Shown piece after piece: positions 1 through 64,000 of a stretch of 64,000 nucleotides of DNA (position 1 is its first letter; each line of letters begins with the position of its first letter). The notes under the pieces are model-generated. The model worked only from the letters and a program-made list of their open reading frames with translations, was not told the DNA's origin and did not search any database. The position numbers and the translations under genes are program-made. Source of the stretch: Muribaculaceae bacterium (GTDB lineage: Bacteria > Bacteroidota > Bacteroidia > Bacteroidales > Muribaculaceae); contig JAFRRT010000017.1 in the NCBI GenBank assembly GCA_017427945.1, positions 1-64,000 on the forward strand. The letters run 5' to 3'.

Positions 1-73
1 CTACAGTCTTCTGTCCGCCGGCTGCTACCATTACGCATAAAAGTGTTATGGCGATTACACGATCTTTTTTCAT
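1..73 (-). CDS. Exported protein, N-terminal fragment cut by window edge
   Basis: Only the first 24 codons are in the window, reading leftwards from an ATG at 71-73. They give a short basic start (MKKD) followed by a hydrophobic run and small residues (VMVAAGG), the pattern of a Sec signal peptide. No cysteine of a lipobox is visible before the edge, so the mature product cannot be named. It is the neighbour outside the left repeat copy. Confidence 0.55.
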   Translation of the reverse strand, partial: MKKDRVIAITLLCVMVAAGGQKTV

Positions 74-187
74 TGTCGAAGTTCTATTTGGATTAATATG
101 TCAAAATTGAGTTATTTGTCCATTAGACGTATTAAGCACACCAAAAAGTTGCAATACAGCGAAAAATATTTCCATTGTTATGATTGC

Positions 188-709
188 TATAATCAGCGGA
201 AACATATAGAAAAATACTAATTTCCGCTGGTTATAGACACTTTTTGTCGCTATAATCAGTGGAAACATATTAATAAACACCAGTTTCCGCTGATTATAGC
301 TTTTCTATTATCAAGTCATTTTGGCGCAATAAATGTAACAGCATGCTCCGTTTTTCTTTTGCAACGGCTGTTACAGTAACAGTGGTTACAATGATTGGAA
401 CGCAGGAAATCCTAAGGGTTTCAGATCAATGAAAATCGCAACATATTGCGATTCTTGAGTGATTTGAAGGCCTCAAAGATGAAAAACTAACAAAAATCGC
501 AGTTTATTGCGATTTTTAGGGCATGAAAAAGCTCGGCATCTAAACAGACGAAGTGTTAACTTGTTATTAGTCAACAGTATGGAGGCACTTCATATTTTAC
601 GCAGCGGAAATTACGTAATAATCATTTGCAATTCTGGAATTGAACGGGAATCAGCCGGAATAGCAAAAGAAAAATCAGCCGTTTTCAGGAAAAATCTCGA
701 AAAGGGCTG
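188..709. repeat. ~520-bp direct repeat, copy A
   Basis: This stretch is about 90% identical by eye to 21334-21854, in the same orientation. It has two imperfect inverted-repeat units (188-236 and 250-300; arms TATAATCAGCGGAAAC and GTTTCCGCTGATTATA). A block follows with the direct words GTAACAG, then two small hairpins with AATCGCA/TGCGATT arms (433-452 and 493-517), and an A+T-rich tail. A 68-codon open frame inside is not conserved as protein: about 19 base changes give 15 residue changes against copy B. It is therefore treated as a non-coding repeat. Compared with copy B, the right arm of the terminal hairpin is lost just before the structured element at 715-899. Confidence 0.85.
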
Positions 710-714
710 CTAGT

Positions 715-899
715 GATACGCCTGCAAGGCTTGACCGAAATAATCCATCCTTCAGGACAAGCCAAATTTTATGCGTAGCGTCAAAAAGCGCGCAAGCCGA
801 GAGCAGAGCCAAACTCGTTTGGTTTCTGCCAAGGCACAGCCGATTTTATTAAAATTTTGTGGATTATTTCGAGGCAGCTGTGCATGGCCTTGCAGTATC
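715..899. other. Long self-complementary element (possible structured RNA)
   Basis: The ends pair as GATAC (715-719) with GTATC (895-899) and TGCAAGGC (723-730) with GCCTTGCA (887-894), leaving a 3-base bulge. Inside this, a 12-bp stem pairs 736-747 with 860-871, a further AAATTTTA/TAAAATTT stem can form, and the centre carries a hairpin with CCAAAC/GTTTGG arms. The whole ~185 nt folds on itself with no open frame of note. Function is unknown; it could be a mobile hairpin element, a structured RNA or an extragenic repeat. A TAACTTTG box (911-918) lies just to its right on the plus strand. Confidence 0.55.
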
Positions 900-1028
900 A
901 CGATGCCCGCTAACTTTGCGGTGTAAAAGGTGGTAGCGACAGGACAATGTCAACATTTTATTTCATCAATGCGGCTTCACGGTATCATTCCTCTCCCGTC
1001 AAGCAGAGGAACGTGCATAAAGACAGCA

Positions 1029-1064
1029 AAGGAGGGATCGCCAATCACAGGCGTTTCCCTCCTT
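1029..1064. terminator. Stable hairpin, possible terminator
   Basis: AAGGAGGGA (1029-1037) pairs with TCCCTCCTT (1056-1064), with CGCC/GGCG continuing the stem around a 7-base loop. It lies downstream of the frameshifted end of the GHKL gene on the minus strand. The T-run is poor on both strands, so a terminator role is plausible only. The rest of 900-1177 holds a plus-strand TAACTTTG box at 911-918 and no convincing gene. Confidence 0.45.
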
Positions 1065-1177
1065 ACCTTGATCTATTAATAAAACCAAATAAATTCGGCG
1101 CTAAAACAATAGCTATCTTTAGCTTATTATTGAATTCCTGGTTTTTTCCTTGTATCAATAACACCTTGATGGTGCTC

Positions 1178-1330
1178 TTACGATATTTCAGTTTTGCTTA
1201 TAATCGCTTCAATAAGCTTTTCTAAGCCATTATAACCTTTTCGGAAGAAACCTTTGTTTAAGTCGCTCTGATAGTTACGAATCTTTATGTAATACTCATC
1301 ATCATTATCATCTTTGACAATAGTATCAAT
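1178..1330 (-). pseudogene. Out-of-frame C-terminal 50 codons of the GHKL-ATPase gene
   Basis: Directly after the stop of the 1011-aa frame (TGA at 1326-1328), the frame shifted by one base stays open for 50 codons to a TAA at 1178-1180. It reads like protein: IDTIVKDDNDDEYY, IRNYQSDLNKGFF and GYNGLEKLIEAI, charged and helical with no rare-codon noise. The switch coincides with a run of five A on the plus strand (1331-1335). Removing one base there joins the frames as ...LSHFIDTIV.... Either the gene has a genuine one-base insertion or the assembly has a homopolymer error. Confidence 0.7.
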
Positions 1331-4300
1331 AAAAATGGCTGAGTTGGTGCCCTATATCCAAATGAACAAAAGTATTACGAATAATGGTATCCGCATCTAT
1401 TACTTCTGCAATGTTAGCACTATAATCAGTTAAATCAACACAGCAAAGGGCATAACAATTAGAATTGAGAACAGCTTGTCTCATTTGATTAGTACTCATA
1501 TGTGCTGGCTGATCAAAATTCCATTTACTTTTTACTTCTACGAAATATATAATTTGGCCCCTATAACGAATAACTATATCCTGTCCGTTCTGAATGTCGT
1601 TTACCTCCATTGATTCTCCTTCCTTTCGAAACTCAACTTGTAGTAATTCTCCTTGAAGTCTCTCACGGAGTTTGTCTTCAATCGCCTTTCCAATATAGTA
1701 CATATGATTAAATACTAGTTGCCGGTCGCGTTCATTTTGTAAATATTCTCGAGCCTTATCAATAATTATCTCGAAATAAGGGTCATCAACAAGTTCGGCG
1801 ACTTTTTCTTTTTTTTCTGGAGAAGCTTTCATAAACTTATAAGTATGAGTGCGCTCTTGTCCCTTAAGACGATTGAGGAATATGTGTGGCTTGTTAATAT
1901 TAATATTATCAAACCACTTATGCCAATATCCTTGTTCTCCATCTTTGTCTAAAAGATCTATTATCTCAATTGTTACAGGGTTTGAATATTGTGACTCTTT
2001 TAATGCCTCTTCTATTTCTGAACCAATTTTCTTGGGATCAATTCCCTCATAGGCAAACATCCATGCATATTGTTCTTCTATTAGGTTCTCTTCGTAAGAT
2101 GATTTAAAAACTTTCTGATATATCTCAAATAAAGTGTGTTGTACATCTTGTGGAATTCTTTCCCTTTCCAAAAGAACATTCAAGTTTTCTGGGTTACAAA
2201 GTTTCCCAACTTGATTAGGTATTATGGCATATTTTTTGAATAGTTCCGTTTGATATTTTGAAGGCCTATCACGATTACATAGAGCCGAAAGAATATCATA
2301 ATGTAGTGTCTTGTGCTCATCATACCACGAATGTTCTCCTTCTAATTGATTAATCTCACCTTTAATTTGTATTTGTTTAAGAGTATAATCCACAAGTGTC
2401 TCAAAAGCCGTATAATATAAAGATTGTTCAGTGTCGGTTTTAACACCATAAAGCGGAGAGACAAATGCTTCCCTATACGTATGCCCGAAAAAAGTACAGA
2501 TATGTGGCATCGAATTATTCCTAATAGATGATCCATTCTGCACTGGGAATATTGAACAATAGTCCAAAAGAGCATTGAGTGTTTCTTTGAAAGGAGTATC
2601 AATGAGTTTTTGGCTATTGACATACTCATTGATGCTTTTCTTCATGTCGTCACGGCCATATTTTGTGAATTCACAAATATCTGCATAATCCACTTCAACG
2701 AACTTATTGGTATCAGCGGGTATTAGTTGTTTGCAAATATTATAAAGGATAGATGGGATATCTTCAGCATCTCGCAGATCACTAGCTGTCTTCCGGATTC
2801 CCTCCCGGTTAGGGATCAGTTCCTTCGTACTAAAATAGGAGGATTGTCCACTATCTTTCAAGAAAAGAAGAAAATCATGTAATTGGGTATTATCACTCTT
2901 TTCAATAATACTGTTAACAATATCTTCGATAGTTATAAAACGTGATGCGGTTTTATCATCCCATTGAGCAACAATCTCAGACCAACTCAATACTTCATCT
3001 TTTGGAGGAAGATTTGAAACCATGCTAGCATATGTATAAACCACATCAAGATACTTTGCACCCTCATCAGTACGGAGAAATGTTACAATCTCTGAAGACA
3101 AAAAACGTACGATTTCAGATTGAGAGGCAGAAACCTTCACATCATTTACACGCAAAAATGGGATTGATAGATATTTATTGACTAAAACATTCTTCAGATT
3201 GGAATAGAATTCTCTAGTCAGTTGATGCGAGTTCTCAAAACGAAAAAGATCAATGTTTATAGGTGCAATTAGTTTTGAGTTATTGATACTTTCTCCATAT
3301 TTTTCCAGATAGGCAAATAGCATTTGAAGCATTTCATTGATTACTTGTACATTTGATCTATACTTGTTTTGTTTATCGATATTATCTTCTGGAAGGACTA
3401 TTGAATTACGAGGTTCTTCTGGATAGAATCGTTCGCTATGGAATATAAAATTAAAACCAAATGTATGTGTGCCAAGAAGCGGAAAGAAAATAAACAATCG
3501 TGGTATACCTGAAATATCCATAGCCTCGTTCTCAGTCTTTAGCGGTAATATAATGATACTTTTTTTATCTTCAGATTGGAGAAAGAAAATAGTTCGAGAT
3601 GGACTTGCAGTTGTTTCAATATCAATAGCATGAAGCTGTTTCTCTATATCAATAGGTCTACAACCTTTCTTAGTGAATGTTTCTTGCCGACTATTTTTTC
3701 GATCAATTATAGTAACTTCTTCAATACGTTCATTGAAGGTCATGACATACGGCATCAGATCAAAAGCCGCAGTCACTCCTTGTTCGGCGGCAGGGAAATG
3801 AACTGAGTCAAGTTCGTAAACGAAAGATGTTTCAGAGCAAGGAACAGGAGTGGTCTCTTTTTCAAGCAAACCATCAGCATATTCCAACTGCTTCGTCATT
3901 GCCTCAATCATTGCTTGAATCTCATTATCCGAACGATCAAGGATGAAATCATCTATTTCTGCGTATTCTCCTTCATCAATTTTCATGCAGCCATTAATGT
4001 GAATCTTGCGGCTAAACTTGTGCGTGGTCATAAAACCCGTGCCAAATTGACCAGCAGAATTAGGATCTTCTTTTTCTTCAGATGATACCTGTTTGATAAG
4101 AGACGTGAAAGTGTCATAATCAAAAGGTTTGCCATTGTGAGAAAAAGTCAACTTATCTTTATCAAGTACAATTCTAGCATGCGCATGATCGCTAAGGTCA
4201 CGTGCATTCTGTAGCAGTTCCCAAATTGCTCGTTCGGCTGTTGTGTTGTCAAATTTATTAATGCCCTCTAATATTTTTTGACAATGTTGCTTGTTGTTTT

Positions 4301-4361
4301 GGCGTCGGTCCTTTTTTATGTTTTCGTCACGCAACTCTTTCTTTCGTATTTCGCTTATCAT
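1326..4361 (-). CDS. GHKL (sacsin/HSP90-type) ATPase with C-terminal DUF3883 domain
   Basis: The 1011-residue protein starts with an HSP90/sacsin-like ATP-binding fold: the N-box WELLQNARDL (residues 47-56, Asn52), an SHNGKPF turn (74-80) and the glycine-rich lid GQFGTGF (104-110). A long helical middle has no motif I recognise. The end (about 900-1000) has FVEVKSKWNFDQ and a Cys/Leu-rich strand typical of DUF3883 (NO VEIN C-terminal), a nuclease-like fold. Large proteins of this build are common in bacterial defence islands, which fits the neighbourhood; the mechanism here is inferred. The frame ends early, and a further 50 codons continue in another frame (separate entry). It stands alone, with no tight partner. 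I saw no clear -7 box upstream. Confidence 0.7.
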   Translation of the reverse strand: MISEIRKKELRDENIKKDRRQNNKQHCQKILEGINKFDNTTAERAIWELLQNARDLSDHAHARIVLDKDKLTFSHNGKPFDYDTFTSLIKQVSSEEKEDPNSAGQFGTGFMTTHKFSRKIHINGCMKIDEGEYAEIDDFILDRSDNEIQAMIEAMTKQLEYADGLLEKETTPVPCSETSFVYELDSVHFPAAEQGVTAAFDLMPYVMTFNERIEEVTIIDRKNSRQETFTKKGCRPIDIEKQLHAIDIETTASPSRTIFFLQSEDKKSIIILPLKTENEAMDISGIPRLFIFFPLLGTHTFGFNFIFHSERFYPEEPRNSIVLPEDNIDKQNKYRSNVQVINEMLQMLFAYLEKYGESINNSKLIAPINIDLFRFENSHQLTREFYSNLKNVLVNKYLSIPFLRVNDVKVSASQSEIVRFLSSEIVTFLRTDEGAKYLDVVYTYASMVSNLPPKDEVLSWSEIVAQWDDKTASRFITIEDIVNSIIEKSDNTQLHDFLLFLKDSGQSSYFSTKELIPNREGIRKTASDLRDAEDIPSILYNICKQLIPADTNKFVEVDYADICEFTKYGRDDMKKSINEYVNSQKLIDTPFKETLNALLDYCSIFPVQNGSSIRNNSMPHICTFFGHTYREAFVSPLYGVKTDTEQSLYYTAFETLVDYTLKQIQIKGEINQLEGEHSWYDEHKTLHYDILSALCNRDRPSKYQTELFKKYAIIPNQVGKLCNPENLNVLLERERIPQDVQHTLFEIYQKVFKSSYEENLIEEQYAWMFAYEGIDPKKIGSEIEEALKESQYSNPVTIEIIDLLDKDGEQGYWHKWFDNININKPHIFLNRLKGQERTHTYKFMKASPEKKEKVAELVDDPYFEIIIDKAREYLQNERDRQLVFNHMYYIGKAIEDKLRERLQGELLQVEFRKEGESMEVNDIQNGQDIVIRYRGQIIYFVEVKSKWNFDQPAHMSTNQMRQAVLNSNCYALCCVDLTDYSANIAEVIDADTIIRNTFVHLDIGHQLSHFY

Positions 4362-4411
4362 AAGTCTTTCTTTTTATTCGAAAATCAAAAAACTTCGATT
4401 AATAAAAATGT

Positions 4412-4597
4412 TCATATAGAAATTGGTTTTTTGTTCATGACACAACCATTGAGATAGATGCGGCATGTAACATACTCAACTACAACTTCGCCACGCGAGG
4501 CAATGTTCGTTGAATCCACATCAACGACTCAAACCTGTTCTTGAAGCCAAAGAAGTAGGTATCAGCGATAATACCGTCATTCTCCCAGCCATATTCT
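4412..4597 (-). pseudogene. Possible gene remnant with a frame change
   Basis: Within the 534-bp gap upstream of the GHKL gene, the minus strand carries a protein-like stretch (YGWENDGIIADTYFFGFKNR) with no start. A second frame then continues with VDVDSTNIASRGEVVVEYV to a TGA at 4412-4414. The two pieces would join with one frameshift. I do not recognise the family, and the lengths are small, so this may be chance. If real, it is a decayed gene replaced by island cargo. The remainder of the gap (4600-4790) holds degenerate words of the island repeat. Confidence 0.3.
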
Positions 4598-4791
4598 CAC
4601 TTTAATGAATATCGCTGCAAAAATACGTAAAAACGGCGAATACTTCAAACGAAACAGACGGAATCATCCAATCGCCCATGGATACTGTAATAGTTTGATC
4701 CGTTTTGTCTTTTGCAATCAGCTTTACTGTAACATCGGTTACAAAACAAATGTAGCGTAAACATTCAGCTAATAATAGATACTTTTTTACA

Positions 4792-4841
4792 CTATAATCA
4801 GCTGAAAAATATAGAAAAACACTAATTTCCGCTAATTATAG
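4792..4841. repeat. Degenerate third copy of the repeat's inverted-repeat unit
   Basis: CTATAATCAGC and GCTAATTATAG arms around an A-rich loop match the hairpin units found twice in each ~520-bp repeat. The flank at 4700-4745 also carries diverged GTTTTGTCTTTTGCAA and GGTTACAA words from that repeat, in a different order. It looks like an older, rearranged relative of the flanking repeats. Confidence 0.6.
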
Positions 4842-4895
4842 TTTTTTATTCCATTGCCTTATCAAGCGGACCTGCCAACTCTCATATTCGTATTA

Positions 4896-5216
4896 TCAGA
4901 TAAATGCCATCAGATCACCTTTGACGATCTCTCCGTCTTTAATTTGGACAATGTAAAATGAGAGCTCATTATTATCTTGTGTTATTGCTATAGCATACCT
5001 TCCAGGCACTTCTTGTATTGTAAGTTTAGAGCCAGATCTCTTGATTACACTGAACTTACTTCGAATATAATCAACATATTCATCGTGGTCAAGTGATTCA
5101 AAAACCCACATAGAATCATAGCGAAATTCTGGAGCAAGGTGTCGGATTAATAACTCAGGATTTAAAGTACGCCAAGCTTCGGCAAGGTCATGCTCAATTT
5201 GTTCGTTTGTTCTCAT
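4896..5216 (-). CDS. NTF2/SnoaL-like small protein
   Basis: This 106-residue protein has an N-terminal helix rich in acidic and aromatic residues (HDLAEAWRTLNPELL, a typical start of the NTF2-like cone fold), a central YVDYIRSKF helix, and alternating strands ending in VQIKDGEIVKGDLMAF. Length and pattern fit the nuclear-transport-factor-2/SnoaL superfamily. That fold can be enzymatic or merely binding, so no reaction is assigned. It is the last gene of the operon that starts with the HD protein at 7349; 41 bases separate it from the zinc-ribbon gene. Confidence 0.5.
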   Translation of the reverse strand: MRTNEQIEHDLAEAWRTLNPELLIRHLAPEFRYDSMWVFESLDHDEYVDYIRSKFSVIKRSGSKLTIQEVPGRYAIAITQDNNELSFYIVQIKDGEIVKGDLMAFI

Positions 5217-5257
5217 TTTTCAAATAGTTTTAATAAAGAGCTTTCTGCTGTATCTTA

Positions 5258-5527
5258 TTAATCCCACATGCCAACGGGTTCTAGCTTCATGAAATCACCG
5301 CAGTTCGGGCAGGTGTAATCCCATTTTATCAGATTATTCTTCCTGCATCTGTCACATTCCTCGTAGCCTTCAAGAATCTGCCAATCATCATTAATTGGCT
5401 TTTCCATTATATGGTGACAGTCTTGGCAAATAAAAGTTTCCAGAAAAACGGCAAAACCAGGGCCCAATGACAATTCATCGGTTTCAAAACCACACATTTT
5501 ACATTTGAATATTGCTGTTGCTCCCAT
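5258..5527 (-). CDS. Double zinc-ribbon protein
   Basis: The 89 residues contain four CxxC pairs: CKMC and CQDC in the first half, CDRC and CPNC in the second. This is the spacing of two zinc ribbons. There is no catalytic motif, so it is most likely a small nucleic-acid- or protein-binding adaptor. The start MGATAIFKCKMC is tight against the first ribbon. It is the third gene of the WYL-operator operon; the upstream 398-aa gene ends 27 bases away. Confidence 0.6.
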   Translation of the reverse strand: MGATAIFKCKMCGFETDELSLGPGFAVFLETFICQDCHHIMEKPINDDWQILEGYEECDRCRKNNLIKWDYTCPNCGDFMKLEPVGMWD

Positions 5528-5554
5528 ACTGGAAATTATTTGTGTAACGATTTA

Positions 5555-6751
5555 TTAGAATGGTAGTTCTTTGTTCGAATCGCTATTATCTATTATTTCA
5601 AGATTGAATTCATCAATGAAAGAATCAAAGTTTGGTTTCCTCATTAATTCAATTCGTTTTTTTCGAGATTCCAATTCTTCGTTGATTAAGTACCTGAATC
5701 TATCTGGAATACTCTCCATAACAATCGTATGGAACAAACTATAGTATTCTTGTGCGGAATAACAAAGCCAATACTCCTCTTCTCTTATTCTTCTGTCGAA
5801 CCAATATTGCACTCTTTTGTCCCATTCTTCAAATGCAATCAGCTCTTCGGTTAGACCAAGTTTCCCCATGCACCACAATACCCTTCTTACTACTTTAAAC
5901 CATTTTGTGGTTGGAACCAAGCCGTCAACCCTCCTAACTAACTCCATTCCTCTCCACATTGTTGAATTGTCTCCAATTTCAGTGTAAGACTCTGGTATTT
6001 CTTTATGATTAATTAACTGAGTAATAAGCCTCTTGTAAAGAATCCGTGTCGCTTCTCCTTTCTCCATACCACTCTTTGATATGGCAAGAATGTATAGGTA
6101 CTCGACATCATCTGGTCCCCAATAGATATGATCACATTTCGAAAAGCGTTTTTTATCAAACTGAAATTGGGGATGGTTGATTAATCGAGTACAAAGCCAT
6201 GAATAGTTTTCATCGGAGTCTAATAATGGCAAGTTCTCGATTATGTAATCTGTCGGCAAGAATCGTATCACAACCCGTTCGCAGTCTTTATCGTGGTACT
6301 TTTCCCATAATGCTTTTATGTCATCAGCGAAAAAGGCATCCCAGTTGCATTTTAGCTTTTTATATGCCCACACACGATCCCTTTTAGAACCAGCGAGGAA
6401 GGCTTTGAGAATTTTACGTTGGGAATGAAAATCCTGTTTATCGTATCTATCCTGGAGCTTTGGTCTTGAAATAGCCACTTTGCCACTTCGTTTGTCTGTG
6501 TACTGTTTCAGCAGGTAGGAAATGGGCTCATTCTTTTGGGGTTGATTTGTGTTAAGAACCTTTTCAATCTCATTATATAGCTCATTTCCTATGTTCGATG
6601 AAGAAGTGCCGCGTTTCAGTTTGCCTTGGAGTTCCTTCAATTCAGCATAATTGAGTGTATTGACTAAGGCCTTCAATACGGCACGGCAGCTGAAATCTTT
6701 ATACTTCGGCAGCTGGTAATGAGTAAGAATGTATTCTAACGCGTTATCCAT
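5555..6751 (-). CDS. Unknown 398-aa protein in HD operon
   Basis: I do not recognise this family. The protein is helical and rich in Lys, Trp and Tyr. A Lys/Arg-rich region at about 80-140 (KVAISRPKLQDRYDKQDF, KAFLAGSKRDRVWAYKK) could bind nucleic acid. Repeated motifs such as WLCTRLINHPQF and YILAISKSG suggest helical repeats. No signal peptide or membrane segment is present. It begins one base after the stop of the HD gene, so the two are almost certainly co-translated and may act together. It ends with a short acidic tail. Confidence 0.6.
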   Translation of the reverse strand: MDNALEYILTHYQLPKYKDFSCRAVLKALVNTLNYAELKELQGKLKRGTSSSNIGNELYNEIEKVLNTNQPQKNEPISYLLKQYTDKRSGKVAISRPKLQDRYDKQDFHSQRKILKAFLAGSKRDRVWAYKKLKCNWDAFFADDIKALWEKYHDKDCERVVIRFLPTDYIIENLPLLDSDENYSWLCTRLINHPQFQFDKKRFSKCDHIYWGPDDVEYLYILAISKSGMEKGEATRILYKRLITQLINHKEIPESYTEIGDNSTMWRGMELVRRVDGLVPTTKWFKVVRRVLWCMGKLGLTEELIAFEEWDKRVQYWFDRRIREEEYWLCYSAQEYYSLFHTIVMESIPDRFRYLINEELESRKKRIELMRKPNFDSFIDEFNLEIIDNSDSNKELPF

Positions 6752-6752
6752 A

Positions 6753-7349
6753 TCATCCCCTTTCTAGCAAATGAGATGCTAGCCCATCAGCAGCTTGTAT
6801 TAATGACAGAAGAGGACAGGCTGCTTTTGCTGCTTGGAAGTTTCCCTTTATATCTGGAGACTGGAATGGTAGATCCCATGCATGCATGTGCCAACGGATG
6901 GCCATGATTTCGTCATCAGTGAGCTTTAAGCCGGCACGGAGCAACACTATTACCGACTTCTCGCCGTGTCCAAGCGGAAAGTTGCTGTACTCTACATCAT
7001 AGCCTTGAACGGGCACCCAAATGCCAAGTTTGTTCTTTTGCTTCTTAATAGCAGGTTTGTATATGTCCGCCTTGCACGTATCATGCAGCAGTGAGGCGAT
7101 GACCACACTCTCCACTGGTAACCGCTCTGCTAATGATGGGGCCATTTGGATCATCATATCACGCACTCCCATTGCCACCTTACACACATTGAGAGAATGA
7201 TCAGCCAACCCACCTGGTTGATTCAGGTGAAATCGGCTGCTTGCCGGAGCCTCAAAAAATCCCAACTCTTCAATAACCTTAATGGTTTCTTCAATGCCCT
7301 CGCGCCCAGTTCCTCTCAGCAATTCTATAAAACGTTCTCTATTATCCAT
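6753..7349 (-). CDS. HD-domain phosphohydrolase
   Basis: HD-superfamily metal ligands are visible: His51 in LADHSLNV, the His89-Asp90 pair in SLLHDTCK, and later HGEKSVIVLL and RWHMHAWD, the usual downstream histidines. Length (198 aa) fits a stand-alone HD hydrolase acting on a nucleotide or other phosphate ester; the substrate cannot be told. It is the first gene of a four-gene minus-strand operon (HD, 398-aa unknown, zinc ribbon, NTF2-like). Its promoter carries the 17-bp palindrome shared with the WYL, 253-aa and retron units, so it is probably co-regulated with them. Confidence 0.75.
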   Translation of the reverse strand: MDNRERFIELLRGTGREGIEETIKVIEELGFFEAPASSRFHLNQPGGLADHSLNVCKVAMGVRDMMIQMAPSLAERLPVESVVIASLLHDTCKADIYKPAIKKQKNKLGIWVPVQGYDVEYSNFPLGHGEKSVIVLLRAGLKLTDDEIMAIRWHMHAWDLPFQSPDIKGNFQAAKAACPLLSLIQAADGLASHLLERG

Positions 7350-7378
7350 ATGATTATTGATTTTTATTTGTTTTGGTA

Positions 7379-7413
7379 CAAAGATAATTGAGAGCCACGA
7401 ACCGTATGTTCGC
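7379..7413 (-). promoter_or_regulatory. Promoter with WYL-type operator, HD operon
   Basis: On the minus strand a perfect -7 box TATCTTTG (7379-7386) is preceded, after exactly 10 bp, by the inverted repeat GCGAACATACGGTTCGT (7397-7413). The same palindrome and spacing occur upstream of the WYL regulator (20359-20393), the 253-aa gene (19269-19303) and the retron (18431-18465). The operator covers the -33 region, which suggests repression by a dimeric regulator. Confidence 0.75.
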
Positions 7414-7479
7414 TTAAAACTATTAATCCAGAATGTGAGTCCACAAGTCTATTTCGATATCAATCATTAGAATGCGAAT

Positions 7480-7519
7480 GAAAAAACATCAAGAGCAATC
7501 CAAAATTGCCCTTGATGTT
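7480..7519 (-). terminator. Intrinsic terminator of the toxin-antitoxin-chaperone operon
   Basis: Two 14-base arms (7486-7499 and 7505-7518) pair with a single mismatch around a 5-base loop. On the minus strand the stem is followed by six T. It sits about 35 bases past the SecB-like gene, as expected for the operon end. Confidence 0.8.
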
Positions 7520-7553
7520 TCTAATGATTATCGTTTTTGTGCAAATTGATAGA

Positions 7554-7988
7554 TTATTCTTTTGTCGTAAAAATCTTATGAATCAGTTCCATTGGTATGA
7601 GAGGAAGAATACATCCTTCAAGAGGTGTTTGCTTGAAGTTTTTCACCAAAAAGCCCCTCAATGCACCTATAACAATACTGATAAATGTATCCATTAATCG
7701 CGGTTCACTGACTTTGATACCATCCTTATCGGCGTCCAAAACTACTGTATCAAAAGGATCAACACCAAAAATAGCCTGAATTCCGTTTTCTGCTAGTTTG
7801 TTGCCGCTTTTATCATCATTTATTGTCACGACAAGTTCTATGATAATTGCTGATGCTGTTTTATCTGCACTTATACTGTGACTGAACCCAAAAGAAATAT
7901 CCCTTTTTTCAGGCACGTCTGATCCAAAAGGCAAGTCATAAGAATACCTCGTTTCAGTTATCCGCTGTATATTGTATTTGATTTCCAT
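7554..7988 (-). CDS. SecB-like chaperone of a toxin-antitoxin-chaperone system
   Basis: This 144-residue protein has the SecB-type plan: N-terminal alternating strands (ASAIIIELVVTIND), a GIQAIFGV strand, and a C-terminal helical segment with KQTPLEGCILPLIPMEL, like the conserved Pro-rich end of SecB-fold proteins. In toxin-antitoxin-chaperone (TAC) systems such as HigBA-Rv1957, a SecB-like chaperone protects the antitoxin. Here it is the third gene after a RelE/HigB-like toxin and an XRE antitoxin, only 3 bases from the antitoxin. The genome's export SecB would be elsewhere. The call rests on fold pattern plus context. Confidence 0.6.
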   Translation of the reverse strand: MEIKYNIQRITETRYSYDLPFGSDVPEKRDISFGFSHSISADKTASAIIIELVVTINDDKSGNKLAENGIQAIFGVDPFDTVVLDADKDGIKVSEPRLMDTFISIVIGALRGFLVKNFKQTPLEGCILPLIPMELIHKIFTTKE

Positions 7989-7991
7989 AAC

Positions 7992-8405
7992 TTAACCTAC
8001 TTCATACATTATCATGCTGCTTTCCTCAGCTATTTTTAATTCGCTACTCCATTTACATAAATGAGGTAATACCACACACTTGCCTTCGGCCGGTTTCTTT
8101 AATGGTTCATTAATTACACGATAAACTCTGATAAACTTAGTATCAAGAAGTTGGATATTAAGGAATCCCTCGATATCGGTCAGCGTATCAATAGTAAAGT
8201 TTCTATCCCCGGACAACCACTCAGAAATCTCAGATTCGGTTTTACCCATTTGCGCAGCCATCTGTTTTTGTGAAATTCCTTTTGCTTTCAGAGCATCAGC
8301 TATCCGCGCAGCAACCATCATTTTGTTACGAGTGCGTGCAAGACTCTTGCTGTCCATGTTTGCAAGCATCCTGCCCATTACACCTGTTGCTTTTCTCTTA
8401 ATCAT
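7992..8405 (-). CDS. XRE-family antitoxin (HigA-like) with C-terminal tail
   Basis: An N-terminal basic lead-in is followed by a Cro/cI helix-turn-helix at about residues 37-80 (KGISQKQMAAQMGKTESEIS). The ~50 residues after it, ending SSELKIAEESSMIMYEVG, are hydrophobic. In TAC systems such an extension (chaperone-addiction region) makes the antitoxin depend on its SecB-like partner. It overlaps the toxin gene by 8 bases and precedes the chaperone gene by 3. It probably represses its own operon through the palindrome at 8911-8938. Confidence 0.75.
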   Translation of the reverse strand: MIKRKATGVMGRMLANMDSKSLARTRNKMMVAARIADALKAKGISQKQMAAQMGKTESEISEWLSGDRNFTIDTLTDIEGFLNIQLLDTKFIRVYRVINEPLKKPAEGKCVVLPHLCKWSSELKIAEESSMIMYEVG

Positions 8406-8871
8406 AGTCCCAATTGTTGATTGTTAAACTTCCATCATCATTAATCACGATGTCTTTCTCAATAATTGCTTTATTGATAATTGAAGCAATCTCCTTCATT
8501 TGCTTGGCTTTTTCATTCAATTCTGGCACGTCTTGGTAGGCGCGTGCTTCAGGTGGCTTAAAACCACCAGAGCCAAAAATTACAGCCGTTCTATCAAAAT
8601 ACAGGCAATACAATCTTAGATTTCCTACCCTAAGAGCTGCGACTCCGTCACCAGGTAACCCTTCTTCATGCTTGAAATGATCTCGCCTGCACCCAATATC
8701 ATGGCCCATTACAAACAATTTCTCAAGTATGGTATTCAAATCATCCGCATATTGTTCATTGTCGTTAAAGAATTGTTCAAGTAGTGTGAACTCTTCATCT
8801 TTTATCAAGATAGAATAAATATGAGCCATTCCACCTGTAAGACTTTCATTTTCAACAATTTTAAACTGCAT
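8398..8871 (-). CDS. RelE/HigB-like toxin (Gp49-type)
   Basis: The 157-residue protein matches the RelE/HigB superfamily in its second half: LRVGNLRLYCLYFDRTAVIF (the conserved basic-aromatic strand pair), GSGGFKPP, and an ELNEKAKQMKEI helix. Toxins of this type cleave mRNA at the ribosome. It is first in the order toxin, antitoxin, SecB-like chaperone, the arrangement of HigBA-type TAC operons. The N-terminal ~60 residues are longer than in minimal HigB. The start at 8871 is 23-30 bases downstream of a -7 box. I infer the toxin function from pattern and neighbours. Confidence 0.65.
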   Translation of the reverse strand: MQFKIVENESLTGGMAHIYSILIKDEEFTLLEQFFNDNEQYADDLNTILEKLFVMGHDIGCRRDHFKHEEGLPGDGVAALRVGNLRLYCLYFDRTAVIFGSGGFKPPEARAYQDVPELNEKAKQMKEIASIINKAIIEKDIVINDDGSLTINNWDYD

Positions 8872-8900
8872 AAGATCTGTTTTCCATTATTTTTCGAGTG

Positions 8901-8938
8901 CAAATTAAATGAAAAATTCGGATATATCCAAATTTTTT
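8901..8938 (-). promoter_or_regulatory. TAC promoter and autoregulatory palindrome
   Basis: TTAATTTG (8901-8908, minus strand) matches the TAnnTTTG -7 box at 7 of 8 positions. Immediately upstream is a 26-bp palindrome (8912-8937, core GGATATATCC) with only one mismatched pair. It is placed where the HTH antitoxin would be expected to bind and repress. It is unrelated to the GCGAAC palindrome of the WYL-linked promoters. Confidence 0.65.
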
Positions 8939-8999
8939 ATCCAGAACTTGTTTCTAACTCACAAGAATTCTATAATTTTGACTTGATAAGTGACCTTCT

Positions 9000-10640
9000 T
9001 TATAGCAATGTAGCTGCGCTAAGGCGACCGTCTCTTTCCTTTATTGCTAATACTTGCAGCTCCTGGCCGTTAGTCACATTGGCGAGCAGTGACTGATGAA
9101 TATAACAGTCACCCACAAAGCCGAAGGCTTTACCTGCTTTATTGGTATTGACCCTCACATCTCCGCTCACTACCTCAAAATGCTGCACACCTTCTTGAGT
9201 GTCAATAGGCTTTATCTCTAACGCTTCTAAACCGCGCTCCCCATTGATATATTTCACCGTATAGAAATAGTAAGGTTGACATGATGGATGACGCGGTAGA
9301 CGTCCAGGGGGCAGTATTATAGATGTGCCATCGGGAGCAATCAGTTTTGCCCTTTTCTTGCCATTCTTGTTGTTGAAAGTCTTGCCATTGTAAAACATTA
9401 CAGCAGTCGGGGCGTCAGGATACATGAAAGACATCAACCGCTCTAGCTTATTGTCATATAGGCTCTGGTTGTTGGCAGGGGCTTGAGTGCCGGCAGGTAT
9501 TTTGCCAGCAAGTTCATAGTAAGGATCTCTAACCGCCCATCCTCGCTCTTGTCGAGCTTTGTGATAGGTCTCCAGTTCTCGTTTTGCGGCTGCATAGTTC
9601 CCCTCTTCAATCAGTTGTCCAGCAAGTTTCAGCCGTGTATCACCAAGGAACTGCTCGTCGCGTTGCATTGTAATGACCTTGCATAGAATGGCCTGCTTGA
9701 TTTCTCGGTCATCGATGATGTCAGCAAGTTCCTGCCATATATAGGGTTGTGGGAGTCTTTCGGTCACTTTTCTATAGGCAGTAACAGCCTCGTCAATATC
9801 ACCACGGGCAGCAAGCAGACGAGCATAATTCAACTCAAGCTTTCCATCTCTAGGGAATTTATTCCTAGCCTTTTCAATGAGTTGAACGAATTCGTCAGGG
9901 ACCAAGTTGATATGATCATCGAGCAGTTCCTTGCAGTAACGGCCTATTGCTTTCTCCACAAGACATGGCAGTTTCCTGCCATCATCAGTCGTGAACTGTT
10001 CCCAATCTTCTTCCGAAAAGTTTTCAAATCCCCACATCTCAAGAAATGTCGTAAACTTGAAATCATTCCTGAACTCGGTTTCGAGTTCAACAGCCATACG
10101 CAAGATGGACGAATGCAGTGGTGATGGCTTCTCGACCTTGAGTTTGAGATAAAGCGATAAGGCGCGCTTCACGTTGTAAGTCGCTTTTTTTTCTAACTGA
10201 TGTTTGGCATAGCGATACAGAATCCAACCCGCAGTCCTCTGCTGGAAGTCATCCAATCCAATCTCGTCGTTACAAACAATGTCCTTGATATCACCGAATG
10301 CTTTAACGACTGTGCGGCTATCCCTGGAATCTTGGTCAGCCTGCTTGATGATTGCCGTGAATGGTGATAGTTGTTGCTCCAAGAAGTTAACTTGCTTTTC
10401 GGCAACACTATCTTGCCCTGCTTCCATGCTGGGAAGTATTTCTTTCATTCTCTTGACCAATTCTGTGGCTTGATCTTTTTGGCCATTAGCCAGGCATTGT
10501 TTGCACATGTCATGCAACACCCAGAACAGAGCTCGATAACTCCACGCACTTTTGTCCTTTTCAAGGTCGGCATTAGCCATCTCGAGAGCCTCGTCGAGTT
10601 GGCCATTCTTGCGTAATTCATTGACATCCCTGTATGACAT
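9000..10640 (-). CDS. TPR protein with C-terminal OB/cold-shock-like domain
   Basis: The first ~350 residues are helical with tetratricopeptide character (DEALEMANADLEKDKSAWSY, LARLLAARGDIDEAVTAYRK, LAGQLIEEGNYAAAKRELE). The end (about 395-546) is a beta-rich nucleic-acid-binding-like region with YFYTVKYINGERGLEA and AFGFVGDCYIHQSLL, resembling a cold-shock/OB strand set. It is co-transcribed with the helicase gene, which ends 27 bases upstream. A scaffold-plus-helicase pair is a common defence layout, but I know of no proven function for this pair. Confidence 0.65.
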   Translation of the reverse strand: MSYRDVNELRKNGQLDEALEMANADLEKDKSAWSYRALFWVLHDMCKQCLANGQKDQATELVKRMKEILPSMEAGQDSVAEKQVNFLEQQLSPFTAIIKQADQDSRDSRTVVKAFGDIKDIVCNDEIGLDDFQQRTAGWILYRYAKHQLEKKATYNVKRALSLYLKLKVEKPSPLHSSILRMAVELETEFRNDFKFTTFLEMWGFENFSEEDWEQFTTDDGRKLPCLVEKAIGRYCKELLDDHINLVPDEFVQLIEKARNKFPRDGKLELNYARLLAARGDIDEAVTAYRKVTERLPQPYIWQELADIIDDREIKQAILCKVITMQRDEQFLGDTRLKLAGQLIEEGNYAAAKRELETYHKARQERGWAVRDPYYELAGKIPAGTQAPANNQSLYDNKLERLMSFMYPDAPTAVMFYNGKTFNNKNGKKRAKLIAPDGTSIILPPGRLPRHPSCQPYYFYTVKYINGERGLEALEIKPIDTQEGVQHFEVVSGDVRVNTNKAGKAFGFVGDCYIHQSLLANVTNGQELQVLAIKERDGRLSAATLL

Positions 10641-10667
10641 ATCTAATCCTCCCTTATGTTACTTTTG

Positions 10668-12713
10668 TTATTCATTTACCATGCCTTCGATGAGCCTCTT
10701 CAATTTCTCATCATCAGCTCCAAGTTCCGACATGGGCACAGCGGCAGAAAGGCCTTTCTCATTCACATAGAACTTGATGAGGGCAAATCGTGCATCGGTA
10801 ATCAGATGATATTCCACGTAATATTGTTTCAGCATCTCAACCACATTGACGATTTTGACATCAGTATCCAATGCAACGGTGGTAACACGCTGGAACAACT
10901 CACGCATCAGCTCATTGCTGGGCTCATAGTTGAAGTTTCTCGGCTCTGCCATGCTTGTATTAATCAGCTGGGCAAGCATATCTCTAGAAGAGCCGTCACC
11001 GGTAATAGGCACTAATTTGAAAAAGCCTGCTCCGTCATAATATACCTCGATGTGAACTTGCTCCCCCGTTGACGAGACAAAGTCGAATTTGTCTTGATAG
11101 TTGTAGGTGCCAACGTTCAGCAGTTTGAAGTCAGTGCCCCGAAGCGCTTCTTCAATGCCGAGGTGTTTCAGCCTTACTCCTATCAAGTCTGTGCTAGGGT
11201 GATAGGTTGTGGCCAAAGTGGAATCCTCTTGCCAGAAGTTTTTGGGTGCTTTCCCGAACTTGCCGATTGCCGTGAAGCTAAGTTTGTCGAACGAGGTGAT
11301 GTGCGGTGCATTTATAGCAAACAGTCTGTTTTTGGCACGTGTGGTGGCGGTGTAGCACCATCTCAAGTGGTCATCCGAAAGACCGCAACGACCGGCATAG
11401 TCCACAAATACGGTGTCCCATTCACCGCCTTGAGACTTATGACAAGTCACCGCATAGCCGAACTTGACCTTCAGGGCGTTGAAATAGGGGTCGTTGGTTA
11501 ACGCTTCCTTAAACTCGGGCGAACCCTCTTTCAACTGTTTATTCCTCAGAATGAAGTCAATATAAACGGCGTTTATCTGCCATACGCTCAAGTCCGATTC
11601 TCCGGAGTGTAAGAGATCGTCATAGACTTTGCAGGTGATGGTTATGTCTTCTTTGCTGAAGTACAGATCGATATCACGGAATGCCAAGTCGATGTGACGT
11701 TTCTCTCCCTTTATTGTTACAGGGATATTGGGGTGAATATCTACTTGACCAACACGAGTTACCTTGGCCATGTCTCCATTGAAAACCTGAAGTCCGTAGC
11801 TCTTGTAATTGTTGTTATTGATGATGACTATATCGCCTACCTGGACAGTTTCTTCACCAGGGAAAATGATGGACCGGATAGCACGGTTGACCTCAAAGCA
11901 ACGACGGTTAGAGAAACAGACGGTAATTCCGTTGCCAACTTCCGGCACGGGGAATTCATCAGTGAAGGTCCCAGGCAATGCTCCAGCCTGTAACTCAATG
12001 ATGTCCTTACCATCCGCATCCAGCGACAGATTATGACGAGCACCACGCGGGAGCGCCAACAGGTCACGCAATTTGGTCGCTTGAGCCAGGATGGCGTTGC
12101 TATCTTCTTGTCTTACAACCTCAGTCAGCTCTATGCTCTCGACTCGATGGCCAAGGCTCGATAGGTAATCCACATCGAGGGCGTAGGAATGAGGATCCAT
12201 GACTGGTGGCAGCTGAGCCGGGTCGCCAACGAAAATCACCTTCTCGATGCCGCACACTTTGACGTATTGGAGCAGGTCATTCAGCAGCACACCTGAGCCG
12301 AACCTTAGATAGTCGTTATGACTCTCCACATTGGAAATCATCGAGCTCTCATCGATAATCATGATTTGGAAATCCTGAGCCTGCTCTACGATAGGAAAAT
12401 ATAGCTGATAAGAACTGGTGGATTCGTCCTCCTCATCTTCCTTGCTGCAAATGATATCAAGATTGAAGATGAGGCGATGAATGGTCATGCCCTTCCCGAC
12501 GCGGTCACGCAGAACCTTAGCAGCACGGCCTGTCGGGGCCAGCACTTCATAGGGCGTCTTGTTTTCATCCAGATAGCGGGTGATATACTTGATCAAGTGA
12601 GTTTTACCGGTACCGGCATAACCATTAAGGACAAAGATGTCGCTATCATTGCCTAAGAAATCCTTGATTTTATCAAACGCTACTTGCTGAGATGATGTTA
12701 GAGGTTGCTCCAT
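10668..12713 (-). CDS. RecD/UvrD-like superfamily 1 DNA helicase
   Basis: All SF1 motifs are visible in the 681 residues: Walker A GYAGTGKTH (31-39), Ia LAPTGRAAKVL, Walker B IIDESSMIS, III FVGDPAQLPPV, V VTCHKSQGGEWDTVFVD and VI WCYTATTRAK. This is the RecD2/Dda-type order. The last ~180 residues are an extra domain of unknown role. Dda/RecD-like enzymes unwind DNA 5' to 3'. It heads a two-gene unit with the TPR/OB protein inside the defence island, so a defence or repair role for the pair is likely but unproven. Confidence 0.85.
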   Translation of the reverse strand: MEQPLTSSQQVAFDKIKDFLGNDSDIFVLNGYAGTGKTHLIKYITRYLDENKTPYEVLAPTGRAAKVLRDRVGKGMTIHRLIFNLDIICSKEDEEDESTSSYQLYFPIVEQAQDFQIMIIDESSMISNVESHNDYLRFGSGVLLNDLLQYVKVCGIEKVIFVGDPAQLPPVMDPHSYALDVDYLSSLGHRVESIELTEVVRQEDSNAILAQATKLRDLLALPRGARHNLSLDADGKDIIELQAGALPGTFTDEFPVPEVGNGITVCFSNRRCFEVNRAIRSIIFPGEETVQVGDIVIINNNNYKSYGLQVFNGDMAKVTRVGQVDIHPNIPVTIKGEKRHIDLAFRDIDLYFSKEDITITCKVYDDLLHSGESDLSVWQINAVYIDFILRNKQLKEGSPEFKEALTNDPYFNALKVKFGYAVTCHKSQGGEWDTVFVDYAGRCGLSDDHLRWCYTATTRAKNRLFAINAPHITSFDKLSFTAIGKFGKAPKNFWQEDSTLATTYHPSTDLIGVRLKHLGIEEALRGTDFKLLNVGTYNYQDKFDFVSSTGEQVHIEVYYDGAGFFKLVPITGDGSSRDMLAQLINTSMAEPRNFNYEPSNELMRELFQRVTTVALDTDVKIVNVVEMLKQYYVEYHLITDARFALIKFYVNEKGLSAAVPMSELGADDEKLKRLIEGMVNE

Positions 12714-12796
12714 AATTCTTGTCGGTTTTTACTGACTTTTGCAGCAAAAACCATGCCAAATAATAACTCTTACTATCAATCTACTGTGTTGCACAC

Positions 12797-12817
12797 AAAA
12801 GGGCACAATATCCCTTT
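12797..12817 (-). terminator. Weak terminator after the retron operon
   Basis: AAAGGG and CCCTTT arms around an 8-base loop, followed on the minus strand by TTTTG, lie 25-45 bases past the end of the 604-aa gene. The stem is short, so partial read-through into the helicase operon is possible. I could not pick a clear separate promoter for the helicase in this 128-bp gap. Confidence 0.45.
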
Positions 12818-12841
12818 CTCTGACTCTTAATGAGTACATTA

Positions 12842-14656
12842 CTATCGTTTCTTCAGCATAGGAAGAATTACATTATTAAAGACTTTCTTAAACTGTTCAA
12901 TACTAAATGAACAAATCCCTTCATGAGCGCCCTTGTTTCTTTCATTTACCAGTTGGAGTATATCTGATAGGTCGTCTGAAAGAATATTATAGAACAAGTA
13001 TAACGGAATAATAATTTGCGATGGTTTTGCCTTTTCATCAGGGTCTTCCCATCCAGGATTAACAGTTAAGAGCGGTTGTTTATAGCACTGTACACCTATA
13101 TATTTTTTTCTTTTGCTATTCTCTTTCTGAGTTTGAAAGAGAACCCGCCTTTTCCAATGTCCGACCGAGAGTGAGCCCTTAAATAATTCCGTGCCAATCA
13201 GCTTAAATTCTTCCCTTTCAATGTAAGTCTCAAAGAAAGCATATAATGTTAGCACACAGGCTCTCAATAATTCTGACCGGTTTTTTCCATTATCAATCTT
13301 TATTAATGACAAGAACTCGTAAAGTAATGATAAATCATCTTCAGAATAACCAAGTTTCTTTTGAAGCTGCTCTAATTCGTTATACCATTCTTTCAAATAG
13401 CTCATGTTACAAGCTGCCTTTATTGCATTAAAGAACTCATTAAAACCGCGATATGATTCATCTCTAGACAAATTCTGCTCAGGTGATTCCTTCATGGCAT
13501 ACCCACTTGCTCCAATTTCTAAAAGCTCTTCTTTCAAATTCCATACTTTATTTGATGCAGAAAATACAACAATCTGATTATACGGATTAAGCCCAACTCT
13601 TTTATTATCCTTGTCCTTGTCTTTTTTTACAATATACCTAGCTATTTTATGACCACTTAATTCTGAGTATTTTAAGGTTTCTTGGAAATCCTCATCATGG
13701 AGCCTTAAATCAATGATATAACAATCTGCGCAGCCATTATCCTCATAATCTTTATCAAGGAATCTTATAATGTCTTGAATAAGATCGTTTTTATTAATAG
13801 ATTTTTGTAAATCTAAAAAAGGATATGTAATTAATTCTGCACCAGATCCAGATAAGATAGTTGCCAAAATAGCGGCCCATCCTTTATTTGCTTCATCATC
13901 GATATATACAATTCTGCGGTTCTTAAGAATATGACTTTTCGGAATCTGGTTCTTCTTTTTCCTGCCATAATGCTCTCTTTGTCCAGCTGAACACATTAGA
14001 TATTTAAAGTACAGCATGTTAGCAAAATCTTCATTAGGCAACGATGGCTCTTCCCCTTCTTTCCATAAAAACATCTCTTTCCAGCGTATAATAGCCCATT
14101 CATTTGCAATAGAATGATGAGTAGCGTAGTTAGCTGGAACTGGTATTGTCTTTAGATATTGTAGAAGTGACTGATATTCAAAAGAATTCATCACTTCTTC
14201 ATTCGTTTGAGATTTAGCAGGAACTAGATCGTATATTTTTTTAATCATATTTGAGATCCGCTCTTCTTCTTTTACGGACGACCTAAAAACATTAGTTGAG
14301 TTTAACAATGCACATAAAGGCGAGAAAAGCATTATCTCATTAATGTTGTCGGGTCCTAAAAATAGAATCGGTGTTCTAAGACAATTCCATTCTGGAGTCA
14401 AACGGATGTGGGCAGCAACTCTTAACCCTGAAAATTCTGTATAAGTTTCACTTAGATTATATGGTAATATAATCAAGTCATAATGATTATCTTTCAAGAA
14501 CTCCAGTTCTGAACATGTAAACGTATCAAAATCCGGAACATCAGTAGGAGGAAGAGCAAATGGATGAGGTGATAAATCAATTCCTTTTTCATTCAGAGAT
14601 GAAGGAAACAATAAGTACTCAGGTAAATTATTATTATGTAATACAAGAACTTTCAT
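12842..14656 (-). CDS. Receiver-domain protein with HEPN-like C-terminus, retron operon
   Basis: The N-terminal ~130 residues form a degenerate receiver-like fold (DLIILPYNLS). A second, canonical receiver spans about 247-400: acidic IDDE, phosphoacceptor Asp in YIIDLRLHDED, Ser in VVFSASN and Lys in YAMKESP. The last ~200 residues are helical and end with ERNKGAHEG: Arg573 and His578 form an Rx4H motif typical of HEPN ribonucleases. HEPN RNases are frequent toxic effectors in defence systems, so this is the best effector candidate of the retron operon. It overlaps the previous gene by one base. Confidence 0.6.
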   Translation of the reverse strand: MKVLVLHNNNLPEYLLFPSSLNEKGIDLSPHPFALPPTDVPDFDTFTCSELEFLKDNHYDLIILPYNLSETYTEFSGLRVAAHIRLTPEWNCLRTPILFLGPDNINEIMLFSPLCALLNSTNVFRSSVKEEERISNMIKKIYDLVPAKSQTNEEVMNSFEYQSLLQYLKTIPVPANYATHHSIANEWAIIRWKEMFLWKEGEEPSLPNEDFANMLYFKYLMCSAGQREHYGRKKKNQIPKSHILKNRRIVYIDDEANKGWAAILATILSGSGAELITYPFLDLQKSINKNDLIQDIIRFLDKDYEDNGCADCYIIDLRLHDEDFQETLKYSELSGHKIARYIVKKDKDKDNKRVGLNPYNQIVVFSASNKVWNLKEELLEIGASGYAMKESPEQNLSRDESYRGFNEFFNAIKAACNMSYLKEWYNELEQLQKKLGYSEDDLSLLYEFLSLIKIDNGKNRSELLRACVLTLYAFFETYIEREEFKLIGTELFKGSLSVGHWKRRVLFQTQKENSKRKKYIGVQCYKQPLLTVNPGWEDPDEKAKPSQIIIPLYLFYNILSDDLSDILQLVNERNKGAHEGICSFSIEQFKKVFNNVILPMLKKR

Positions 14657-15246
14657 TATATTTTGGAGTTACGTATTTCTTTTATTATTTCTTTTTCAAT
14701 AAAATCAGATGATAATGGATGATCATCCCCGCTTTCGCTAATGAGTGTTCTTAATTCATATTCTTTTTCGTTATTGCCACCAAGCCACATGATATTTCGG
14801 TATTGCATTAATAATGACAATCTCCATGACTTTCCATATAGCAATTCAAGTAGGGGTTCAGCACATTCATTATTCGCAAAACGGCTTAATATTTCAACAA
14901 GATTCTGCTGATAGAAATATGCTACATTTATATTTAATCTTTTGCGATTATTCATAAGAAGATTCTGCGTGATACCACCGCTGAATACTATAAAAAATTT
15001 ATTAAAACGTTTGGCATACTCTTCGATGGTATTGCGAACATTCGCCTGTGCCATCCATGAAAGATGGATAGCAATAAGTGAATATCCTGACAGTTCTAAC
15101 TCTAAATCGTCCTTTGTTGTTGGCAATTTCGTTTTTATTGAGAGCCATCCTTCATTCTCGCACTTGACAAGACCTGATAAGCCATTATTGTCCATTAACG
15201 TTTTTCTTCTCTCTGGCCTATCATCTACAATGATAACTTTATTCAT
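14656..15246 (-). CDS. Pseudo-receiver protein, retron operon
   Basis: The 196-residue protein has a response-regulator start (VIIVDDRPERR, Asp8-Asp9). At the phosphoacceptor position it reads IAIHLSW, with His instead of Asp, and the usual Lys near AYFYQQN is missing. IVFSGG keeps the conserved Ser. It is therefore probably a non-phosphorylated pseudo-receiver used for protein contact. The C-terminal ~70 residues are helical and unrecognised. It overlaps the upstream 393-aa gene by 8 bases and the downstream gene by 1, so the three are translationally coupled. Confidence 0.6.
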   Translation of the reverse strand: MNKVIIVDDRPERRKTLMDNNGLSGLVKCENEGWLSIKTKLPTTKDDLELELSGYSLIAIHLSWMAQANVRNTIEEYAKRFNKFFIVFSGGITQNLLMNNRKRLNINVAYFYQQNLVEILSRFANNECAEPLLELLYGKSWRLSLLMQYRNIMWLGGNNEKEYELRTLISESGDDHPLSSDFIEKEIIKEIRNSKI

Positions 15247-16420
15247 GCTTGTAAGAATAAAAAGTTAATATATATGTGAATCCAGGACATTGTTCAGCCT
15301 CTATTTCTTCAACTCTGGGTAACAGTGTACTAGATGACGATAAATAGTTAATTCTGCAATGCTTCAATTCTTCATTTATTCTAAATCTACTTTCAATAGA
15401 GAAGTCGCAGAGATTCAACAGTCTTTCTTTTATTCGACAAAGATCGCCTTCTCCACCTTTAGCAACGATTTTTGCATCATTAATATCTTTGTCTGCAAAA
15501 GAGGCTTCTTGCAAAATCCTTAATTGAATTGCTTCGTTATCGTTTTCAGTTATTAGCTTACTGCTAATCTTTATATTTGGATACTCTGAACGCTGGAAAA
15601 TGTTGCGAGCAATAATTCCTAATGCATCTTTAACAAGTTCCGTGTCTGTGTAGAATGAGCGTCCTCTGAGGGTGCTAAGTTGTTCTTGATTTATTATGTG
15701 ATCTGGACTACTCTTAAATATTTCCTTCACCGAGAAAAACAAATCGTTATCACGGAACTCAATGCATCGTTTGAATATATCCACTACATCACTAAAATAA
15801 ATTAGCATTTTTCCGTTAATTAACGACTTAGGTTGAAATATCTCTGGTAACGTGGAAATTGGCATTGAAAATGGTTGATTGCCTGGGTTCGTGTCCATCC
15901 ATTCCTTAAGATATTGATTGTAACCAATCTTAAGTTTATATTGACTCCAAGAATATTTTGCATCATCATTAACTAAAAAGTTTCTAATAATCTGCCATAA
16001 ATGATTACATAGAAGCCTTATCTCATCTAATGGATGACCTTCAGCGGCTTCTAAAATCTTAAGATATTCTTTTTTGAATTCATCAAATGATGCATATGGA
16101 TACTCTCCGGTGTCAGTTTTTCTGTCCCAAAAGTGAGAGGTATATTTTAAGGCCAGGGTATTATTGTCGGTAAATTGGTGCAAAAAAGCAACAATCCGTT
16201 GGGGTGTATGATGCGTACTTGTATTTTGACTGGTAATATCTGAAGTAAGGGTTGTTGAAGAATAATCTGTGGTCAATGAATTCATATTGTCTTCACTGTC
16301 AATTATATCTGACGAACAACACCTTGCTAAAAGCAAATCTCTTTTCTTTATCTGAGCCCTTGTGAGGCTTTTGTTATGAAGTATAAAACTTAGGAAGTAT
16401 TGTTTCTCTCTATTGCCCAT
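15239..16420 (-). CDS. Unknown 393-aa protein, retron operon
   Basis: I do not recognise this protein. A Ser/Thr-rich low-complexity segment lies at about 45-72 (DYSSTTLTSDITSQNTS). The rest is mixed helix and strand. The last ~100 residues (IQLRILQEASFAD, RFRINEELKHCRINYL, GFTYILTFYSYKHE) resemble in rhythm the closing strands of a GHKL ATPase, but I see no N-box. It begins 35 bases after the RT gene and overlaps the pseudo-receiver, so it belongs to the retron operon. With receivers next door, a sensor role is a guess only. Confidence 0.55.
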   Translation of the reverse strand: MGNREKQYFLSFILHNKSLTRAQIKKRDLLLARCCSSDIIDSEDNMNSLTTDYSSTTLTSDITSQNTSTHHTPQRIVAFLHQFTDNNTLALKYTSHFWDRKTDTGEYPYASFDEFKKEYLKILEAAEGHPLDEIRLLCNHLWQIIRNFLVNDDAKYSWSQYKLKIGYNQYLKEWMDTNPGNQPFSMPISTLPEIFQPKSLINGKMLIYFSDVVDIFKRCIEFRDNDLFFSVKEIFKSSPDHIINQEQLSTLRGRSFYTDTELVKDALGIIARNIFQRSEYPNIKISSKLITENDNEAIQLRILQEASFADKDINDAKIVAKGGEGDLCRIKERLLNLCDFSIESRFRINEELKHCRINYLSSSSTLLPRVEEIEAEQCPGFTYILTFYSYKHE

Positions 16421-16455
16421 TTGTTCTGTTTGAGTTTATTCGTATCTAATACTGC

Positions 16456-18198
16456 TCAAATTGAGTACTCAAGTACGTCCCAATCGACATCATCAACATC
16501 GATAATGCTACTATCAGTTCCAGTATCATATTGTCTATGTTGATCAATGACCTTTTTAGTATTTTGGGGAAGCTTTTCACCCAAGCCTACAATATATTGC
16601 TCATGCTTCTCTTGGGATGATTCAAGAACGCCAGGATTATTCTCCTTAGATAGAACCCCGTTTTCGTTAATATTAGAACCTTCTTTGGAATTATTATTCT
16701 TGAAGTTACTAACATTAATACTGTTCATAAAAGCGCTAACGGCTGAATCAAGACCAAGTGTGTCCCAGATATCCAGAAGTTCATCAATATTGACTTGTGC
16801 ATTCTGGATACTTAGATATATTGATCGTAATGGTTTAAACTCAGTTATAAGCCAAAAGTTTTTGCCTTTAGAACGGCACAGGGTTACATGGCATTCCGGC
16901 AATAAGTCAGAAGTGATCACATCGCCAGGCTTCTTCTTTTCCAAATCTGGACATAACTTCTTTTGAGTCGATTTGCTGATTGCGATGGTTTTGTCCATAC
17001 CACATAGCACACAACGACCCACAAGTTTATTCCTTGCAGAAATTTCAAGAACGATGCTAGTGGAGAAATCTTGGCAAAATTCAGCCATTTTATATGGCTG
17101 CACATAGATATAGGACTCTCCTTTATCGGTTTCATTATCTATAAATACAAGTTGTTGTAGCTTGTCGTATCGTGCTTGTAGTTTAAGATATGCCGCATTG
17201 TTACTACCGCGAACCATGCGCAAGTAGTTGAGTTTTCCGCCAATCACATTCTCCATGACTGGTTCACCTTTCTTGATATAGCCTTTTTCTTTTTTGTATT
17301 TAGGATAGAACTTACTATAAGCCTTAGAGTATCCTTCAGTCTCCCAAATATGTAAGATCCAACGAAGATATTTAACATAATGCCGACTTACATTTACAGT
17401 GCTATTTACGGTTAGACCGGTCACTTCTTGGCGCTGTCCATCACGAAGCAATCTTGTTTTCTTTTCATTCATCTTGAATCCCTGCTCCTCGATAATACGC
17501 TTGATCTCAAGACGGAAATCACTTCCCTCGTGATACACATTGTGCATGCTAGAAAAAGTCATGTCATCAGCATAACGGCTATAATGAAGGCCGAATCGTT
17601 TTGCAACACCTTTCATTCTCCTATCAAGCGTATCGCAAATTGCATTCGTCAGCAAAGGTGATGTAGCTGCTCCTTGAGGAAGCACATTAGTCCCGTCTGC
17701 ATTGGGATGGCAACAAAGCCCAGCCACCACATTCGCTATTTCTTGGCTAAAGTTAAAGGGTGGCAATTGAAGTCTTGCCCACACGCGAGGTTGTGGGATC
17801 GAGGGGAAGAAATCCTTGAGATCAATATTGAATACGTAGTGATGACCTACATGGCATTGTGCATTGCTCACAACAGAGCGACCCTCAGCAAAGCCATTTA
17901 CACAATCATTGGGTGTGAAAACAGCCTTGAGTATCTTATTTAAAAAATAAAGAATTATTTTAAGTTGATAGCACGGTGCATTAATCTCTCTTATTCCTCC
18001 ACTCTTTTTCTTAATCTGGAACGTCTTGTATCGTTTGTCAGCTATTTTAGGACTGGAGAAATGACGCAATTGTTTGGCTGTAATTGGGAATTCCATCGTG
18101 CCAAACTCCTCACATTTCATCTTGTTCAGAATAAAGGCAAGATGTCTCACCGTTTTCATTTTCTGTGACAGTTCGAATATTTTGTCTCTCTCCATCAT
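16456..18198 (-). CDS. Retron reverse transcriptase with C-terminal extension
   Basis: RT motifs appear in order: INAPCYQLK, NGFAEGRSVVSNAQCHVG with the retron-specific NAxxH (112-116), NIDLKDFFPSI (124-134), LPQGAATSPLLTN (173-185) and the catalytic YADD (209-212). The thumb-associated VTG (259-261) is the second retron hallmark. After ~340 residues of RT comes a ~240-residue extension with CVLCGM, ending in an acidic tail (SIIDVDDVDWDVLEY). Retron RTs copy part of the adjacent ncRNA into msDNA. The ncRNA lies 10 bases upstream, and three accessory genes follow in one operon. No group II intron maturase domain is present. Confidence 0.9.
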   Translation of the reverse strand: MMERDKIFELSQKMKTVRHLAFILNKMKCEEFGTMEFPITAKQLRHFSSPKIADKRYKTFQIKKKSGGIREINAPCYQLKIILYFLNKILKAVFTPNDCVNGFAEGRSVVSNAQCHVGHHYVFNIDLKDFFPSIPQPRVWARLQLPPFNFSQEIANVVAGLCCHPNADGTNVLPQGAATSPLLTNAICDTLDRRMKGVAKRFGLHYSRYADDMTFSSMHNVYHEGSDFRLEIKRIIEEQGFKMNEKKTRLLRDGQRQEVTGLTVNSTVNVSRHYVKYLRWILHIWETEGYSKAYSKFYPKYKKEKGYIKKGEPVMENVIGGKLNYLRMVRGSNNAAYLKLQARYDKLQQLVFIDNETDKGESYIYVQPYKMAEFCQDFSTSIVLEISARNKLVGRCVLCGMDKTIAISKSTQKKLCPDLEKKKPGDVITSDLLPECHVTLCRSKGKNFWLITEFKPLRSIYLSIQNAQVNIDELLDIWDTLGLDSAVSAFMNSINVSNFKNNNSKEGSNINENGVLSKENNPGVLESSQEKHEQYIVGLGEKLPQNTKKVIDQHRQYDTGTDSSIIDVDDVDWDVLEYSI

Positions 18199-18208
18199 GA
18201 CTTATTAA

Positions 18209-18418
18209 AAGGCGGTCTTCTCAGATGTGATGCGAACTCTTTTTCTTTGTTTTTGTAATCTTGAACAGTTTAAAATGAGGTTCTCTACAAATCAGTCAAA
18301 GACTGTAATAAAATATAACCTTGGTTTATCAATTCTTTTTTTAGAAGAATGACATCCGACAGTAGCATCGGACCAGAATTCAAAATTTGTTTCACATCAC
18401 TCTTTCAAAGACCGCCTT
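18209..18418 (-). ncRNA. Retron ncRNA (msr-msd)
   Basis: An 11-nt perfect inverted repeat bounds the element: a1 AAGGCGGTCTT at 18408-18418 and a2 AAGACCGCCTT at 18209-18219, with further complementarity inside (TGATGTGAAAC against GTTCGCATCA). Downstream of a1 come two msr-like hairpins, TCCGA/TCGGA (18355-18372) and ATTCTT/AAGAAT (18332-18350). A small CAGTC/GACTG hairpin (18293-18305) follows in the presumed msd half. A perfect TATCTTTG box (18431-18438) places the transcript start just before a1. Size (~210 nt) and position directly before the RT fit known retrons. The msr/msd border and branching G are not resolved by eye. Confidence 0.8.
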
Positions 18419-18430
18419 GTTTTTATGTTG

Positions 18431-18465
18431 CAAAGATAATAATTGTTAGCGAATTGTATGTTCTG
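18431..18465 (-). promoter_or_regulatory. Retron promoter with WYL-type operator
   Basis: TATCTTTG (18431-18438, minus strand) is the -7 box. After exactly 10 bp lies CAGAACATACAATTCGC (18449-18465), the most diverged member of the shared palindrome. It matches the 3' half-site TTCGC and the GAACATA half, losing only the outer GC. It implies that retron expression answers to the WYL regulator encoded 1 kb away. Confidence 0.65.
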
Positions 18466-18479
18466 ATATCTGAGAAAAA

Positions 18480-19241
18480 TTAAGATCCCTCTTGTTTTGT
18501 ATCTATAGCCAAGCATAGCCCTTTGATATAGTTCCAGTATAAATCTCCGTTCTTGACTAACGTTTGAACATTTTCTTGGCCATCGGTTGTCTTGTCAAGC
18601 GTTTGAATTCTCTGAACCAAAGCAGCCATCCTTTCAAAGCAGTAATTGCCTACAAGAGGTTGAAGGTGCAGGGCTACATATGGACACACTAAAGACCAAT
18701 TTTCAGTCAGTTCTAGCAAAGTGCGAAGATGATATGGATTATTTTCCAAACCAATTGTAGCACTGCTGGAGATAAGTTTCCGGATTTCTCGTAGCATCCA
18801 GTCTTTATAATTGTTGCAGATGTCACGCACATTTGCTAATGCGCCTATCCAGACATGGTCATAGTTTGTGCTCCATGAGTGATCTCGATTGGACATTACA
18901 ACTGTATGTGGTGACAAGAAACCCCCTCCAAATAATCTATAATTGTCCTTGCCATATTGAGCCATCGAAATAAACTTTTTATCAAGACGGCCATTATAGG
19001 CTGCCAATGAAATAGGCAAGAGAAGTACACCATGCACGAACACATTTATCCATATATACTCTTGATGGCGAGCCGTGGGATAGAAGTTGGTCCGTATTTC
19101 GAACCTAAAGATGCCACAGGTGAACTCATCTTTCCCATTGGTCCAGCCAATTCTATCATGAGTATCGAAAACAACTTCATTTGAACCTGTTTCCTTCAAT
19201 GAGAATTGTTTTGTTTGAAAATCGTAGAAAAGGTGTTCCAT
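18480..19241 (-). CDS. Unknown 253-aa protein under the WYL-type operator
   Basis: The family is not recognised. The N-terminal half is beta-rich (FDTHDRIGWTNGKDEFTCGI, FRFEIRTNFYPTARHQEY) with WINVFVHGVLLLPISLAA. The C-terminal half is helical with LRTLLELTENWSLVCPYV. No signal peptide or clear membrane span and no catalytic motif are visible. It follows the WYL gene, but its promoter lies inside the WYL 3' end and carries the shared palindrome. It therefore behaves as its own unit of the regulon. A defence or accessory role is inferred from position only. Confidence 0.6.
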   Translation of the reverse strand: MEHLFYDFQTKQFSLKETGSNEVVFDTHDRIGWTNGKDEFTCGIFRFEIRTNFYPTARHQEYIWINVFVHGVLLLPISLAAYNGRLDKKFISMAQYGKDNYRLFGGGFLSPHTVVMSNRDHSWSTNYDHVWIGALANVRDICNNYKDWMLREIRKLISSSATIGLENNPYHLRTLLELTENWSLVCPYVALHLQPLVGNYCFERMAALVQRIQTLDKTTDGQENVQTLVKNGDLYWNYIKGLCLAIDTKQEGS

Positions 19242-19268
19242 ATTGCTATTATTATTTGTTTAACGCCA

Positions 19269-19303
19269 CAAAAGTAAAACCGCCCAACGAACTCTATGTT
19301 CGC
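19269..19303 (-). promoter_or_regulatory. Promoter with WYL-type operator, 253-aa gene
   Basis: TACTTTTG (19269-19276, minus strand) fits TAnnTTTG. Ten bases upstream is GCGAACATAGAGTTCGT (19287-19303). The operator overlaps the WYL stop codon (19294-19296), so regulator coding sequence and target operator are interleaved. The start codon is at 19241, about 20 bases past the expected transcript start. Confidence 0.75.
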
Positions 19304-20331
19304 AAGCTGGCATAACCTTCCATCATGGCTTGGATCCGCTCTCGGACGGCCTTCTGGATGTGCCCGGGTGAAAGTACGATGACATCAGGTCCATAGGAAC
19401 AGAGTTCGCGGACGAGCTCGTAGTTACGGATGCAATTAATGCTGTAGAACTTTCCTCCCTTTAAGGATGGATACTTGGTGTACAATTCAGAACTTCGTTC
19501 GTCCTTAAGATTCCTTTGGCTGCCATGAATGGGTTTGGTTTCAATATAACCCGTTACGTTGTCGCTAGCCCAGAAGACTATTTCCTCAACTGGTTCACCC
19601 TCATAGTAAGTGATGCCGATAATGTCCTCATATCGCTCGGTCAAATCTTCAGGACAAAGGCGATAGCTCCTATCAAGGATCGGTTCTACTCTAATGATGC
19701 GGTCCAGGGCAAAAGTAAGTATCTTACCATCACTATCAGCTCCTCCGATAACATACCAACGGTTGTTATACTGCTTTAGCAGATACGGATGGAAGTCAAT
19801 CGCTTTTTGCGTATCCACACTGAAAGTCCGATAGGTAAGATTCACGGCAACCTTATTGGCAATATAAGTGAATAACGTGCCCAACAGGTTGCTGTTTTTG
19901 AGGTACGGGTTGTTGCTGAAGTAGATGATCTTTTCATGCTCGTTTATACCAAGCTTTGCCTTGAATTTCTCCAACCACTCGAAATTATCAAGCCCATCGA
20001 ACTGACCGATGGTTTCCAATACCTCACAAAGCAAGTTCCGCTCTTCGTTGCTCAGCTTCTTATTAAATATCGAGAACGCCGGGTCTGCATAACGGACACA
20101 TCGCTTGCCTGCCTCTGACTTATAGCGTTCTATCTCCGCAAAGACAGGGGCATACTCAAGATCGACAATATCTTTCTCAATGCATCGCTTAGTAACACCC
20201 TCAAGTCCATCTTTTGAAAGCCTTACTTCAACGATATCAGTCAAGTCTTGAATGCTATAGTTATGCATCCTGTCTGAGAGCAGCTCGTCCAGGATTAGAT
20301 ATCGGTTGAAAGCGTTCTTGTTACTTGGCAT
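19294..20331 (-). CDS. WYL-domain transcriptional regulator
   Basis: A winged-helix N-terminus (NRYLILDELLSD, CIEKDIVDLEY) is followed by a WYL domain: KAIDFHPYLLKQYNNRWYVI, FALDRIIRVEPI and a WCX-like end with SYGPDVIVLSP. WYL regulators (BrxR/CapW/DriD type) bind nucleic-acid or nucleotide signals and often repress defence operons. I start it at ATG 20331 (345 aa). The longer TTG start at 20361 would lie inside the TACTTTTG promoter box, so it cannot be on the mRNA. Its promoter carries the palindrome found at three further island promoters, the signature of autoregulation plus a small regulon. Confidence 0.85.
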   Translation of the reverse strand: MPSNKNAFNRYLILDELLSDRMHNYSIQDLTDIVEVRLSKDGLEGVTKRCIEKDIVDLEYAPVFAEIERYKSEAGKRCVRYADPAFSIFNKKLSNEERNLLCEVLETIGQFDGLDNFEWLEKFKAKLGINEHEKIIYFSNNPYLKNSNLLGTLFTYIANKVAVNLTYRTFSVDTQKAIDFHPYLLKQYNNRWYVIGGADSDGKILTFALDRIIRVEPILDRSYRLCPEDLTERYEDIIGITYYEGEPVEEIVFWASDNVTGYIETKPIHGSQRNLKDERSSELYTKYPSLKGGKFYSINCIRNYELVRELCSYGPDVIVLSPGHIQKAVRERIQAMMEGYASLRT

Positions 20332-20358
20332 GATTCTATCACTTTTGTTTGACGGTGG

Positions 20359-20393
20359 CAAAAGTATAAAATTTTTGCGAACCGTATGTTCGC
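20359..20393 (-). promoter_or_regulatory. WYL gene promoter and operator
   Basis: TACTTTTG (20359-20366, minus strand) with the perfect inverted repeat GCGAAC-N5-GTTCGC (20377-20393) 10 bp upstream. This is the most symmetric of the four sites and the likely autoregulatory one. The expected transcript start leaves a ~20-base leader before ATG 20331. Confidence 0.8.
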
Positions 20394-20450
20394 ATAAACC
20401 AGAAAAGCTATATTAATTCTTAGGAAATGAACAGTATGCTTCATTTTCGA

Positions 20451-21215
20451 TCACACTTCTATGACTTTCCCTCTGTCGAAGGTGAGGTGTTCGTTGTGGG
20501 AGACGTAGCCGAATTGGTTGCAGAGGCAGCGGGTGGTGCCGATGGTTTTGTCGATGTTGCGGTGGGAGTGGCCGTAAATCCAGTAGTCGATTCCGCTTTC
20601 GGCGATGTAGTCGGCCAGCTCAACGGTGAAGGCGCCGTTGATGCGGCTGCCTTGGAACTCCGTGGCAACCAGTTGATAGGATGGGACATGGTGGGTAACA
20701 ACGACTTTGTGTTTGGCCTGGCTGGCGTTGACAGACTTCTTGATGAAGTCGAGGCAGCGCTGATGCTCGTTGTTGAAATCGGAATACTTCAACAGGTTCT
20801 CGCCATAGACGATGCGGTAAAAGTCGGCCACGCCTCGCTCGGTGACGAAAGCGTTGTCCGTATCGATATAGGCCCACAGGGTGGATATGATGAAGTCCAC
20901 GTCCTGGATCGTTACGACCTTGTTATAGTAGTAGTGGACGTTGGGCCGGATTTCGCCCACCAGTCCATCCTGCATCGTCTTCAGGTCGTAGTATTTATAA
21001 AACTCGTGATTGCCCAGTGCGACCAGCACTTGCTCGAAGTTCTCGGACGCCCAGTTCCAAAACGGGTGCACGCTGTACATGTCATCTCCCAGGTAACCCG
21101 TGTCCCCAGCCAAGACCAAGATATCGCCCTTCACGTCCATGGGGCCGTTGTCCCTTAGAAATCGCCAGTTGTCGCGGAACTCCAAGTGCAAATCAGATGC
21201 GAACTGTATTTTCAT
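20451..21215 (-). CDS. Calcineurin-like metallophosphoesterase
   Basis: Metal-binding motifs follow the family order: ASDLHLEF (D-x-H), LAGDTGYLGD (GD), LGNHEFYK (GNH), VVTHHVPSY and YGHSHRN (GHxH). The fold hydrolyses phosphodiesters or phosphomonoesters; the substrate is unknown. The start is set at ATG 21215 (MKIQFASDLHLEF, 254 aa), because the upstream 18 codons run into the leader and carry no family sequence. A perfect TAACTTTG box lies at 21290-21297. It is noticeably more G+C-rich than the retron genes and sits just inside the right repeat copy. Confidence 0.85.
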   Translation of the reverse strand: MKIQFASDLHLEFRDNWRFLRDNGPMDVKGDILVLAGDTGYLGDDMYSVHPFWNWASENFEQVLVALGNHEFYKYYDLKTMQDGLVGEIRPNVHYYYNKVVTIQDVDFIISTLWAYIDTDNAFVTERGVADFYRIVYGENLLKYSDFNNEHQRCLDFIKKSVNASQAKHKVVVTHHVPSYQLVATEFQGSRINGAFTVELADYIAESGIDYWIYGHSHRNIDKTIGTTRCLCNQFGYVSHNEHLTFDRGKVIEV

Positions 21216-21289
21216 GACTCTATTGTGTTGTGAAAAAACGGATGAAACTGTTACAGCAAAACGGAGCATGCTGTTACAGTTTTGCCATG

Positions 21290-21297
21290 CAAAGTTA
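21290..21297 (-). promoter_or_regulatory. Promoter of metallophosphoesterase gene
   Basis: TAACTTTG on the minus strand fits the -7 consensus. The ~65-base leader that follows contains the word CTGTAACAG twice and a ~20-base stretch (21257-21278) that is the inverse complement of part of repeat copy B (about 21478-21500). Confidence 0.6.
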
Positions 21298-21333
21298 ACT
21301 TTTTTCCTCGTTTTTCTAACACCACTATTTTCT

Positions 21334-21854
21334 TATAATCAGCGGAAACATGTAGAAAAACACCAGTTTCCGCTGGTTATAGACACTTTTTTGCTCTATT
21401 TCCAGCGGAAACATATAAAAAAGCACCAATTTCCGCTGATTATAGCTTTTCTATTATCAAGTCATTTTGGCGCAATAAGTGTAACAGCATGCTCCGTTTT
21501 TCTTTTGCAACGGCTGTTACAGTAACAGTGGTTGCAATGATTAAAAAGCAGAAATCCTAAGGGTTTCAGATCAATGAAAATCGCAACATATTGCGATTCT
21601 TGAGTGATTTGAAGGCCTCAAAGATGAAAAACTAACAAAAATCGCAGTTTATTGCGATTTTTAGTGCGTGAAAAAACTCAGCATCGAAATAGACGAGGTA
21701 TTAACATGTTACTAGTCAGCAGTATAGTGTCACTTCATGTTTTACGCAGCGGAAATTACGTAATTATCATTTGCAATTCTGGAATTGAACGGGTATCGGC
21801 CGGAATAGCAAAAGAAAAATCAGCCGTTTTCAGGAAAAATCTCGAAAATGGCTG
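21334..21854. repeat. ~520-bp direct repeat, copy B
   Basis: Same order and orientation as copy A (188-709): two inverted-repeat units (21334-21384 and about 21394-21446), the GTAACAGCATGC block, two AATCGCA hairpins, then the A+T-rich tail. Copy B keeps a complete terminal hairpin (21815-21860, arms AAATCAGCC/GGCTGATTT, T-rich on both strands) that can terminate transcription from either side. The two copies lie 21.1 kb apart and bracket most of the defence genes. No transposase is nearby. Confidence 0.85.
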
Positions 21855-21860
21855 ATTTTT
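21815..21860. terminator. Bidirectional terminator-like hairpin at the end of repeat copy B
   Basis: AAAAATCAGCC (21815-21825) pairs with GGCTGATTTTT (21850-21860), with TTTTC/GAAAA extending the stem. Downstream of the TIGR04076 gene on the minus strand, it gives a T-rich exit. Confidence 0.65.
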
Positions 21861-21880
21861 ATGGTACCGTCTAGCTAGGG

Positions 21881-22228
21881 TTATCGATCAATGGGTGTGT
21901 ATTCCAGGTTGGCGTCGATGTCGGTAGCCTCAAGTTTCATGATAACGGGGCGAAGGCCGTCGTTGCAGCTCACAATGGCTACACCAGGTTTCCGGATCCA
22001 GTCGCCATAATAGAACAGGTCGCTGCCCGCACCATGGGCGAGCGCGAACACATACTGGTAAATCGCCTTCCATGCCTCGTCGCAGAATCCCTCAGGCTTG
22101 GCATAGTCTGCCATGAACACGTCGCCCTCCTTCATCATCGGGCAAGCCTTGATGCCGATGGCGCCATACTCTCGTGCCAACTCCTCGTTGAGCGTCGTTT
22201 TAAGAATTGTGATTTTAACTTTTTTCAT
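21881..22228 (-). CDS. TIGR04076 family protein
   Basis: 115 residues with the family's typical blocks: a charged KVKITIL start, a CPMMKEGD turn, ADYAKPEGFCDEAWKAIYQY and AHGAGSDLFYYGDW, then VSCNDGLRPVIMKLEA. The invariant Cys residues suggest metal or redox chemistry, but no activity is established for the family. It sits between the right repeat and the restriction cluster, reads on the same strand, and is separated from the 307-aa gene by 69 bases. Confidence 0.85.
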   Translation of the reverse strand: MKKVKITILKTTLNEELAREYGAIGIKACPMMKEGDVFMADYAKPEGFCDEAWKAIYQYVFALAHGAGSDLFYYGDWIRKPGVAIVSCNDGLRPVIMKLEATDIDANLEYTPIDR

Positions 22229-22297
22229 CGCCTGTATGTTTTAGATTAGTGATTAGTTCCTTCACATGACACCTTTCGGCATATCAATAGTTGTGGT

Positions 22298-23221
22298 TTA
22301 TTTATCGGTTGTTATTCTGTAACCGAATGACTCAGCGAGCTCTATGATTGGTATAATAGTCTCATGCGTCCATGATGAGTAGTTATAAAACCCGATGCCG
22401 TCAGCGGAAACTAGTCTAAATTCTGGCATATTGCCGTGATACAAATTATACTTGCCACTATAGTACCAACCTTCAAGGTCATCCTCTGACACAAGAAAGC
22501 CTATTGATTTGAATTTGTCTGCACAATAATCATCGTTGAAAATCTGTCGCAATTGCGTGAAGGTAGCATTGGGATGGTGCTTTACATAGAGCTTGATAAT
22601 CTCAAACACCAAGTCTTCTTTCTTCATGAACCCGCTGCCGTTGAGAGAATATTTCTGTCTAACGCGCTTCGGCTTGCCGTCATCTTTGGGCTTGTCGTAA
22701 AGCGACGAGAAGAAATCGTCAGCCGGTGTGGATGCAACATTTTCGGACTTTGGTGGTTCGGGGTCTTGCACAAGTTCAGCCTTTGGTTTAGGCTCTGACT
22801 TCACCTTCGGCTCAATAATGCTTGTTGTCTCAATGATTCTCTTCGGCTCAATTATGAGCGGCGTATCCACATTCTGCTTCGACACCTCAGGAGTTGCCTC
22901 TTGGCGTTTTTCTGGAACTTTTTCTTCGACTATAGGTGTCGGTAAAGCAATCGGCAATGCCTTATCGTCAATCACAATGGTAACTGACGGTATATTGTCG
23001 GGCTCATAATCAAGTTGAAGCATGAAAGGTCGGCGCATGGCATTCACCTCGTTGCCGAAAGCCTTTGCTGCTTGCTGCAAAATATCTTCCTCTATTTGAC
23101 TGAGGCGAGATAGCTGATCAGCACTGGGCTCAACTCCAATATTGCGCAAGACCTCTATTGCTGCATATATTTTCTTTAATTGATTGCTGTCCATATCAGT
23201 CATGTTTGAGGTAGGTTTCAA
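22298..23221 (-). CDS. Restriction-cluster accessory protein with C-terminal module
   Basis: 307 residues. The N-terminal helix pair (LKKIYAAIEVLRNIGVEP, QLSRLSQIEEDILQQ) matches in pattern the start of the 345-aa protein two genes upstream. A long Pro/Lys/Glu linker (about 90-175) follows, then DDFFSSLYDK, a short motif also present at the end of the McrB-like ATPase. The last ~115 residues form a compact Trp/Tyr-rich domain (FTQLRQIFNDDYC, EDDLEGWYYSGKY). It is the last gene of the ten-gene operon and overlaps the 150-aa gene by 26 bases. The family has no name I recognise. Confidence 0.6.
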   Translation of the reverse strand: MKPTSNMTDMDSNQLKKIYAAIEVLRNIGVEPSADQLSRLSQIEEDILQQAAKAFGNEVNAMRRPFMLQLDYEPDNIPSVTIVIDDKALPIALPTPIVEEKVPEKRQEATPEVSKQNVDTPLIIEPKRIIETTSIIEPKVKSEPKPKAELVQDPEPPKSENVASTPADDFFSSLYDKPKDDGKPKRVRQKYSLNGSGFMKKEDLVFEIIKLYVKHHPNATFTQLRQIFNDDYCADKFKSIGFLVSEDDLEGWYYSGKYNLYHGNMPEFRLVSADGIGFYNYSSWTHETIIPIIELAESFGYRITTDK

Positions 23222-23648
23222 TCAGTGTCGTCTGCAGAGTCAACCGGTTCTTGACATCGGTTAAGATGTTGAACAGGTCTTTGTCAATCTCGGCGTAAAC
23301 GTAGTGACGTCGCAAGCCGGAGATCGATGTAACATTGGGGCATACGCCTTCTTCCCTCGGCACGAGTCGCCAGAATGGTTCTGAGTGCATGTGGTAGAAG
23401 GGCATCCCGATGTTCGGGTGATAATGCTTCACGTCAGGGACATGGATTCGTGCGTTGTGGTTGAACTTACTCACCAACTCATCGCTCAACATAATCTGTG
23501 GCGAGTCTATTTTGCCAGCCTCTACCAATTCCATCACCGCAAGCAACAACAATGGTTTGTGCGGTGCGACCTGTCCACGCATCTTCGCCGTTTTCAAATG
23601 GCTGAAGCGGTAGTCGTAGTAGAGTAGATTATGTTCAATATAAAGCAT
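23196..23648 (-). CDS. Stand-alone SBD/ScoMcrA-N-like DNA-reader domain
   Basis: 150 residues with FSHLKTAKMRGQVAPHKPLLLLAVMELVE split over the helix-loop-helix, then PFYHMHSEPFWRLV. The HKPLLLL and PFW(R)L blocks are seen at the N-terminus of many HNH endonucleases and resemble the sulfur-binding domain of ScoMcrA-type type IV enzymes. No nuclease domain follows, so this would be a reader or specificity subunit of the cluster. It overlaps both neighbours (14 and 26 bases). What base or backbone mark it might read is unknown. Confidence 0.45.
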   Translation of the reverse strand: MLYIEHNLLYYDYRFSHLKTAKMRGQVAPHKPLLLLAVMELVEAGKIDSPQIMLSDELVSKFNHNARIHVPDVKHYHPNIGMPFYHMHSEPFWRLVPREEGVCPNVTSISGLRRHYVYAEIDKDLFNILTDVKNRLTLQTTLIETYLKHD

Positions 23649-24672
23649 TGTTCGGTGATATCAATTTTGATTCTTTAAAATGCACGTGATAATCGGCCTC
23701 AATGATTTTCAAGATGTTGACAAATATCTCGTAATCGGTTCCCCTATTTTGCAACCAATAATACCTGTTGAGTTGAATGTAATTCTTGGTGCCTATCGGT
23801 TGAGTAAGACGCAATAGTTTTGTTCTTCCAACTTGAATGCCCATTTTAGCGACTTTCTCACAACCTACTCGAAGAACAACCGCCTTCAATGCGTCAAACG
23901 GGTCAAGCGTTAGTTTACGCCAATTTGCATCAACCAATTGTACTTGGCGACGTCTCTTTTGTGGCTCTTCGTTGGGGAACAAAGTTGGTTGAGCCTGTTG
24001 AGGTTCTTTAACAACCATTTGAGACTGCGAATTGGGAGTCGGTTCATTAAGAGGTTGCGGTTTTGGGGCCGGTTCAACGTAATCTTTTTTCTTCGTATCA
24101 GGGCGAAAAATGACAAACGTCAAGAACGACAAATAGTCGTGAAAGAATTCTTTACGCCAAGCGAAACGTTCCTCATATCCCCAAATTGCAAGGAATGAGT
24201 CAATGAGTTTTCTCATTTCGGCAATAGTTGAGCAATTCTCAACGAGTTTTCTACTGGTTTTGTCTCCGTCAATCTGTACTATTTTATATTTGAGGTGGCT
24301 AATTCGCGAACTGCACACAGACTCTCGCATACCCAATTCACACAAACGTTCTTTGAATGTTTTGTGTAGCCATGGTTGTTTGAAAATCTGCCACAGTCCA
24401 TCAACAAGGCTATTCTCGTACTCTGTAAGAGCTCGAATCCTGGATCGCATACGTTCTGCCTCAATTCTACGAGCTTCTTCCTCCAATCTTTGTATCTCCG
24501 CTTTGCGCAAAACTTCTTCCTCAATTCGCCTACGAGCTTCTTCCTCGGCCTGTTGCTCCATTTCTTGGCGTACGCGGTTGACTGCAATGGTCTGCTCGGC
24601 GTTGAGTAGCATGCCTGCTGATGCCAGCGTGCGGATGGCTTCTTCTATTTCTTGAAGCGTCGGTTTATTCAT
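23635..24672 (-). CDS. Coiled-coil protein sharing modules with the LlaJI-like nuclease
   Basis: 345 residues. It has an N-terminal helix (LQEIEEAIRTLASAGMLL), a highly charged coiled coil (about 35-78, repeated EEEARRRIEEE-type heptads), and a module at about 80-185 (LVDGLWQIFKQPWLHK, SRISHLKYKIVQIDGD, RKEFFHDYLSFL). A C-terminal ~100-residue domain follows (LDPFDALKAVVLRVGCEKVA, KMGIQVGRTKLLRL). The last two modules line up with the end of the 1032-aa LlaJI-like protein, which lies immediately upstream (1-base gap). It looks like a duplicated DNA-binding or dimerisation arm provided in trans. Confidence 0.6.
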   Translation of the reverse strand: MNKPTLQEIEEAIRTLASAGMLLNAEQTIAVNRVRQEMEQQAEEEARRRIEEEVLRKAEIQRLEEEARRIEAERMRSRIRALTEYENSLVDGLWQIFKQPWLHKTFKERLCELGMRESVCSSRISHLKYKIVQIDGDKTSRKLVENCSTIAEMRKLIDSFLAIWGYEERFAWRKEFFHDYLSFLTFVIFRPDTKKKDYVEPAPKPQPLNEPTPNSQSQMVVKEPQQAQPTLFPNEEPQKRRRQVQLVDANWRKLTLDPFDALKAVVLRVGCEKVAKMGIQVGRTKLLRLTQPIGTKNYIQLNRYYWLQNRGTDYEIFVNILKIIEADYHVHFKESKLISPNNALY

Positions 24673-24673
24673 A

Positions 24674-27600
24674 TCAGATCAACTTTATCTTTATCCCCTG
24701 GCTACTGTATCGCTGGAGGATGGAGTAAATGTTTTGGTACTTCGCCTTCGGTGTCCCTTTAGTTAAAATCCACCAGTCCCCCTCAAGCAGCTTGTAATAT
24801 TTATCATTGAACGGCTTGTACTTTAAGATAAGTTTGTCGCCAAGGACGCGCAGGTTCATCTGCGCCACTTTGTCGGGCCCTATCATGCGCACGACTTTCA
24901 TCAAAGCGGCCATTGGATTCAGCTGCTCAACGGTACCGTCGCGGTACGTCAGTTGGATTTTGCTTGACTTGGTAAGATTCTTCTCTTTCGAGTCATCAAG
25001 GTTGCCGTTGGCAAGATACAACTCACGCAGATACTTGAGATAATTGAAGAACAGGTCGCGCACCCATGGATATTTTAGGTTGTTTCGCCACGCATCAAAC
25101 AAATCAGTGAGGATGGTGTGCATTTCATCAAAGGTCATGCAGTCGTTCAACCTGCGATGGAAGATGCCACCTTGATCCGCATCCTTCACCTTGTTATAGA
25201 AGTGTTGCATCTTGAACACGGCTTGCGACTTGCGTTCGCCACCATCAATCAGTCGTTTCTCATATCGTTTGCGGAACTGTACGCTCTTGAAGGCTCGCCA
25301 AATGCCCTCGACCTGCGGCACTTCGACGGTGGACTGCTCGCTCGTCACTGGCGGCTCAGCGGCAATCGCTGATTCAGATTCCGTCATGGGTGATGTCCCG
25401 GCTGCAGGTTTCTTGTTTTCAGGTGGTTCGAGTTCGTCATCCTTGTTTGGAAACTGCGGTTCCGGCTCATGAGCGACAGGCCCGGTGGCAAAGTTTCCAG
25501 CGAGGATGCGCATCAGTTCACTGCCTTTATAGTATAAAGGAGTGCCGTACCATTTATCATCCCACCCTTCACTGAGGTCCAATTTATATCTGCGACGGCG
25601 TTCCATCTCAGCGATACGGGCGTAATTGATCACCTTAAGAACGTCAAAAGTTTCAAACGGAATCTCTTTATCCAGTTCGTAAAGCAGATATTTGCCATCG
25701 GGGGATTCATAACCCATCTTTTCCATCGTTGCTTGCATGACATAACGATGGTGGTTGCCAAGTAGGAACACGTGCGGTAGCTGCTTGGGTGCAGATATGT
25801 TGTAGAGCACCAGCACACGGGCCGATAGCGCGGTCTCACGAATGCGCTTGACGTTGCCTCGACGGGTGATGCTTTCTCTTACGTTATACACGTTGTTGCG
25901 CATGATCCATTGCAGCTGGTTCTTCTCAGCCCTATAGCCGCCTATGAGGATGGTCTCGTCAGCAAAGTTCTGCAATGAGATATTCAACTGAGGCACCCCT
26001 TGGGCCGGTTGTGTGTGGATTTGTTGATGCATGACCGTATAGCGGTTGATGCTGTCGCGTGGGTCGGTACCCAATTTGTAATCACGGATGATGAAATCGT
26101 TGCTCAGTTGCGACAGCAGAGCCAGGTTATCCTCTACAAATTTCTCATCGGCTTCGCAGGCGAGATATAGTATCTCGGTGTCGTTGTAGGGGCGGAACGT
26201 CCTCCCGATGATGTCCCTGAAATGGTTATTGACGATGGTGTGCAACGACTCGGTGTTGTTGGGCCACTTCTGCAACGAGAAGAACTGATAGTTTCTCTCC
26301 AAGTAGGTAATGATCTTCTCTCTGAACTTGCGTTGTGCAAACTGCTTGAACTCGCCCTTGGCGTAATCGTTGTCGCCGGCATAGAGCGCCACGACAAACA
26401 AGAAGTTCACGTCATAGCGTTGCAGCAACAGAGTGTCTCGGTCGAACAAGCGATTCTCGAAGTGCTTCATCGGCTTCTCGTCACCCATGAAGATTAGCTC
26501 GGGATCATCGTAGTTATACTGCTCGTTGAGGCGAGCACTGATAAAGAAGTTGGGTGTAATGTTATAGCCCTCGGTCTCAGGATCACGATAGATCAGATAT
26601 TCGGTGCCTGCACCCAGGCCCTGCCCACGCTCATCTTTCTCGTCTCGCAAGAAGAGCTTGAGATTGTACTGGATGACATTGCGGGCATAGGTGTATTGCT
26701 TATAGACCGAGTTGGGGCCGATTGGTTCACCCAGCTTATAGTACTTTGAGTCTCCGATATAATATATGCGCTCATTGTCGTTAATCAGTCCGCTATAGGC
26801 ATAGATGTGGTCAACCAACTTGCCATCGGGTTGGTTTTTCAGCTCGGTTTCGGCAAGTTCCTTATCGCTGAGCAGCTCGTCAATCATCGCCTCGAAAACG
26901 ATGTTGAAGTTCTTGACGAGCATGTAATCGTTCTGTTGGCGTGATGAGTTGATGAGTTGTGCCAAATCAAAAAATGCGTAGCAGTGCTTCCACAAGGCAA
27001 GAGCCTTGTCGCTGAAGTACTTGTACTTGATTTGGCGCAGGCGCAATGTACCATAGCCTCCCAACCAGCGGTTGAACTGAGATCCGGTTATCAACTCATA
27101 GTGGGCGTTGACGTTCACCCGGAAGCCGTAATGCTCGCTGATGTAGTTGAGCACCGAATAATAGATAATGAGCAGTTCTTCGTCGAAGTTCACCTGCTTC
27201 TTCTTGTTAATCAGTTCGGTGTAAACGGGTCGGCCACGCTGCATCACGGCACGGTTGGCGGCGATGGTTTTGGTCCAATTGATTTTGTTGTACCCACTAT
27301 GAATGTTCTTCATAATGAACATGAAGAAGTCGCGGTTCTCGTTGTTGAACCTGATGAGCGATAGTATCACATCAAGCAAAGTGTTTTGAACCCGGTTGCT
27401 TGACCCATCTAGGCGAGAGTAGGTGTTGACATACACGATGTCGTTGTCCTCGTTCTGACGCTGGAATTCCCGCACGGCGCGGTAAATCCACACTGACAGG
27501 CCGTAGATGAAGTCGCGGTCGGCACGTTGCAATGCCTTACATTGCTCCACGTCGATGAGTTCCTCGGGCATGTAGCGGTTGAGCAGCTTTCGCTGCTCGT

Positions 27601-27772
27601 TGATGACCACCTTGGGCAAGAAGAACACACAGTCGTTAAGCCGCTTGTTGTAGAAGTAGCCCACATAGTTCACGCGCACAAGTCCATCCTTGTTCTGCGG
27701 CACGTCAATGCCTTGCAGGACACGTTCCACCTCTTGCGCTTTGTAGGGGTAGCCTTCTACTATTAACTTCAT
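24674..27772 (-). CDS. LlaJI-like restriction endonuclease (McrC-type partner)
   Basis: 1032 residues. The centre has the LlaJI/DUF2357-type nuclease: FEAMIDELL (293-301), VDHIYAY with Asp321, and YIGDSKYY with Asp341 and Lys343, a PD-(D/E)xK arrangement, followed by a VYKQYTYARN helix. N-terminal ~280 residues are helical (DUF2357-like). After an acidic Pro-rich linker (about 775-825), the last ~200 residues repeat the module found in the 345-aa protein. In LlaJI and McrBC systems, an AAA+ GTPase moves DNA and this subunit cuts. The McrB-like gene lies 12 bases upstream and a C5 methyltransferase one gene further. Confidence 0.7.
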   Translation of the reverse strand: MKLIVEGYPYKAQEVERVLQGIDVPQNKDGLVRVNYVGYFYNKRLNDCVFFLPKVVINEQRKLLNRYMPEELIDVEQCKALQRADRDFIYGLSVWIYRAVREFQRQNEDNDIVYVNTYSRLDGSSNRVQNTLLDVILSLIRFNNENRDFFMFIMKNIHSGYNKINWTKTIAANRAVMQRGRPVYTELINKKKQVNFDEELLIIYYSVLNYISEHYGFRVNVNAHYELITGSQFNRWLGGYGTLRLRQIKYKYFSDKALALWKHCYAFFDLAQLINSSRQQNDYMLVKNFNIVFEAMIDELLSDKELAETELKNQPDGKLVDHIYAYSGLINDNERIYYIGDSKYYKLGEPIGPNSVYKQYTYARNVIQYNLKLFLRDEKDERGQGLGAGTEYLIYRDPETEGYNITPNFFISARLNEQYNYDDPELIFMGDEKPMKHFENRLFDRDTLLLQRYDVNFLFVVALYAGDNDYAKGEFKQFAQRKFREKIITYLERNYQFFSLQKWPNNTESLHTIVNNHFRDIIGRTFRPYNDTEILYLACEADEKFVEDNLALLSQLSNDFIIRDYKLGTDPRDSINRYTVMHQQIHTQPAQGVPQLNISLQNFADETILIGGYRAEKNQLQWIMRNNVYNVRESITRRGNVKRIRETALSARVLVLYNISAPKQLPHVFLLGNHHRYVMQATMEKMGYESPDGKYLLYELDKEIPFETFDVLKVINYARIAEMERRRRYKLDLSEGWDDKWYGTPLYYKGSELMRILAGNFATGPVAHEPEPQFPNKDDELEPPENKKPAAGTSPMTESESAIAAEPPVTSEQSTVEVPQVEGIWRAFKSVQFRKRYEKRLIDGGERKSQAVFKMQHFYNKVKDADQGGIFHRRLNDCMTFDEMHTILTDLFDAWRNNLKYPWVRDLFFNYLKYLRELYLANGNLDDSKEKNLTKSSKIQLTYRDGTVEQLNPMAALMKVVRMIGPDKVAQMNLRVLGDKLILKYKPFNDKYYKLLEGDWWILTKGTPKAKYQNIYSILQRYSSQGIKIKLI

Positions 27773-27784
27773 GATCCTCGCCTA

Positions 27785-29545
27785 TTAATGGTTGTAAAGT
27801 GACTTGAAAAGTGTGTCATCGCCGGTGTTGTCATCGGCTTCATCGGCGGTATCGGCGGTATTGTTGGCTTGAGGAGCGACGTATGGCTCGGCGGCAGGTT
27901 CACTCACAGCGATTGCCTCGGCATGGGGCTCTTGCGGTCTCTCGGATGCCTCCGACTCGGCGGCTTTCTTCAGTTCCAGGTTCTTCACGCCGAGACCTTC
28001 AATGAACATCGTCACCACTTCGGGCAGCGGATCGCCTTCTGGCGAGAAGAACGAAGTAAATTTGAACTTCACCTTCTTGTCATCGGCTTGCTTGACCACA
28101 AAGGGAGAATTGCCGTCGCTGCCGTAGTCCTTGAACACGTCATTCCACAGGTAGAACACCACTTTGGACACGAAACGTTCGGCCGAGATTTCCACACCTT
28201 TGTTGGGTTTTGCAAACCAGTAGCCGAGCTGCTTGTCCTCAAGCTCGGTAAGCTTCTCAATGCGTGTGTTCACCGCTTGGAGGAATTGCCACCAGTCGTA
28301 GCTATGGCTTGCATCCACACGGATGACATGCCCCTTCAGGTCGTTTTTGATGGGCAGATATTTCCACTCCCAACGACGCTTGAAGGCGCTGTCAATGGGG
28401 AATAAGCTCTGGTCACTCGTGTTCATTGTCGCCCAGATATAAAGGTTAGGCGGCAACTGCATCACCTCTCCACTCTTGATGTTCTCAGGCAGCGAGGTGC
28501 CATGGAACGCCTTGGCAAGATAGCGCTGCAGGTCACTGTCAGGTTCAATGGTATAGTCACTGTATCCGTTATCGTCACGATCAAGTAGCTGGAACAAGTC
28601 TCCGAAAATCTGCGCACAGTTACCACGGTTGATTTCTTCGATTACTAGGAAGACTTCCTTTCTCGTTTCTTTATCATCTACTTTGGAGAGCTTTTTCCAA
28701 GCTTCCACATATGCAGTTATGAATACTTGAGGAACAAATTCATAAGTAATATCACTAGTAGTGTTATTATCATTGCTATGCAGCTTGCCAATGGCTCTAC
28801 CTACATTAACCTCAGCAAACTTATCTCCCAATATTTGAGAAATTTCACCAGTATTTCCATTGATTGAGATATTTTGTAAGGATTCCCAATAATCATAACC
28901 AAATCGCTGACCAGGATAACTTTGACCATCACTTTTGTATAATTCAAAAATTTCTTTCAACTTTTCTTTTGAAAGATAGCGAGGTTTTTGCTCATTTAGA
29001 TCTACTGATAACGGCTTATAACAACCTACGAAGTTTGAGTAGTCGGTGTCAGGATGGAACGTGATGCGGTGTTGGCTTGCATTTCCAATAATGCGCTTTA
29101 TGGTAGTGGACTTAGACGTGCCTGGCGCACCAAAGTAAACAAGCTGCAATGGTTCATTGCCTTTTGGTTTAAAACCAGACAATAGCTTGGCTTGTACTCT
29201 TTTATCAGCAATAAAAAGTTGAATATAGTCATTGCCACCTAAAAGATTGCAATAAGAGTCATACATTTGCCATTCCCCTTTAGAAACTTCAATAAAAAGA
29301 ATCTGATTTCTGTAGTTTTTGACAAGAGTATCCCAGCCGGAAAGATATTTCTCCAATGGTTCATTTGTCTTATCATAGTAAGCAATGATATATTGGGCCA
29401 TTTTCCAAATAGAATTGGCTCGAGTACCTAAACCATCTGACAGCAAACTGTCTCTACTTTGAGGCTTGAACGTATTCATATACGTTTGAGAAGTCAATGC
29501 CTCAGAAAACACATTTAATCCTGATTGAATATCTGCGAGTACCAT
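27785..29545 (-). CDS. McrB-like AAA+ motor of the restriction complex
   Basis: 586 residues. Walker A is GAPGTSKST (139-147). The Walker B/McrB signature is VIEEINRGNCAQIFGDLFQL (301-320), followed by the sensor ATMNTSDQS, where MNTxD is the GTP-specificity type motif of McrB. The N-terminal ~130 residues are a small specificity-like domain. The C-terminus is Ala/Glu-rich and ends in DDTLFKSLYNH, matching DDFFSSLYDK in the 307-aa protein. It overlaps the methyltransferase gene by 31 bases and precedes the LlaJI-like nuclease. It is the expected GTP-driven motor of a 5mC-related restriction system. Confidence 0.85.
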   Translation of the reverse strand: MVLADIQSGLNVFSEALTSQTYMNTFKPQSRDSLLSDGLGTRANSIWKMAQYIIAYYDKTNEPLEKYLSGWDTLVKNYRNQILFIEVSKGEWQMYDSYCNLLGGNDYIQLFIADKRVQAKLLSGFKPKGNEPLQLVYFGAPGTSKSTTIKRIIGNASQHRITFHPDTDYSNFVGCYKPLSVDLNEQKPRYLSKEKLKEIFELYKSDGQSYPGQRFGYDYWESLQNISINGNTGEISQILGDKFAEVNVGRAIGKLHSNDNNTTSDITYEFVPQVFITAYVEAWKKLSKVDDKETRKEVFLVIEEINRGNCAQIFGDLFQLLDRDDNGYSDYTIEPDSDLQRYLAKAFHGTSLPENIKSGEVMQLPPNLYIWATMNTSDQSLFPIDSAFKRRWEWKYLPIKNDLKGHVIRVDASHSYDWWQFLQAVNTRIEKLTELEDKQLGYWFAKPNKGVEISAERFVSKVVFYLWNDVFKDYGSDGNSPFVVKQADDKKVKFKFTSFFSPEGDPLPEVVTMFIEGLGVKNLELKKAAESEASERPQEPHAEAIAVSEPAAEPYVAPQANNTADTADEADDNTGDDTLFKSLYNH

Positions 29546-30507
29546 AATTCAAAATTGTTATTCGTTATTGGGTATGGAGAAGAAGCTCCTATAGGAAAGC
29601 CCATTAAGTATTCAGCGTGCAATGCTGTTGGTTTGCCAAAAATACGCACATATTTTGCGCATGAAGGATGCTTCATCATAGAGGCATAATGATAGTTGCC
29701 CATCGTAGTTGGGGTGTGGACATATATGGGGTCGGTTGGATCAAGATGTTTAATCCAAGTTTCGTGCATATCAAGAATTGTTGCAATTTCTTCTATGTGT
29801 GGGTTCACAGAAGAAAACTTGTGGTTGAGATGGCGATTTACCAAAACTCTAAAAGCAATAGCTGCTGCCATCGGTGCTTGCGCATTTCCAACACCACGTT
29901 TTTGAGGAGCTAATACTGGAACTTCCGCAGGATATATAATATCATGTGGATTTGCAGTCCAAATTTGGTTTGAGAATTTGGGGAGTTTTCTGACATGGTT
30001 TGCAACTTTCTTAAAAACATTCTCATCCTTGACCGCTAAAAGCCAGAATCGAGGACGTTTGTGGTCTGCTCCAATATCCATACAAGCAACTCGACATCGT
30101 TCTACATTGTATCCAATGCTTTCTAAATCTTTTTTTGCTACCTCAATGGCTTTTATTGTAACATTTTCTCCAAAAACTATTGGAGCGTCTGATTCCTGTA
30201 CGAAACGAAACATTTCAGGCCATAAGTTCTTTTCTTCAATGTTATTGCCATGAGCGGCATAGCTAAATGCCTGGCATGGGAAGCCTCCACAAAGAATGTC
30301 AAATTCATTTTTAAAATTTTCTCCATTGAGCTTCGTAATATCGCCATAGATGGGGAATTCTTCCATCCAGCCATCTTTTTGACGTTGTTTTAGAACTATT
30401 TGGCAATAGTCATCTATTTCTACTCCGGCGCAGCATTTGTGTCCGAGCAGAATACCTCCATATATACCTCCACCTATTCCGGCAAAGAGATGAAATTCTT
30501 TAATCAT
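29515..30507 (-). CDS. DNA (cytosine-5) methyltransferase
   Basis: 330 residues with C5-methyltransferase motifs in order: I FAGIGGGIYGG (8-18), IV GGFPCQAFSY with the catalytic Cys78, VI GENV (113-116), VIII HKRPRFW (149-155) and X near MGFPIGASS. The target-recognition region is short. It would protect host sites from the LlaJI/McrB-like nuclease. LlaJI itself has two such enzymes; only one is seen here. It shares one base with the upstream DUF6339-like gene and overlaps the motor gene by 31 bases, so expression is coupled. Confidence 0.9.
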   Translation of the reverse strand: MIKEFHLFAGIGGGIYGGILLGHKCCAGVEIDDYCQIVLKQRQKDGWMEEFPIYGDITKLNGENFKNEFDILCGGFPCQAFSYAAHGNNIEEKNLWPEMFRFVQESDAPIVFGENVTIKAIEVAKKDLESIGYNVERCRVACMDIGADHKRPRFWLLAVKDENVFKKVANHVRKLPKFSNQIWTANPHDIIYPAEVPVLAPQKRGVGNAQAPMAAAIAFRVLVNRHLNHKFSSVNPHIEEIATILDMHETWIKHLDPTDPIYVHTPTTMGNYHYASMMKHPSCAKYVRIFGKPTALHAEYLMGFPIGASSPYPITNNNFELWYSQIFNQD

Positions 30508-31268
30508 TATAATGATATTTCTTTATGATGTATATCCTCAACAGTTTGAATATTGAGAATCCTATCTTTGAGATTATATAATATTGCTTTGAATTGATCA
30601 CGGTTTAGGGCTGAAAGCTGTTTAGTGCCGCCCAAGATATTAAAGTATCGAGAAATAAATTGTCCTCTTGCATCGAAATTGTTTTTCACAATTTCTGGGT
30701 TCTCAGCAAGAAATTCCAAAACACCAGTCATTGACTCTTTATTTCTAACCAATGATAACTCACCAAAGCGCATGATTCGCCAATCTTGCCCACAATTATA
30801 CATCACTTTGGTAAGCTCATATTTATCTTCCCTGTTTTCGTCAACAGTCATAAATACATTCCACCAAAGTCCTGCAAATGTCGTTCGAAGAAAGTTTGTG
30901 GGATTATGGAACCAATGGTTCTCAATAAATCTACGTTTTTTTTCGTCATCAGTTTCGTTTTGGAGTGGCCATCGTTCTTTGACGTATTTAAAAAGGTCGG
31001 CATGGGTGAGGTAAACCCAAAGATCGTCTTGTTGTGCAAAAAGTGGTGTCAAATTGGGGAATGCCTCGTATATCGCAATAGCCGTCTGCAGGTCGCCATC
31101 AGGCTTTGAGTCAAGTTGCTCAAGTAATCCTTCTGGCTTTGGAACGCCATAGAGCGGGACAACCTGCGAGCGGTCATACTCAAAATGGTCGCCCATGTAT
31201 AGCGAGGGGTTGATATGATTCTTTAGATAGTCAATATATCCTTTTTTGAAAACTGGTTGCAGTGCCAT
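30507..31268 (-). CDS. DUF6339-like protein of the restriction cluster
   Basis: 253 residues with Trp-rich blocks DDLWVYLTHADLFKYVKERW, FAGLWWNVFMTVDE and YFNILGGTKQLSALNRDQF, which resemble proteins annotated DUF6339. Such proteins commonly sit in phage-defence or modification operons with ATPases and methyltransferases; their activity is unknown. It lies between the 282-aa protein (5-base gap) and the methyltransferase (1-base overlap), so it is probably a structural or adaptor subunit of the same machine. Confidence 0.55.
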   Translation of the reverse strand: MALQPVFKKGYIDYLKNHINPSLYMGDHFEYDRSQVVPLYGVPKPEGLLEQLDSKPDGDLQTAIAIYEAFPNLTPLFAQQDDLWVYLTHADLFKYVKERWPLQNETDDEKKRRFIENHWFHNPTNFLRTTFAGLWWNVFMTVDENREDKYELTKVMYNCGQDWRIMRFGELSLVRNKESMTGVLEFLAENPEIVKNNFDARGQFISRYFNILGGTKQLSALNRDQFKAILYNLKDRILNIQTVEDIHHKEISL

Positions 31269-31273
31269 ATTTT

Positions 31274-32122
31274 TTACAAGTCGTTTTCTTGCCGTTCAAG
31301 CAAGTGGTTGAACAATCGTTTATACGGGTCGGCGAGCAGGGCTTGCGCCAGTTCATAGGCTTGCGAGTGGTCTTCAATATTGAAGTCGGCAAGTTCTTGC
31401 TCACTATTGATGCGATACTTGACGGCTTCGGCCCACAAGTATTCTCCATGCGTCTTCTCGTTGTATTCGCTCAATATCTTGAACAAGGCGTTGAACACGA
31501 TCGAAGCATGGAACAGCTCGTTGAAGTTGCGGTTCTCAGACATCGTGCGGAACTGCTCAAACATGTCGTGCGGCAGATAGACCTTGATTTTGTCGTCATT
31601 GGCGTCAAACCACGTGTGTTTGGTGTCTTCGCCGTCAAGCACCACCATAAAGGAACCAGCCGAATAGAGCAAGTCGTACTTCAGCTCGGTGACGTAGCTC
31701 GCCACGGGAAAAGCCGCTAGGATGTCGCCGGGTTCCATGCGGAAGGTTGCGTCGCCGTAGTCCTCGTTCTGGCACGAGTTGGAGTAGTCCTCAATGGTCT
31801 TGAAAACGGTGACATAGCTCCTGAACTCCACACGACCGAAAAGCTCACGACGCTGCAGGTTGATGGTGATTTCGGGCGTCTCGCTGCGGAAGCAACGGCG
31901 CAGGTAGGTGCGTGGGCAGGTCACCTCGCAGGTGTAAGCCGCATAGCCATCGACAATCAACTTTGCGATGTCGGGGTTGTCTTGATGAAGACTTATAGTG
32001 AAGGTATAGGTGTCGTTGTCAAAGCTCAATGACACGGCTATGCTGTCGGCAGGCAATACGGGCGTGATGTCGTCGCTGTTGCCAAGCACCGGATATGGGA
32101 GTGATACGTTATTTAGTTTCAT
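31274..32122 (-). CDS. Unknown 282-aa protein of the restriction cluster
   Basis: Unrecognised. The first half is beta-rich (IAVSLSFDNDTYTFTISL, EITINLQRRELFGRVEF) with three Cys around residues 64-80. The second half is helical and acidic (FNALFKILSEYNEKT, SQAYELAQALLADPYKRL). There is no signal peptide or transmembrane segment. It overlaps the GHKL-ATPase gene by 14 bases and precedes the DUF6339-like gene by 5. The coupling argues for a complex of GHKL ATPase, this protein and DUF6339. Confidence 0.55.
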   Translation of the reverse strand: MKLNNVSLPYPVLGNSDDITPVLPADSIAVSLSFDNDTYTFTISLHQDNPDIAKLIVDGYAAYTCEVTCPRTYLRRCFRSETPEITINLQRRELFGRVEFRSYVTVFKTIEDYSNSCQNEDYGDATFRMEPGDILAAFPVASYVTELKYDLLYSAGSFMVVLDGEDTKHTWFDANDDKIKVYLPHDMFEQFRTMSENRNFNELFHASIVFNALFKILSEYNEKTHGEYLWAEAVKYRINSEQELADFNIEDHSQAYELAQALLADPYKRLFNHLLERQENDL

Positions 32123-34136
32123 TGACTTTCAGTTTTATGGCATGACGCATATCGTCGGCAAACCGCACACGGATGATAGTCTTGCCCTCGTCACCGAGGG
32201 TGACATTCGTTAGGGTGTTGCCCTTGATGTTTCCATTATCACTATAGCTGATTGAGAGCGGTTCGTCGCTGCTCTCGCCACCCGAAATCATTGAGATCAT
32301 CACACGATCGCTTGCGCGGTTATGGTGAATCACAAGACGATGCTCAATGCCCTTATCGCCATCCTGCGCAAAGGTGCGATAGCTGACTCTTAGCGGCAGA
32401 ACGGGGTCGGGACCAGGATTTGGGCCAGGCTCGGGACCGGGATTAGGACCAGGTTCGGGACCAGGATTAGGACCAGGTTCAGGACCAGGATTCGGGCCAG
32501 GCTCGGGGCCGGGATTGGGACCAGGATTTGGGCCAGGATTTGGGCCAGGATTTGGGCCAGGTTCGGGGACGGGGGGTGGGGCTGGGTTCCTTGGTGGGGG
32601 CGGAATTTGCACCACACCAATGGGTGCATTGGGCGGGGTGATGGTAGGATGTGCAGGCTCGGGAATCTCTGTAGTGGCCGAAGGGTTTTCTTTGTCGGTG
32701 GTGTTGCCGGTTGGCTTGCCGAAGTCAGGGTTGTAATCTTCGTCGTCAAGAGATGAGGGAATTGACAAGAACTCGTCAAGTCCGCCGAAGTTCAACTCGG
32801 TCACGTCATCACGCACAAATACCGAACGTATACACCGTTGGATAAATTCTTCTTTAGCCTTGAGTGCATCGCGCACGGTGTTTTTGTCTTGGGCGGGAGC
32901 GTTGCGAGCGTCCCACTCGGTGTGTGCAGGGTTCTCACTGCTGCGAAGGATCTCGTTGCCGTCTTCATCGGTGCAGACAAACACCGAGTAGAAGCCGTAG
33001 TCGGTGCCGTTGCGTTGATGGTTGATAAGCATGTAAGTGGAGCGCAGGTTCAGCACGTAGTCGTTGCCTTTCTTGCTCTTGATGAGATACAGGGCGCAGT
33101 TGCCCAAGTATGGGATTTTCTCCTCAAAGACGAGATGCTTGTCGTCGGTTCCTGCATTGAGAACCGCGTCAATGTAGGGGCGTGGATTGCTATGACCACG
33201 CTTAACATCGTCATAGTCGGGGAAAATGCTCTCGACGTATCGGACAAGGGTGTTGGAATCAATAGAATAATGACCGCCCGGTGCCGACACGTTGACGATG
33301 AGTTTGTTTCGAATAATGGCAAGCCAAAAATGCTTGACAACCGCTTCGTTGATTTCACGCATGGTTTCAACAAGCGCTTCTCTTGTCATACCCAAACCCA
33401 TGATGAACATGGACGTACCCACATTTTCGCGACGGAAACTTGCCGGAATTTGTTCGGGGTTGTCAATGGGTACCTCGTCAACTGGTTCGTGGAGTCCTGC
33501 ATAATTGCCGTAGTAGCCCACGGGTTCACGTTTCTCGCCATCAATTTTGTGGGTGCAAAGCGATGACACGCCCTGGAAGAAGTGTTGTCCATTGTCGGTG
33601 AGCGTGGAGATGAGGACGGTGCGGATTTTTGAGATATTGAAATAAGCCGCCTTGCCAAAACCGAAACTGCCGCCAGCCGAAGCTGAGCTCTTCGACGAGT
33701 TACCGGCACTCTGCACGAAGGAGTAGAATGGGCATTTGACATCGTCTTTTACGTATGGCATGCCTGACGTGTTTTCGTCGCTCACCTCAAGGTAGTCAAT
33801 ATGTTCGTTTGCAGCACGACTCAGGTAGCCTAGCATGGGCTCGAATTTCTTACGCGAGCTACTGTCGTTGTACATCTGTAGGCATCCCTTGATGTGCTTG
33901 CGAATTTCAAATAGACGGGGATAGTTGCCCGAAGTGGTGCTCCTGAAGTTGAAGGAGACAATCACAGGCACGTCGGGCTTGGCCTGCGCGTCGATGGAGT
34001 TTTGGATTGCTTCACGCACGAGCGAGTCAAAGGGACTTTTCTTGAAGTTCTCGCCCATAGCGTCGTTTGGTCCCTGGTCTTGACCGCCAAGCGACTGCGC
34101 GAAGTGCCAACAACAATTGATTTCAGCTTTACTCAT
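32109..34136 (-). CDS. GHKL ATPase with Gly-Pro repeat linker
   Basis: 675 residues. The ATP-binding fold shows LVREAIQNSIDA (39-50, N-box), VSDENTSGMP (the DxxxG turn) and GGSFGFGKAAYF (the lid). After ~480 residues, a Pro-rich stretch and an extended run of Gly-Pro-Asn/Glu-Pro units (about 530-590) act as a spacer. The last ~90 residues form a beta domain (RVSYRTFAQDGDKG, LTNVTLGDEGKT, RVRFADDMRH). GHKL ATPases appear in several modification/defence systems, possibly as clamps or switches. It is second in the operon, 4 bases after the Mrr gene. Confidence 0.75.
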   Translation of the reverse strand: MSKAEINCCWHFAQSLGGQDQGPNDAMGENFKKSPFDSLVREAIQNSIDAQAKPDVPVIVSFNFRSTTSGNYPRLFEIRKHIKGCLQMYNDSSSRKKFEPMLGYLSRAANEHIDYLEVSDENTSGMPYVKDDVKCPFYSFVQSAGNSSKSSASAGGSFGFGKAAYFNISKIRTVLISTLTDNGQHFFQGVSSLCTHKIDGEKREPVGYYGNYAGLHEPVDEVPIDNPEQIPASFRRENVGTSMFIMGLGMTREALVETMREINEAVVKHFWLAIIRNKLIVNVSAPGGHYSIDSNTLVRYVESIFPDYDDVKRGHSNPRPYIDAVLNAGTDDKHLVFEEKIPYLGNCALYLIKSKKGNDYVLNLRSTYMLINHQRNGTDYGFYSVFVCTDEDGNEILRSSENPAHTEWDARNAPAQDKNTVRDALKAKEEFIQRCIRSVFVRDDVTELNFGGLDEFLSIPSSLDDEDYNPDFGKPTGNTTDKENPSATTEIPEPAHPTITPPNAPIGVVQIPPPPRNPAPPPVPEPGPNPGPNPGPNPGPNPGPEPGPNPGPEPGPNPGPEPGPNPGPEPGPNPGPDPVLPLRVSYRTFAQDGDKGIEHRLVIHHNRASDRVMISMISGGESSDEPLSISYSDNGNIKGNTLTNVTLGDEGKTIIRVRFADDMRHAIKLKVNETK
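32400..32570. repeat. Tandem 12/24-bp coding repeats (Gly-Pro-Asn/Glu-Pro)
   Basis: About fourteen 12-bp units of the type GGACCAGGATTA and GGGCCAGGCTCG follow one another inside the GHKL gene. Every unit keeps frame. On the minus strand they read G-P-N-P or G-P-E-P. The near-identical units make this a slippage-prone tract that can vary linker length in steps of four residues. Confidence 0.85.
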
Positions 34137-34140
34137 AGTA

Positions 34141-35067
34141 TTATTCCTCGAAATAGTCTGAATCTATGCGTTTTATTTCATAGGCGGTCTTTACTGACAC
34201 GCCGATATTATACTCTATCATATAGCGACACAACTCGATACCATCGATCAAAACAATCTTTATGTTGTTTTGAGGACGGAAAGTGCGGGCCTCCTTGGAG
34301 AAGGAAGAAGTAGTGATAAACACGCCCTTAGACGCTCCTTGGCCGGATAATGCCCCAACAAAACTTTGGATCTCCTTTCGACCTATGCTGCCTGTGTCCC
34401 AACGCTTGGCCTGGACATAGATTTTGTCCAAGCCGAGTTTGTCCTCTTTGATGATGCCGTCAATGCCTTCGTCGTGTGAAGCCTGAGTGACAAAAGCACC
34501 ATCATCAAATTGACCGCCATAGCCCATCTTCACCAGTAATTCAATTACGAGGTGCTCAAAGAATTTCGGGCTTTGAGATTTGACTTGTTGGAGCAGCTCC
34601 TCGGCCAACTCTTGCGTTACGATCTGAAAATTCTCATCAATGATGTCGATGGGAGTTTTCAGATCATCTCCAGTTTCTCCATTATTATTGGCAGGAGTTT
34701 GACTCTGAGGTGTTGCAGGCTTATTTGACTTCTGTGTAAATGCGAGGAACGCAGGAGAATACTCTTTCAGGTAATTGACTGAAAGGTCGGTAATGCCTTT
34801 TGCAAGCAAATCCTTGCCATTAGAATTTATTTGATAAATACCACGCTTGATCCTATCAACAATCTCTGCTTGATAAAAATAGGCCATTGTCCATTGTACA
34901 CGGTCGTACAAGCGAGACTGACCGCTCTTAATCTTCTCGGCAAGATCATCCTCTGTTAGAGCGAAATGGTCGGCGCAAAAATTGCGCAGATCCTTCAAGC
35001 TATATTGCTTTCCATCCTCAATGTGTTTGAGAATTGGATAAAAGAATTTCTCAAAGGCAGGTATCAT
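34141..35067 (-). CDS. Mrr-family restriction endonuclease
   Basis: 308 residues. An N-terminal winged-helix domain (about 1-100: YSLKDLRNFCADHF, KIKSGQSRLYDRVQWTMAYF, IKRGIYQINSNGKDLL) is followed by an Asn/Pro-rich linker and the Mrr catalytic domain: HDEGIDGIIKED with Asp203 and IYVQAKRW with Gln219-x-Lys221. The VFITTSSFSKEA strand follows, as usual. Mrr enzymes cut methylated or otherwise marked DNA. It is the first gene of the ten-gene operon, with tandem promoters and a ~140-base structured leader upstream. Presence of both Mrr and McrB/LlaJI-like nucleases is unusual for one operon. Confidence 0.85.
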   Translation of the reverse strand: MIPAFEKFFYPILKHIEDGKQYSLKDLRNFCADHFALTEDDLAEKIKSGQSRLYDRVQWTMAYFYQAEIVDRIKRGIYQINSNGKDLLAKGITDLSVNYLKEYSPAFLAFTQKSNKPATPQSQTPANNNGETGDDLKTPIDIIDENFQIVTQELAEELLQQVKSQSPKFFEHLVIELLVKMGYGGQFDDGAFVTQASHDEGIDGIIKEDKLGLDKIYVQAKRWDTGSIGRKEIQSFVGALSGQGASKGVFITTSSFSKEARTFRPQNNIKIVLIDGIELCRYMIEYNIGVSVKTAYEIKRIDSDYFEE

Positions 35068-35109
35068 ACGCTATCTAATTATTTATTAACAAGGCTATTG
35101 CTTGCGATA

Positions 35110-35299
35110 TAAAAACCAAACTCCAATGTAGCCCAGCGAGCCGACCAAAGCTCAAAACTACAAAGGAGTTTGTTGTATTGTTCTATGTGAATTGGTCGTC
35201 GGCTGGTTGCAATCCGCAAAGATAAACATTTTTCTTGAAAATAGCATCATCATCAAAGATGATGAAATAATTTACCTTCACTATCGCGCTGCAAAGATA
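35110..35299 (-). promoter_or_regulatory. Tandem promoters and structured leader of the restriction operon
   Basis: Two perfect TATCTTTG boxes lie at 35292-35299 and 35217-35224 (minus strand). The leader after the second has two interleaved stems, named in transcript order: B1 AGCCGAC (35198-35204, complementary strand), A1 CAAACTCC (35165-35172), B2 GGTCGGCT (35139-35146) and A2 GGAGTTTG (35117-35124), the last followed by T5. B1-B2 and A1-A2 cannot both form as simple hairpins, so they would make a pseudoknot or switch; A1-A2 plus T5 looks terminator-like. An attenuator controlling the operon is possible. Confidence 0.55.
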
Positions 35300-35413
35300 G
35301 ACCAAACGAGTGCCATATTTAGGCACCACAAACATTAATAAAGTTAAATATCTAAGAATTCATTTGTCTATCCCTAGAAAATGCTGACAGATTTGAGAGC
35401 GGTTAACTAAGTT

Positions 35414-35516
35414 GGTTTACACTAATATTATCGTTCGCCTAAACAGGGTTGTCAGTTTGGCGGTTTTATCACTGAATCGGTTTACAGCTCACAAGTGCTC
35501 CCTGTTTCGGTTTACA
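35414..35516. repeat. Three GGTTTACA repeats beside the integrase gene
   Basis: GGTTTACA occurs at 35414-35421, 35479-35486 and 35509-35516; the last two share TCGGTTTACAG. They fall in the ~220-bp non-coding stretch between the integrase stop and the restriction operon. Short direct repeats next to an integrase can be arm-type binding sites, but this is only a suggestion. The rest of 35300-35523 shows nothing further to me. Confidence 0.4.
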
Positions 35517-35523
35517 GAGACTT

Positions 35524-36918
35524 TTATGATTCCAGCTGGTCCATCAAGGATTTCTTGACGCTCATGTCAATCTTGCGGTAGCGATTGAAGGCTTTGCTTC
35601 CCTCGACATGGCCAGTCATCGATGCGATGATGTTAGGATCCTGGACGAGGCCGTAGGCTATGCCGGTAAAGGTTCTTCTGGCCATGTGGCTTGTGGCGAC
35701 TTCGTACAACGGCTTCATCTCATACTGGCGGGTTTGTGGATTCAGCACTGCAACCTTTCGGTTTAAGCCTGCCTCTTGAAACGCTTTCTTGATGTACACG
35801 TTGTACTTCTGCTGGCTAATGAACGGGAACAAAGTGCCTCGTTGTGGATCATAGTACTTCTCAATGAGTTTCTGCGCCTTAGACAAGAGCGGCACCTCGA
35901 CAAGAACCGGGTTGTTGTCTTTGGTCTTGCGCGGAGTGTATTTGAGGCAGCCATCCACGATGTTGTCATAGGTGAACTTGTACAGATCACCCACACGGCA
36001 ACCAACGTAGCTCTGAAACACGAAGATGTCACGCTGCAGGGCAACCATTCCTTCAAGAGGAGCTGCCTCCAACTGGAGACGTTCCTCTTGGGATATATAG
36101 AAGGGGGTGCCATATTCAGCGTTGTCAATCGTGAACTTGTGGAAGGGGTTGCGGTCGGCATAACCCTCCTTCATGCACCAGAGCCAATAGGACTTAAGAA
36201 TCAGTAGAATGTTATTCAACGTATTCTTGCTGCGGGGCTCTGGGCAGCGGCTCTCAATCTTTCGTCCGAATTTCTGGCATTCTTCATTCACTTGATCAAA
36301 TGCCTTAAGATAGCGGCGATTGCTGCATTTCATCTTTTTGGTTTCCTTATCACGAACCCAATATTCATGCTCTTTGATAAGGAAAGTCCTGAAGCCTTCC
36401 AGGTCTTTGTGTGAGAAGGCCTCGAACTCAAAAACGGTTCCCTGCAACAGCTCATACCTGCGCAGCATGCGCCACATCGTCCAGAAGTGTTTCTCACGAT
36501 ACATGGACACGCGACGGCTTGCCACGAACTGCGGGAATGTGGAGGTCACTGTGTCACGATGTACATCTATTGAAGGGTCATCACCAAGTCCTTTCGCCGG
36601 TTGATAGAACTCGGCAATTACGTTCTTGAGCCAAGTCGGGCTCACGTTGTCCATATCCGCTTCCATCCATCGCTGATTGACCACCTTGCAAATCTCGTCA
36701 AGACGATCCTTTTGTTCTCGGTGATACTTGGCCTCTGGTGTCATTGAGCGTGCTTTCAACACCATCTTTTCACCATCCCAATAGGCGGGTTTGTCAACGA
36801 TGAAGATCCGGGTTCCTGCACGCTGGAAAATATACCTGCCATGACGGAATGTCAGGATAACCTCTTTCCTGTTCAAGTCATTGCATTTCTTTGATAATCT
36901 TAGATATATGGTCGCCAT
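35524..36918 (-). CDS. Tyrosine site-specific recombinase (integrase)
   Basis: 464 residues. An N-terminal arm/SAM-like region is followed by the catalytic domain with all key residues: Arg308 in GCRVGDL, Lys331/333 in PRKTKDN, His411-x-x-Arg414 in SHMARRTF, His437 in TGHVEG and Tyr447 in FNRYRKI. It is the type of solo integrase found at the edge of Bacteroidetes defence islands and integrative elements. It could have inserted the island to its left; no matching att pair is visible in the window. Its promoter box TATCTTTG is at 36947-36954. Confidence 0.9.
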   Translation of the reverse strand: MATIYLRLSKKCNDLNRKEVILTFRHGRYIFQRAGTRIFIVDKPAYWDGEKMVLKARSMTPEAKYHREQKDRLDEICKVVNQRWMEADMDNVSPTWLKNVIAEFYQPAKGLGDDPSIDVHRDTVTSTFPQFVASRRVSMYREKHFWTMWRMLRRYELLQGTVFEFEAFSHKDLEGFRTFLIKEHEYWVRDKETKKMKCSNRRYLKAFDQVNEECQKFGRKIESRCPEPRSKNTLNNILLILKSYWLWCMKEGYADRNPFHKFTIDNAEYGTPFYISQEERLQLEAAPLEGMVALQRDIFVFQSYVGCRVGDLYKFTYDNIVDGCLKYTPRKTKDNNPVLVEVPLLSKAQKLIEKYYDPQRGTLFPFISQQKYNVYIKKAFQEAGLNRKVAVLNPQTRQYEMKPLYEVATSHMARRTFTGIAYGLVQDPNIIASMTGHVEGSKAFNRYRKIDMSVKKSLMDQLES

Positions 36919-36946
36919 AACAATAACATTTTGTATAATCTGCCCA

Positions 36947-36976
36947 CAAAGATAATCATTTATATTGAAATTTCAA
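36947..36976 (-). promoter_or_regulatory. Integrase promoter with palindrome
   Basis: TATCTTTG (36947-36954, minus strand) is followed upstream, after 10 bp, by the perfect palindrome TTGAAATTTCAA (36965-36976). The same operator-to-box spacing is used by the WYL-linked promoters, but the sequence is different. It is a candidate binding site for a repressor of the integrase. Confidence 0.5.
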
Positions 36977-37243
36977 AATTTTTAACAGATATTTTATCTC
37001 TTGTAGATAAAATATAAACACTTGATAACAAGTCATATAATTGGGTTCAAATCTAAAAATAGACCACCAATAAAATTGCACACAAATTGCACACTTAAAT
37101 GGTATTTAAGATACTTTAAAGGTATTAGCCGTTAATTGTTAATTTGCTAAATACTTGAATTTCAATATAATTATAAATCACCATCGAAATCCATCAATCA
37201 TTAAATAACATATTTGTGTCCTCATCTTGGACACAATTTAACG
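36977..37243. other. Non-coding stretch upstream of the integrase, with short repeats
   Basis: There is no gene here. Visible structure: a 9-bp hairpin (36991-36999 with 37005-37013, arms ATTTTATCT/AGATAAAAT); a perfect tandem duplication of AAATTGCACAC (37073-37083 and 37084-37094); and a TGTGTCC/GGACACA hairpin (about 37214-37235). The tandem 11-mer is a plausible recombination core or arm site for the integrase. Left and right att sites could not be matched within the window. Confidence 0.4.
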
Positions 37244-37279
37244 GAGGTTGGCGAGTTTTTCGCTGACCTCTGTTTTTTT
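37244..37279 (+). terminator. Intrinsic terminator at the island border
   Basis: GAGGTTGGCGA (37244-37254) pairs with TCGCTGACCTC (37260-37270), allowing two wobble pairs, followed by seven T on the plus strand. No plus-strand gene now precedes it. It may be the orphaned terminator of a gene or transcript that lay here before the island inserted. Confidence 0.6.
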
Positions 37280-37435
37280 GCCTCATTGTCATCTAACAAT
37301 CATTTATTCTTGTTTTCTCCACAGCTTGCACTACGTTGGCAATCGGCCGAAGATAGGCGGCTCCTCAACAATGCTCAAATTAATTTGGCATTGTTTTCTG
37401 CTTGCACTATCTTTGCGGGGAGTTATGTCAACGAT

Positions 37436-38452
37436 ATGAGAGAGACAAAATCACAAATTCAAGTCATCAAGAGCATCTTCAGGATTATGGTCTGCCTGAT
37501 GGTGTGTCTGCTGTTTGCGCAATGTAAGACACATCAGATTCATCCGGCTTATCACCTTGATGTTCTCCCTGCTGCGCCTCAGTATGCCGACTCGTCACAG
37601 TGGTATATCAGCGACAGGCATGCGCCGGCCGACATCTTTTATATCATCTCGACCGAAACAGGCGATTATCCCTTGGCTGGCGGTGTCATCAGTCATTACA
37701 GCGACACCTACAACGACAGCACGCGCCTGCCGCTCCTGGGCGAGATGCAGGGCGTGGACCGGCTTGTAAGCGATACGTTGAATTACTATTCTCCCTACTA
37801 TCGGCAGTGCTCGTTGCAGACCTTCATGAGCGACAGCACTACCCTCGCCCGCTTGCCCGTCGCCATCGATGATGTCAGGCGCGCCTTCGGGTATTACCTG
37901 AAACACCTGAATGGTGGACGGCCTTTTGTGCTGGCAGGTTACAGCCAAGGCGCTATGATCATGCTCGAACTGATGAAGGAAATGGACAAGAAGACCTATG
38001 AAAAGATGATTGCCGCTTACGCCATTGGCATCGCCATTTCACAGGATGAGCTCGACGCCTGCCCTCGCATCGTTCCCGCTCGCGGTGACAGCGACACCGG
38101 AGTTACCATCTGCTACAACTCGGTAAAAGACGCAGATTGCGCCATTCGCGGCTTTGAGCACAGCGACGTGGTCATCAATCCCGTCAACTGGCGCACCGAC
38201 GCTATACCCGCCACACTGATATCGGTTCCGTCGCCCGCCATTCCCATCAGACAACAGAACGCTGACACCCTCACCGTGCACATCGACGAGACCTCTGGCC
38301 TGCTGTTTGTCGATGGCTTCACAGGTACCGACTATATCTTGCCCCTCATCGGCAAGGCAGGCTGTTACCATTCCCGCGAGATTTGGCTATACCGCGACCA
38401 GTTGCGCGACAACATCGCCCGCCGCACAGCCAGCTACCTTAAAAACAGATAA
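37436..38452 (+). CDS. DUF3089 family lipoprotein (alpha/beta hydrolase-like)
   Basis: The DUF3089 pattern is clear: an early DIFYIISTE strand, the nucleophile elbow AGYSQGAMIM and a late NPVNWRTD. The fold is alpha/beta hydrolase; the substrate is unknown. I start at ATG 37436 (338 aa): a perfect TATCTTTG box at 37408-37415 lies inside the longer upstream frame, and MRETK begins directly before a hydrophobic signal (IMVCLMVCLLFAQC) whose Cys is a likely lipid-anchor site. The product is therefore a periplasm- or surface-facing lipoprotein. It is the first ordinary chromosomal gene right of the island. Confidence 0.75.
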   Translation: MRETKSQIQVIKSIFRIMVCLMVCLLFAQCKTHQIHPAYHLDVLPAAPQYADSSQWYISDRHAPADIFYIISTETGDYPLAGGVISHYSDTYNDSTRLPLLGEMQGVDRLVSDTLNYYSPYYRQCSLQTFMSDSTTLARLPVAIDDVRRAFGYYLKHLNGGRPFVLAGYSQGAMIMLELMKEMDKKTYEKMIAAYAIGIAISQDELDACPRIVPARGDSDTGVTICYNSVKDADCAIRGFEHSDVVINPVNWRTDAIPATLISVPSPAIPIRQQNADTLTVHIDETSGLLFVDGFTGTDYILPLIGKAGCYHSREIWLYRDQLRDNIARRTASYLKNR

Positions 38453-38494
38453 TATCAAGTTGCGCAGGATAAGCGCTAAATAAATTGAAAAATA

Positions 38495-38521
38495 TCTCCT
38501 GTATTCACTAATCACAGGAGA
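38495..38521 (+). terminator. Hairpin after the DUF3089 gene
   Basis: TCTCCTGT (38495-38502) and ACAGGAGA (38514-38521) form an 8-bp stem, followed by ATTTCTT. The T-run is weak. A TACCTTTA box directly after it (about 38529-38536) probably serves the DUF5714 gene. Confidence 0.5.
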
Positions 38522-38559
38522 ATTTCTTACCTTTACAGCCCAAATGATACAAAGATGTT

Positions 38560-39258
38560 ATGACGGAAGAATGTTTAATTTGCAAGGCGCCCTTGGTGTA
38601 TCTGGAAACAGATGAACTCATGGAGTGCGCAATCTGCCACAAGCAGGAAAACAGTAAGACGCGTTGCATCACGGGGCATTACGTCTGCAATGACTGCCAT
38701 ACCCGAGGGATGGATGCCATCATCGGCCTCTGCCTTGCCGAAACATCCAAGAACCCCATCGAGATTATCGAAAGGATGATGATGCAGCCTTTCTGCCACA
38801 TGCACGGCCCAGAGCATCATGTGATGGTAGGAGCGGCTCTGCTGACAGCATACAAGAACGCTGGAGGAGATGTTGACTTGCCCTCGGCCTTGTCTGAGAT
38901 GATGAACCGCGGAAAGAGTGTTCCTGGCGGTGCTTGCGGTTTCTGGGGAGCCTGTGGCGCCGGCATCAGTTCGGGCATGTATGTATCCATCATCTCCAAG
39001 TCCACCCCGTTGGCACAGGAGCCTTTCACCATCTCGCATCAGATGACGGCCAAGTCGCTGGGCGAAATCGGGAAAATCGGCGGTCCCCGTTGCTGCAAAC
39101 GAGATTCCTATCTGTCCATCCTCTCAGCCATTGAATTCACCAAGGAGAAATTCGGCGTGGAAATGGAGAGGCCGGATGTCATTTGCCGCTTTTCCCGCAG
39201 GAACAACCAGTGCATAGGCAAACGCTGCCCGTTTTTCTTGGAAAACAGGAAGAAGTGA
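38560..39258 (+). CDS. DUF5714 family zinc-binding protein
   Basis: 232 residues rich in Cys pairs: CLIC and CAIC at the start, HYVCNDCHTRG, CHMHGPEHHVMVG, GGACGFWGACGAG, RCCKRDSY and a C-terminal CIGKRCPFF. This fits the DUF5714 family, often found beside SAM or corrinoid enzymes. The many Cys/His residues imply metal or Fe-S binding; no reaction is known. No signal peptide is present. It stands alone between the DUF3089 lipoprotein and a convergent TonB-type receptor. Confidence 0.8.
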   Translation: MTEECLICKAPLVYLETDELMECAICHKQENSKTRCITGHYVCNDCHTRGMDAIIGLCLAETSKNPIEIIERMMMQPFCHMHGPEHHVMVGAALLTAYKNAGGDVDLPSALSEMMNRGKSVPGGACGFWGACGAGISSGMYVSIISKSTPLAQEPFTISHQMTAKSLGEIGKIGGPRCCKRDSYLSILSAIEFTKEKFGVEMERPDVICRFSRRNNQCIGKRCPFFLENRKK

Positions 39259-39276
39259 GTAATTAGCGGCAGAGAA

Positions 39277-41637
39277 TTATTCACCTAATCTGATGAGACT
39301 GCGGTCTTCCTCCTGCTTCTTCTGGCCACCCACGGGCTTGAATGAGTGGAAGTTCCAACTGAGACCAAGCCAGAAAACGCGGCTGCGGTTGCAACTGGTG
39401 TTGACGAGGGTATAGACGGGATTGTCTGACGAGATGTCCCATCGCCTGGTGTTGAACACATCGGTGAGGAGTGCCGAAATTGTCAGCGAGTATTTACGCA
39501 ACTGCTGGCGCAGGCCAAGGTTGCAGTAGTGGACAGTCTTGGTGGTAAACTGCGGGAAATATTGCGGAGTAGTGACAAAGTACTGAGCATGAATGGTCAT
39601 TCCTTGCAGCGGCATGATGTTCAAGGTAGCGCTGCTGTTGGTCGTCCAACCCTTATTGCGGATTTCCGTGTCGTTCCAATCGGCGCATGACCGAGTGAAG
39701 AAGATGTTCGAACCCAAGTCAATGCCAATCCATCGCTGGGCGTTCCATCGGATGTTGTGTTCGATACCTGTCTTTAAGTCCATGTCACCGTTGATGTAGG
39801 TCATGACAAGGATGTTCTGGTCGAGATAGGCGATCTGATTGATGTAATCATTCGTGTAGCTAAGATAGGCATTGCCGCTCACCTTCAGCGTTTGGCCGGT
39901 ATAGATGTAACCAAAGTCGAATTTGCTGACCTTTTCGGGCTTCAGATAGACGTTGCCAACCTCATAGGTCTGGTTATCAATGAGGTTGATGTAGGGATTA
40001 AGTTGCGGATAAGTGGGACGGGAAATCCTCCGCGACAGGCTGGACGACAGTTGCCAGGGCTTGCTGACGCGATAATTCAGCACCAGGTTCGGCGCCACAA
40101 AATAGCAGTTGCTCGATTCGTCCAGTTTATCCTTCTTACCCCTCAGCGTCACATGGCTGTACTCCAGTCGAAGGCCCGCCTTCATCGATAGCTTTTCATT
40201 GAGTTTTGACGAGTACATGGCATAGGCGGCTGGAATCAACTCACGGTGGCGCAGGTCATTGCTTAGAGGAAGCGACAGCTGCCATGATTCCGTTGCCGCA
40301 TCAAACTCGTACATTTTGTGGTCGATATTGTTATGTCGATAAGTCAATTTCACGCCTGTTTCCAACTTGCCACGGCCCCAAGGTGTCATATAGTCCAGTT
40401 GAAGCGTGGGAATGCGCGGATGTCCTCCCGATTTGGAACGCTGCACCATTTGACCGTCCTCGTAATAGTACGAAGGACGGTGGCCGTTGATAGCCGAAAG
40501 CGATACCATCACATTGAACTCCCGTCGCCCCGGATCGAAAAGACGTTTGTAGCCCAGGGAGCCTTCCACCATTTCGCGGTTGAAGGCGATGTCGGTCTGT
40601 CTCAACTTTTCGCTGGGGATGCCGTCATTGACGTAGTGGTTGTGCATCGTCTGGAAGTTGTTCATCCTCGGGAAGCCCACCTTCATGTCGAGTGTCATCA
40701 CGTCCCTTTTTGTCGCCTTATAGCTGACGTTCAACCCGAGGTTGTGGCCGGTGGTCTTCTTCGAGGCGTCCACAATCTGGTCCAAGCTACTGGCCGTCTT
40801 CAGGATGTGCCGATGCAGTTCACTTTCTATCCAGTCTTTTTCCAACTTCCCGTTGTAGTTCATTCTGATACCCCATCGCCCGACGTTGTAACTCATGGCC
40901 AGATTGCCGTTCAAGAAATGAGTGACCCCGTAGTTGACTGATGCCATTGCGGTGAATGCCTCTGGGGCCTGTTTCTTTGATATGACGTTGATGATTCCGC
41001 CTGTGCCTTCCGAATCATATTTCACATCGGGGCTGGTTACGATGTCAATGCTTTGAACATTGGCTGCAGGAATGGCGCCGAGGCCGTCAAGAGTTGTAGG
41101 TATGCCATCCACCAAAATGAGTACATTGCTGTTGCCGCGAATGGCCACTTGTCCGTTGCCGTCAACAGTGACGGCAGCAGAGCTCTTGAGCGCATCCAGT
41201 ACGGATCCTGTAGCGGCACTCATAGATGAAGCGATGTTCACACGTGTTCTTTCCAGTGTCACAGACTTGTCAGCGGCACGGCCTGTCACTACAACACCCT
41301 CAAGTTGCATTGCCTTTTCTGACAATACGATTTGACCGACATCATGTATCTTTCCGTCGTTTAACTGCAGTTCTTTCAAAACGTCCTCATAGCCTACAGC
41401 GCTGACCTTCAATTTGACATTGCCCTTAAACGGACCTTTCAATATGAAGATACCAGTTGTGTCGGTCAACACGCCTGAGGTGACTTTCCCGTTTTGTATT
41501 AAAGACACTGAAGCGTACATCACTGGCGTCCCGTCTTCCTCAATGACAACACCCTTGACCGTTCTCGCCTCCTGTTGAGCAAATATGGTCAAACTTGCTA
41601 ATGCTATAAGTATTATCAGTATCAGACGTTTCAGCAT
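39277..41637 (-). CDS. Outer-membrane beta-barrel TonB-dependent receptor-like protein
   Basis: 786 residues. After a signal peptide (LILIILIALASLTIFAQQ) comes a CarboxypepD_reg-like domain (TVKGVVIEEDGTPVMYASV), then a plug (GVVVTGRAADKSVTLERT, IRGNSNVLILVDGIP, IDIVTSPDVKYDSEGTGGI) and a long barrel with alternating aromatic strands. This is the outer-membrane beta-barrel family PF14905 common in Bacteroidales. The ligand is unknown. No SusD partner is adjacent and it reads convergently with DUF5714. Confidence 0.85.
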   Translation of the reverse strand: MLKRLILIILIALASLTIFAQQEARTVKGVVIEEDGTPVMYASVSLIQNGKVTSGVLTDTTGIFILKGPFKGNVKLKVSAVGYEDVLKELQLNDGKIHDVGQIVLSEKAMQLEGVVVTGRAADKSVTLERTRVNIASSMSAATGSVLDALKSSAAVTVDGNGQVAIRGNSNVLILVDGIPTTLDGLGAIPAANVQSIDIVTSPDVKYDSEGTGGIINVISKKQAPEAFTAMASVNYGVTHFLNGNLAMSYNVGRWGIRMNYNGKLEKDWIESELHRHILKTASSLDQIVDASKKTTGHNLGLNVSYKATKRDVMTLDMKVGFPRMNNFQTMHNHYVNDGIPSEKLRQTDIAFNREMVEGSLGYKRLFDPGRREFNVMVSLSAINGHRPSYYYEDGQMVQRSKSGGHPRIPTLQLDYMTPWGRGKLETGVKLTYRHNNIDHKMYEFDAATESWQLSLPLSNDLRHRELIPAAYAMYSSKLNEKLSMKAGLRLEYSHVTLRGKKDKLDESSNCYFVAPNLVLNYRVSKPWQLSSSLSRRISRPTYPQLNPYINLIDNQTYEVGNVYLKPEKVSKFDFGYIYTGQTLKVSGNAYLSYTNDYINQIAYLDQNILVMTYINGDMDLKTGIEHNIRWNAQRWIGIDLGSNIFFTRSCADWNDTEIRNKGWTTNSSATLNIMPLQGMTIHAQYFVTTPQYFPQFTTKTVHYCNLGLRQQLRKYSLTISALLTDVFNTRRWDISSDNPVYTLVNTSCNRSRVFWLGLSWNFHSFKPVGGQKKQEEDRSLIRLGE

Positions 41638-41666
41638 AATTTTCGTTTCTGTTGGCAGGGTGGATG

Positions 41667-42197
41667 CTATTTCATTCTTTTCTCAAACTGGAACAGGCCG
41701 TCTTCCTGGTCAAACTGCTCAGGCATGTTCGGGTCGGGGTGATGTTCGTTGAAGAACTCGACTGCATGAAAGCCGCAGCGGTTGATGTAGAAGTGGATGT
41801 TGCGGCGGTCGAAATACGGGGTGCATGTCTCCCACAGTTCAACCTCGGAATGCATCGCCTCAATGGCCTTCCAGATTGCCTGGCCAATGCCCTTGCTCTG
41901 TACCCCCACCTTCACATAGAGGAACGCCAACTCGCCTTCATGTGTCAAACTATCGATGGTAATGATGGCACCTCCCACACGCTGACCATCGGCATCGACA
42001 GCCTCGTAGGCTTCGGCGCCCTCAGCCCTCAATGACCTGTAAAAGTCCTCATCAGGCAGCACCTGCCACTGGTTGGGGTCTTTTCCATCGTCTTTATTAT
42101 ATGTCTGGAAACCATGCTGGAACGCTTCCTGCATTTCTTCCTTGAAGGCGATAGTGTGCTCCTCAGAGAGCCTCATCAGTTGTATTTCCTTTTCCAT
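41667..42197 (-). CDS. GNAT family N-acetyltransferase
   Basis: 176 residues. The acetyl-CoA binding core is seen as LAFLYVKVGVQSKGIGQAIW (motif A, Q/R-x-x-G-x-G/A) and a C-terminal RNIHFYINRCGFHAVEFF strand typical of GNAT. The acceptor is unknown; it may be a small molecule or protein N-terminus. It is followed at 42209 by a remnant of an FKBP gene and reads with the downstream hydrolase on the minus strand. Confidence 0.85.
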   Translation of the reverse strand: MEKEIQLMRLSEEHTIAFKEEMQEAFQHGFQTYNKDDGKDPNQWQVLPDEDFYRSLRAEGAEAYEAVDADGQRVGGAIITIDSLTHEGELAFLYVKVGVQSKGIGQAIWKAIEAMHSEVELWETCTPYFDRRNIHFYINRCGFHAVEFFNEHHPDPNMPEQFDQEDGLFQFEKRMK

Positions 42198-42208
42198 TTT
42201 ATGTCATT

Positions 42209-42275
42209 TTAATTGATGGCGAGCAGTTCGATGTCGAAGATGTGGTTAATTAGTCCGACGGGTATAAGCCTTACG
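42209..42275 (-). pseudogene. 3' remnant of an FKBP-type isomerase gene
   Basis: The minus strand reads LIPVGLINHIFDIELLAIN and stop, matching the end of the intact FKBP protein (GGSTLIFEIELLAIN). At the DNA level 42209-42242 and 43261-43294 agree at 33 of 34 positions by eye. The remnant has no start and lies directly after the proline iminopeptidase-like gene, which is thus bracketed by two copies of the FKBP 3' end. An ancestral FKBP pair in which one copy was mostly replaced or deleted would explain this. Confidence 0.7.
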
Positions 42276-42280
42276 AGACC

Positions 42281-43174
42281 TCAATCCATCTCTTGCAGCC
42301 AATCGGTAAGCACCTCGCAATACTCCTCATGAGCATCTACGAAACACATATGGCGGGAATGGCGGAACAGATGCCAACGGCTGTGAGGAATGTGCTCGTA
42401 GAGCGAGGCGGCGACAACGGGCGTACAGATATCCTGCGTACCACTACAAATCAGTGTCGGCTGGGATATCTGGCTCAACTGGTCGGTATATTCAAAATCT
42501 TTCAGGCTGCCAAGCGGCTGATACTCATTGGGGCCCCAACCATAGAGGTAAGCCTCTGAACCTGCACGCTTCGGACGTCTGAGACACTCTGGAGAGTGTT
42601 CATCAACGCTGGTCACGTAAAGCTCAAAATAGTGCTCGTTGGCACGCAAGTAATCTGGATCATCCCATTTCCCTGTAGCTTCTGCCCGTCTGATAGCCTC
42701 CTGATCTTCTGCCGACAGATACTTGATGAGCCGGTGCTGTTCACTGGCCCACAGCGAACTGGAAGCATGACCAGACGAGAGAATCAGCGACTTGATGCCA
42801 GCAGGCTTCTGATCTATCGCATACGCAATAGCCTGCATGGCGCCCCACGACTGTCCGAGAATGTGAACGGCGTCCAGATGAAGATGTTCACGGATGGCGA
42901 TGAGTTCGTCAATCCATGTCTTCAATGTCCACAGTTCTGGATGCCCGTCGAGATAAGAATTGCCGCAGCCGATCTGGTCGTATGAGATGACTTGCCGACC
43001 TGAATCGGCGATGCAGTCGAGCACCTCGAAATAATTGTGTGTACTGCCCGGACCGCCGTGAAGCAGCAACAAGGGAGCCTTCTCTGAAGGTTCGCCTACG
43101 ATACGATAGTAGGTCTGGTAACCCATAAAGGGCATATAGCCCTCAGTGATGCGATTGTTCATATTAATATTCAA
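42281..43174 (-). CDS. Proline iminopeptidase-family alpha/beta hydrolase
   Basis: 297 residues with HGGPGSTHNYF (oxyanion region), VISYDQIGCGNSY, the nucleophile GQSWGAMQA, the acid in CSGTQDICTPVVA and the His in SRHMCFVDA. This is the proline iminopeptidase (S33) family, which removes N-terminal Pro from peptides, although some members hydrolyse other amides. There is no signal peptide, so it is cytoplasmic. A TATCTTTG box lies at 43203-43210. The gene is flanked by duplicated FKBP 3' ends. Confidence 0.85.
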   Translation of the reverse strand: MNINMNNRITEGYMPFMGYQTYYRIVGEPSEKAPLLLLHGGPGSTHNYFEVLDCIADSGRQVISYDQIGCGNSYLDGHPELWTLKTWIDELIAIREHLHLDAVHILGQSWGAMQAIAYAIDQKPAGIKSLILSSGHASSSLWASEQHRLIKYLSAEDQEAIRRAEATGKWDDPDYLRANEHYFELYVTSVDEHSPECLRRPKRAGSEAYLYGWGPNEYQPLGSLKDFEYTDQLSQISQPTLICSGTQDICTPVVAASLYEHIPHSRWHLFRHSRHMCFVDAHEEYCEVLTDWLQEMD

Positions 43175-43260
43175 CGTTTTAGTTATCTTCCGTTTTAGGA
43201 TGCAAAGATAGCGATTTCTCGCAACACACTTGTGCTGTTACTTTTTTTTGCCTCTTGCTG

Positions 43261-43665
43261 TTAATTGATGGCGAGCAGTTCGATTTCGAAGATGAGGGTG
43301 GAGCCGCCGGGGATGCCTGGTTGCGAGAATTTTCCATAGCCCATCTCGGCAGGTATATAGACTTCCCATCGGTCGCCGATGTGCATTTGCTGCATGGCGA
43401 TGATCCAGCCCTCAATGAGGTCGCGCAGTCGGCACGCCAGGGGCACGTCACCACGGCTGCTGTCGAATGTCGCCCCATCGATGGTCTTACCCGTGTAATG
43501 GGCGGTGATCACGTTGCCGGGCGTGGGAGTCGCACTCGAGTGGTCTCCCTCGGCCAGCACCTTATAGTAAACGCCTTTAGGCAGTGCCATCACACCGTCC
43601 TCCTTTGACTTCGCCACCAGCCACTCCTTGTTGGCCTGCGCGTATTGATTTTTGTTCTTCTTCAT
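43261..43665 (-). CDS. FKBP-type peptidyl-prolyl cis-trans isomerase
   Basis: 134 residues. The FKBP core is seen in VITAHYTGKTIDGATFDSS, IEGWIIAMQQMHIGDRWEVY and IPAEMGYGKF followed by GIPGGSTLIFEIELL. It isomerises Xaa-Pro bonds and helps folding. I start at ATG 43665 (MKKNKNQYAQ), because a TATTTTTG -7 box (43685-43692) falls between it and the farther start at 43698. No export signal is visible. The last 34 bases recur at 42209-42242. Confidence 0.9.
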   Translation of the reverse strand: MKKNKNQYAQANKEWLVAKSKEDGVMALPKGVYYKVLAEGDHSSATPTPGNVITAHYTGKTIDGATFDSSRGDVPLACRLRDLIEGWIIAMQQMHIGDRWEVYIPAEMGYGKFSQPGIPGGSTLIFEIELLAIN

Positions 43666-43893
43666 ATCAAAACCATTTTCACTGCAAAAATACAGCATAT
43701 TATTCTAACCTAGCCAAGCAATATGCAAGAAAACCATTCTATGGCCCCTCAGAATGATCTCTACGGCCTGTTTTTACACCTTTTTAGTCATGCCCAAAAT
43801 AATAATCCCATGTTTTTGCTATTCTTGGGGCTATCGTTCTCGGTGTACATCTCGACACCGTCATTGGATAGGCAGGTATTAAAGACAACAAAA
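43666..43893. other. Gap upstream of the FKBP gene, no gene seen
   Basis: Besides the FKBP promoter box (43685-43692) I see no gene in this stretch. A plus-strand frame beginning at 43723 has no coding character and runs into the terminator that follows. Confidence 0.5.
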
Positions 43894-43918
43894 AAAGAGT
43901 GCCTTATCGGCACTCTTT
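43894..43918 (-). terminator. Intrinsic terminator of the MBL-rubredoxin gene
   Basis: AAAGAGTGCC and GGCACTCTTT (43894-43903 and 43909-43918) form a perfect 10-bp stem, followed by seven T on the minus strand. It lies about 75 bases past the stop at 43993. Confidence 0.85.
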
Positions 43919-43992
43919 GGCTAAAAAATGGAAATGCACCTCACGGTAGCAAATCGCTTTTCTCTAAAAGTGTTACACCTGAGTTTGGTGTG

Positions 43993-44934
43993 TTATGCTT
44001 TGTTGAACTTTTCCTTTCCTTGCTTGCAGCGGGGGCAGCGCCAGTCGTCGGGCAGGTCTTCAAAGGCTATGCCGTCGTGCTCGGCAGGGTCATACACATA
44101 GCCGCAGATTGAGCAGACATACTTGCCCGAGGCCTCCTTCTCAGAGAAGTCCACTTCGGCAAGCACTGTCGGCACAGGATTGTCGAGGTCCATCACGCGC
44201 TTGGCTTCAAGGTTCTCATAGCCTTGCGGTGAATGGGTACTGCAATACACAGTGGGGTTATTACGAATGAACTCTCTCACACGGTCAAGTGTCTCGCGCG
44301 CTGCGGGCAGGTCATCGAAGACTACCGAGAGTTTGTTCTCGTGCAAAGCTTCGTCGGCGTAGGTGATGTCACCATGAAGCATGTAGAACAGCCCGCCATC
44401 TTCCACCACGATGATACTGTTGCCATGGGTGTGACCCTTGGCCTTGATGAAGTAGATGCCGTCACATATCTTCTGCGACTCGGGGAAGTTGTGGTAGGCT
44501 CCATCGGTAAAGGTTACAGGAACCAGATTGGTCAAGCCTTGCAGCTCATCGGCTCCCATCTCGTCGGCATTGACATAGACCTTGGCGTTGGGGAAAGAAC
44601 GCAACTCGCCTGAATGGTCGGCGTGCTTGTGGGTGAGCAGAATCTTGGTTACCTGTTCGGGACGGTAGCCCAAGGCGGCAAGCGCATCCATATAACTGCA
44701 GATGTCCTTGCCGGTGAAGGCCAGCGAGCTCTCGTCTGGGTTTTCCTCGGGTGTGCCTGCCGGAATTCCAGTATCAACCAAAATCACCTCCGTGCCTGTG
44801 TCTATCAAAAAGTTCTGAAGACTGCCACGATAGCGGATGTTGTGGTCAAACTTTTCCATTCCCTCCTCGCCGCCGAAGACGAAAGGTTGAGTATAAAACC
44901 CGTCACGTCTGAATTTAACTGCTTTGATTTCCAT
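43993..44934 (-). CDS. MBL-fold hydrolase fused to C-terminal rubredoxin
   Basis: 313 residues. The metallo-beta-lactamase core carries [12 protein letters not shown] (HxHxDH), [15 protein letters not shown] and STHSPQG, the usual metal ligands. The last ~50 residues are a complete rubredoxin: [10 protein letters not shown] and [13 protein letters not shown], which binds one iron with four Cys. Such fusions suggest a redox-linked MBL enzyme, for example one handling reactive oxygen or nitrogen species, but the diiron flavoprotein domain of FprA is absent. Neighbours (ZIP transporter, ferritin-like protein) point to iron or oxidative-stress handling. Confidence 0.9.
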
Positions 44935-44959
44935 TGTATTCTCTTTATTTATTATTGTT

Positions 44960-45739
44960 TTATCCTAACACTATATCGAGCACCATCATCAGCACAAAAC
45001 CGATGGCAAAACCGATGGTGCCGAGGTTGCTGTGCTCGCCCTGTGAGGCTTCAGGGATGAGTTCCTCAACGACGACATACAGCATTGAGCCTGCCGCAAA
45101 TGCGAGCAGGAAGGGCAATATGGGTTGCAGCGTAGAAGCCAGCAAAATGATTGTGATGCTCCCTATAGGCTCAACCAGTCCGCTGAGCGCGCCAATGGCA
45201 AAAGCTCTCTTGCGCGTGTTTCCCTCGGCTCTTAGGGGCATTGAGATAATCGCCCCCTCGGGTATGTTCTGAATGGCGATGCCCAGCGAAACCGCCAGGG
45301 CGCTCGCCGCGGTCATATCGCAGACGCCCTGCAGCATGGTGGCGATTACCACGCCTACTGCCATCCCTTCGGGAATGTTATGGATGGTGACGGCCAACGC
45401 CAACATCGAAGTGCGCGACAAGTGACTTTGCGGGCCTTCAGGACTGCTGTCGCCGGGGTGGAGGTGGGGAATAAGCACATCAATCAAATACAGGAATCCC
45501 ATACCCGCCAATAGGCCCGTGGCAGCCGGCGCCACCGAAGCAAAGCCGTCACAGCCCGCCATCTCAATGCTCGGCAAAAGCAGTGACCACACTGCCGCAG
45601 CGACCATCACACCCGATGCGAAGCCAAGAAGCGAGCGTTGCAGCCGCCCCGACATTGTGTCGCGCATCAGGAACACGAATGCTGCGCCGAGCACTGTGCC
45701 GGCGAAGGGTACAGTAAGGGCGAGGGCAAGTCCGTCCAT
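44960..45739 (-). CDS. ZIP family metal transporter
   Basis: 259 residues with about eight membrane spans, beginning [20 protein letters not shown]. The helix-4/5 metal motifs are present: [14 protein letters not shown] (HNxPEG) and [17 protein letters not shown] His/acid-rich loop ([11 protein letters not shown]) precedes helix 4, as usual. ZIP proteins import Zn2+, Fe2+ or other divalent ions across the inner membrane; the ion is not decidable here. It reads with the ferritin-like and MBL-rubredoxin genes. Confidence 0.9.
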
Positions 45740-45801
45740 ATCACTTATAAAACGAAAAGGGCAACTATCAGAATGCCCTTTTCGTAAAGAAGTCTAAATT
45801 G

Positions 45802-45981
45802 TTATTTTGCCGGTTCCCACTTGCAGCGGACGGGCGACACAATGGCGCCCTCTTTCTTCAACTCGGCGAATGCCTTGTCAACGACCTTGCGGTCAAGTCC
45901 CGCCAACTCGGCAACCTTGCCTGCGTTCAAAGGCACACCTGCCTTGCGCATCACTTCTAATACTTGTTCTTTTGCTTCCAT
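45802..45981 (-). CDS. Small winged-helix protein (59 aa)
   Basis: A short reading frame from ATG 45979-45981 to TAA 45802-45804 gives MEAKEQVLEVMRKAG, VAELAGLDRKVVDKAFAEL and a C-terminal VSPVRCKWEP. The helix-turn-helix plus wing pattern and the conserved end fit a small wHTH protein widespread in Bacteroidales next to ferritin genes. It probably regulates DNA or RNA locally. It lies 11 bases after the ferritin-like gene, on the same strand, and is presumably co-transcribed with it. Confidence 0.8.
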   Translation of the reverse strand: MEAKEQVLEVMRKAGVPLNAGKVAELAGLDRKVVDKAFAELKKEGAIVSPVRCKWEPAK

Positions 45982-45992
45982 CGTTGCTTGAT

Positions 45993-46448
45993 TTAGAGTT
46001 GCTTGATAAGCCAGTTCTGAAGTCCAATCATCTCGATGAGTTCAAGCTGTTCCTGTGACCAGTAGAGGTCTTCTTCCTCATCGGCGAGGTAGGCCTTCAT
46101 GATGTCGTAGGTGGTGGGGTCGTCACGAAGTTCAGCCATGCACTTGTAGAGCATATCAACGCCTTTCTCCTGAATGGCGAGATCGGCCTTAATGTAGTCC
46201 ACGGGAGCAGCAATGAGGTCGCGAGCCTTTGCGCCTTCAAACTTCACATCGCCGCCAAGGTCAAGGATGCGGTCAACGAATTTTTCAACCCAACCCATCT
46301 CCTCGGTGAAGTGGTTAATGTACTTGTCGCCCAATTGGCCGAAACCTTGCGCCTTGAAAAGTTGTCCTTGCAGTTTGTGAACTAAAGCGCCCTCGGTGAG
46401 GCCGGTAACGAAGAACTGTAATGCTTCAATTGTTTTTTTCTTATCCAT
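45993..46448 (-). CDS. Ferritin-like (bacterioferritin-type) protein
   Basis: 151 residues, almost all helical, with the four-helix-bundle iron ligands visible as EGALVHKLQ, INHFTEEMGWVEKF (ExxH-like), YKCMAELRDD and ADEEEDLYWSQEQ. Members of this family store or detoxify iron. A TATTTTTG box lies at 46484-46491. It is the first gene of a unit with the small wHTH and lies upstream of the ZIP transporter. Confidence 0.8.
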   Translation of the reverse strand: MDKKKTIEALQFFVTGLTEGALVHKLQGQLFKAQGFGQLGDKYINHFTEEMGWVEKFVDRILDLGGDVKFEGAKARDLIAAPVDYIKADLAIQEKGVDMLYKCMAELRDDPTTYDIMKAYLADEEEDLYWSQEQLELIEMIGLQNWLIKQL

Positions 46449-46565
46449 TTTTGATACGATTTATAATAGTTTTATATGCACTGCAAAAATACTGCGATGC
46501 CACGATGCGGCAAAATTTTCTGCGAACCAATGATTATCCCAAACGAAACATTAATACTTTTTTAC

Positions 46566-46573
46566 TATCTTTG
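46566..46573 (+). promoter_or_regulatory. Promoter of the first AraC regulator
   Basis: TATCTTTG on the plus strand. The ATG used (46597) lies 23 bases downstream, giving a short leader. Confidence 0.65.
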
Positions 46574-46596
46574 CCTCGTCAAAGATTTTTAATGAT

Positions 46597-47469
46597 ATGT
46601 ATAATCTTCAAGAATACTATAACAAGTTCGGCAAGGAACACTTGAATGAACTATGGAATGGCAAAATGGCCTGTGCCTTTTTCAATAACACGCGCGCATT
46701 GACAACCAATGAGATGACCGAATCGCTCAAGTGCTACTCATTCACTCTGATTATACAGGGGAAAATGACGCTCATGAACGGTGACCATCAACTTTCATTT
46801 TCCGAGAACGACATTTACACTTACTATCCCGGCAGTTTGGTGCACATCATTGATGTAAGCGACGATTTCAAAGACATTTGTTTGTTTGTTGACGAACAGA
46901 TGACCCACAACGCGCAAGCGTTCCGCAACCTGTTGAGGGCATCAATGATACCCCTGTCACAGTTCGGCAAATCAAAATTGTCGCTGACAAAAGACGATGC
47001 GAGCAGGGTGCATTCGGTCATGATGCTGATAAGCGAGTACATATCACAGACTTTGTCGCTGAAAAATGAGATATTGGAAATGCTTTACTCCGTGTTCATT
47101 GACGATTTAATCAGTATCCAAGCGTTTGAAAAAACACGGTTTTCGATTTCGAAACAATCTGAGGAAATCTTCATTTCATTTTACGCCTTGTTGCAGAAAA
47201 ACTACATAGAGCAACATAACATCGGTTTCTATGCCGACTCATTGAATATCACCACCACCTACCTTTCCCGCATAGTGAAAACCATATCGGGAAGAACAGT
47301 GATGGAATATATCAACGAGATGCTGGCCATCGAAGCCACATGGCTCATTAAGTCAACTAATCTCACCATTGCCCAGATAGCCGACCGACTGAACTTTTCA
47401 ACATCGGCAGCATTTGATAAATTTTATAAGCGGATGCGTGGCTGCTCCCCGTTGACCTTGAGAGAATAA
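46597..47469 (+). CDS. AraC family transcriptional regulator
   Basis: 290 residues. The N-terminal half is a cupin-type sensor fold (SFTLIIQGKMTLMNG, SENDIYTYYPGSLVHII). The C-terminal ~100 residues hold two helix-turn-helix units: YADSLNITTTYLSRIVKT and LTIAQIADRLNFSTSAAFDKFY, followed by RMRGCSPLTLRE. The signal is unknown. It is divergent from the ferritin-like gene, 148 bases away, and could control it or the iron/redox cluster. Confidence 0.9.
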   Translation: MYNLQEYYNKFGKEHLNELWNGKMACAFFNNTRALTTNEMTESLKCYSFTLIIQGKMTLMNGDHQLSFSENDIYTYYPGSLVHIIDVSDDFKDICLFVDEQMTHNAQAFRNLLRASMIPLSQFGKSKLSLTKDDASRVHSVMMLISEYISQTLSLKNEILEMLYSVFIDDLISIQAFEKTRFSISKQSEEIFISFYALLQKNYIEQHNIGFYADSLNITTTYLSRIVKTISGRTVMEYINEMLAIEATWLIKSTNLTIAQIADRLNFSTSAAFDKFYKRMRGCSPLTLRE

Positions 47470-47511
47470 ATCCGAAAGCCCCCGTGTCATCATTGTTCGC
47501 CTGTTACATGA

Positions 47512-47528
47512 ACCGCCCTATGGGCGGG
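47512..47528 (+). terminator. Short GC-rich hairpin after the AraC gene
   Basis: CCGCCC and GGGCGG arms around TAT, followed by a T-rich but interrupted stretch (TATTTAAG). It is a weak terminator candidate between two plus-strand genes. The next promoter box, TATCTTTG, is at 47572-47579. Confidence 0.45.
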
Positions 47529-47620
47529 TATTTAAGCAATCCCCCACTCTGCTACTTTCGGATTTATTGACTATCTTTGTCCTATCTTGTAATCTGTAAT
47601 CATTAAAACTGTCACTCTAA

Positions 47621-48226
47621 ATGATTAAGAATCTTATATTTGACTTCGGCAAGGTACTGGTGTGTTATGACTTCCCAGTATTTCTGAAGACCATCATTGA
47701 CGATGAGGAGGAATGTCGCAGATTTGAGGCGCTTGTCTGCAGCGAGGAGTTTGTCAGTCGATGCGATTTGGGCAAGGATTCATTTATCGATATCATTAGG
47801 GAGTGTCAGGAGAAATACCCCCACTGGAAAAACCAATTGCAGGAGTACTACGACAGGCAGCTTGACGTGGTAACCGTCGAAATGCCTGGAATGCGTGACC
47901 TGCTCACACGGCTCAAAGCCAACGGCTACCGCTTGTATGGCCTCACCAACTGGAGCAATGTGGTATATGACGTCATCGAGAAATTCGACATCCTGAATAT
48001 GATGGATGACAGGCTCATCTCCAGCGAGGAACTATTGATAAAACCCGACGTGGCAATTTACGACCGCATGTGCGAAAAGTTCGGACTCATCAAGGAAGAG
48101 TGCCTGTTTACCGATGACCGACAAGCCAACATCGACGGTGCTAGGGCAGCAGGAATGCCTGCCGTGCTGTTTACCGATGCACGCCAGTATGAAGAAGACC
48201 TAAAAAGATTGAAAATATCACTCTAG
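47621..48226 (+). CDS. HAD family phosphatase
   Basis: 201 residues with the HAD order: motif I IFDFGKVLV, motif II GLTNWSN, motif III Lys in LIKPDVAIYDRM, and motif IV FTDDRQANIDGARAAGM. It is of the YihX/epoxide-hydrolase-like FDFGxVL subclass, which acts on sugar phosphates or small phosphomonoesters. It starts 42 bases after its promoter box. Its 3' end overlaps the convergent cupin gene by 9 bases. Confidence 0.9.
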   Translation: MIKNLIFDFGKVLVCYDFPVFLKTIIDDEEECRRFEALVCSEEFVSRCDLGKDSFIDIIRECQEKYPHWKNQLQEYYDRQLDVVTVEMPGMRDLLTRLKANGYRLYGLTNWSNVVYDVIEKFDILNMMDDRLISSEELLIKPDVAIYDRMCEKFGLIKEECLFTDDRQANIDGARAAGMPAVLFTDARQYEEDLKRLKISL

Positions 48227-48691
48227 CTTGCCATACACCTCATCAGTGACGGGTTCCAGCCATTGATTAGAAGCTCCGTCCTGTACATCCTTGTGGCAGG
48301 TCAGGTGCTGGAACCATGAGTCCTTAGCTGCCCCATGCCAGTGTTTCGTCTCGGCAGGGATTGCGATGACGGTGCCAGGAGTCATTGCCACAGCCTCCTT
48401 GCCCCACTCCTGATACCACCCGCGACCGCTGACACAGATGAGCACTTGAACGGCCCCATGATGGATGTGCCAGTTATTGCGACAGCGGGGCTCGAAAGTT
48501 ACATTCAAAATGTCTCCACCCATGTCGGCTAAATAACTGTTGCCAGTGAAATAGCGGGCATAATCGCTGTTCAGTTCGCCCTTTGGCCATACGGTAAAAT
48601 CCACCGTGCCGATCCCTTCCTGTTTCGTGCTTGTCTGTGCATTAATGGCCATCATCATGATTGTCATTAAGATGGAGATGAATCCCCTCAT
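48218..48691 (-). CDS. Exported cupin-domain protein
   Basis: 157 residues with a signal peptide (ILMTIMMMAINAQTS) and a single cupin barrel: NNWHIHHGAVQVLICVSGRG (HxH ... motif 1), PGTVIAIPAETKHWHGAA (motif 2). Metal-binding His residues are all present. Similar small secreted cupins act as isomerases, decarboxylases or binders; none can be chosen here. It begins one base after the stop of the upstream hydrolase, so the two are co-expressed and may act on the same compound. Confidence 0.85.
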   Translation of the reverse strand: MRGFISILMTIMMMAINAQTSTKQEGIGTVDFTVWPKGELNSDYARYFTGNSYLADMGGDILNVTFEPRCRNNWHIHHGAVQVLICVSGRGWYQEWGKEAVAMTPGTVIAIPAETKHWHGAAKDSWFQHLTCHKDVQDGASNQWLEPVTDEVYGKLE

Positions 48692-48692
48692 A

Positions 48693-49781
48693 TCACTTTA
48701 GGTTTTCCTTAAAGAATGAGTCCAGTTTGTCGAAGGGGATGACATTGCCCTTGCCTCCGTCGTAGAGGTCACAATGTGAGGCACCGGGGACGATGAGCAA
48801 CTGCTTATTCTCAGGCACGGGATTTGGTTTTCCGATAAAGTTGTAGCCCTCGGCCTTGCCTTCCAGCATATACTTGTAAGCCGCCTCGCCGAAGTAGCGT
48901 GAATGGGCCTTCTCGCCGTGCATCACGAGGACGGCCGAGCGAATCTCATTGATGTAGTAGAGGAAGCGAGTGTTGGCGTAGGCTTGGGTTCCGATGGTGC
49001 GCCATCCATCGTTGCTGTTGCCCGAGCGAGCATGATAGCCACGCGGGGTTTTGTAGTAATCATAGTAGTCTTTGACGAACTGCGGTGCATCATCGGGCAA
49101 AGGATCTACAACGCCACCAGCCATGGCCTTGGGGTCTGCCAGACGTTGTTTGGCCAGTGACTCACGGGCAACGTGTCGGGACTCCTCAGTGTCCTCACTA
49201 TCGAAATATCCGTTGCCAGCAACGCGTGTCATGTCGTACATTGTACTCGCCACGGTCGCTTTGATGCGTGGGTCGGCAGCGGCGGCGTTCAGGGCGATGC
49301 CACCCCATCCGCAGATGCCGATGATACCTATCTTCTCGGCATCCACATTCTCAAGGCTTGACAGATAATCAACGGCGGCCAGGAAGTCCTCGGTGTTGAT
49401 GTCGGGCGAGGCCGTTCGACGGGGTTCACCGCTACTCTCACCAGTGTATGACGGGTCAAAAGCCAGCGTCACGAAGCCTCGTTCAGCCATGCGAATGGCA
49501 TAGAGTCCGCTCGACTGTTCCTTGATGGCTCCAAACGGGCCGCTAACTGCGATGGCAGCCAACTTGCCTTTGGCCTCTTTGGGTTCATAAAGGTCAGCGG
49601 CCAAAGTCAGACCGTATTGTGTTTTAAAAATCACCTTGCGGTGGTTCACCTTCTCGCTCAGCGGGAACACCTTGTCCCACTCCTTCGTCAAATTCATGTT
49701 ATCATTCATCTGTTCTTCATTTTGATTGCAAGCCATAAGCAGTAAACTCATGAGCACTACAGTGAATATACCGTGTTTCAT
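48693..49781 (-). CDS. Lipoprotein alpha/beta hydrolase
   Basis: 362 residues. The N-terminus is a lipoprotein signal (VVLMSLLLMACNQ). The hydrolase core shows IAVSGPFGAIKEQSS, FDPSYTGESSG, the nucleophile region IGICGWGGIALNAA (Cys at the usual Ser position), a late acid near VLVMHGEKAHS and the His in VPGASHCDLYDG. A Cys nucleophile would be of the dienelactone-hydrolase type. It reads with the cupin gene. The pair would act in the periplasm or at the cell surface. Confidence 0.8.
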   Translation of the reverse strand: MKHGIFTVVLMSLLLMACNQNEEQMNDNMNLTKEWDKVFPLSEKVNHRKVIFKTQYGLTLAADLYEPKEAKGKLAAIAVSGPFGAIKEQSSGLYAIRMAERGFVTLAFDPSYTGESSGEPRRTASPDINTEDFLAAVDYLSSLENVDAEKIGIIGICGWGGIALNAAAADPRIKATVASTMYDMTRVAGNGYFDSEDTEESRHVARESLAKQRLADPKAMAGGVVDPLPDDAPQFVKDYYDYYKTPRGYHARSGNSNDGWRTIGTQAYANTRFLYYINEIRSAVLVMHGEKAHSRYFGEAAYKYMLEGKAEGYNFIGKPNPVPENKQLLIVPGASHCDLYDGGKGNVIPFDKLDSFFKENLK

Positions 49782-49845
49782 TATCTCTTTTTAATTACTA
49801 AATATTCTATATATGTTTGTACGATTATTCTTAGCCATGTTACTG

Positions 49846-50406
49846 TCAAACTTTATTACCGCGCCCCAACAGCATATCTATTAAAGCCGTCACATCGGCG
49901 ATACTGACTTCTCCATCTTCGTTCACGTCGCCCAAAAGTGCTGTCGTTCCGGCAGGAAGCCACAGCATGACTTTAATGTTGCTCTCTCCCGCATGGAGGA
50001 AGGTACGCAGCTCGCTTTCCGTGAGTCCGTCGATATGGCCCAGACGTGTATAGCTCCATGAGTTTGAACCGTAGAACAAACAGATGTTACTGCCATTATA
50101 GAGAATGACATCGCCAGGTTGGGCGGTAATCTGCTCATTGTTTGTAGGCAGCGAGAAGCCTAACGACCCCCATATCTCAAAACCGCCACTTGCGTTCAAT
50201 GTCACAGTGACCGGCGACTCTCGCAACCTTGCTACGAGCGCTTGAGCAGCCGCATTATCAAGCAGTGTCACCGATTGTGTCACTCCATCGATGGTTATGT
50301 TCATTTTCTGTGTCATCGTTTGTGCCATAACTTCATCATTGTCACTGGAACAGCCACTCATGATCAGGACGAATAGCACCAGCATGTTTTTGATCATCGT
50401 TTTCAT
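49846..50406 (-). CDS. Cyclophilin-like lipoprotein with dockerin-type end
   Basis: 186 residues. A lipoprotein signal (VLFVLIMSGCSS) is followed by a cyclophilin-like fold (MNITIDGVTQSVTLLDN, WGSLGFSLP, PGDVILYNGSNICLFYG). The last ~30 residues, GDVNEDGEVSIADVTALID, form one dockerin/EF-hand-like calcium loop helix. Dockerin repeats normally come in pairs, so this half unit may bind Ca2+ rather than a cohesin. Its partner is unknown. It stands between the hydrolase lipoprotein and the next AraC gene. Confidence 0.8.
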   Translation of the reverse strand: MKTMIKNMLVLFVLIMSGCSSDNDEVMAQTMTQKMNITIDGVTQSVTLLDNAAAQALVARLRESPVTVTLNASGGFEIWGSLGFSLPTNNEQITAQPGDVILYNGSNICLFYGSNSWSYTRLGHIDGLTESELRTFLHAGESNIKVMLWLPAGTTALLGDVNEDGEVSIADVTALIDMLLGRGNKV

Positions 50407-50537
50407 AATCGTTTGTTCATTAATGTTTTCGTTTACAAAATTAGATCATACCTATCCTGTGCCATGTACCTGAAATGGCTGAAAAACTACCCATTTTATA
50501 TTTTATCATCAAAACTCCGTTTTTGAGGTAAAATATC

Positions 50538-50545
50538 TATCTTTG
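50538..50545 (+). promoter_or_regulatory. Promoter of the second AraC regulator
   Basis: TATCTTTG on the plus strand. The first possible start, TTG 50543, falls inside the box. The next in-frame ATG (50555) is only 9 bases after it, so the mRNA would be nearly leaderless. Confidence 0.65.
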
Positions 50546-50554
50546 CAAGCGGAT

Positions 50555-51460
50555 ATGAAGAACCTCTTGTATATCAACAAAGCGAATGACTTCGCTCTGG
50601 ATGTAGGTGCTGATGTGTGGCATCCCATGGTGAGCGTCGTCCATTTCGACGAATTAGGTGAAATACGCCACTCTTTGAACAAACTAGGAGTATACGCCAT
50701 CTTTGTACAGGATAATTTTCCTACTGAATCGACCTACGGCATGGGTGGCTACGATACTTCTAAAGGTTCCCTCACGGCAGCCTCACCCGGACAGATTATC
50801 GGCAAAGCAGATGACGGTCACCGTGAGGTGTATCACGGGTGGGCGTTGCTGTTTGACGCCGAGTTCATGCGTGGAACGCTATTTGAGAAACGGCTTACCG
50901 ACTATCACTTCTTTTCATATAATGTGAACGAAGCATTACACACCACCGAGGGAGAGAAACAAGTACTGTGGCAGATAATGGACAGAATCCGCACATTCAT
51001 CAGTCACAGGGAACAGACAGCGTTGACTGACCGCATCGTGCAAGACTACATTGTGCTCGTGTGCGACTACTGCCAACTTTTCTATCAACGGCAGTTCCAG
51101 ACAACGTCGGCACAGCAAAGCGACTTGCTAGCCCGCTTCCAAAAAGTGCTTAAGGACTATTATGAGCGACAGTTGCAGCATCGCTATGGACTGCCCAGCG
51201 TGAAGTACTGCGCGTCTGAGCTGTGTCTCTCGCCAAGTTATTTCGGAGATGTTATTCGCAACGCCACTGGTGACAGTCCCACACGCGTTATCCAGGATTT
51301 CCTCATCGACCGGGCCAAGAGCCTAATGATCGGTGGCATGTCGGTATCACAAGTAGCTGATGAACTGGGATTTGAATACCCACAACACTTCACTCGCTAT
51401 TTCAAGAAACATGAAGGATTAACTCCCTCAAAATATGTTGCCTCGATAAAAAAGCAATAA
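50555..51460 (+). CDS. AraC family transcriptional regulator
   Basis: 301 residues. The N-terminal half is a cupin-like ligand region (FALDVGADVWHPMVSVVHF, IGKADDGHREVYHGWALLF). The C-terminal half carries the AraC double HTH: YCASELCLSPSYFGDVIRN and SVSQVADELGFEYPQHFTRY with FKKHEGLTPSKY. I chose ATG 50555, because an earlier TTG lies within the TATCTTTG promoter box. It is divergent from the cyclophilin-like lipoprotein. Confidence 0.9.
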   Translation: MKNLLYINKANDFALDVGADVWHPMVSVVHFDELGEIRHSLNKLGVYAIFVQDNFPTESTYGMGGYDTSKGSLTAASPGQIIGKADDGHREVYHGWALLFDAEFMRGTLFEKRLTDYHFFSYNVNEALHTTEGEKQVLWQIMDRIRTFISHREQTALTDRIVQDYIVLVCDYCQLFYQRQFQTTSAQQSDLLARFQKVLKDYYERQLQHRYGLPSVKYCASELCLSPSYFGDVIRNATGDSPTRVIQDFLIDRAKSLMIGGMSVSQVADELGFEYPQHFTRYFKKHEGLTPSKYVASIKKQ

Positions 51461-51555
51461 TAGCACTTTAAAAACCTTAATATATTCTCATCTTTTATGG
51501 CCCGATTTTTGCAGGAATAAATTGGACAAATTTATTGGCGATTTAGAAAATAATA

Positions 51556-51563
51556 TATCTTTG
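51556..51563 (+). promoter_or_regulatory. Promoter of the His/Cys-rich protein and receptor
   Basis: TATCTTTG on the plus strand. A GTG start at 51568 is only 4 bases away, so either translation is leaderless from this GTG or the start is the internal ATG at 51631. Confidence 0.6.
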
Positions 51564-51567
51564 CGGC

Positions 51568-51945
51568 GTGATAGGACGTGAAAAACTATTTTCAGAGCCC
51601 AGCCGACGTCAACAGTTCTTTGCCTGGGTAATGCTGTTGGTTTATTTGCCAATGGTGTTATCATCGTCGGTTCATGTCCACTCATTGCAGGAGTTTTCTG
51701 AATTAATAGACTGCCATCAGTGCCAAACGGGCCTGCATCATTGCGGCCACATCACGGCAGATTCACCTCATCATGACGAATGTCTGTTGTGCCGCTTCAT
51801 AGGTACACAAGTCGTTGCCCCCGAGCAGCAAGAGCTTGACCAGGCCAACCAGCAGGTCGTCAAAGTGGAGTTTTGCCAAGTCACTGAATCGTTCTCACGA
51901 TCTGTCGTCCACCCTTCACTGCGTGCTCCTCCTGTTTTGTTGTGA
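51568..51945 (+). CDS. His/Cys-rich membrane-anchored small protein
   Basis: 125 residues if the GTG start is used; a later ATG at 51631 would give 104. A hydrophobic span (AWVMLLVYLPMVLSSS) is followed by HVHSLQEF, CHQCQTGLHHCGH and SPHHDECLLC, a dense set of Cys and His that should bind a metal or haem. It resembles DUF2946-type proteins placed before TonB receptors. It is co-directional with the receptor 72 bases downstream and likely helps the same uptake. Confidence 0.65.
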   Translation: MIGREKLFSEPSRRQQFFAWVMLLVYLPMVLSSSVHVHSLQEFSELIDCHQCQTGLHHCGHITADSPHHDECLLCRFIGTQVVAPEQQELDQANQQVVKVEFCQVTESFSRSVVHPSLRAPPVLL

Positions 51946-52017
51946 TTTTCCAAGTTCATAAGGCTTCAATCGTGGAGTCTCATTAACAAGTATCACAACA
52001 AAAACTATAATTACAGA

Positions 52018-54114
52018 ATGAGATCATTTTATTTGATTTTGTTGCTGTCGTGCATGACCACGATGGCGGCACAAGAAACGGTCGTGCTTGACTCGACCGA
52101 CGTGTTCTTTCGCCACATAGAACTCAAACAAGTGGTTGTCACTGGTCCCACCGGGGCCATCAAGATGGAGGACATGTCAATGCCTGCAGCCGTTATCGGC
52201 CGCAATGACCTACGTATGTCATCGGGCACAAATATTGTTGATGCCGTGAGCAAACTGCCGGGTATTTCACAGGTAACTACAGGAGGTGGCATATCCAAAC
52301 CCGTTATCCGCGGACTTGGATACAACCGCGTAGTAGTCGTTGCCGACGGTGTGCGCCAAGAGGGGCAGCAATGGGGCGACGAGCATGGCGTCGAAATTGA
52401 CGACAATGCAGTAAGCTCGGTCGAGGTGCTCAAGGGCCCCGCTAGCCTGCTCTATGGATCAGATGCCCTAGCGGGTGTCATGAAGCTCAATACCGACCCG
52501 GTAGTTCCATTGAACAAGATGCGCCTGAATGTGAACACCGAGTACCAGACGAACAACGGCCTATTCAATTACTCACTCAATTATGGCGGCAACAGGCAGG
52601 GCTTATCATGGAATATGCGTTACAGCGAAAAGATGGCGCATGCCTACAAGAACTCCGTTGATGGCTATGTGCCCAACTCACAGTTCAAGGACCGTTCCCT
52701 CACGGGTATGTTAGGCATCAACAAGGCGTGGGGCCACACACGGCTCTTGGGCTCTTATTATCAACTAACTCCAAGCATTGCCGAGGGCGAGCGAGTCCCC
52801 GGGACAGGAATACTATTACGACATTTTGCCGGTGTCAAGACCTACCTGCATGGCTTGCCCTATCAACAGGTGTATCACTACAAGGCAGTGCTTGACAACT
52901 CCTTTAATATCGGTAACAGCCGGTTGAATGCCGTGATTGCTTATCAGCAGAACCGCCGCCAGGAATATGAGGAACCCGATGCTTATGGGCTGTATCTCAA
53001 GCTGCACACTGTCAACTACAACATTCATTACGTGACCCGCCGCCTGGGCGACGTACGTATCACGAGCGGTGTGAGCGGCATGTGGCAACGTTCGGTCAAT
53101 GAAGGTGACGAATATTTGATTCCCGACTATAAGCTGTTTGACTTTGGTGTTTTCGCCACAGCGATCGCCGACTTGGGACAGTGGGTATTTAACGGCGGAC
53201 TGCGCTTTGACAACCGCCACCTGAACAGCCACGAACTGATGGATGACGGAGCGTTACGCTTTGACGCGTTTAAGCGTGACTTCAGCGGTCTTACCGCCAG
53301 TTTGGGTGCCGTGTGGCATGCCACCGACAAGTTGGACCTCCGCGCCAATGCCGCCCGAGGATTTCGCGCGCCCAACATCAGCGAGCTGGCCAGCAACGGC
53401 GTACATGAAGGCTCATTGCGCTATGAGGTGGGCAACCACGACCTCAAGCCCGAATTCAGCCTGCAGTTTGACCTCGGCCTGGAATACACCGATTCATGGA
53501 TTGACGCACAACTGTCTTTATTCAGCAACCGCATTGACAATTACATCTTCATCCACCGCACGGGAGAGGTCATCGACGACGAGTTCATGACCTACCGTTA
53601 CGACAGCGGCGATGCACAGTTGCTGGGCGGTGAAGCCGCCATCGACATCCATCCCTGGCATTTCCTGCATGTAGGCAGCAGCTTCGGCTTGGTCAACGCA
53701 ATACAACTGCATCAGCCCGAGGAAAGCAAGTATCTGCCGTTCACACCCGCACCAAGGTGGCAAGCCGACGTCAAGTGGGAAATCCTGCACGATGGCGAAA
53801 TGCTCAACAATGCGTTTGTCTCGTTTGGGGTGGATTACAACTTTAAGCAGAATCATTACTATAAAGCCGATGACACCGAAACCGCCACGCCGGCCTACTG
53901 CCTGCTCAATGCTTCAATGGGTACCGACATCATGTACAAGGGTAACCGTGTGGCCTGTGTGAGCATCACCGGTAACAACCTCACCGACAAGGCATACCAG
54001 AACCACCTGAGCCGACTTAAGTATGCCGACGTGAATCCTGTCACGGGTCGTCAAGGTGTTTTCAACATGGGGCGGAATGTCATCTTTAAGATCACCTTCC
54101 CCATCGAATGGTAA
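52018..54114 (+). CDS. TonB-dependent receptor for a metal or haem-type ligand
   Basis: 698 residues. A signal peptide (LILLLSCMTTMAAQE) is followed by the plug (VSKLPGISQVTTGGG, IRGLGYNRVVVVADGVRQEG, VEVLKGPASLLYGSDALAG) and a 22-strand-type barrel ending NNLTDKAYQNHLSRLKY and IFKITFPIEW. The LSRLKY end is typical of the ZnuD/HmuR-like group, which imports zinc or haem. It lacks the CarboxypepD_reg domain of SusC types. Coupling to the His/Cys-rich gene supports metal or haem uptake. Confidence 0.85.
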   Translation: MRSFYLILLLSCMTTMAAQETVVLDSTDVFFRHIELKQVVVTGPTGAIKMEDMSMPAAVIGRNDLRMSSGTNIVDAVSKLPGISQVTTGGGISKPVIRGLGYNRVVVVADGVRQEGQQWGDEHGVEIDDNAVSSVEVLKGPASLLYGSDALAGVMKLNTDPVVPLNKMRLNVNTEYQTNNGLFNYSLNYGGNRQGLSWNMRYSEKMAHAYKNSVDGYVPNSQFKDRSLTGMLGINKAWGHTRLLGSYYQLTPSIAEGERVPGTGILLRHFAGVKTYLHGLPYQQVYHYKAVLDNSFNIGNSRLNAVIAYQQNRRQEYEEPDAYGLYLKLHTVNYNIHYVTRRLGDVRITSGVSGMWQRSVNEGDEYLIPDYKLFDFGVFATAIADLGQWVFNGGLRFDNRHLNSHELMDDGALRFDAFKRDFSGLTASLGAVWHATDKLDLRANAARGFRAPNISELASNGVHEGSLRYEVGNHDLKPEFSLQFDLGLEYTDSWIDAQLSLFSNRIDNYIFIHRTGEVIDDEFMTYRYDSGDAQLLGGEAAIDIHPWHFLHVGSSFGLVNAIQLHQPEESKYLPFTPAPRWQADVKWEILHDGEMLNNAFVSFGVDYNFKQNHYYKADDTETATPAYCLLNASMGTDIMYKGNRVACVSITGNNLTDKAYQNHLSRLKYADVNPVTGRQGVFNMGRNVIFKITFPIEW

Positions 54115-54141
54115 TGCATAAGTGTTTAGACTAAGAATGAG

Positions 54142-54174
54142 GAGCGGATTCCCTTAATGGAAATCCGCTCTTTT
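54142..54174 (+). terminator. Intrinsic terminator after the TonB receptor
   Basis: GAGCGGATT (54142-54150) and AATCCGCTC (54162-54170) pair perfectly and are followed by TTTT. It lies 28 bases past the receptor stop. Confidence 0.8.
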
Positions 54175-54203
54175 AATTGTCAATCAACGATGTTTCTTTT
54201 CAG

Positions 54204-55016
54204 TCAAAGGGCGTGGCCGCCGGAGACCTTGATGACTTGGCCGGTGAGCATCCTGGCCTGCTCACTTGCCAAAAACAGAATCGTTTCGGCAATGTCCTCA
54301 GGTTGGATTAATTGGCCCATCGGGATGATCGGAATTACGGCTTTCTCCAGTTCATCGTCAATCCATCCCGTTTGCGTTGGTCCTGGGGCGACACAATTTA
54401 CGGTAATTCCATATTTTGCCACCTCGAGGGCGATACTGCGGGTAAGCGCTTCAAGCGTCGCTTTGCTTGCTCCGTAGGTGATTTGCCCGGCGAAGACCTG
54501 TGCCGCGTCGGTGGAGAGATTGATGATTCTGCCATAGTCGCCACGATGCTTCACGAATGCCCTCATCATCAGAATGCTGCCCCGGACATTGACCGCGAAT
54601 GTGTCGTCAATCACACTTTGGGTAATGCTTTCGATGGTGTCAAGGCCATCCAAATCCCCATCGGCAGCATTATTCACCAGGACATCAACTCTGTCGAATC
54701 GTTCCAAGACTGCTGAATAGATTTCCTCGACGGCAGCCTCGTTGGAAATGTCGCTCTCGATGACGAGATAATCAGCACCCATCTCCTTGAGTTTGCCTTC
54801 TACGATATCTGAATTGCCGGCATTGGCCTCGTAATACCTGTCGGCCCCGTTCCTGTCGGTCTTGTTCTTGTCATAGGGCCGAGGTATTCTCTTGTACACC
54901 AAAGCCACCTTTGCCCCCTCACGGGCAAAAGCCAATGCCGTCGTCGCACCAATTCCCTGCGGGTTGTTGGCACCCGTAATCAGCGCCACCCTACCCTTTA
55001 ATCCATAATCCACCAT
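54204..55016 (-). CDS. SDR family oxidoreductase (FabG-like)
   Basis: 270 residues of the classical Rossmann SDR: ALITGANNPQGIGATTA (cofactor motif), VDVLVNNAADG (NNAG-like), catalytic YGASK and the C-terminal LTGQVIKVSGGHAL. The odd insert after the first strand (KRIPRPYDKNKTDRNGADRY) lengthens the cofactor loop. It uses NAD(P)H to reduce a carbonyl, possibly a 3-oxoacyl group; the substrate is not decidable. Two TATCTTTG boxes lie upstream (55021-55028 and 55040-55047). Confidence 0.9.
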   Translation of the reverse strand: MVDYGLKGRVALITGANNPQGIGATTALAFAREGAKVALVYKRIPRPYDKNKTDRNGADRYYEANAGNSDIVEGKLKEMGADYLVIESDISNEAAVEEIYSAVLERFDRVDVLVNNAADGDLDGLDTIESITQSVIDDTFAVNVRGSILMMRAFVKHRGDYGRIINLSTDAAQVFAGQITYGASKATLEALTRSIALEVAKYGITVNCVAPGPTQTGWIDDELEKAVIPIIPMGQLIQPEDIAETILFLASEQARMLTGQVIKVSGGHAL

Positions 55017-55325
55017 AACTCAAAGATATCTATCTCCCGCAAAGATAACCATTTTACTTGAAACAGCGAAAAGACCATGTTGGCGTTCAATATTCATCCT
55101 ACAGCCAAACAATATGATTGCAGCATATAAAACGTTGGTCCCCATTAGATATGTGCTCAATTAAACCGTCCCTTTGAAGCATTTTCCCATCGTGGCTTGA
55201 GGGTTCCATATCGAGAGCAATTAACCCACTAATATTCGTCATTGCTACAGAAAATCAGTGGGTTTATAATTTTGTTGTTAATCTTGATAATATGAATAAG
55301 ACTTTATATACTGCCTATACGAAAA
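55017..55325. other. Non-coding gap between SDR and orphan gene
   Basis: Apart from the two TATCTTTG boxes of the SDR gene and an 8-bp AACCCACT/AGTGGGTT hairpin (about 55217-55262), nothing recognisable is present in this 309-bp stretch. It is A+T-rich like the orphan gene to its right. Confidence 0.5.
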
Positions 55326-55991
55326 CTATCTATCCAATAATTTTTTTAGGAATTGTTTAGATTCCTTTTCGTCTATTATATTGACAAATGGATCCTCTTT
55401 AAGTAATTCGTTAATGGTGTTACCGTTGAATTGAGCTGCACCTCTTGTGCCTTTACCTGCCCAATGATGTTGCAAAAGTGTGGTCTTCTGTAATTTATTG
55501 TGGAAAACAGAAGCTAACACTGTATTGACAATTCCTGTTTTATCAATTCCTACAAAGAAGAACATAAATACAGATTTATCTTTACCCATGCACTTCAGGA
55601 ATTTATCAACATTATACGCCTTAGGGTTAGAATCAAGATATAGAACTTTTGTTTTAATATCTGTGTATGAGTTAGAATTTTTAAAACATCTGACATAGTC
55701 TCCTAAATCATTCTTTGTGTCGTAGGTCGGAAGAAGATGTTCAACCTCTCCTAAATTCCTTAATAGATGATCGCGCTCTTGTTGATTTGATGTGATGAGA
55801 ACCTCAATCAGCCTGCCACGTATATTAACATTATCAATATGAGATGCGACTAAAATAGCATCCTTCACTTCTTTACATCTGTTGCGCAAATCATCAAGGA
55901 GAGTATTATAATCCTCAGATTGAACAAAATTGATAGCTCTTTGTGGGGCTCTGAAAAGATTTTCTTGCTCTACTTTATTGGCCGTGCTCAT
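55326..55991 (-). CDS. Orphan 221-aa protein, AT-rich (likely acquired)
   Basis: I do not recognise this family. The protein is helical with VKDAILVASHIDNVNIRGRL and VFMFFFVGIDKTGIVNTVLAS in the middle and a C-terminal ESKQFLKKLLDR. There is no signal peptide; GIDKTG may be a turn but is not a P-loop. Its base composition is clearly more A+T-rich than its neighbours, and it sits between core-like genes with a strong inverted repeat at its upstream side (56026-56066), so transfer is likely. It could be a small island gene of unknown type. Confidence 0.6.
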   Translation of the reverse strand: MSTANKVEQENLFRAPQRAINFVQSEDYNTLLDDLRNRCKEVKDAILVASHIDNVNIRGRLIEVLITSNQQERDHLLRNLGEVEHLLPTYDTKNDLGDYVRCFKNSNSYTDIKTKVLYLDSNPKAYNVDKFLKCMGKDKSVFMFFFVGIDKTGIVNTVLASVFHNKLQKTTLLQHHWAGKGTRGAAQFNGNTINELLKEDPFVNIIDEKESKQFLKKLLDR

Positions 55992-56025
55992 CTATTCTGA
56001 TTAAACCCGATGTGCGAAGGGTTAT

Positions 56026-56066
56026 GCCGCCTGCCGAGAATGAAATGCGCTCTCTCGGCGGGCGGC
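56026..56066. other. Very stable GC-rich hairpin
   Basis: Arms GCCGCCTGCCGAGA (56026-56039) and TCTCGGCGGGCGGC (56053-56066) pair over 14 positions with one mismatch, and CGAAG/CTTCG continue outside. There is no T-run, so it is not a clean terminator. It lies between the orphan AT-rich gene and the exported protein. It might be an insulator or a mobile-element end. Confidence 0.5.
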
Positions 56067-56097
56067 TTCGTTATCCTATAGTCTGCACACAAAGAAA

Positions 56098-56136
56098 AAC
56101 AGAAGCCGCTGAAAAATTCAACGACTTCTGTTTTTT
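56098..56136. terminator. Bidirectional terminator
   Basis: AACAGAAG (56098-56105) pairs with CTTCTGTT (56125-56132) in a longer imperfect stem with T-runs on both sides. It lies just past the end of the exported 187-aa gene on the minus strand. Confidence 0.65.
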
Positions 56137-56150
56137 CTCAGTATATCAAT

Positions 56151-56714
56151 TTAATGACGTTTCTTGTCCAGTTCCAGGCCTTTGCGCAGGAACTTGAGTG
56201 ATGACTTGTCCAAATCGGCTTCGGCGTTGTGCTTGCCGCTGACGAAATAGAAACGCAGGAATTTGCCCTTGAGGAATTTCTTTTTCACGACACAGGGGAT
56301 CGTCGTGGGGGCTTCCAGTTGCCCGCTTCCTGTTGTCAAACGACCCTGAAACTCTGTTTGAAAATCGACATCTTTGTCATACAAGGCAAGCATCGCATCA
56401 AGCGTTTTCAATGCTTTATCGACGGTCGATCCCAAGTACAAGCCTACTTCATCAATATGGGTCACGCTGAGCGTGCCACCGAGGATTTCGTAACCGAACA
56501 CCTCAGAAGGGTCAAACTCTTTGCCGACTCCCATGTAGTAGCCAACAGCGCCGCCCTTTTCCTGATAGGTGAAGATCGAGAACTGGTTGTCATTGTTATC
56601 GGTTTCGACGATTTCCAATTTCATTCCCAAAGCCTTGTCCTTTGCCGAAGCGGTGAAGGTATCCAGGGTCAACGTGAATACGGCGACAAGCGCCAACATC
56701 AATAATTTTTTCAT
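56151..56714 (-). CDS. Exported hypothetical protein (187 aa)
   Basis: A signal peptide (LLMLALVAVFTLTLDTFTASA) is followed by ~160 residues with alternating strands (DNNDNQFSIFTYQEKGGAVG, GTLSVTHIDEVGLYLGS) and a basic C-terminus (KFLRKGLELDKKRH). I do not know the family; it looks like a small periplasmic or surface beta protein. It stands alone, upstream of a terminator. Confidence 0.65.
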   Translation of the reverse strand: MKKLLMLALVAVFTLTLDTFTASAKDKALGMKLEIVETDNNDNQFSIFTYQEKGGAVGYYMGVGKEFDPSEVFGYEILGGTLSVTHIDEVGLYLGSTVDKALKTLDAMLALYDKDVDFQTEFQGRLTTGSGQLEAPTTIPCVVKKKFLKGKFLRFYFVSGKHNAEADLDKSSLKFLRKGLELDKKRH

Positions 56715-56838
56715 TGTTCTTTATTATTTTCTATCAATGATTTGTAAATAAAACTGCTACTTTTGACACTAAAACTCCCTGATGGTTTAATTGCACATCG
56801 CAAAGTCATGGCATTGCCTGCAATGCCACGCAGGAGTT

Positions 56839-57300
56839 TCACAAAACGAGCTCCATGGTGGTCTTTTGCACCTGCATTCCCATGTTTTCATAAAAACAGT
56901 ATGCAGCCTCGTTTCCCTCCCACACATTGAGCGTGATGTTGCGACAACCTATAGATGAGGCATACTCACGAACATAATCAAACAGGGCCTTACCCACGTG
57001 CTTGCCCCGCGCTTTCTCATCAACGCATATATCATCGATATACAGCGTTTTGGTGTCCTGCAACAACAGGTCGTCCCTGATCTCGGTAATCTGGCAAAAT
57101 GCATAGCCCAGGACCAATCCGTCGTCATAGACAAATACAGGCTTATGCACATCGTTTAACAACGCCTGCAGCTCTTGCCAGTCATACTTGGTCGTATCGG
57201 GCTTGAACAGGTCGGGACGTATCCTGTAATGCACCATGTTCACCTGGTGCAAAAGTTCAAGAATACGCTTGATGTCGCAATTATTTGCTTTCCTTATCAT
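56839..57300 (-). CDS. GNAT family N-acetyltransferase
   Basis: 153 residues. Motif A reads VDEKARGKHVGKALFDYV (the Q/R-x-x-G-x-G/A loop as RGKHVG). The C-terminal RNITLNVWEGNEAAYCFYEN is the typical GNAT end. It acetylates an unknown amine with acetyl-CoA. The start MIRKANNCDIKRI is the first good start, 302 bases before the lipoprotein gene on the opposite strand. Confidence 0.9.
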   Translation of the reverse strand: MIRKANNCDIKRILELLHQVNMVHYRIRPDLFKPDTTKYDWQELQALLNDVHKPVFVYDDGLVLGYAFCQITEIRDDLLLQDTKTLYIDDICVDEKARGKHVGKALFDYVREYASSIGCRNITLNVWEGNEAAYCFYENMGMQVQKTTMELVL

Positions 57301-57493
57301 AAGTAATTAAAAACCAAAACAATACTTCTTCTCTTTGCTTATTTCCATCACTCTAAGCACTGTCACCTGATCATGAATGACAGGGCAAATATACACAATT
57401 ATCGCAAAATTATCGCGCAACTCTTCTATGATTTGATTTTCTTTAGTTCTTATGTTTATTGGCAGTAGTATTGTGGCTATTGTGAAAAAGTAG

Positions 57494-57501
57494 TACCTTT
57501 G
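57494..57501 (+). promoter_or_regulatory. Promoter of the 170-aa lipoprotein
   Basis: TACCTTTG fits TAnnTTTG on the plus strand, about 100 bases before ATG 57602. No operator is evident. Confidence 0.55.
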
Positions 57502-57601
57502 CGGCAGTATTCGGCACCTGTTGCGTATGCTCAACGACCAATTTCTGCCGTAATTCTTATGATTGCAACTAACTAATAACAAATTACTTAACACCACAAC
57601 T

Positions 57602-58114
57602 ATGAAGAAATTCTTTATCATTGCTGCTCTGATGCTTGCAACCACCATCGCGCTCACGGCATGCGGTGACGACGAGCCAAAAGAGAAGACCAAAGTCACT
57701 GCTACCTACACCATGACTTTTTCTCAAGATCTGCTTGACGCGTGCAACGTTTTCATCACCTATAAGGCCGAAAACGGGCGCAATGTGATGGAATCGGTCA
57801 CGGCGCCCCAGTGGACCAAGACAGTCACAAGCGACAAGTTCCCCGCCGAGTTTGGCGTGCAATACGTCTTCAGCACCAAGAGCGAGGCTGAACTCACCAA
57901 GGAAAAGTATGACCTGAAATGCGACTTCAACTTCAAATACGTCACAACCAAAGGGGCCAGCTTTGCCAACAGCAGCACAATCTTCGATAGCCAGGGCCTT
58001 GCCAAGAACAAAGTGGTTGAATACCTGAAGAAGTACAGCGGCAAGTCAACCGGTTACAAGGTGACCGAAGACGGCAACATGACACCGGCAAACAATCTGA
58101 ACTACAATAATTGA
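57602..58114 (+). CDS. Small lipoprotein
   Basis: 170 residues beginning MKKFFIIAALMLATTIALTACGDD, read as a signal peptide with lipobox (ALTAC). The mature part is a mixed beta protein (TATYTMTFSQDLLDACNVF, VQYVFSTKSEAELTKEKYDL) of unknown family, perhaps periplasmic or on the outer membrane. ATG 57602 is chosen, because the earlier TTG 57563 would add sequence before the signal peptide. Confidence 0.8.
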   Translation: MKKFFIIAALMLATTIALTACGDDEPKEKTKVTATYTMTFSQDLLDACNVFITYKAENGRNVMESVTAPQWTKTVTSDKFPAEFGVQYVFSTKSEAELTKEKYDLKCDFNFKYVTTKGASFANSSTIFDSQGLAKNKVVEYLKKYSGKSTGYKVTEDGNMTPANNLNYNN

Positions 58115-58203
58115 TGCGTTGACTTGCGGCATACACGGCTAATGGACAACGGTTTCATTTGTTTGCCAACAAACGCTAACAAACGCAAACGATTGTTAAA
58201 TGA

Positions 58204-58235
58204 TTTGATTAATACTGATACTTTCAGTAATTTTG
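58204..58235 (+). promoter_or_regulatory. Promoter of the large secreted protein
   Basis: TTTG (58204-58207) and TAATTTTG (58228-58235) have the 20-bp spacing of a Bacteroidetes -33/-7 promoter. The leader to ATG 58365 is about 125 bases. Confidence 0.65.
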
Positions 58236-58364
58236 CCACATTATTATATGTGACTACCCATCGAACCGTATCAGAATATTAACATTCAACACTTAAGCAT
58301 AACAACTAAAAGCGTTATAACTTTTTATTAATCTTTTTATTAACCAATTAATTTATTCTGTTTT

Positions 58365-60572
58365 ATGAAGAAATTATCAGTACTTTTGGTTGCAGTTGCA
58401 GTTGCCCTGAGCGCATCTGCAGGTGTAAGCAAGCTCGTGAAAAGCAACGTGAATGCCCATGAGGCAAAGGCTAAGAGCGAGCTTCGTCACCAGAATCTCA
58501 ACCTGCGTGGTGGTGAGGCCTTCCAGGGCATGCAGCTCCAGGCTTTTGACGCTACCGCACGCCCCAAGACCAACCACGCCCTGAAGAATGGCAACACCTT
58601 GTTCTGGGACTTTGAGGATGAGGCTTCGGTAAATGACTGGACCGTTTGGGACGAAGACGGTGACGGCTACAGCTGGGAATGGACTTACAGCGAGGAAGGT
58701 GGCATCAAGACCCACAGTGGTTATGGTTGCATGGCATCTGCCAGCTACATCAATGACCTTGGCCCGCTTTATCCCCAGAACTGGTTGGTATCGCCTTGGA
58801 TTGAACTGGGTGGCACCCTCGGCTTCTATGCTTGTGGCCAGGATCCCAGCTATGCTGCTGAGGTGTTTACTGTTTATGTATTTGTAAACGGTGATTACAT
58901 CCAGATCTCTGAGGACATCACTGCTACCGGCAGGATGAAAGCCTACTCATTTGACCTGAGCGCTTTTGAGGGCCAGGAAGGTTGCGTATGCATCGTTCAC
59001 TACAACGTTACCGACATGTTCCGTCTGAACGTCGATGACATCACCATCGGTGAGTTTGAGCCCGAGCCCGAGCCCGAGCTTCCCACTGCTATCACTGAGA
59101 TTCCCGAGGGTTGCCAGGTTTACACCTACAGCCGCAACAGTGCTTGCGTTTACGTAAGCTGGCTTGGCATTGGCGAAACCACTACCGACGGTAAGATCAA
59201 TGTTGCCTTCGACATGACCAACGGCGACGTTTACGTACAGAACCCCTCATGGTGGCATGACAGCTTCGGCACCTGGGTAAAGGGTACCTATGACTGGATG
59301 ACTGGTATCATCACCATCCCCACCGGCCAATACTTGACTTATTATGACGACTATGGTTATGGTATCGTCCTCGGTTGGGGTTCCACCTATGTTTACGAGG
59401 AAGAAGGTGAATACTACTTGGGCTATGAGCTTGATGACCGCACCACCGAGATCCAGCTGATGATCGACGACGATTGCCTGTATCTGCTGGGTTGCGCTGG
59501 CGACGTTTACGCCGAGTTCCCCGAGAGCTACAATGCTACTGGTCTGATGACTTATTACAGCGATGACTTGAGCATGACCTCTCTCGAGTTCGCTAACCGT
59601 GACGAGTATGGCTATGCACTGCCTTGGGGCAGGATCCTGAACATCGTTCCCGCCGTTCCCGCTGATCCTACCGCTGACGACTGGTATGACTGTGGTGATG
59701 AGAGTGGCTACTCGAGGTTCTACTTCACTCTGCCCAACACCGATGTTGATGGTAACCCCATCGATCTCGAGCACATCAGCTATAGCCTCTACATTGACAA
59801 TGGCAATGGCCCCGAGCTGTTCCACTTCACTGGTGAGGATTACTACTTCGACCTCAATCCCGATGAGGACATCACTGAGGTTGACTACGCACTCTTCTCG
59901 AACGCTGTTGACTTTAGCGCAAGTGGCGTTTACATGTATGGCACCAACATGGAGGGTTACGAGCCCCTGTTCACCGAGAACATCGGTGTCCAGGCATTCT
60001 ATACCGTTGATGGCATCAAGAATGCAAGTAAGATTGCTTGGCTCTATGAGACTCCCGAGCCCGAGGATCCCCACATGACCGGTTACTGGTTGGTAATGGT
60101 ACAGGCAGACGGCACCGAGGATTACCTCGAGCTGCAGATGGGTACCAATGGTGACTTTGTCAACCTGGTTGATGTAACCTATCCCACCTTCATGAACATT
60201 GGTAACTTCTACTTCTTGATCGACGGCGTTGCTTATGGTGCTGCTGAGGAAGGCACTGCTGCTTATCTCGGCGATGCTGACGAGAACCCGCTTACCGAGG
60301 GTAACAACACCTACTTCGTTGAGAACGGTTACAGCTACGTACTCGGTATCCACCTCATCATGGACGAGAACACTGGTGACCTGGTAGGCTACAGCGCATA
60401 TGCTGCTCGCGGCGGTGCTGTTGACGTTGAGGAGATGAACGCAGGCAAGACTGTTGCCAGCGAGCGCTACTTCAACGTAGCTGGTCAGGAGATGGCTCAG
60501 CCCGAGGGCTTGACCATCAAGGTGACCACCTACACCGACGGTACCACCAGCACCGTTAAGGTTGTGAAGTAA
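58365..60572 (+). CDS. Large secreted choice-of-anchor-like protein
   Basis: 735 residues. A signal peptide (LSVLLVAVAVALSASAG) is followed by a jelly-roll-like domain (WDFEDEASVNDWTVWDEDG, WLVSPWIELGG) as in choice-of-anchor J proteins. An EPEPEPEL linker and several ~100-residue beta domains follow. The C-terminus (YFNVAGQEMAQPEGLTI, KVTTYTDG) resembles a Bacteroidetes C-terminal sorting or anchoring signal. Codon use is strongly biased and uniform, suggesting high expression. It is probably exposed at the surface or secreted; the ligand is unknown. Confidence 0.75.
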   Translation: MKKLSVLLVAVAVALSASAGVSKLVKSNVNAHEAKAKSELRHQNLNLRGGEAFQGMQLQAFDATARPKTNHALKNGNTLFWDFEDEASVNDWTVWDEDGDGYSWEWTYSEEGGIKTHSGYGCMASASYINDLGPLYPQNWLVSPWIELGGTLGFYACGQDPSYAAEVFTVYVFVNGDYIQISEDITATGRMKAYSFDLSAFEGQEGCVCIVHYNVTDMFRLNVDDITIGEFEPEPEPELPTAITEIPEGCQVYTYSRNSACVYVSWLGIGETTTDGKINVAFDMTNGDVYVQNPSWWHDSFGTWVKGTYDWMTGIITIPTGQYLTYYDDYGYGIVLGWGSTYVYEEEGEYYLGYELDDRTTEIQLMIDDDCLYLLGCAGDVYAEFPESYNATGLMTYYSDDLSMTSLEFANRDEYGYALPWGRILNIVPAVPADPTADDWYDCGDESGYSRFYFTLPNTDVDGNPIDLEHISYSLYIDNGNGPELFHFTGEDYYFDLNPDEDITEVDYALFSNAVDFSASGVYMYGTNMEGYEPLFTENIGVQAFYTVDGIKNASKIAWLYETPEPEDPHMTGYWLVMVQADGTEDYLELQMGTNGDFVNLVDVTYPTFMNIGNFYFLIDGVAYGAAEEGTAAYLGDADENPLTEGNNTYFVENGYSYVLGIHLIMDENTGDLVGYSAYAARGGAVDVEEMNAGKTVASERYFNVAGQEMAQPEGLTIKVTTYTDGTTSTVKVVK

Positions 60573-60622
60573 TTAAAGCTATACGCTATAGCAATTAGGC
60601 TTTAGCTTTAATATTTGAACAG

Positions 60623-60656
60623 GTAGAGACGCAAGAATTTGCGTCTCTACTTTTTT
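60623..60656 (+). terminator. Strong terminator after the secreted protein
   Basis: GTAGAGACGCA (60623-60633) and TGCGTCTCTAC (60640-60650) are perfect 11-bp arms followed by TTTTTT. It is the clearest intrinsic terminator in the window. Confidence 0.9.
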
Positions 60657-60722
60657 GTTAACAGGAATGGTGAGAGAGGACAATTGTTTGGGGAAATTGT
60701 TGTGAGAGTTGGCTTTTTTTTG

Positions 60723-60730
60723 TAATTTTG
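60723..60730 (+). promoter_or_regulatory. Promoter of the fRMsr gene
   Basis: TAATTTTG on the plus strand. ATG 60737 lies only 6 bases further, so the mRNA is probably nearly leaderless. Confidence 0.6.
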
Positions 60731-60736
60731 TGGGGT

Positions 60737-61219
60737 ATGGAAAAAGAAGTAACTTATCAATTGCTGGTCAAGCAGGTGGCAAGCCTGATTGAGGGAGAGG
60801 ACAACCTGATTGGACAACTCGCCAACGCCGCAGCACTCATTCATGAAACCATGGGTTGGTGGTGGACAGGATTTTATCTGGTCAACGACGGAGTGTTGCA
60901 GTTAGGGCCGTTCCAGGGCCCAGTAGCATGCTACCGCATCAAGCCCGGCCGAGGGGTATGCGGCACGGCATGGCAAGAGAACCGCACCATCGTTGTCCCC
61001 GACGTTGAACAGTTTCCGGGTCACATCGCCTGCAGCAGCTTGTCGCGCAGCGAGATTGTCGTTCCCCTGCATGATGCCGACGGGCAGGTAGTAGGAGTCC
61101 TGGACATCGACAGCAAAGACTTGGCAACCTTTGACGAGGAAGATGCCCGCTGGCTCGAAGCCATCGTCCGAGAGATTGAACGCCACGCCATCAATTGCCC
61201 ACTAAAAACTAAACCCTAA
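60737..61219 (+). CDS. msrC: GAF-domain free methionine-(R)-sulfoxide reductase
   Basis: 160 residues from ATG 60737. The GAF domain carries WWWTGFYLV, QGPVACYRIKPGRGVCGTAW and HIACSSLSRSEIVVPL, which supply the three Cys of fRMsr, then VGVLDIDSKDLATFDEEDA. The enzyme reduces free Met-(R)-O, a repair step in oxidative stress. A TTG farther upstream (60728) lies in the promoter box, so it is not used. It is followed after 6 bases by rarA, with which it probably shares a transcript. Confidence 0.85.
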   Translation: MEKEVTYQLLVKQVASLIEGEDNLIGQLANAAALIHETMGWWWTGFYLVNDGVLQLGPFQGPVACYRIKPGRGVCGTAWQENRTIVVPDVEQFPGHIACSSLSRSEIVVPLHDADGQVVGVLDIDSKDLATFDEEDARWLEAIVREIERHAINCPLKTKP

Positions 61220-61225
61220 AAACTC

Positions 61226-62527
61226 ATGAGTTACGAACCTCTTGCTGAACGGTTGCGTCCACGGACGCTTGACGACTACATAGGGCAACGCCACCTGGTG
61301 GGTGAGGGAGCCGTGATACGCCGCATGATTGAAAGCGGCAACATCTCCTCATTCATCTTGTGGGGACCTCCGGGCGTGGGCAAGACGACGCTGGCACGCA
61401 TCATTGCCGAACAGACTCAGGTGCCGTTCTACACGTTGAGCGCTGTGACGTCGGGAGTGAAAGACGTGCGCGAGGTGCTGGAACGCTGTCAAGCCGATGC
61501 ACGCAGCGTATTCTCCAAGGGTCGTCCCATCCTGTTCATCGACGAGATTCACCGTTTCAACAAGTCCCAACAGGACTCGTTGCTGGGTGCTGTGGAGCGC
61601 GGTACGGTGACGCTTATAGGAGCAACAACCGAGAATCCGTCGTTCGAAGTCATCCGTCCCCTACTCTCCCGCGCCCAGGTATATGTACTCAACCCATTGG
61701 ATCGCGATGACCTGCTGCAACTGCTGGACCACGCCCTCAAGAGCGACAAGATGTTTGAAGGGCGCGAGGTTCGTGTCGAGGAGACCGAGGCGTTGCTGCG
61801 CTTTGCAGCTGGAGACGCCCGCAAGTTACTCAACATTCTGGACCTGATTTCACAATCGCTGCAAGAGGGAGAGTCTTTTATCATCAACGATGAGATTGTC
61901 ACCAATCGGTTGCAGCAAAACCCGTTGGCGTTTGACAAAGGAGGCGAACTGCACTATGACATCATCTCGGCCTTCATCAAGAGCATCCGCGGCAGCGACC
62001 CCGATGCGGCTGTCTATTGGCTGGCACGCCTCATCGCCGGTGGTGAGGACCCCAAATTCATTGCACGCCGCCTGTGTATCCTTGCCGCCGAAGACATTGG
62101 ACTTGCCAATCCCAACGCGCTGCTGCTTGCCAACGCCACGTTTGATATCATCAATAAAATCGGCTGGCCCGAGGGACGCATTCCCTTGAGCGAGTGTGCC
62201 ATCTACCTTGCCACCAGTGCAAAAAGCAACAGCGCCTACCTTGCCATTGACGATGCCCTGTCGATGGTGGAGCAGACTGGCAATGCACCCGTACCCCTCC
62301 ACCTGCGCAACGCCCCGACGGGGCTGATGAAACAGCTGGGCTATGGCAAGGACTACATGTACGCCCATGACTTCCCAGGGCACTTCGTCAACCAGGAATA
62401 CATGCCCGAGGAGCTGCATCACCCGCAACTGTGGCATCCGCAGGACAATCCTGCTGAAATCCAAATGACAGCACGTCAAGAGAGCCGTTGGGGCAAGAAC
62501 GCCGGCCACGGCCCGAAGAAGGAATAG
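61226..62527 (+). CDS. rarA: Replication-associated recombination protein RarA (MgsA)
   Basis: 433 residues. N-terminal PLAERLRPRTLDDYIGQRHL is diagnostic for RarA. Walker A GPPGVGKTTLA, Walker B ILFIDEIHRF and the sensor GATTENPSFEV follow, then the C-terminal part with DIISAFIKSIRGSDPDAA and LASDDIGLA-like LAAEDIGLANP. RarA acts at stalled replication forks. The start lies 6 bases after the fRMsr stop. The protein is complete and typical in length. Confidence 0.95.
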   Translation: MSYEPLAERLRPRTLDDYIGQRHLVGEGAVIRRMIESGNISSFILWGPPGVGKTTLARIIAEQTQVPFYTLSAVTSGVKDVREVLERCQADARSVFSKGRPILFIDEIHRFNKSQQDSLLGAVERGTVTLIGATTENPSFEVIRPLLSRAQVYVLNPLDRDDLLQLLDHALKSDKMFEGREVRVEETEALLRFAAGDARKLLNILDLISQSLQEGESFIINDEIVTNRLQQNPLAFDKGGELHYDIISAFIKSIRGSDPDAAVYWLARLIAGGEDPKFIARRLCILAAEDIGLANPNALLLANATFDIINKIGWPEGRIPLSECAIYLATSAKSNSAYLAIDDALSMVEQTGNAPVPLHLRNAPTGLMKQLGYGKDYMYAHDFPGHFVNQEYMPEELHHPQLWHPQDNPAEIQMTARQESRWGKNAGHGPKKE

Positions 62528-62560
62528 CCCGACTGGCACACCAGACTAACACAATCGGTC

Positions 62561-62941
62561 ATGGCACAACACAACAAACTGGGAAAAGAAGGAGAACAAG
62601 CAGCACGAGATTTCCTCATCAGCAAAGGTTTCACTGTGCGTGAAACCAACTGGCGCATGGGGCATTTCGAAATCGACATTGTAGCTCACGACCCCAAGAC
62701 CAACCGTCTGCACATCATCGAAGTGAAAACACGCAGCAGCGACACACGCTATGATCCCTTGCAGTCCATTACAGCCAAGAAAATCAATAACTTGGTGAAT
62801 GCCACCAATGGTTACATCGGTTTTTACCGCCTGGCTATGGCGGTGCAATATGATGTGATGGTGATGATTGGGCAGGCACCCAACTTTGAGATACGCTACT
62901 ACCCTAATGCCTTTCAGCCACGGCTGCGCTCTATACGCTAA
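62561..62941 (+). CDS. yraN: YraN/UPF0102 family protein
   Basis: 126 residues with KLGKEGEQAARDFLISKGF, the nuclease-like FEIDIVAHD and IIEVKTR (D...ExK), and KKINNLVNATNGYI. The fold is related to Holliday-junction resolvases; the cellular role is uncertain. It starts 33 bases after rarA on the same strand. The gene is complete. Confidence 0.9.
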   Translation: MAQHNKLGKEGEQAARDFLISKGFTVRETNWRMGHFEIDIVAHDPKTNRLHIIEVKTRSSDTRYDPLQSITAKKINNLVNATNGYIGFYRLAMAVQYDVMVMIGQAPNFEIRYYPNAFQPRLRSIR

Positions 62942-62956
62942 CCGCTCACTGAAGAT

Positions 62957-64000
62957 TTAATCTTCCATGCTCTCGAAAAGATGGCACAAGAACGTGCCTA
63001 TCTGTTCCCTGATGCTCGCCTGTGAACAAGTGAAGTTATTCACCAGCACTGCAAAGGCATACTGCGGCTCATCGGCAGGATAATAACCTACATAGCACTG
63101 CACATGGCGCATGCTGCCCGATTTGAGTACAATCTTGTCGCTCAACGGATTGGCTTTAAGAGTCTTGCCCGCTCGGCCGGAAGCCTTAGGCATCAAGTCA
63201 CACAGGCGTACACCGTCAAAACGGCGATGCGCCATCATCGACAGCATATCTCCAAAGAAGTTCACCGATGCCTTGTTGGCCCTTGCAAGTCCGCTGCCGT
63301 CACGCATGAACAATGGCTCTGTGTCAACGCCTTGCAATTCCAGCCAGTGCTTCACGGCAGCAACGCCAATGACATCAAGGTCAGACGGCATGGCCTCCAG
63401 GCCCTTCGTCTCATAGTCGCGGGCACCGATGGCACGCAAGAGGGCATGGGCAAACATGTTGTCGCTGCGGTCGAGCAGTGAGGTGATGATTTCGGTCAGT
63501 TCGGGGGACTTGTGCAGCGCCAGCAGCACGGTCTCGGCATGGTCAAGATTGTCACGTGTGTACAGGTCCTGATGATAATGGATGCCACTGGCCTTGATAG
63601 CACGCTCCAGGCTATCGACCAGCATGGGAGCCGGGGTGGGATTCGCATAGGTATCATTGAAAGACCTTGCAGCCGTCTCTCCGGTAAAGACCAGGGCCGG
63701 CACGCTGTAATCCAAATAAGCCGTAACGGCATTGCGGCCGCGACTGGCACGGCAACGGCTGAGGACCTTCAAGCCCGGCACGGGCGGAGTGATAGTGGAT
63801 TTCGACACACGACCACGGGAATCCATGGTGCAGTTAACCGTCATGAGATTATCATGGAAACTCAAGGCATGAACCGCTGCGCCATAGTCAAAGGCTAAGT
63901 CACCCACGTCCCAATCCTCGTCAAAATAGGGGAAGCAGTAATAGCCATCATCACCGATGACTGCCCCTTCCACCTTGCGGATGCCCCACTCGTGCAGGGC
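62957..64000 (-). CDS. dacB: D-alanyl-D-alanine carboxypeptidase/endopeptidase (PBP4 type), partial
   Basis: The right end is cut by the window; the frame stays open to 64000 (WGIRKVEGAVIGDDG). A PBP4-type set is visible: the SDN motif in LLDRSDNMFAHALL, the KSG box in IVLKSGSMRHVQCYVGYY and the GSGLARANKAS loop. The active-site SxxK would lie beyond the edge. It trims cell-wall peptides in the periplasm. Convergent with yraN, 15 bases apart. Confidence 0.85.
   Translation of the reverse strand, partial: ALHEWGIRKVEGAVIGDDGYYCFPYFDEDWDVGDLAFDYGAAVHALSFHDNLMTVNCTMDSRGRVSKSTITPPVPGLKVLSRCRASRGRNAVTAYLDYSVPALVFTGETAARSFNDTYANPTPAPMLVDSLERAIKASGIHYHQDLYTRDNLDHAETVLLALHKSPELTEIITSLLDRSDNMFAHALLRAIGARDYETKGLEAMPSDLDVIGVAAVKHWLELQGVDTEPLFMRDGSGLARANKASVNFFGDMLSMMAHRRFDGVRLCDLMPKASGRAGKTLKANPLSDKIVLKSGSMRHVQCYVGYYPADEPQYAFAVLVNNFTCSQASIREQIGTFLCHLFESMED

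Follow-up and report, generated by a model that had tools for sequence, protein, structure and literature searches.

Little is understood of how a defence island coordinates its many systems, and the locus described here, a 64-kb stretch of DNA (the window), raises the question of whether one regulator could operate several of them together. Judged from sequence, one WYL gene of these Bacteroides-type bacteria appears to govern several anti-virus systems of unrelated kinds together: every system carries the same switch-promoter sequence in an almost fixed layout, and related genomes show the arrangement with other defence systems. A regulon in the defence island is well supported, and the WYL protein, which we infer to bind a shared palindrome, very probably controls these promoters through it. 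The full account, a one-regulator regulon with DriD-like activation, is held to be reasonably probable.

The palindrome has the form R-CGAAC-ATA-GnG-TTCG-Y. In a scan of the window, operators 1, 2 and 4 (Table 1) match GCGAACATANNNTTCGY on the minus strand with 0 mismatches and operator 3 with 2, both in the left half, and the Bacteroidetes box TAnnTTTG lies exactly 10 bp downstream of each operator (4/4). The targets of the four promoters are the WYL gene, the 253-aa gene, the retron leader/RT and the HD gene. The first-pass annotation had placed four palindromes at these minus-strand positions, with the same 10-bp gap and at the head of the same units, and was correct on all three counts. 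The last codons of WYL (..CGA ACA TAG, Arg-Thr-stop) lie within operator 2, an overlap of a type found in 12 of 18 close WYL relatives. A promoter/terminator scan gave a yield near the shuffled expectation; operator 1 was flagged by the terminator scan as a hairpin or terminator, a reading that was rejected, since the bases past the palindrome are not generally T-rich, a promoter box comes next and the conserved loop keeps a single orientation.

Table 1. Operators, promoter boxes and genes of the candidate regulon (window coordinates).
Feature	Position	Strand	Remarks
Operator 1, palindrome, own promoter of WYL gene	20377..20393	-	
-7 box TACTTTTG of WYL promoter	20359..20366	-	10 bp past operator 1
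WYL regulator, 345 aa from ATG, wHTH-WYL-WCX	19294..20331	-	Pfam WYL 6.4e-12, WCX 2.2e-06; alignment (n=18); structure model
Operator 2, 253-aa gene promoter	19287..19303	-	overlaps WYL stop codon
-7 box TACTTTTG of 253-aa gene	19269..19276	-	
253-aa gene	18480..19241	-	homologues after WYL in L030 (31%) and L199 (40%)
Operator 3, retron leader promoter	18449..18465	-	left half weaker
-7 box TATCTTTG of retron leader	18431..18438	-	
Probable retron ncRNA (msr-msd) leader	18199..18424 (5' end approximate)	-	fold z -5.4
Retron-type reverse transcriptase, 580 aa	16456..18198	-	Pfam RVT_1 1.4e-21
HisKin-conflict protein, retron operon	15239..16420	-	Pfam 1.3e-47; order kept in L198, L211
196-aa protein, retron operon	14656..15246	-	42% homologue, same place in L211
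iREC plus HEPN-like protein, retron operon	12842..14656	-	same place in L198 (25%), L211 (39%)
PIF1-like helicase with TBP-TOTE domain (PADLOC PDC-M16A), probably retron operon	10668..12713	-	
TPR protein (PADLOC PDC-M16B), probably retron operon	9000..10640	-	after helicase in L198 (31%)
Operator 4, HD operon promoter	7397..7413	-	
-7 box TATCTTTG of HD operon	7379..7386	-	
HD-domain gene, first of HD operon	6753..7349	-	Pfam HD 0.00039
398-aa gene, HD operon	5555..6751	-	86% homologue in L029, order kept
89-aa and 106-aa genes, HD operon	4896..5527	-	order kept in L029

The modules under the four operators differ in kind. The retron-type RT adjoins a structured ncRNA, as expected of a retron, and msDNA production is predicted; the leader shows compensatory changes in 12 of 45 consensus pairs (7 loci), with the overall RNAalifold covariation term not favourable, and has no match in a search of Rfam. 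PADLOC assigns the RT best to RT-Protease_XI (8.1e-105), followed by RT-TIR_XII (2.9e-98). Further along the operon, the 196-aa protein has no Pfam match, and the PIF1-like helicase comes after iREC in one gene run in L198 (31%). At E 0.01 neither Pfam nor PADLOC assigns the 253-aa gene to a family. The HD-domain gene scores 21.1 bits in Pfam, just below the gathering score of 22; the HD operon of locus L029 is preceded by the same cassette, as is a 54% HD homologue in L129. Among the nine places where HD homologues occur in 8 of 393 genomes, only those in the window and in genome G178 have the site, and the HD family overall is therefore not tied to it.

The specificity of the arrangement depends on the composite of operator and box. 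The composite, GAACATANNNTTCG-N11-TANNTTTG, was searched in the 2.77-Mb genome (39 contigs) and occurs at 0 mismatches exactly at the four window sites, nowhere in the genome at 1-2 mismatches and four more times at 3, while a reversed-control composite gives 5 matches at up to 3 mismatches in the whole genome. The 17-mer alone gives, at up to 3 mismatches in the window, 10 matches against 9.3 expected, which is not significant, and at up to 2 mismatches in the genome 20 matches, fewer than the 36 of its reversed control; perfect 17-mers number three in the genome, all in the window, with two one-mismatch copies elsewhere. The significance thus belongs to the composite with the box and not to the loosened 17-mer. 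The first-pass annotation had proposed searching the genome and its relatives for the motif with 10-bp spacing and had named a motif common elsewhere at random positions as one outcome that would tell against it; there are no other good composite copies in the genome, and close relatives carry sites.

The motif and one clade of WYL genes are linked in both directions. Among close relatives retrieved with the WYL protein as sole query (42-75% identity), 16 of 18 have two to four copies at up to 2 mismatches, and an own-promoter site precedes WYL in 10 of the 18. Distant relatives (25-35%) lack the site even at 3 mismatches in 22 of 23 cases, the exception, L065, being without an intact box. Starting from the motif, a close WYL relative is found in 20 of 29 motif-bearing family genomes versus 1 of 29 sampled motif-free genomes; each of the 20 positive genomes has a site on the same contig and strand as its WYL gene, no more than about 9.5 kb away, and across the WYL-bearing loci the scored sites lie on the WYL strand in 73/73 cases. 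The remaining nine motif-bearing family genomes, in which no close WYL gene was detected, have one-mismatch hits throughout, and seven of them a single hit, as in reversed controls. At the level of the order, 20 of 393 genomes have a match at up to one mismatch, at 10 places in four of the five close-WYL genomes and at 18 places in 16 other genomes; the reversed control gives 25, about the level of the 18 unlinked places, so that isolated order-level hits are mostly attributable to chance. The HD-gene site in G178 is one of these 18 places. In IMG/VR, one of three motif hits adjoins a 48%-identical WYL gene, whereas plasmid and phage collections yielded WYL relatives only below 34% identity, and the A1 profile retrieved eight viral loci (L131-L138, 29-33%), all lacking the site. 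The cassette is shared by four promoters in the window and by dozens in relatives, a cultured carrier among them being Phocaeicola faecalis FXJYN30E22 (L036). It heads a retron ncRNA/RT, Cas13b with a CRISPR array, Shosta, an OLD-type ATPase, a UvrD helicase, the HD operon and often WYL itself. Genome specificity, the two directions of the link and the IMG/VR scan all support the original central claim that one WYL protein acts on several units through a shared palindrome.

The geometry of the cassette is nearly invariant. In the WYL-fetched loci plus the window, with operators taken on the WYL strand, the box stands at 10 bp for 23/23 perfect and 16/17 one-mismatch operators and at no other distance. 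With spacing left free, 297 family genomes hold 39 perfect matches, of which 32 have the box at 10 bp and 7 at other distances. A symmetric query with a free centre gave operator-box pairs at 10 bp in 28/28 perfect, 41/41 one-mismatch and 46/48 two-mismatch cases. The spacer sequence between operator and box is near random. The palindrome itself is oriented: under the symmetric query A-T occupies the upstream half of the centre in 24 of 28 perfect sites and the mirror image in 0/28, which upholds position counts made with a pattern that names the upstream A-T and is partly biased for that reason. The orientation is also present in the 33 distinct sites clear of the WYL stop codon. Counts of the operator rotated in place are uninformative, since a palindrome matches itself at 2-3 mismatches. 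The axis of the palindrome precedes the -7 box by 19 bp, the place expected for a -33 element, and TTG is found at 18-21 bp in 0/46 cassettes versus 44/138 background boxes, a weak test in this phylum, and at 17 bp in 7/46 cassettes. The -7 box is of the housekeeping type.

The regulator encoded at the head of the island probably has the ATG at 20331 as its start codon, giving 345 aa, since the listed TTG at 20361 falls within the -7 box. Its Pfam scores exceed the cut-offs for WYL (45.7 versus 21.8 bits) and WCX (28.3 versus 23.9 bits), and the Pfam search reported no HTH match. The structure model (45 sequences, pTM 0.61, pLDDT 86.4; pTM 0.39 in an earlier 18-sequence model) has an N-terminal winged helix-turn-helix, with helices at 7-18, 27-40 and 48-59 and strands at 67-71 and 77-81. 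Foldseek ranks DriD first (1.2e-13), followed by PafBC (7.5e-13), CapW (1.2e-8) and BrxR (2.4e-7), and DriD aligns over residues 6-343.

Excerpts of the DriD report describe promoters of the Caulobacter WYL activator in which all sites, pseudo-palindromes, lie at one distance from the -10 and are centred on a poor -35 (PMC12340889). The window protein shares with DriD the wHTH-WYL-WCX fold, and the cassette shares the fixed distance to the -7 box at the -33 region of several promoters, with a poor or absent -33 (again a weak test in this phylum). The targets differ, those of DriD in the same excerpts being the DNA-damage genes didA, bapE, recJ and dnaG and those of the window protein defence modules; identity in structural alignments is 14-15%, and ssDNA binding by the window protein is suggested by analogy. 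PafBC of mycobacteria is likewise described as a WYL activator acting where sigma normally contacts the -35, but as a heterodimer with a -26 motif and a DNA-damage regulon, and in one structural alignment (VIA-align 2) it ranks below CapW and BrxR. The preference for a DriD-like activator rests on the near-invariant spacing, the fixed orientation, the axis at the -33 place and DriD as the best model match. A wHTH-WYL-WCX dimer would bind the palindrome at the -33 place of each target promoter; the WYL domain would bind a damage or phage signal, by analogy most likely single-stranded nucleic acid; and the ligand-bound protein would bring RNA polymerase to promoters that have no -33 box, so that WYL itself, the 253-aa gene and the retron and HD operons would come on together.

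The same regulon could instead be governed by repression, the WYL dimer, like BrxR or CapW, covering the -33 region and silencing its own gene and the modules until a ligand frees the promoters on phage infection or damage, a possibility that is real yet on the doubtful side. Autoregulation is common among repressors, and here, as for BrxR/CapW-type repressors, the palindromic operator is present both in defence-locus promoters and in the regulator's own; moreover, the palindromes of distant family members hold TTG/TTTG at the -33 place, and their spacing varies somewhat. In the excerpted reports, BrxR and CapW repress and one BrxR site overlaps the -35 (PMC9122601, PMC9122588, PMC9122589). 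BrxR is there a regulator of defence islands whose family lies near diverse systems, with two inverted-repeat sites in one island (R-BOX1 and R-BOX2), and CapW acts through a palindromic operator with an effect on its own gene as well. However, these repressor sites differ in place (downstream of the -10 or on the -35 for BrxR, overlapping the -10 for CapW, which controls one system), the excerpts on BrxR describe no standard cassette heading several unrelated systems, and repression needs neither a near-invariant spacing over diverged spacers nor a fixed palindrome orientation. The first-pass annotation had taken BrxR and CapW as precedents; a WYL-palindrome regulon is supported, whereas the geometry and the best fold match favour DriD-like activation over repression. 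CapK/CapS and RptR are comparable in being encoded next to diverse immune operons or within a defence island, but their abstracts present the former as a kinase paired with a STAS-like repressor and the latter as a small repressor, and describe neither as a WYL protein.

It is very unlikely that the palindrome is read by something else, either a host regulator or a special sigma factor, with the WYL gene as just one more member of the set. Such a reader would accommodate the sites without a detected close WYL gene, in the nine family genomes and before the G178 HD gene; it conflicts with the two-way link to one WYL clade, with the contig and strand shared in 20/20 positive genomes, with the control-like character of the unlinked hits and with a -7 box of the housekeeping type. 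Still more improbable is that the cassettes are mainly recombination sockets for module swapping, with regulation secondary: the cassette does stay constant while modules differ among islands, and two cassettes in L040 have identical 33-bp cores, but conservation tracks promoter logic (spacing, box and orientation) and spares the spacer, and recombination would add to regulation rather than substitute for it.

Under the preferred activator reading, the 33-38-bp operator-promoter may, tentatively and with somewhat more doubt than belief, be regarded as a standard socket through which any acquiring module falls under one DriD-like, nucleic-acid-sensing activator, the island then resembling a small interferon-type response with exchangeable effectors. 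The socket would accept a retron, a toxin-antitoxin, a helicase-nuclease and a Cas13b CRISPR system, so that adaptive (Cas13b) and innate systems would share one switch, and induced versus constitutive immunity would become testable through deletion of one regulator. Among the matches listed, titles and abstracts contain no report of this arrangement (WYL with Cas13b, a retron, shared operators or regulons). The promoter code, being legible in raw sequence, names likely regulon members and can flag new defence modules, such as the uncharacterised 253-aa and 398-aa genes.

The first-pass annotation had proposed that four transcription units of the defence island share a palindromic operator set 10 bp ahead of a TAnnTTTG box. 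A pattern search of the window found the palindrome at all four places (0, 0, 0 and 2 mismatches), with the box following exactly 10 bp after it in every case; in Bacteroidetes, TAnnTTTG is described as the -7 element recognised by the primary sigma factor (PMC7366714). The assignment of promoters was also borne out: among the 16 genes from the WYL gene down to the 1011-aa gene, only the WYL, 253-aa and HD genes carry TAnnTTTG within 230 bp upstream, all three boxes being operator-linked, and the retron box lies just beyond this range, about 240 bp upstream of the reverse transcriptase (RT) gene. The composite of operator, spacer and box is specific in the genome, as it occurs four times without mismatch, never with one or two and four times with three (reversed control, five). 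It is absent from the second block upstream, and three small genes next to operator 4, by appearance a toxin-antitoxin pair and one further gene, have no TAnnTTTG box within 230 bp upstream.

Coordinates of the operators and associated features
Feature	Locus	Coordinates	Description
Operator 1	window	20377-20393 (-)	heads WYL gene
Operator 2	window	19287-19303 (-)	heads 253-aa gene; doubles as last codons and stop of WYL gene (CGA ACA TAG), as in 12/18 close relatives (CGA ACA TAG or CGA ATA TAG)
Operator 3	window	18449-18465 (-)	heads retron leader/RT; two mismatches, both in left half
Operator 4	window	7397-7413 (-)	heads HD operon
WYL gene	window	19294-20331 (-)	345-aa wHTH-WYL-WCX regulator
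Genes from RT to TPR	window	18198-9000 (-)	RT, then HisKin-conflict, 196-aa, iREC-HEPN, PIF1/TOTE, TPR; similar order in L198, partly L211
Small genes	window	7554-8871	157 aa; 137-aa HTH protein; 144 aa; between TPR gene and operator 4
Second block	window	21881-36918	by eye: McrB/McrC-like, Mrr-like and DNA methyltransferase genes; by Pfam: tyrosine integrase
Second HD homologue	G000 (window's genome), contig 39	25641-26222	53% identity; no cassette
Broken-frame WYL gene	L128	9785-10789	56% identity
Cas13b locus	L041	1261-5643	type VI-B Cas13b gene and CRISPR array flanked by two WYL cassettes
Twin cassettes	L040	11028 and 12328	1.3 kb apart; identical 33-bp cores; different genes headed
Orphan cassette	L129 (genome G178)	6978-7616	before HD gene of 54% identity

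The motif co-occurs with one clade of WYL proteins. Scanning genome contigs with the WYL protein yielded 41 relatives, 18 at 42-75% identity (L029-L046) and 23 at 25-35% (L047-L069). Sixteen of the 18 close loci have two to four sites with at most two mismatches, the remaining two being L038 and L044, the latter on a contig that stops inside the WYL gene; 22 of the 23 distant loci lack any match up to three mismatches, and the exception, L065, has a defective box. On the WYL strand of the close loci and window positions 1-21000, the box stands at 10 bp behind 23/23 perfect, 16/17 one-mismatch and 6/57 two-mismatch operators and at no other distance, and the opposite strand holds three chance boxes (9, 12 and 18 bp). 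With a symmetric query and a free centre, operator-box pairs on the WYL strand fall at 10 bp in 28/28 perfect, 41/41 one-mismatch and 46/48 two-mismatch cases. No cassette surrounds the broken-frame WYL gene within the 19.5 kb fetched.

The converse search, from motif to protein, found the composite with at most one mismatch at 54 places in 30 of 297 family genomes (row count; reversed control, 7). Close WYL relatives (E below 1e-85) were sought in 29 of the 30 carriers, the window's genome being left out, and in 29 of the 267 non-carriers; they were present in 20/29 carriers vs 1/29 non-carriers (G643), the non-carriers all belonging to the window's genus and the carriers to several genera. 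All 20 WYL-positive carriers have at least one site that shares contig and strand with the WYL gene; such sites range from overlap with the end of that gene to a distance of 9.5 kb, and G414 and G496 have further sites on other contigs. In the nine carriers without a close relative every match has one mismatch, and seven of them have a single match. With the spacing left free, 24 of these 297 genomes contain 39 perfect matches: 10 bp separates operator and box in 32 (four of them the window's), and the other seven are spread over five further distances, among them a 9-bp-spaced match on contig 8 of G416 that is possibly a real site. IMG/VR contains three exact copies of the pattern, one of which (L124) adjoins a WYL gene of 48% identity that has a further site in its own promoter. 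From these sequence patterns we infer that the WYL protein binds the sites and would place the units under joint control in response to a signal.

The consensus of 46 sites (45 distinct) is R-CGAAC-ATA-GnG-TTCG-Y, a near-random 10-bp spacer and TAmCTTTGCA. The central A-T is kept in the upstream half only (24/28 perfect symmetric sites; mirror image 0/28), which gives the palindrome a fixed orientation relative to the promoter. The 10-bp spacing puts the operator axis 19 bp from the box, at the expected place of a -33 tetramer, and TTG is found 18-21 bp from the box in 0/46 sites vs 44/138 background boxes (at 17 bp, 7/46). This arrangement resembles that of the activator DriD, whose sites are reported at a single distance from the -10 element, centred on a poor -35 (PMC12340889, preprint). 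The predicted structure of the WYL protein (pLDDT 86.4, pTM 0.61) is also closest to DriD in both Foldseek and VIA-align 2; behind it, Foldseek ranks PafBC, CapW and BrxR in that order, and VIA-align 2 puts CapW and BrxR above PafBC. Because of the DriD-like geometry and best fold match, we lean towards activation by the WYL protein. The same sites could instead serve a repressor, as described for BrxR and CapW (PMC9122601, PMC9122588, PMC9122589); we consider this distinctly less probable, since the sites reported for those proteins vary in place (downstream of the -10, on it or on the -35), whereas here they nearly always precede the box by 10 bp. Nine distant relatives (L052-L056, L059-L061, L067) have a separate palindrome, TGCAA-N5-TTGCA, with TTG in its right half and an axis-to-box distance of 24 bp (six loci), 25 bp (one) or 26 bp (two).

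The cassette directly heads the WYL gene in 10/18 close relatives and a gene upstream of it in two more, and in 12/18 the gene after WYL is headed by an operator overlapping the WYL stop codon. The other genes headed include Cas13b (L041; PADLOC 2.3e-181), accompanied by a CRISPR array with a 66-bp period; the Shosta pair (L035; ShosA 6.6e-45, ShosT 4.1e-11; homologues in L036 at 67-80% and in L199, L200 and L211); an OLD-like ATPase (L029, L031; homologues in L032, L037, L039, L040, L200 and L206); UvrD helicases (L033, L034; an 89% homologue in L046); an OST-HTH/DUF3825 protein (L040); and, in L029, again the HD operon. The genome with the orphan cassette, G178, is 99% complete, and no WYL relative was found in it at E 1e-15. 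WYL activators with fixed geometry are already known, and for pEFER one island is reported to hold two sites of its WYL regulator; among the matches listed in literature searches, none describes one promoter cassette, almost identical each time, ahead of many immune systems of unrelated kinds.

RT genes are present in 19/35 scanned loci, 17 of them with a site 270-342 bp upstream; the loci L127 and L198-L211 were chosen through the motif in their genomes, so that only their site-RT link is independent. Of the eight RT loci fetched by WYL alone, seven have such a site, and in L045 it lies about 700 bp upstream. The retron leader has a fold z of -5.4 and compensatory changes in 12/45 consensus pairs (seven loci), with a slightly unfavourable overall RNAalifold covariation term (+0.68); the best PADLOC models for the RT are RT-Protease_XI and RT-TIR_XII. 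In L198 a single cassette leads the run RT-HisKin-213 aa-iREC-PIF1-TPR-WYL, in which the 213-aa gene has no hit and the RT, HisKin, iREC, PIF1 and TPR homologues (25-62% identity) keep the window's order. Since this order is kept behind one cassette, the PIF1 helicase and TPR genes of the window probably belong to the retron operon, and the genes from RT to TPR may form a large multi-protein retron system.
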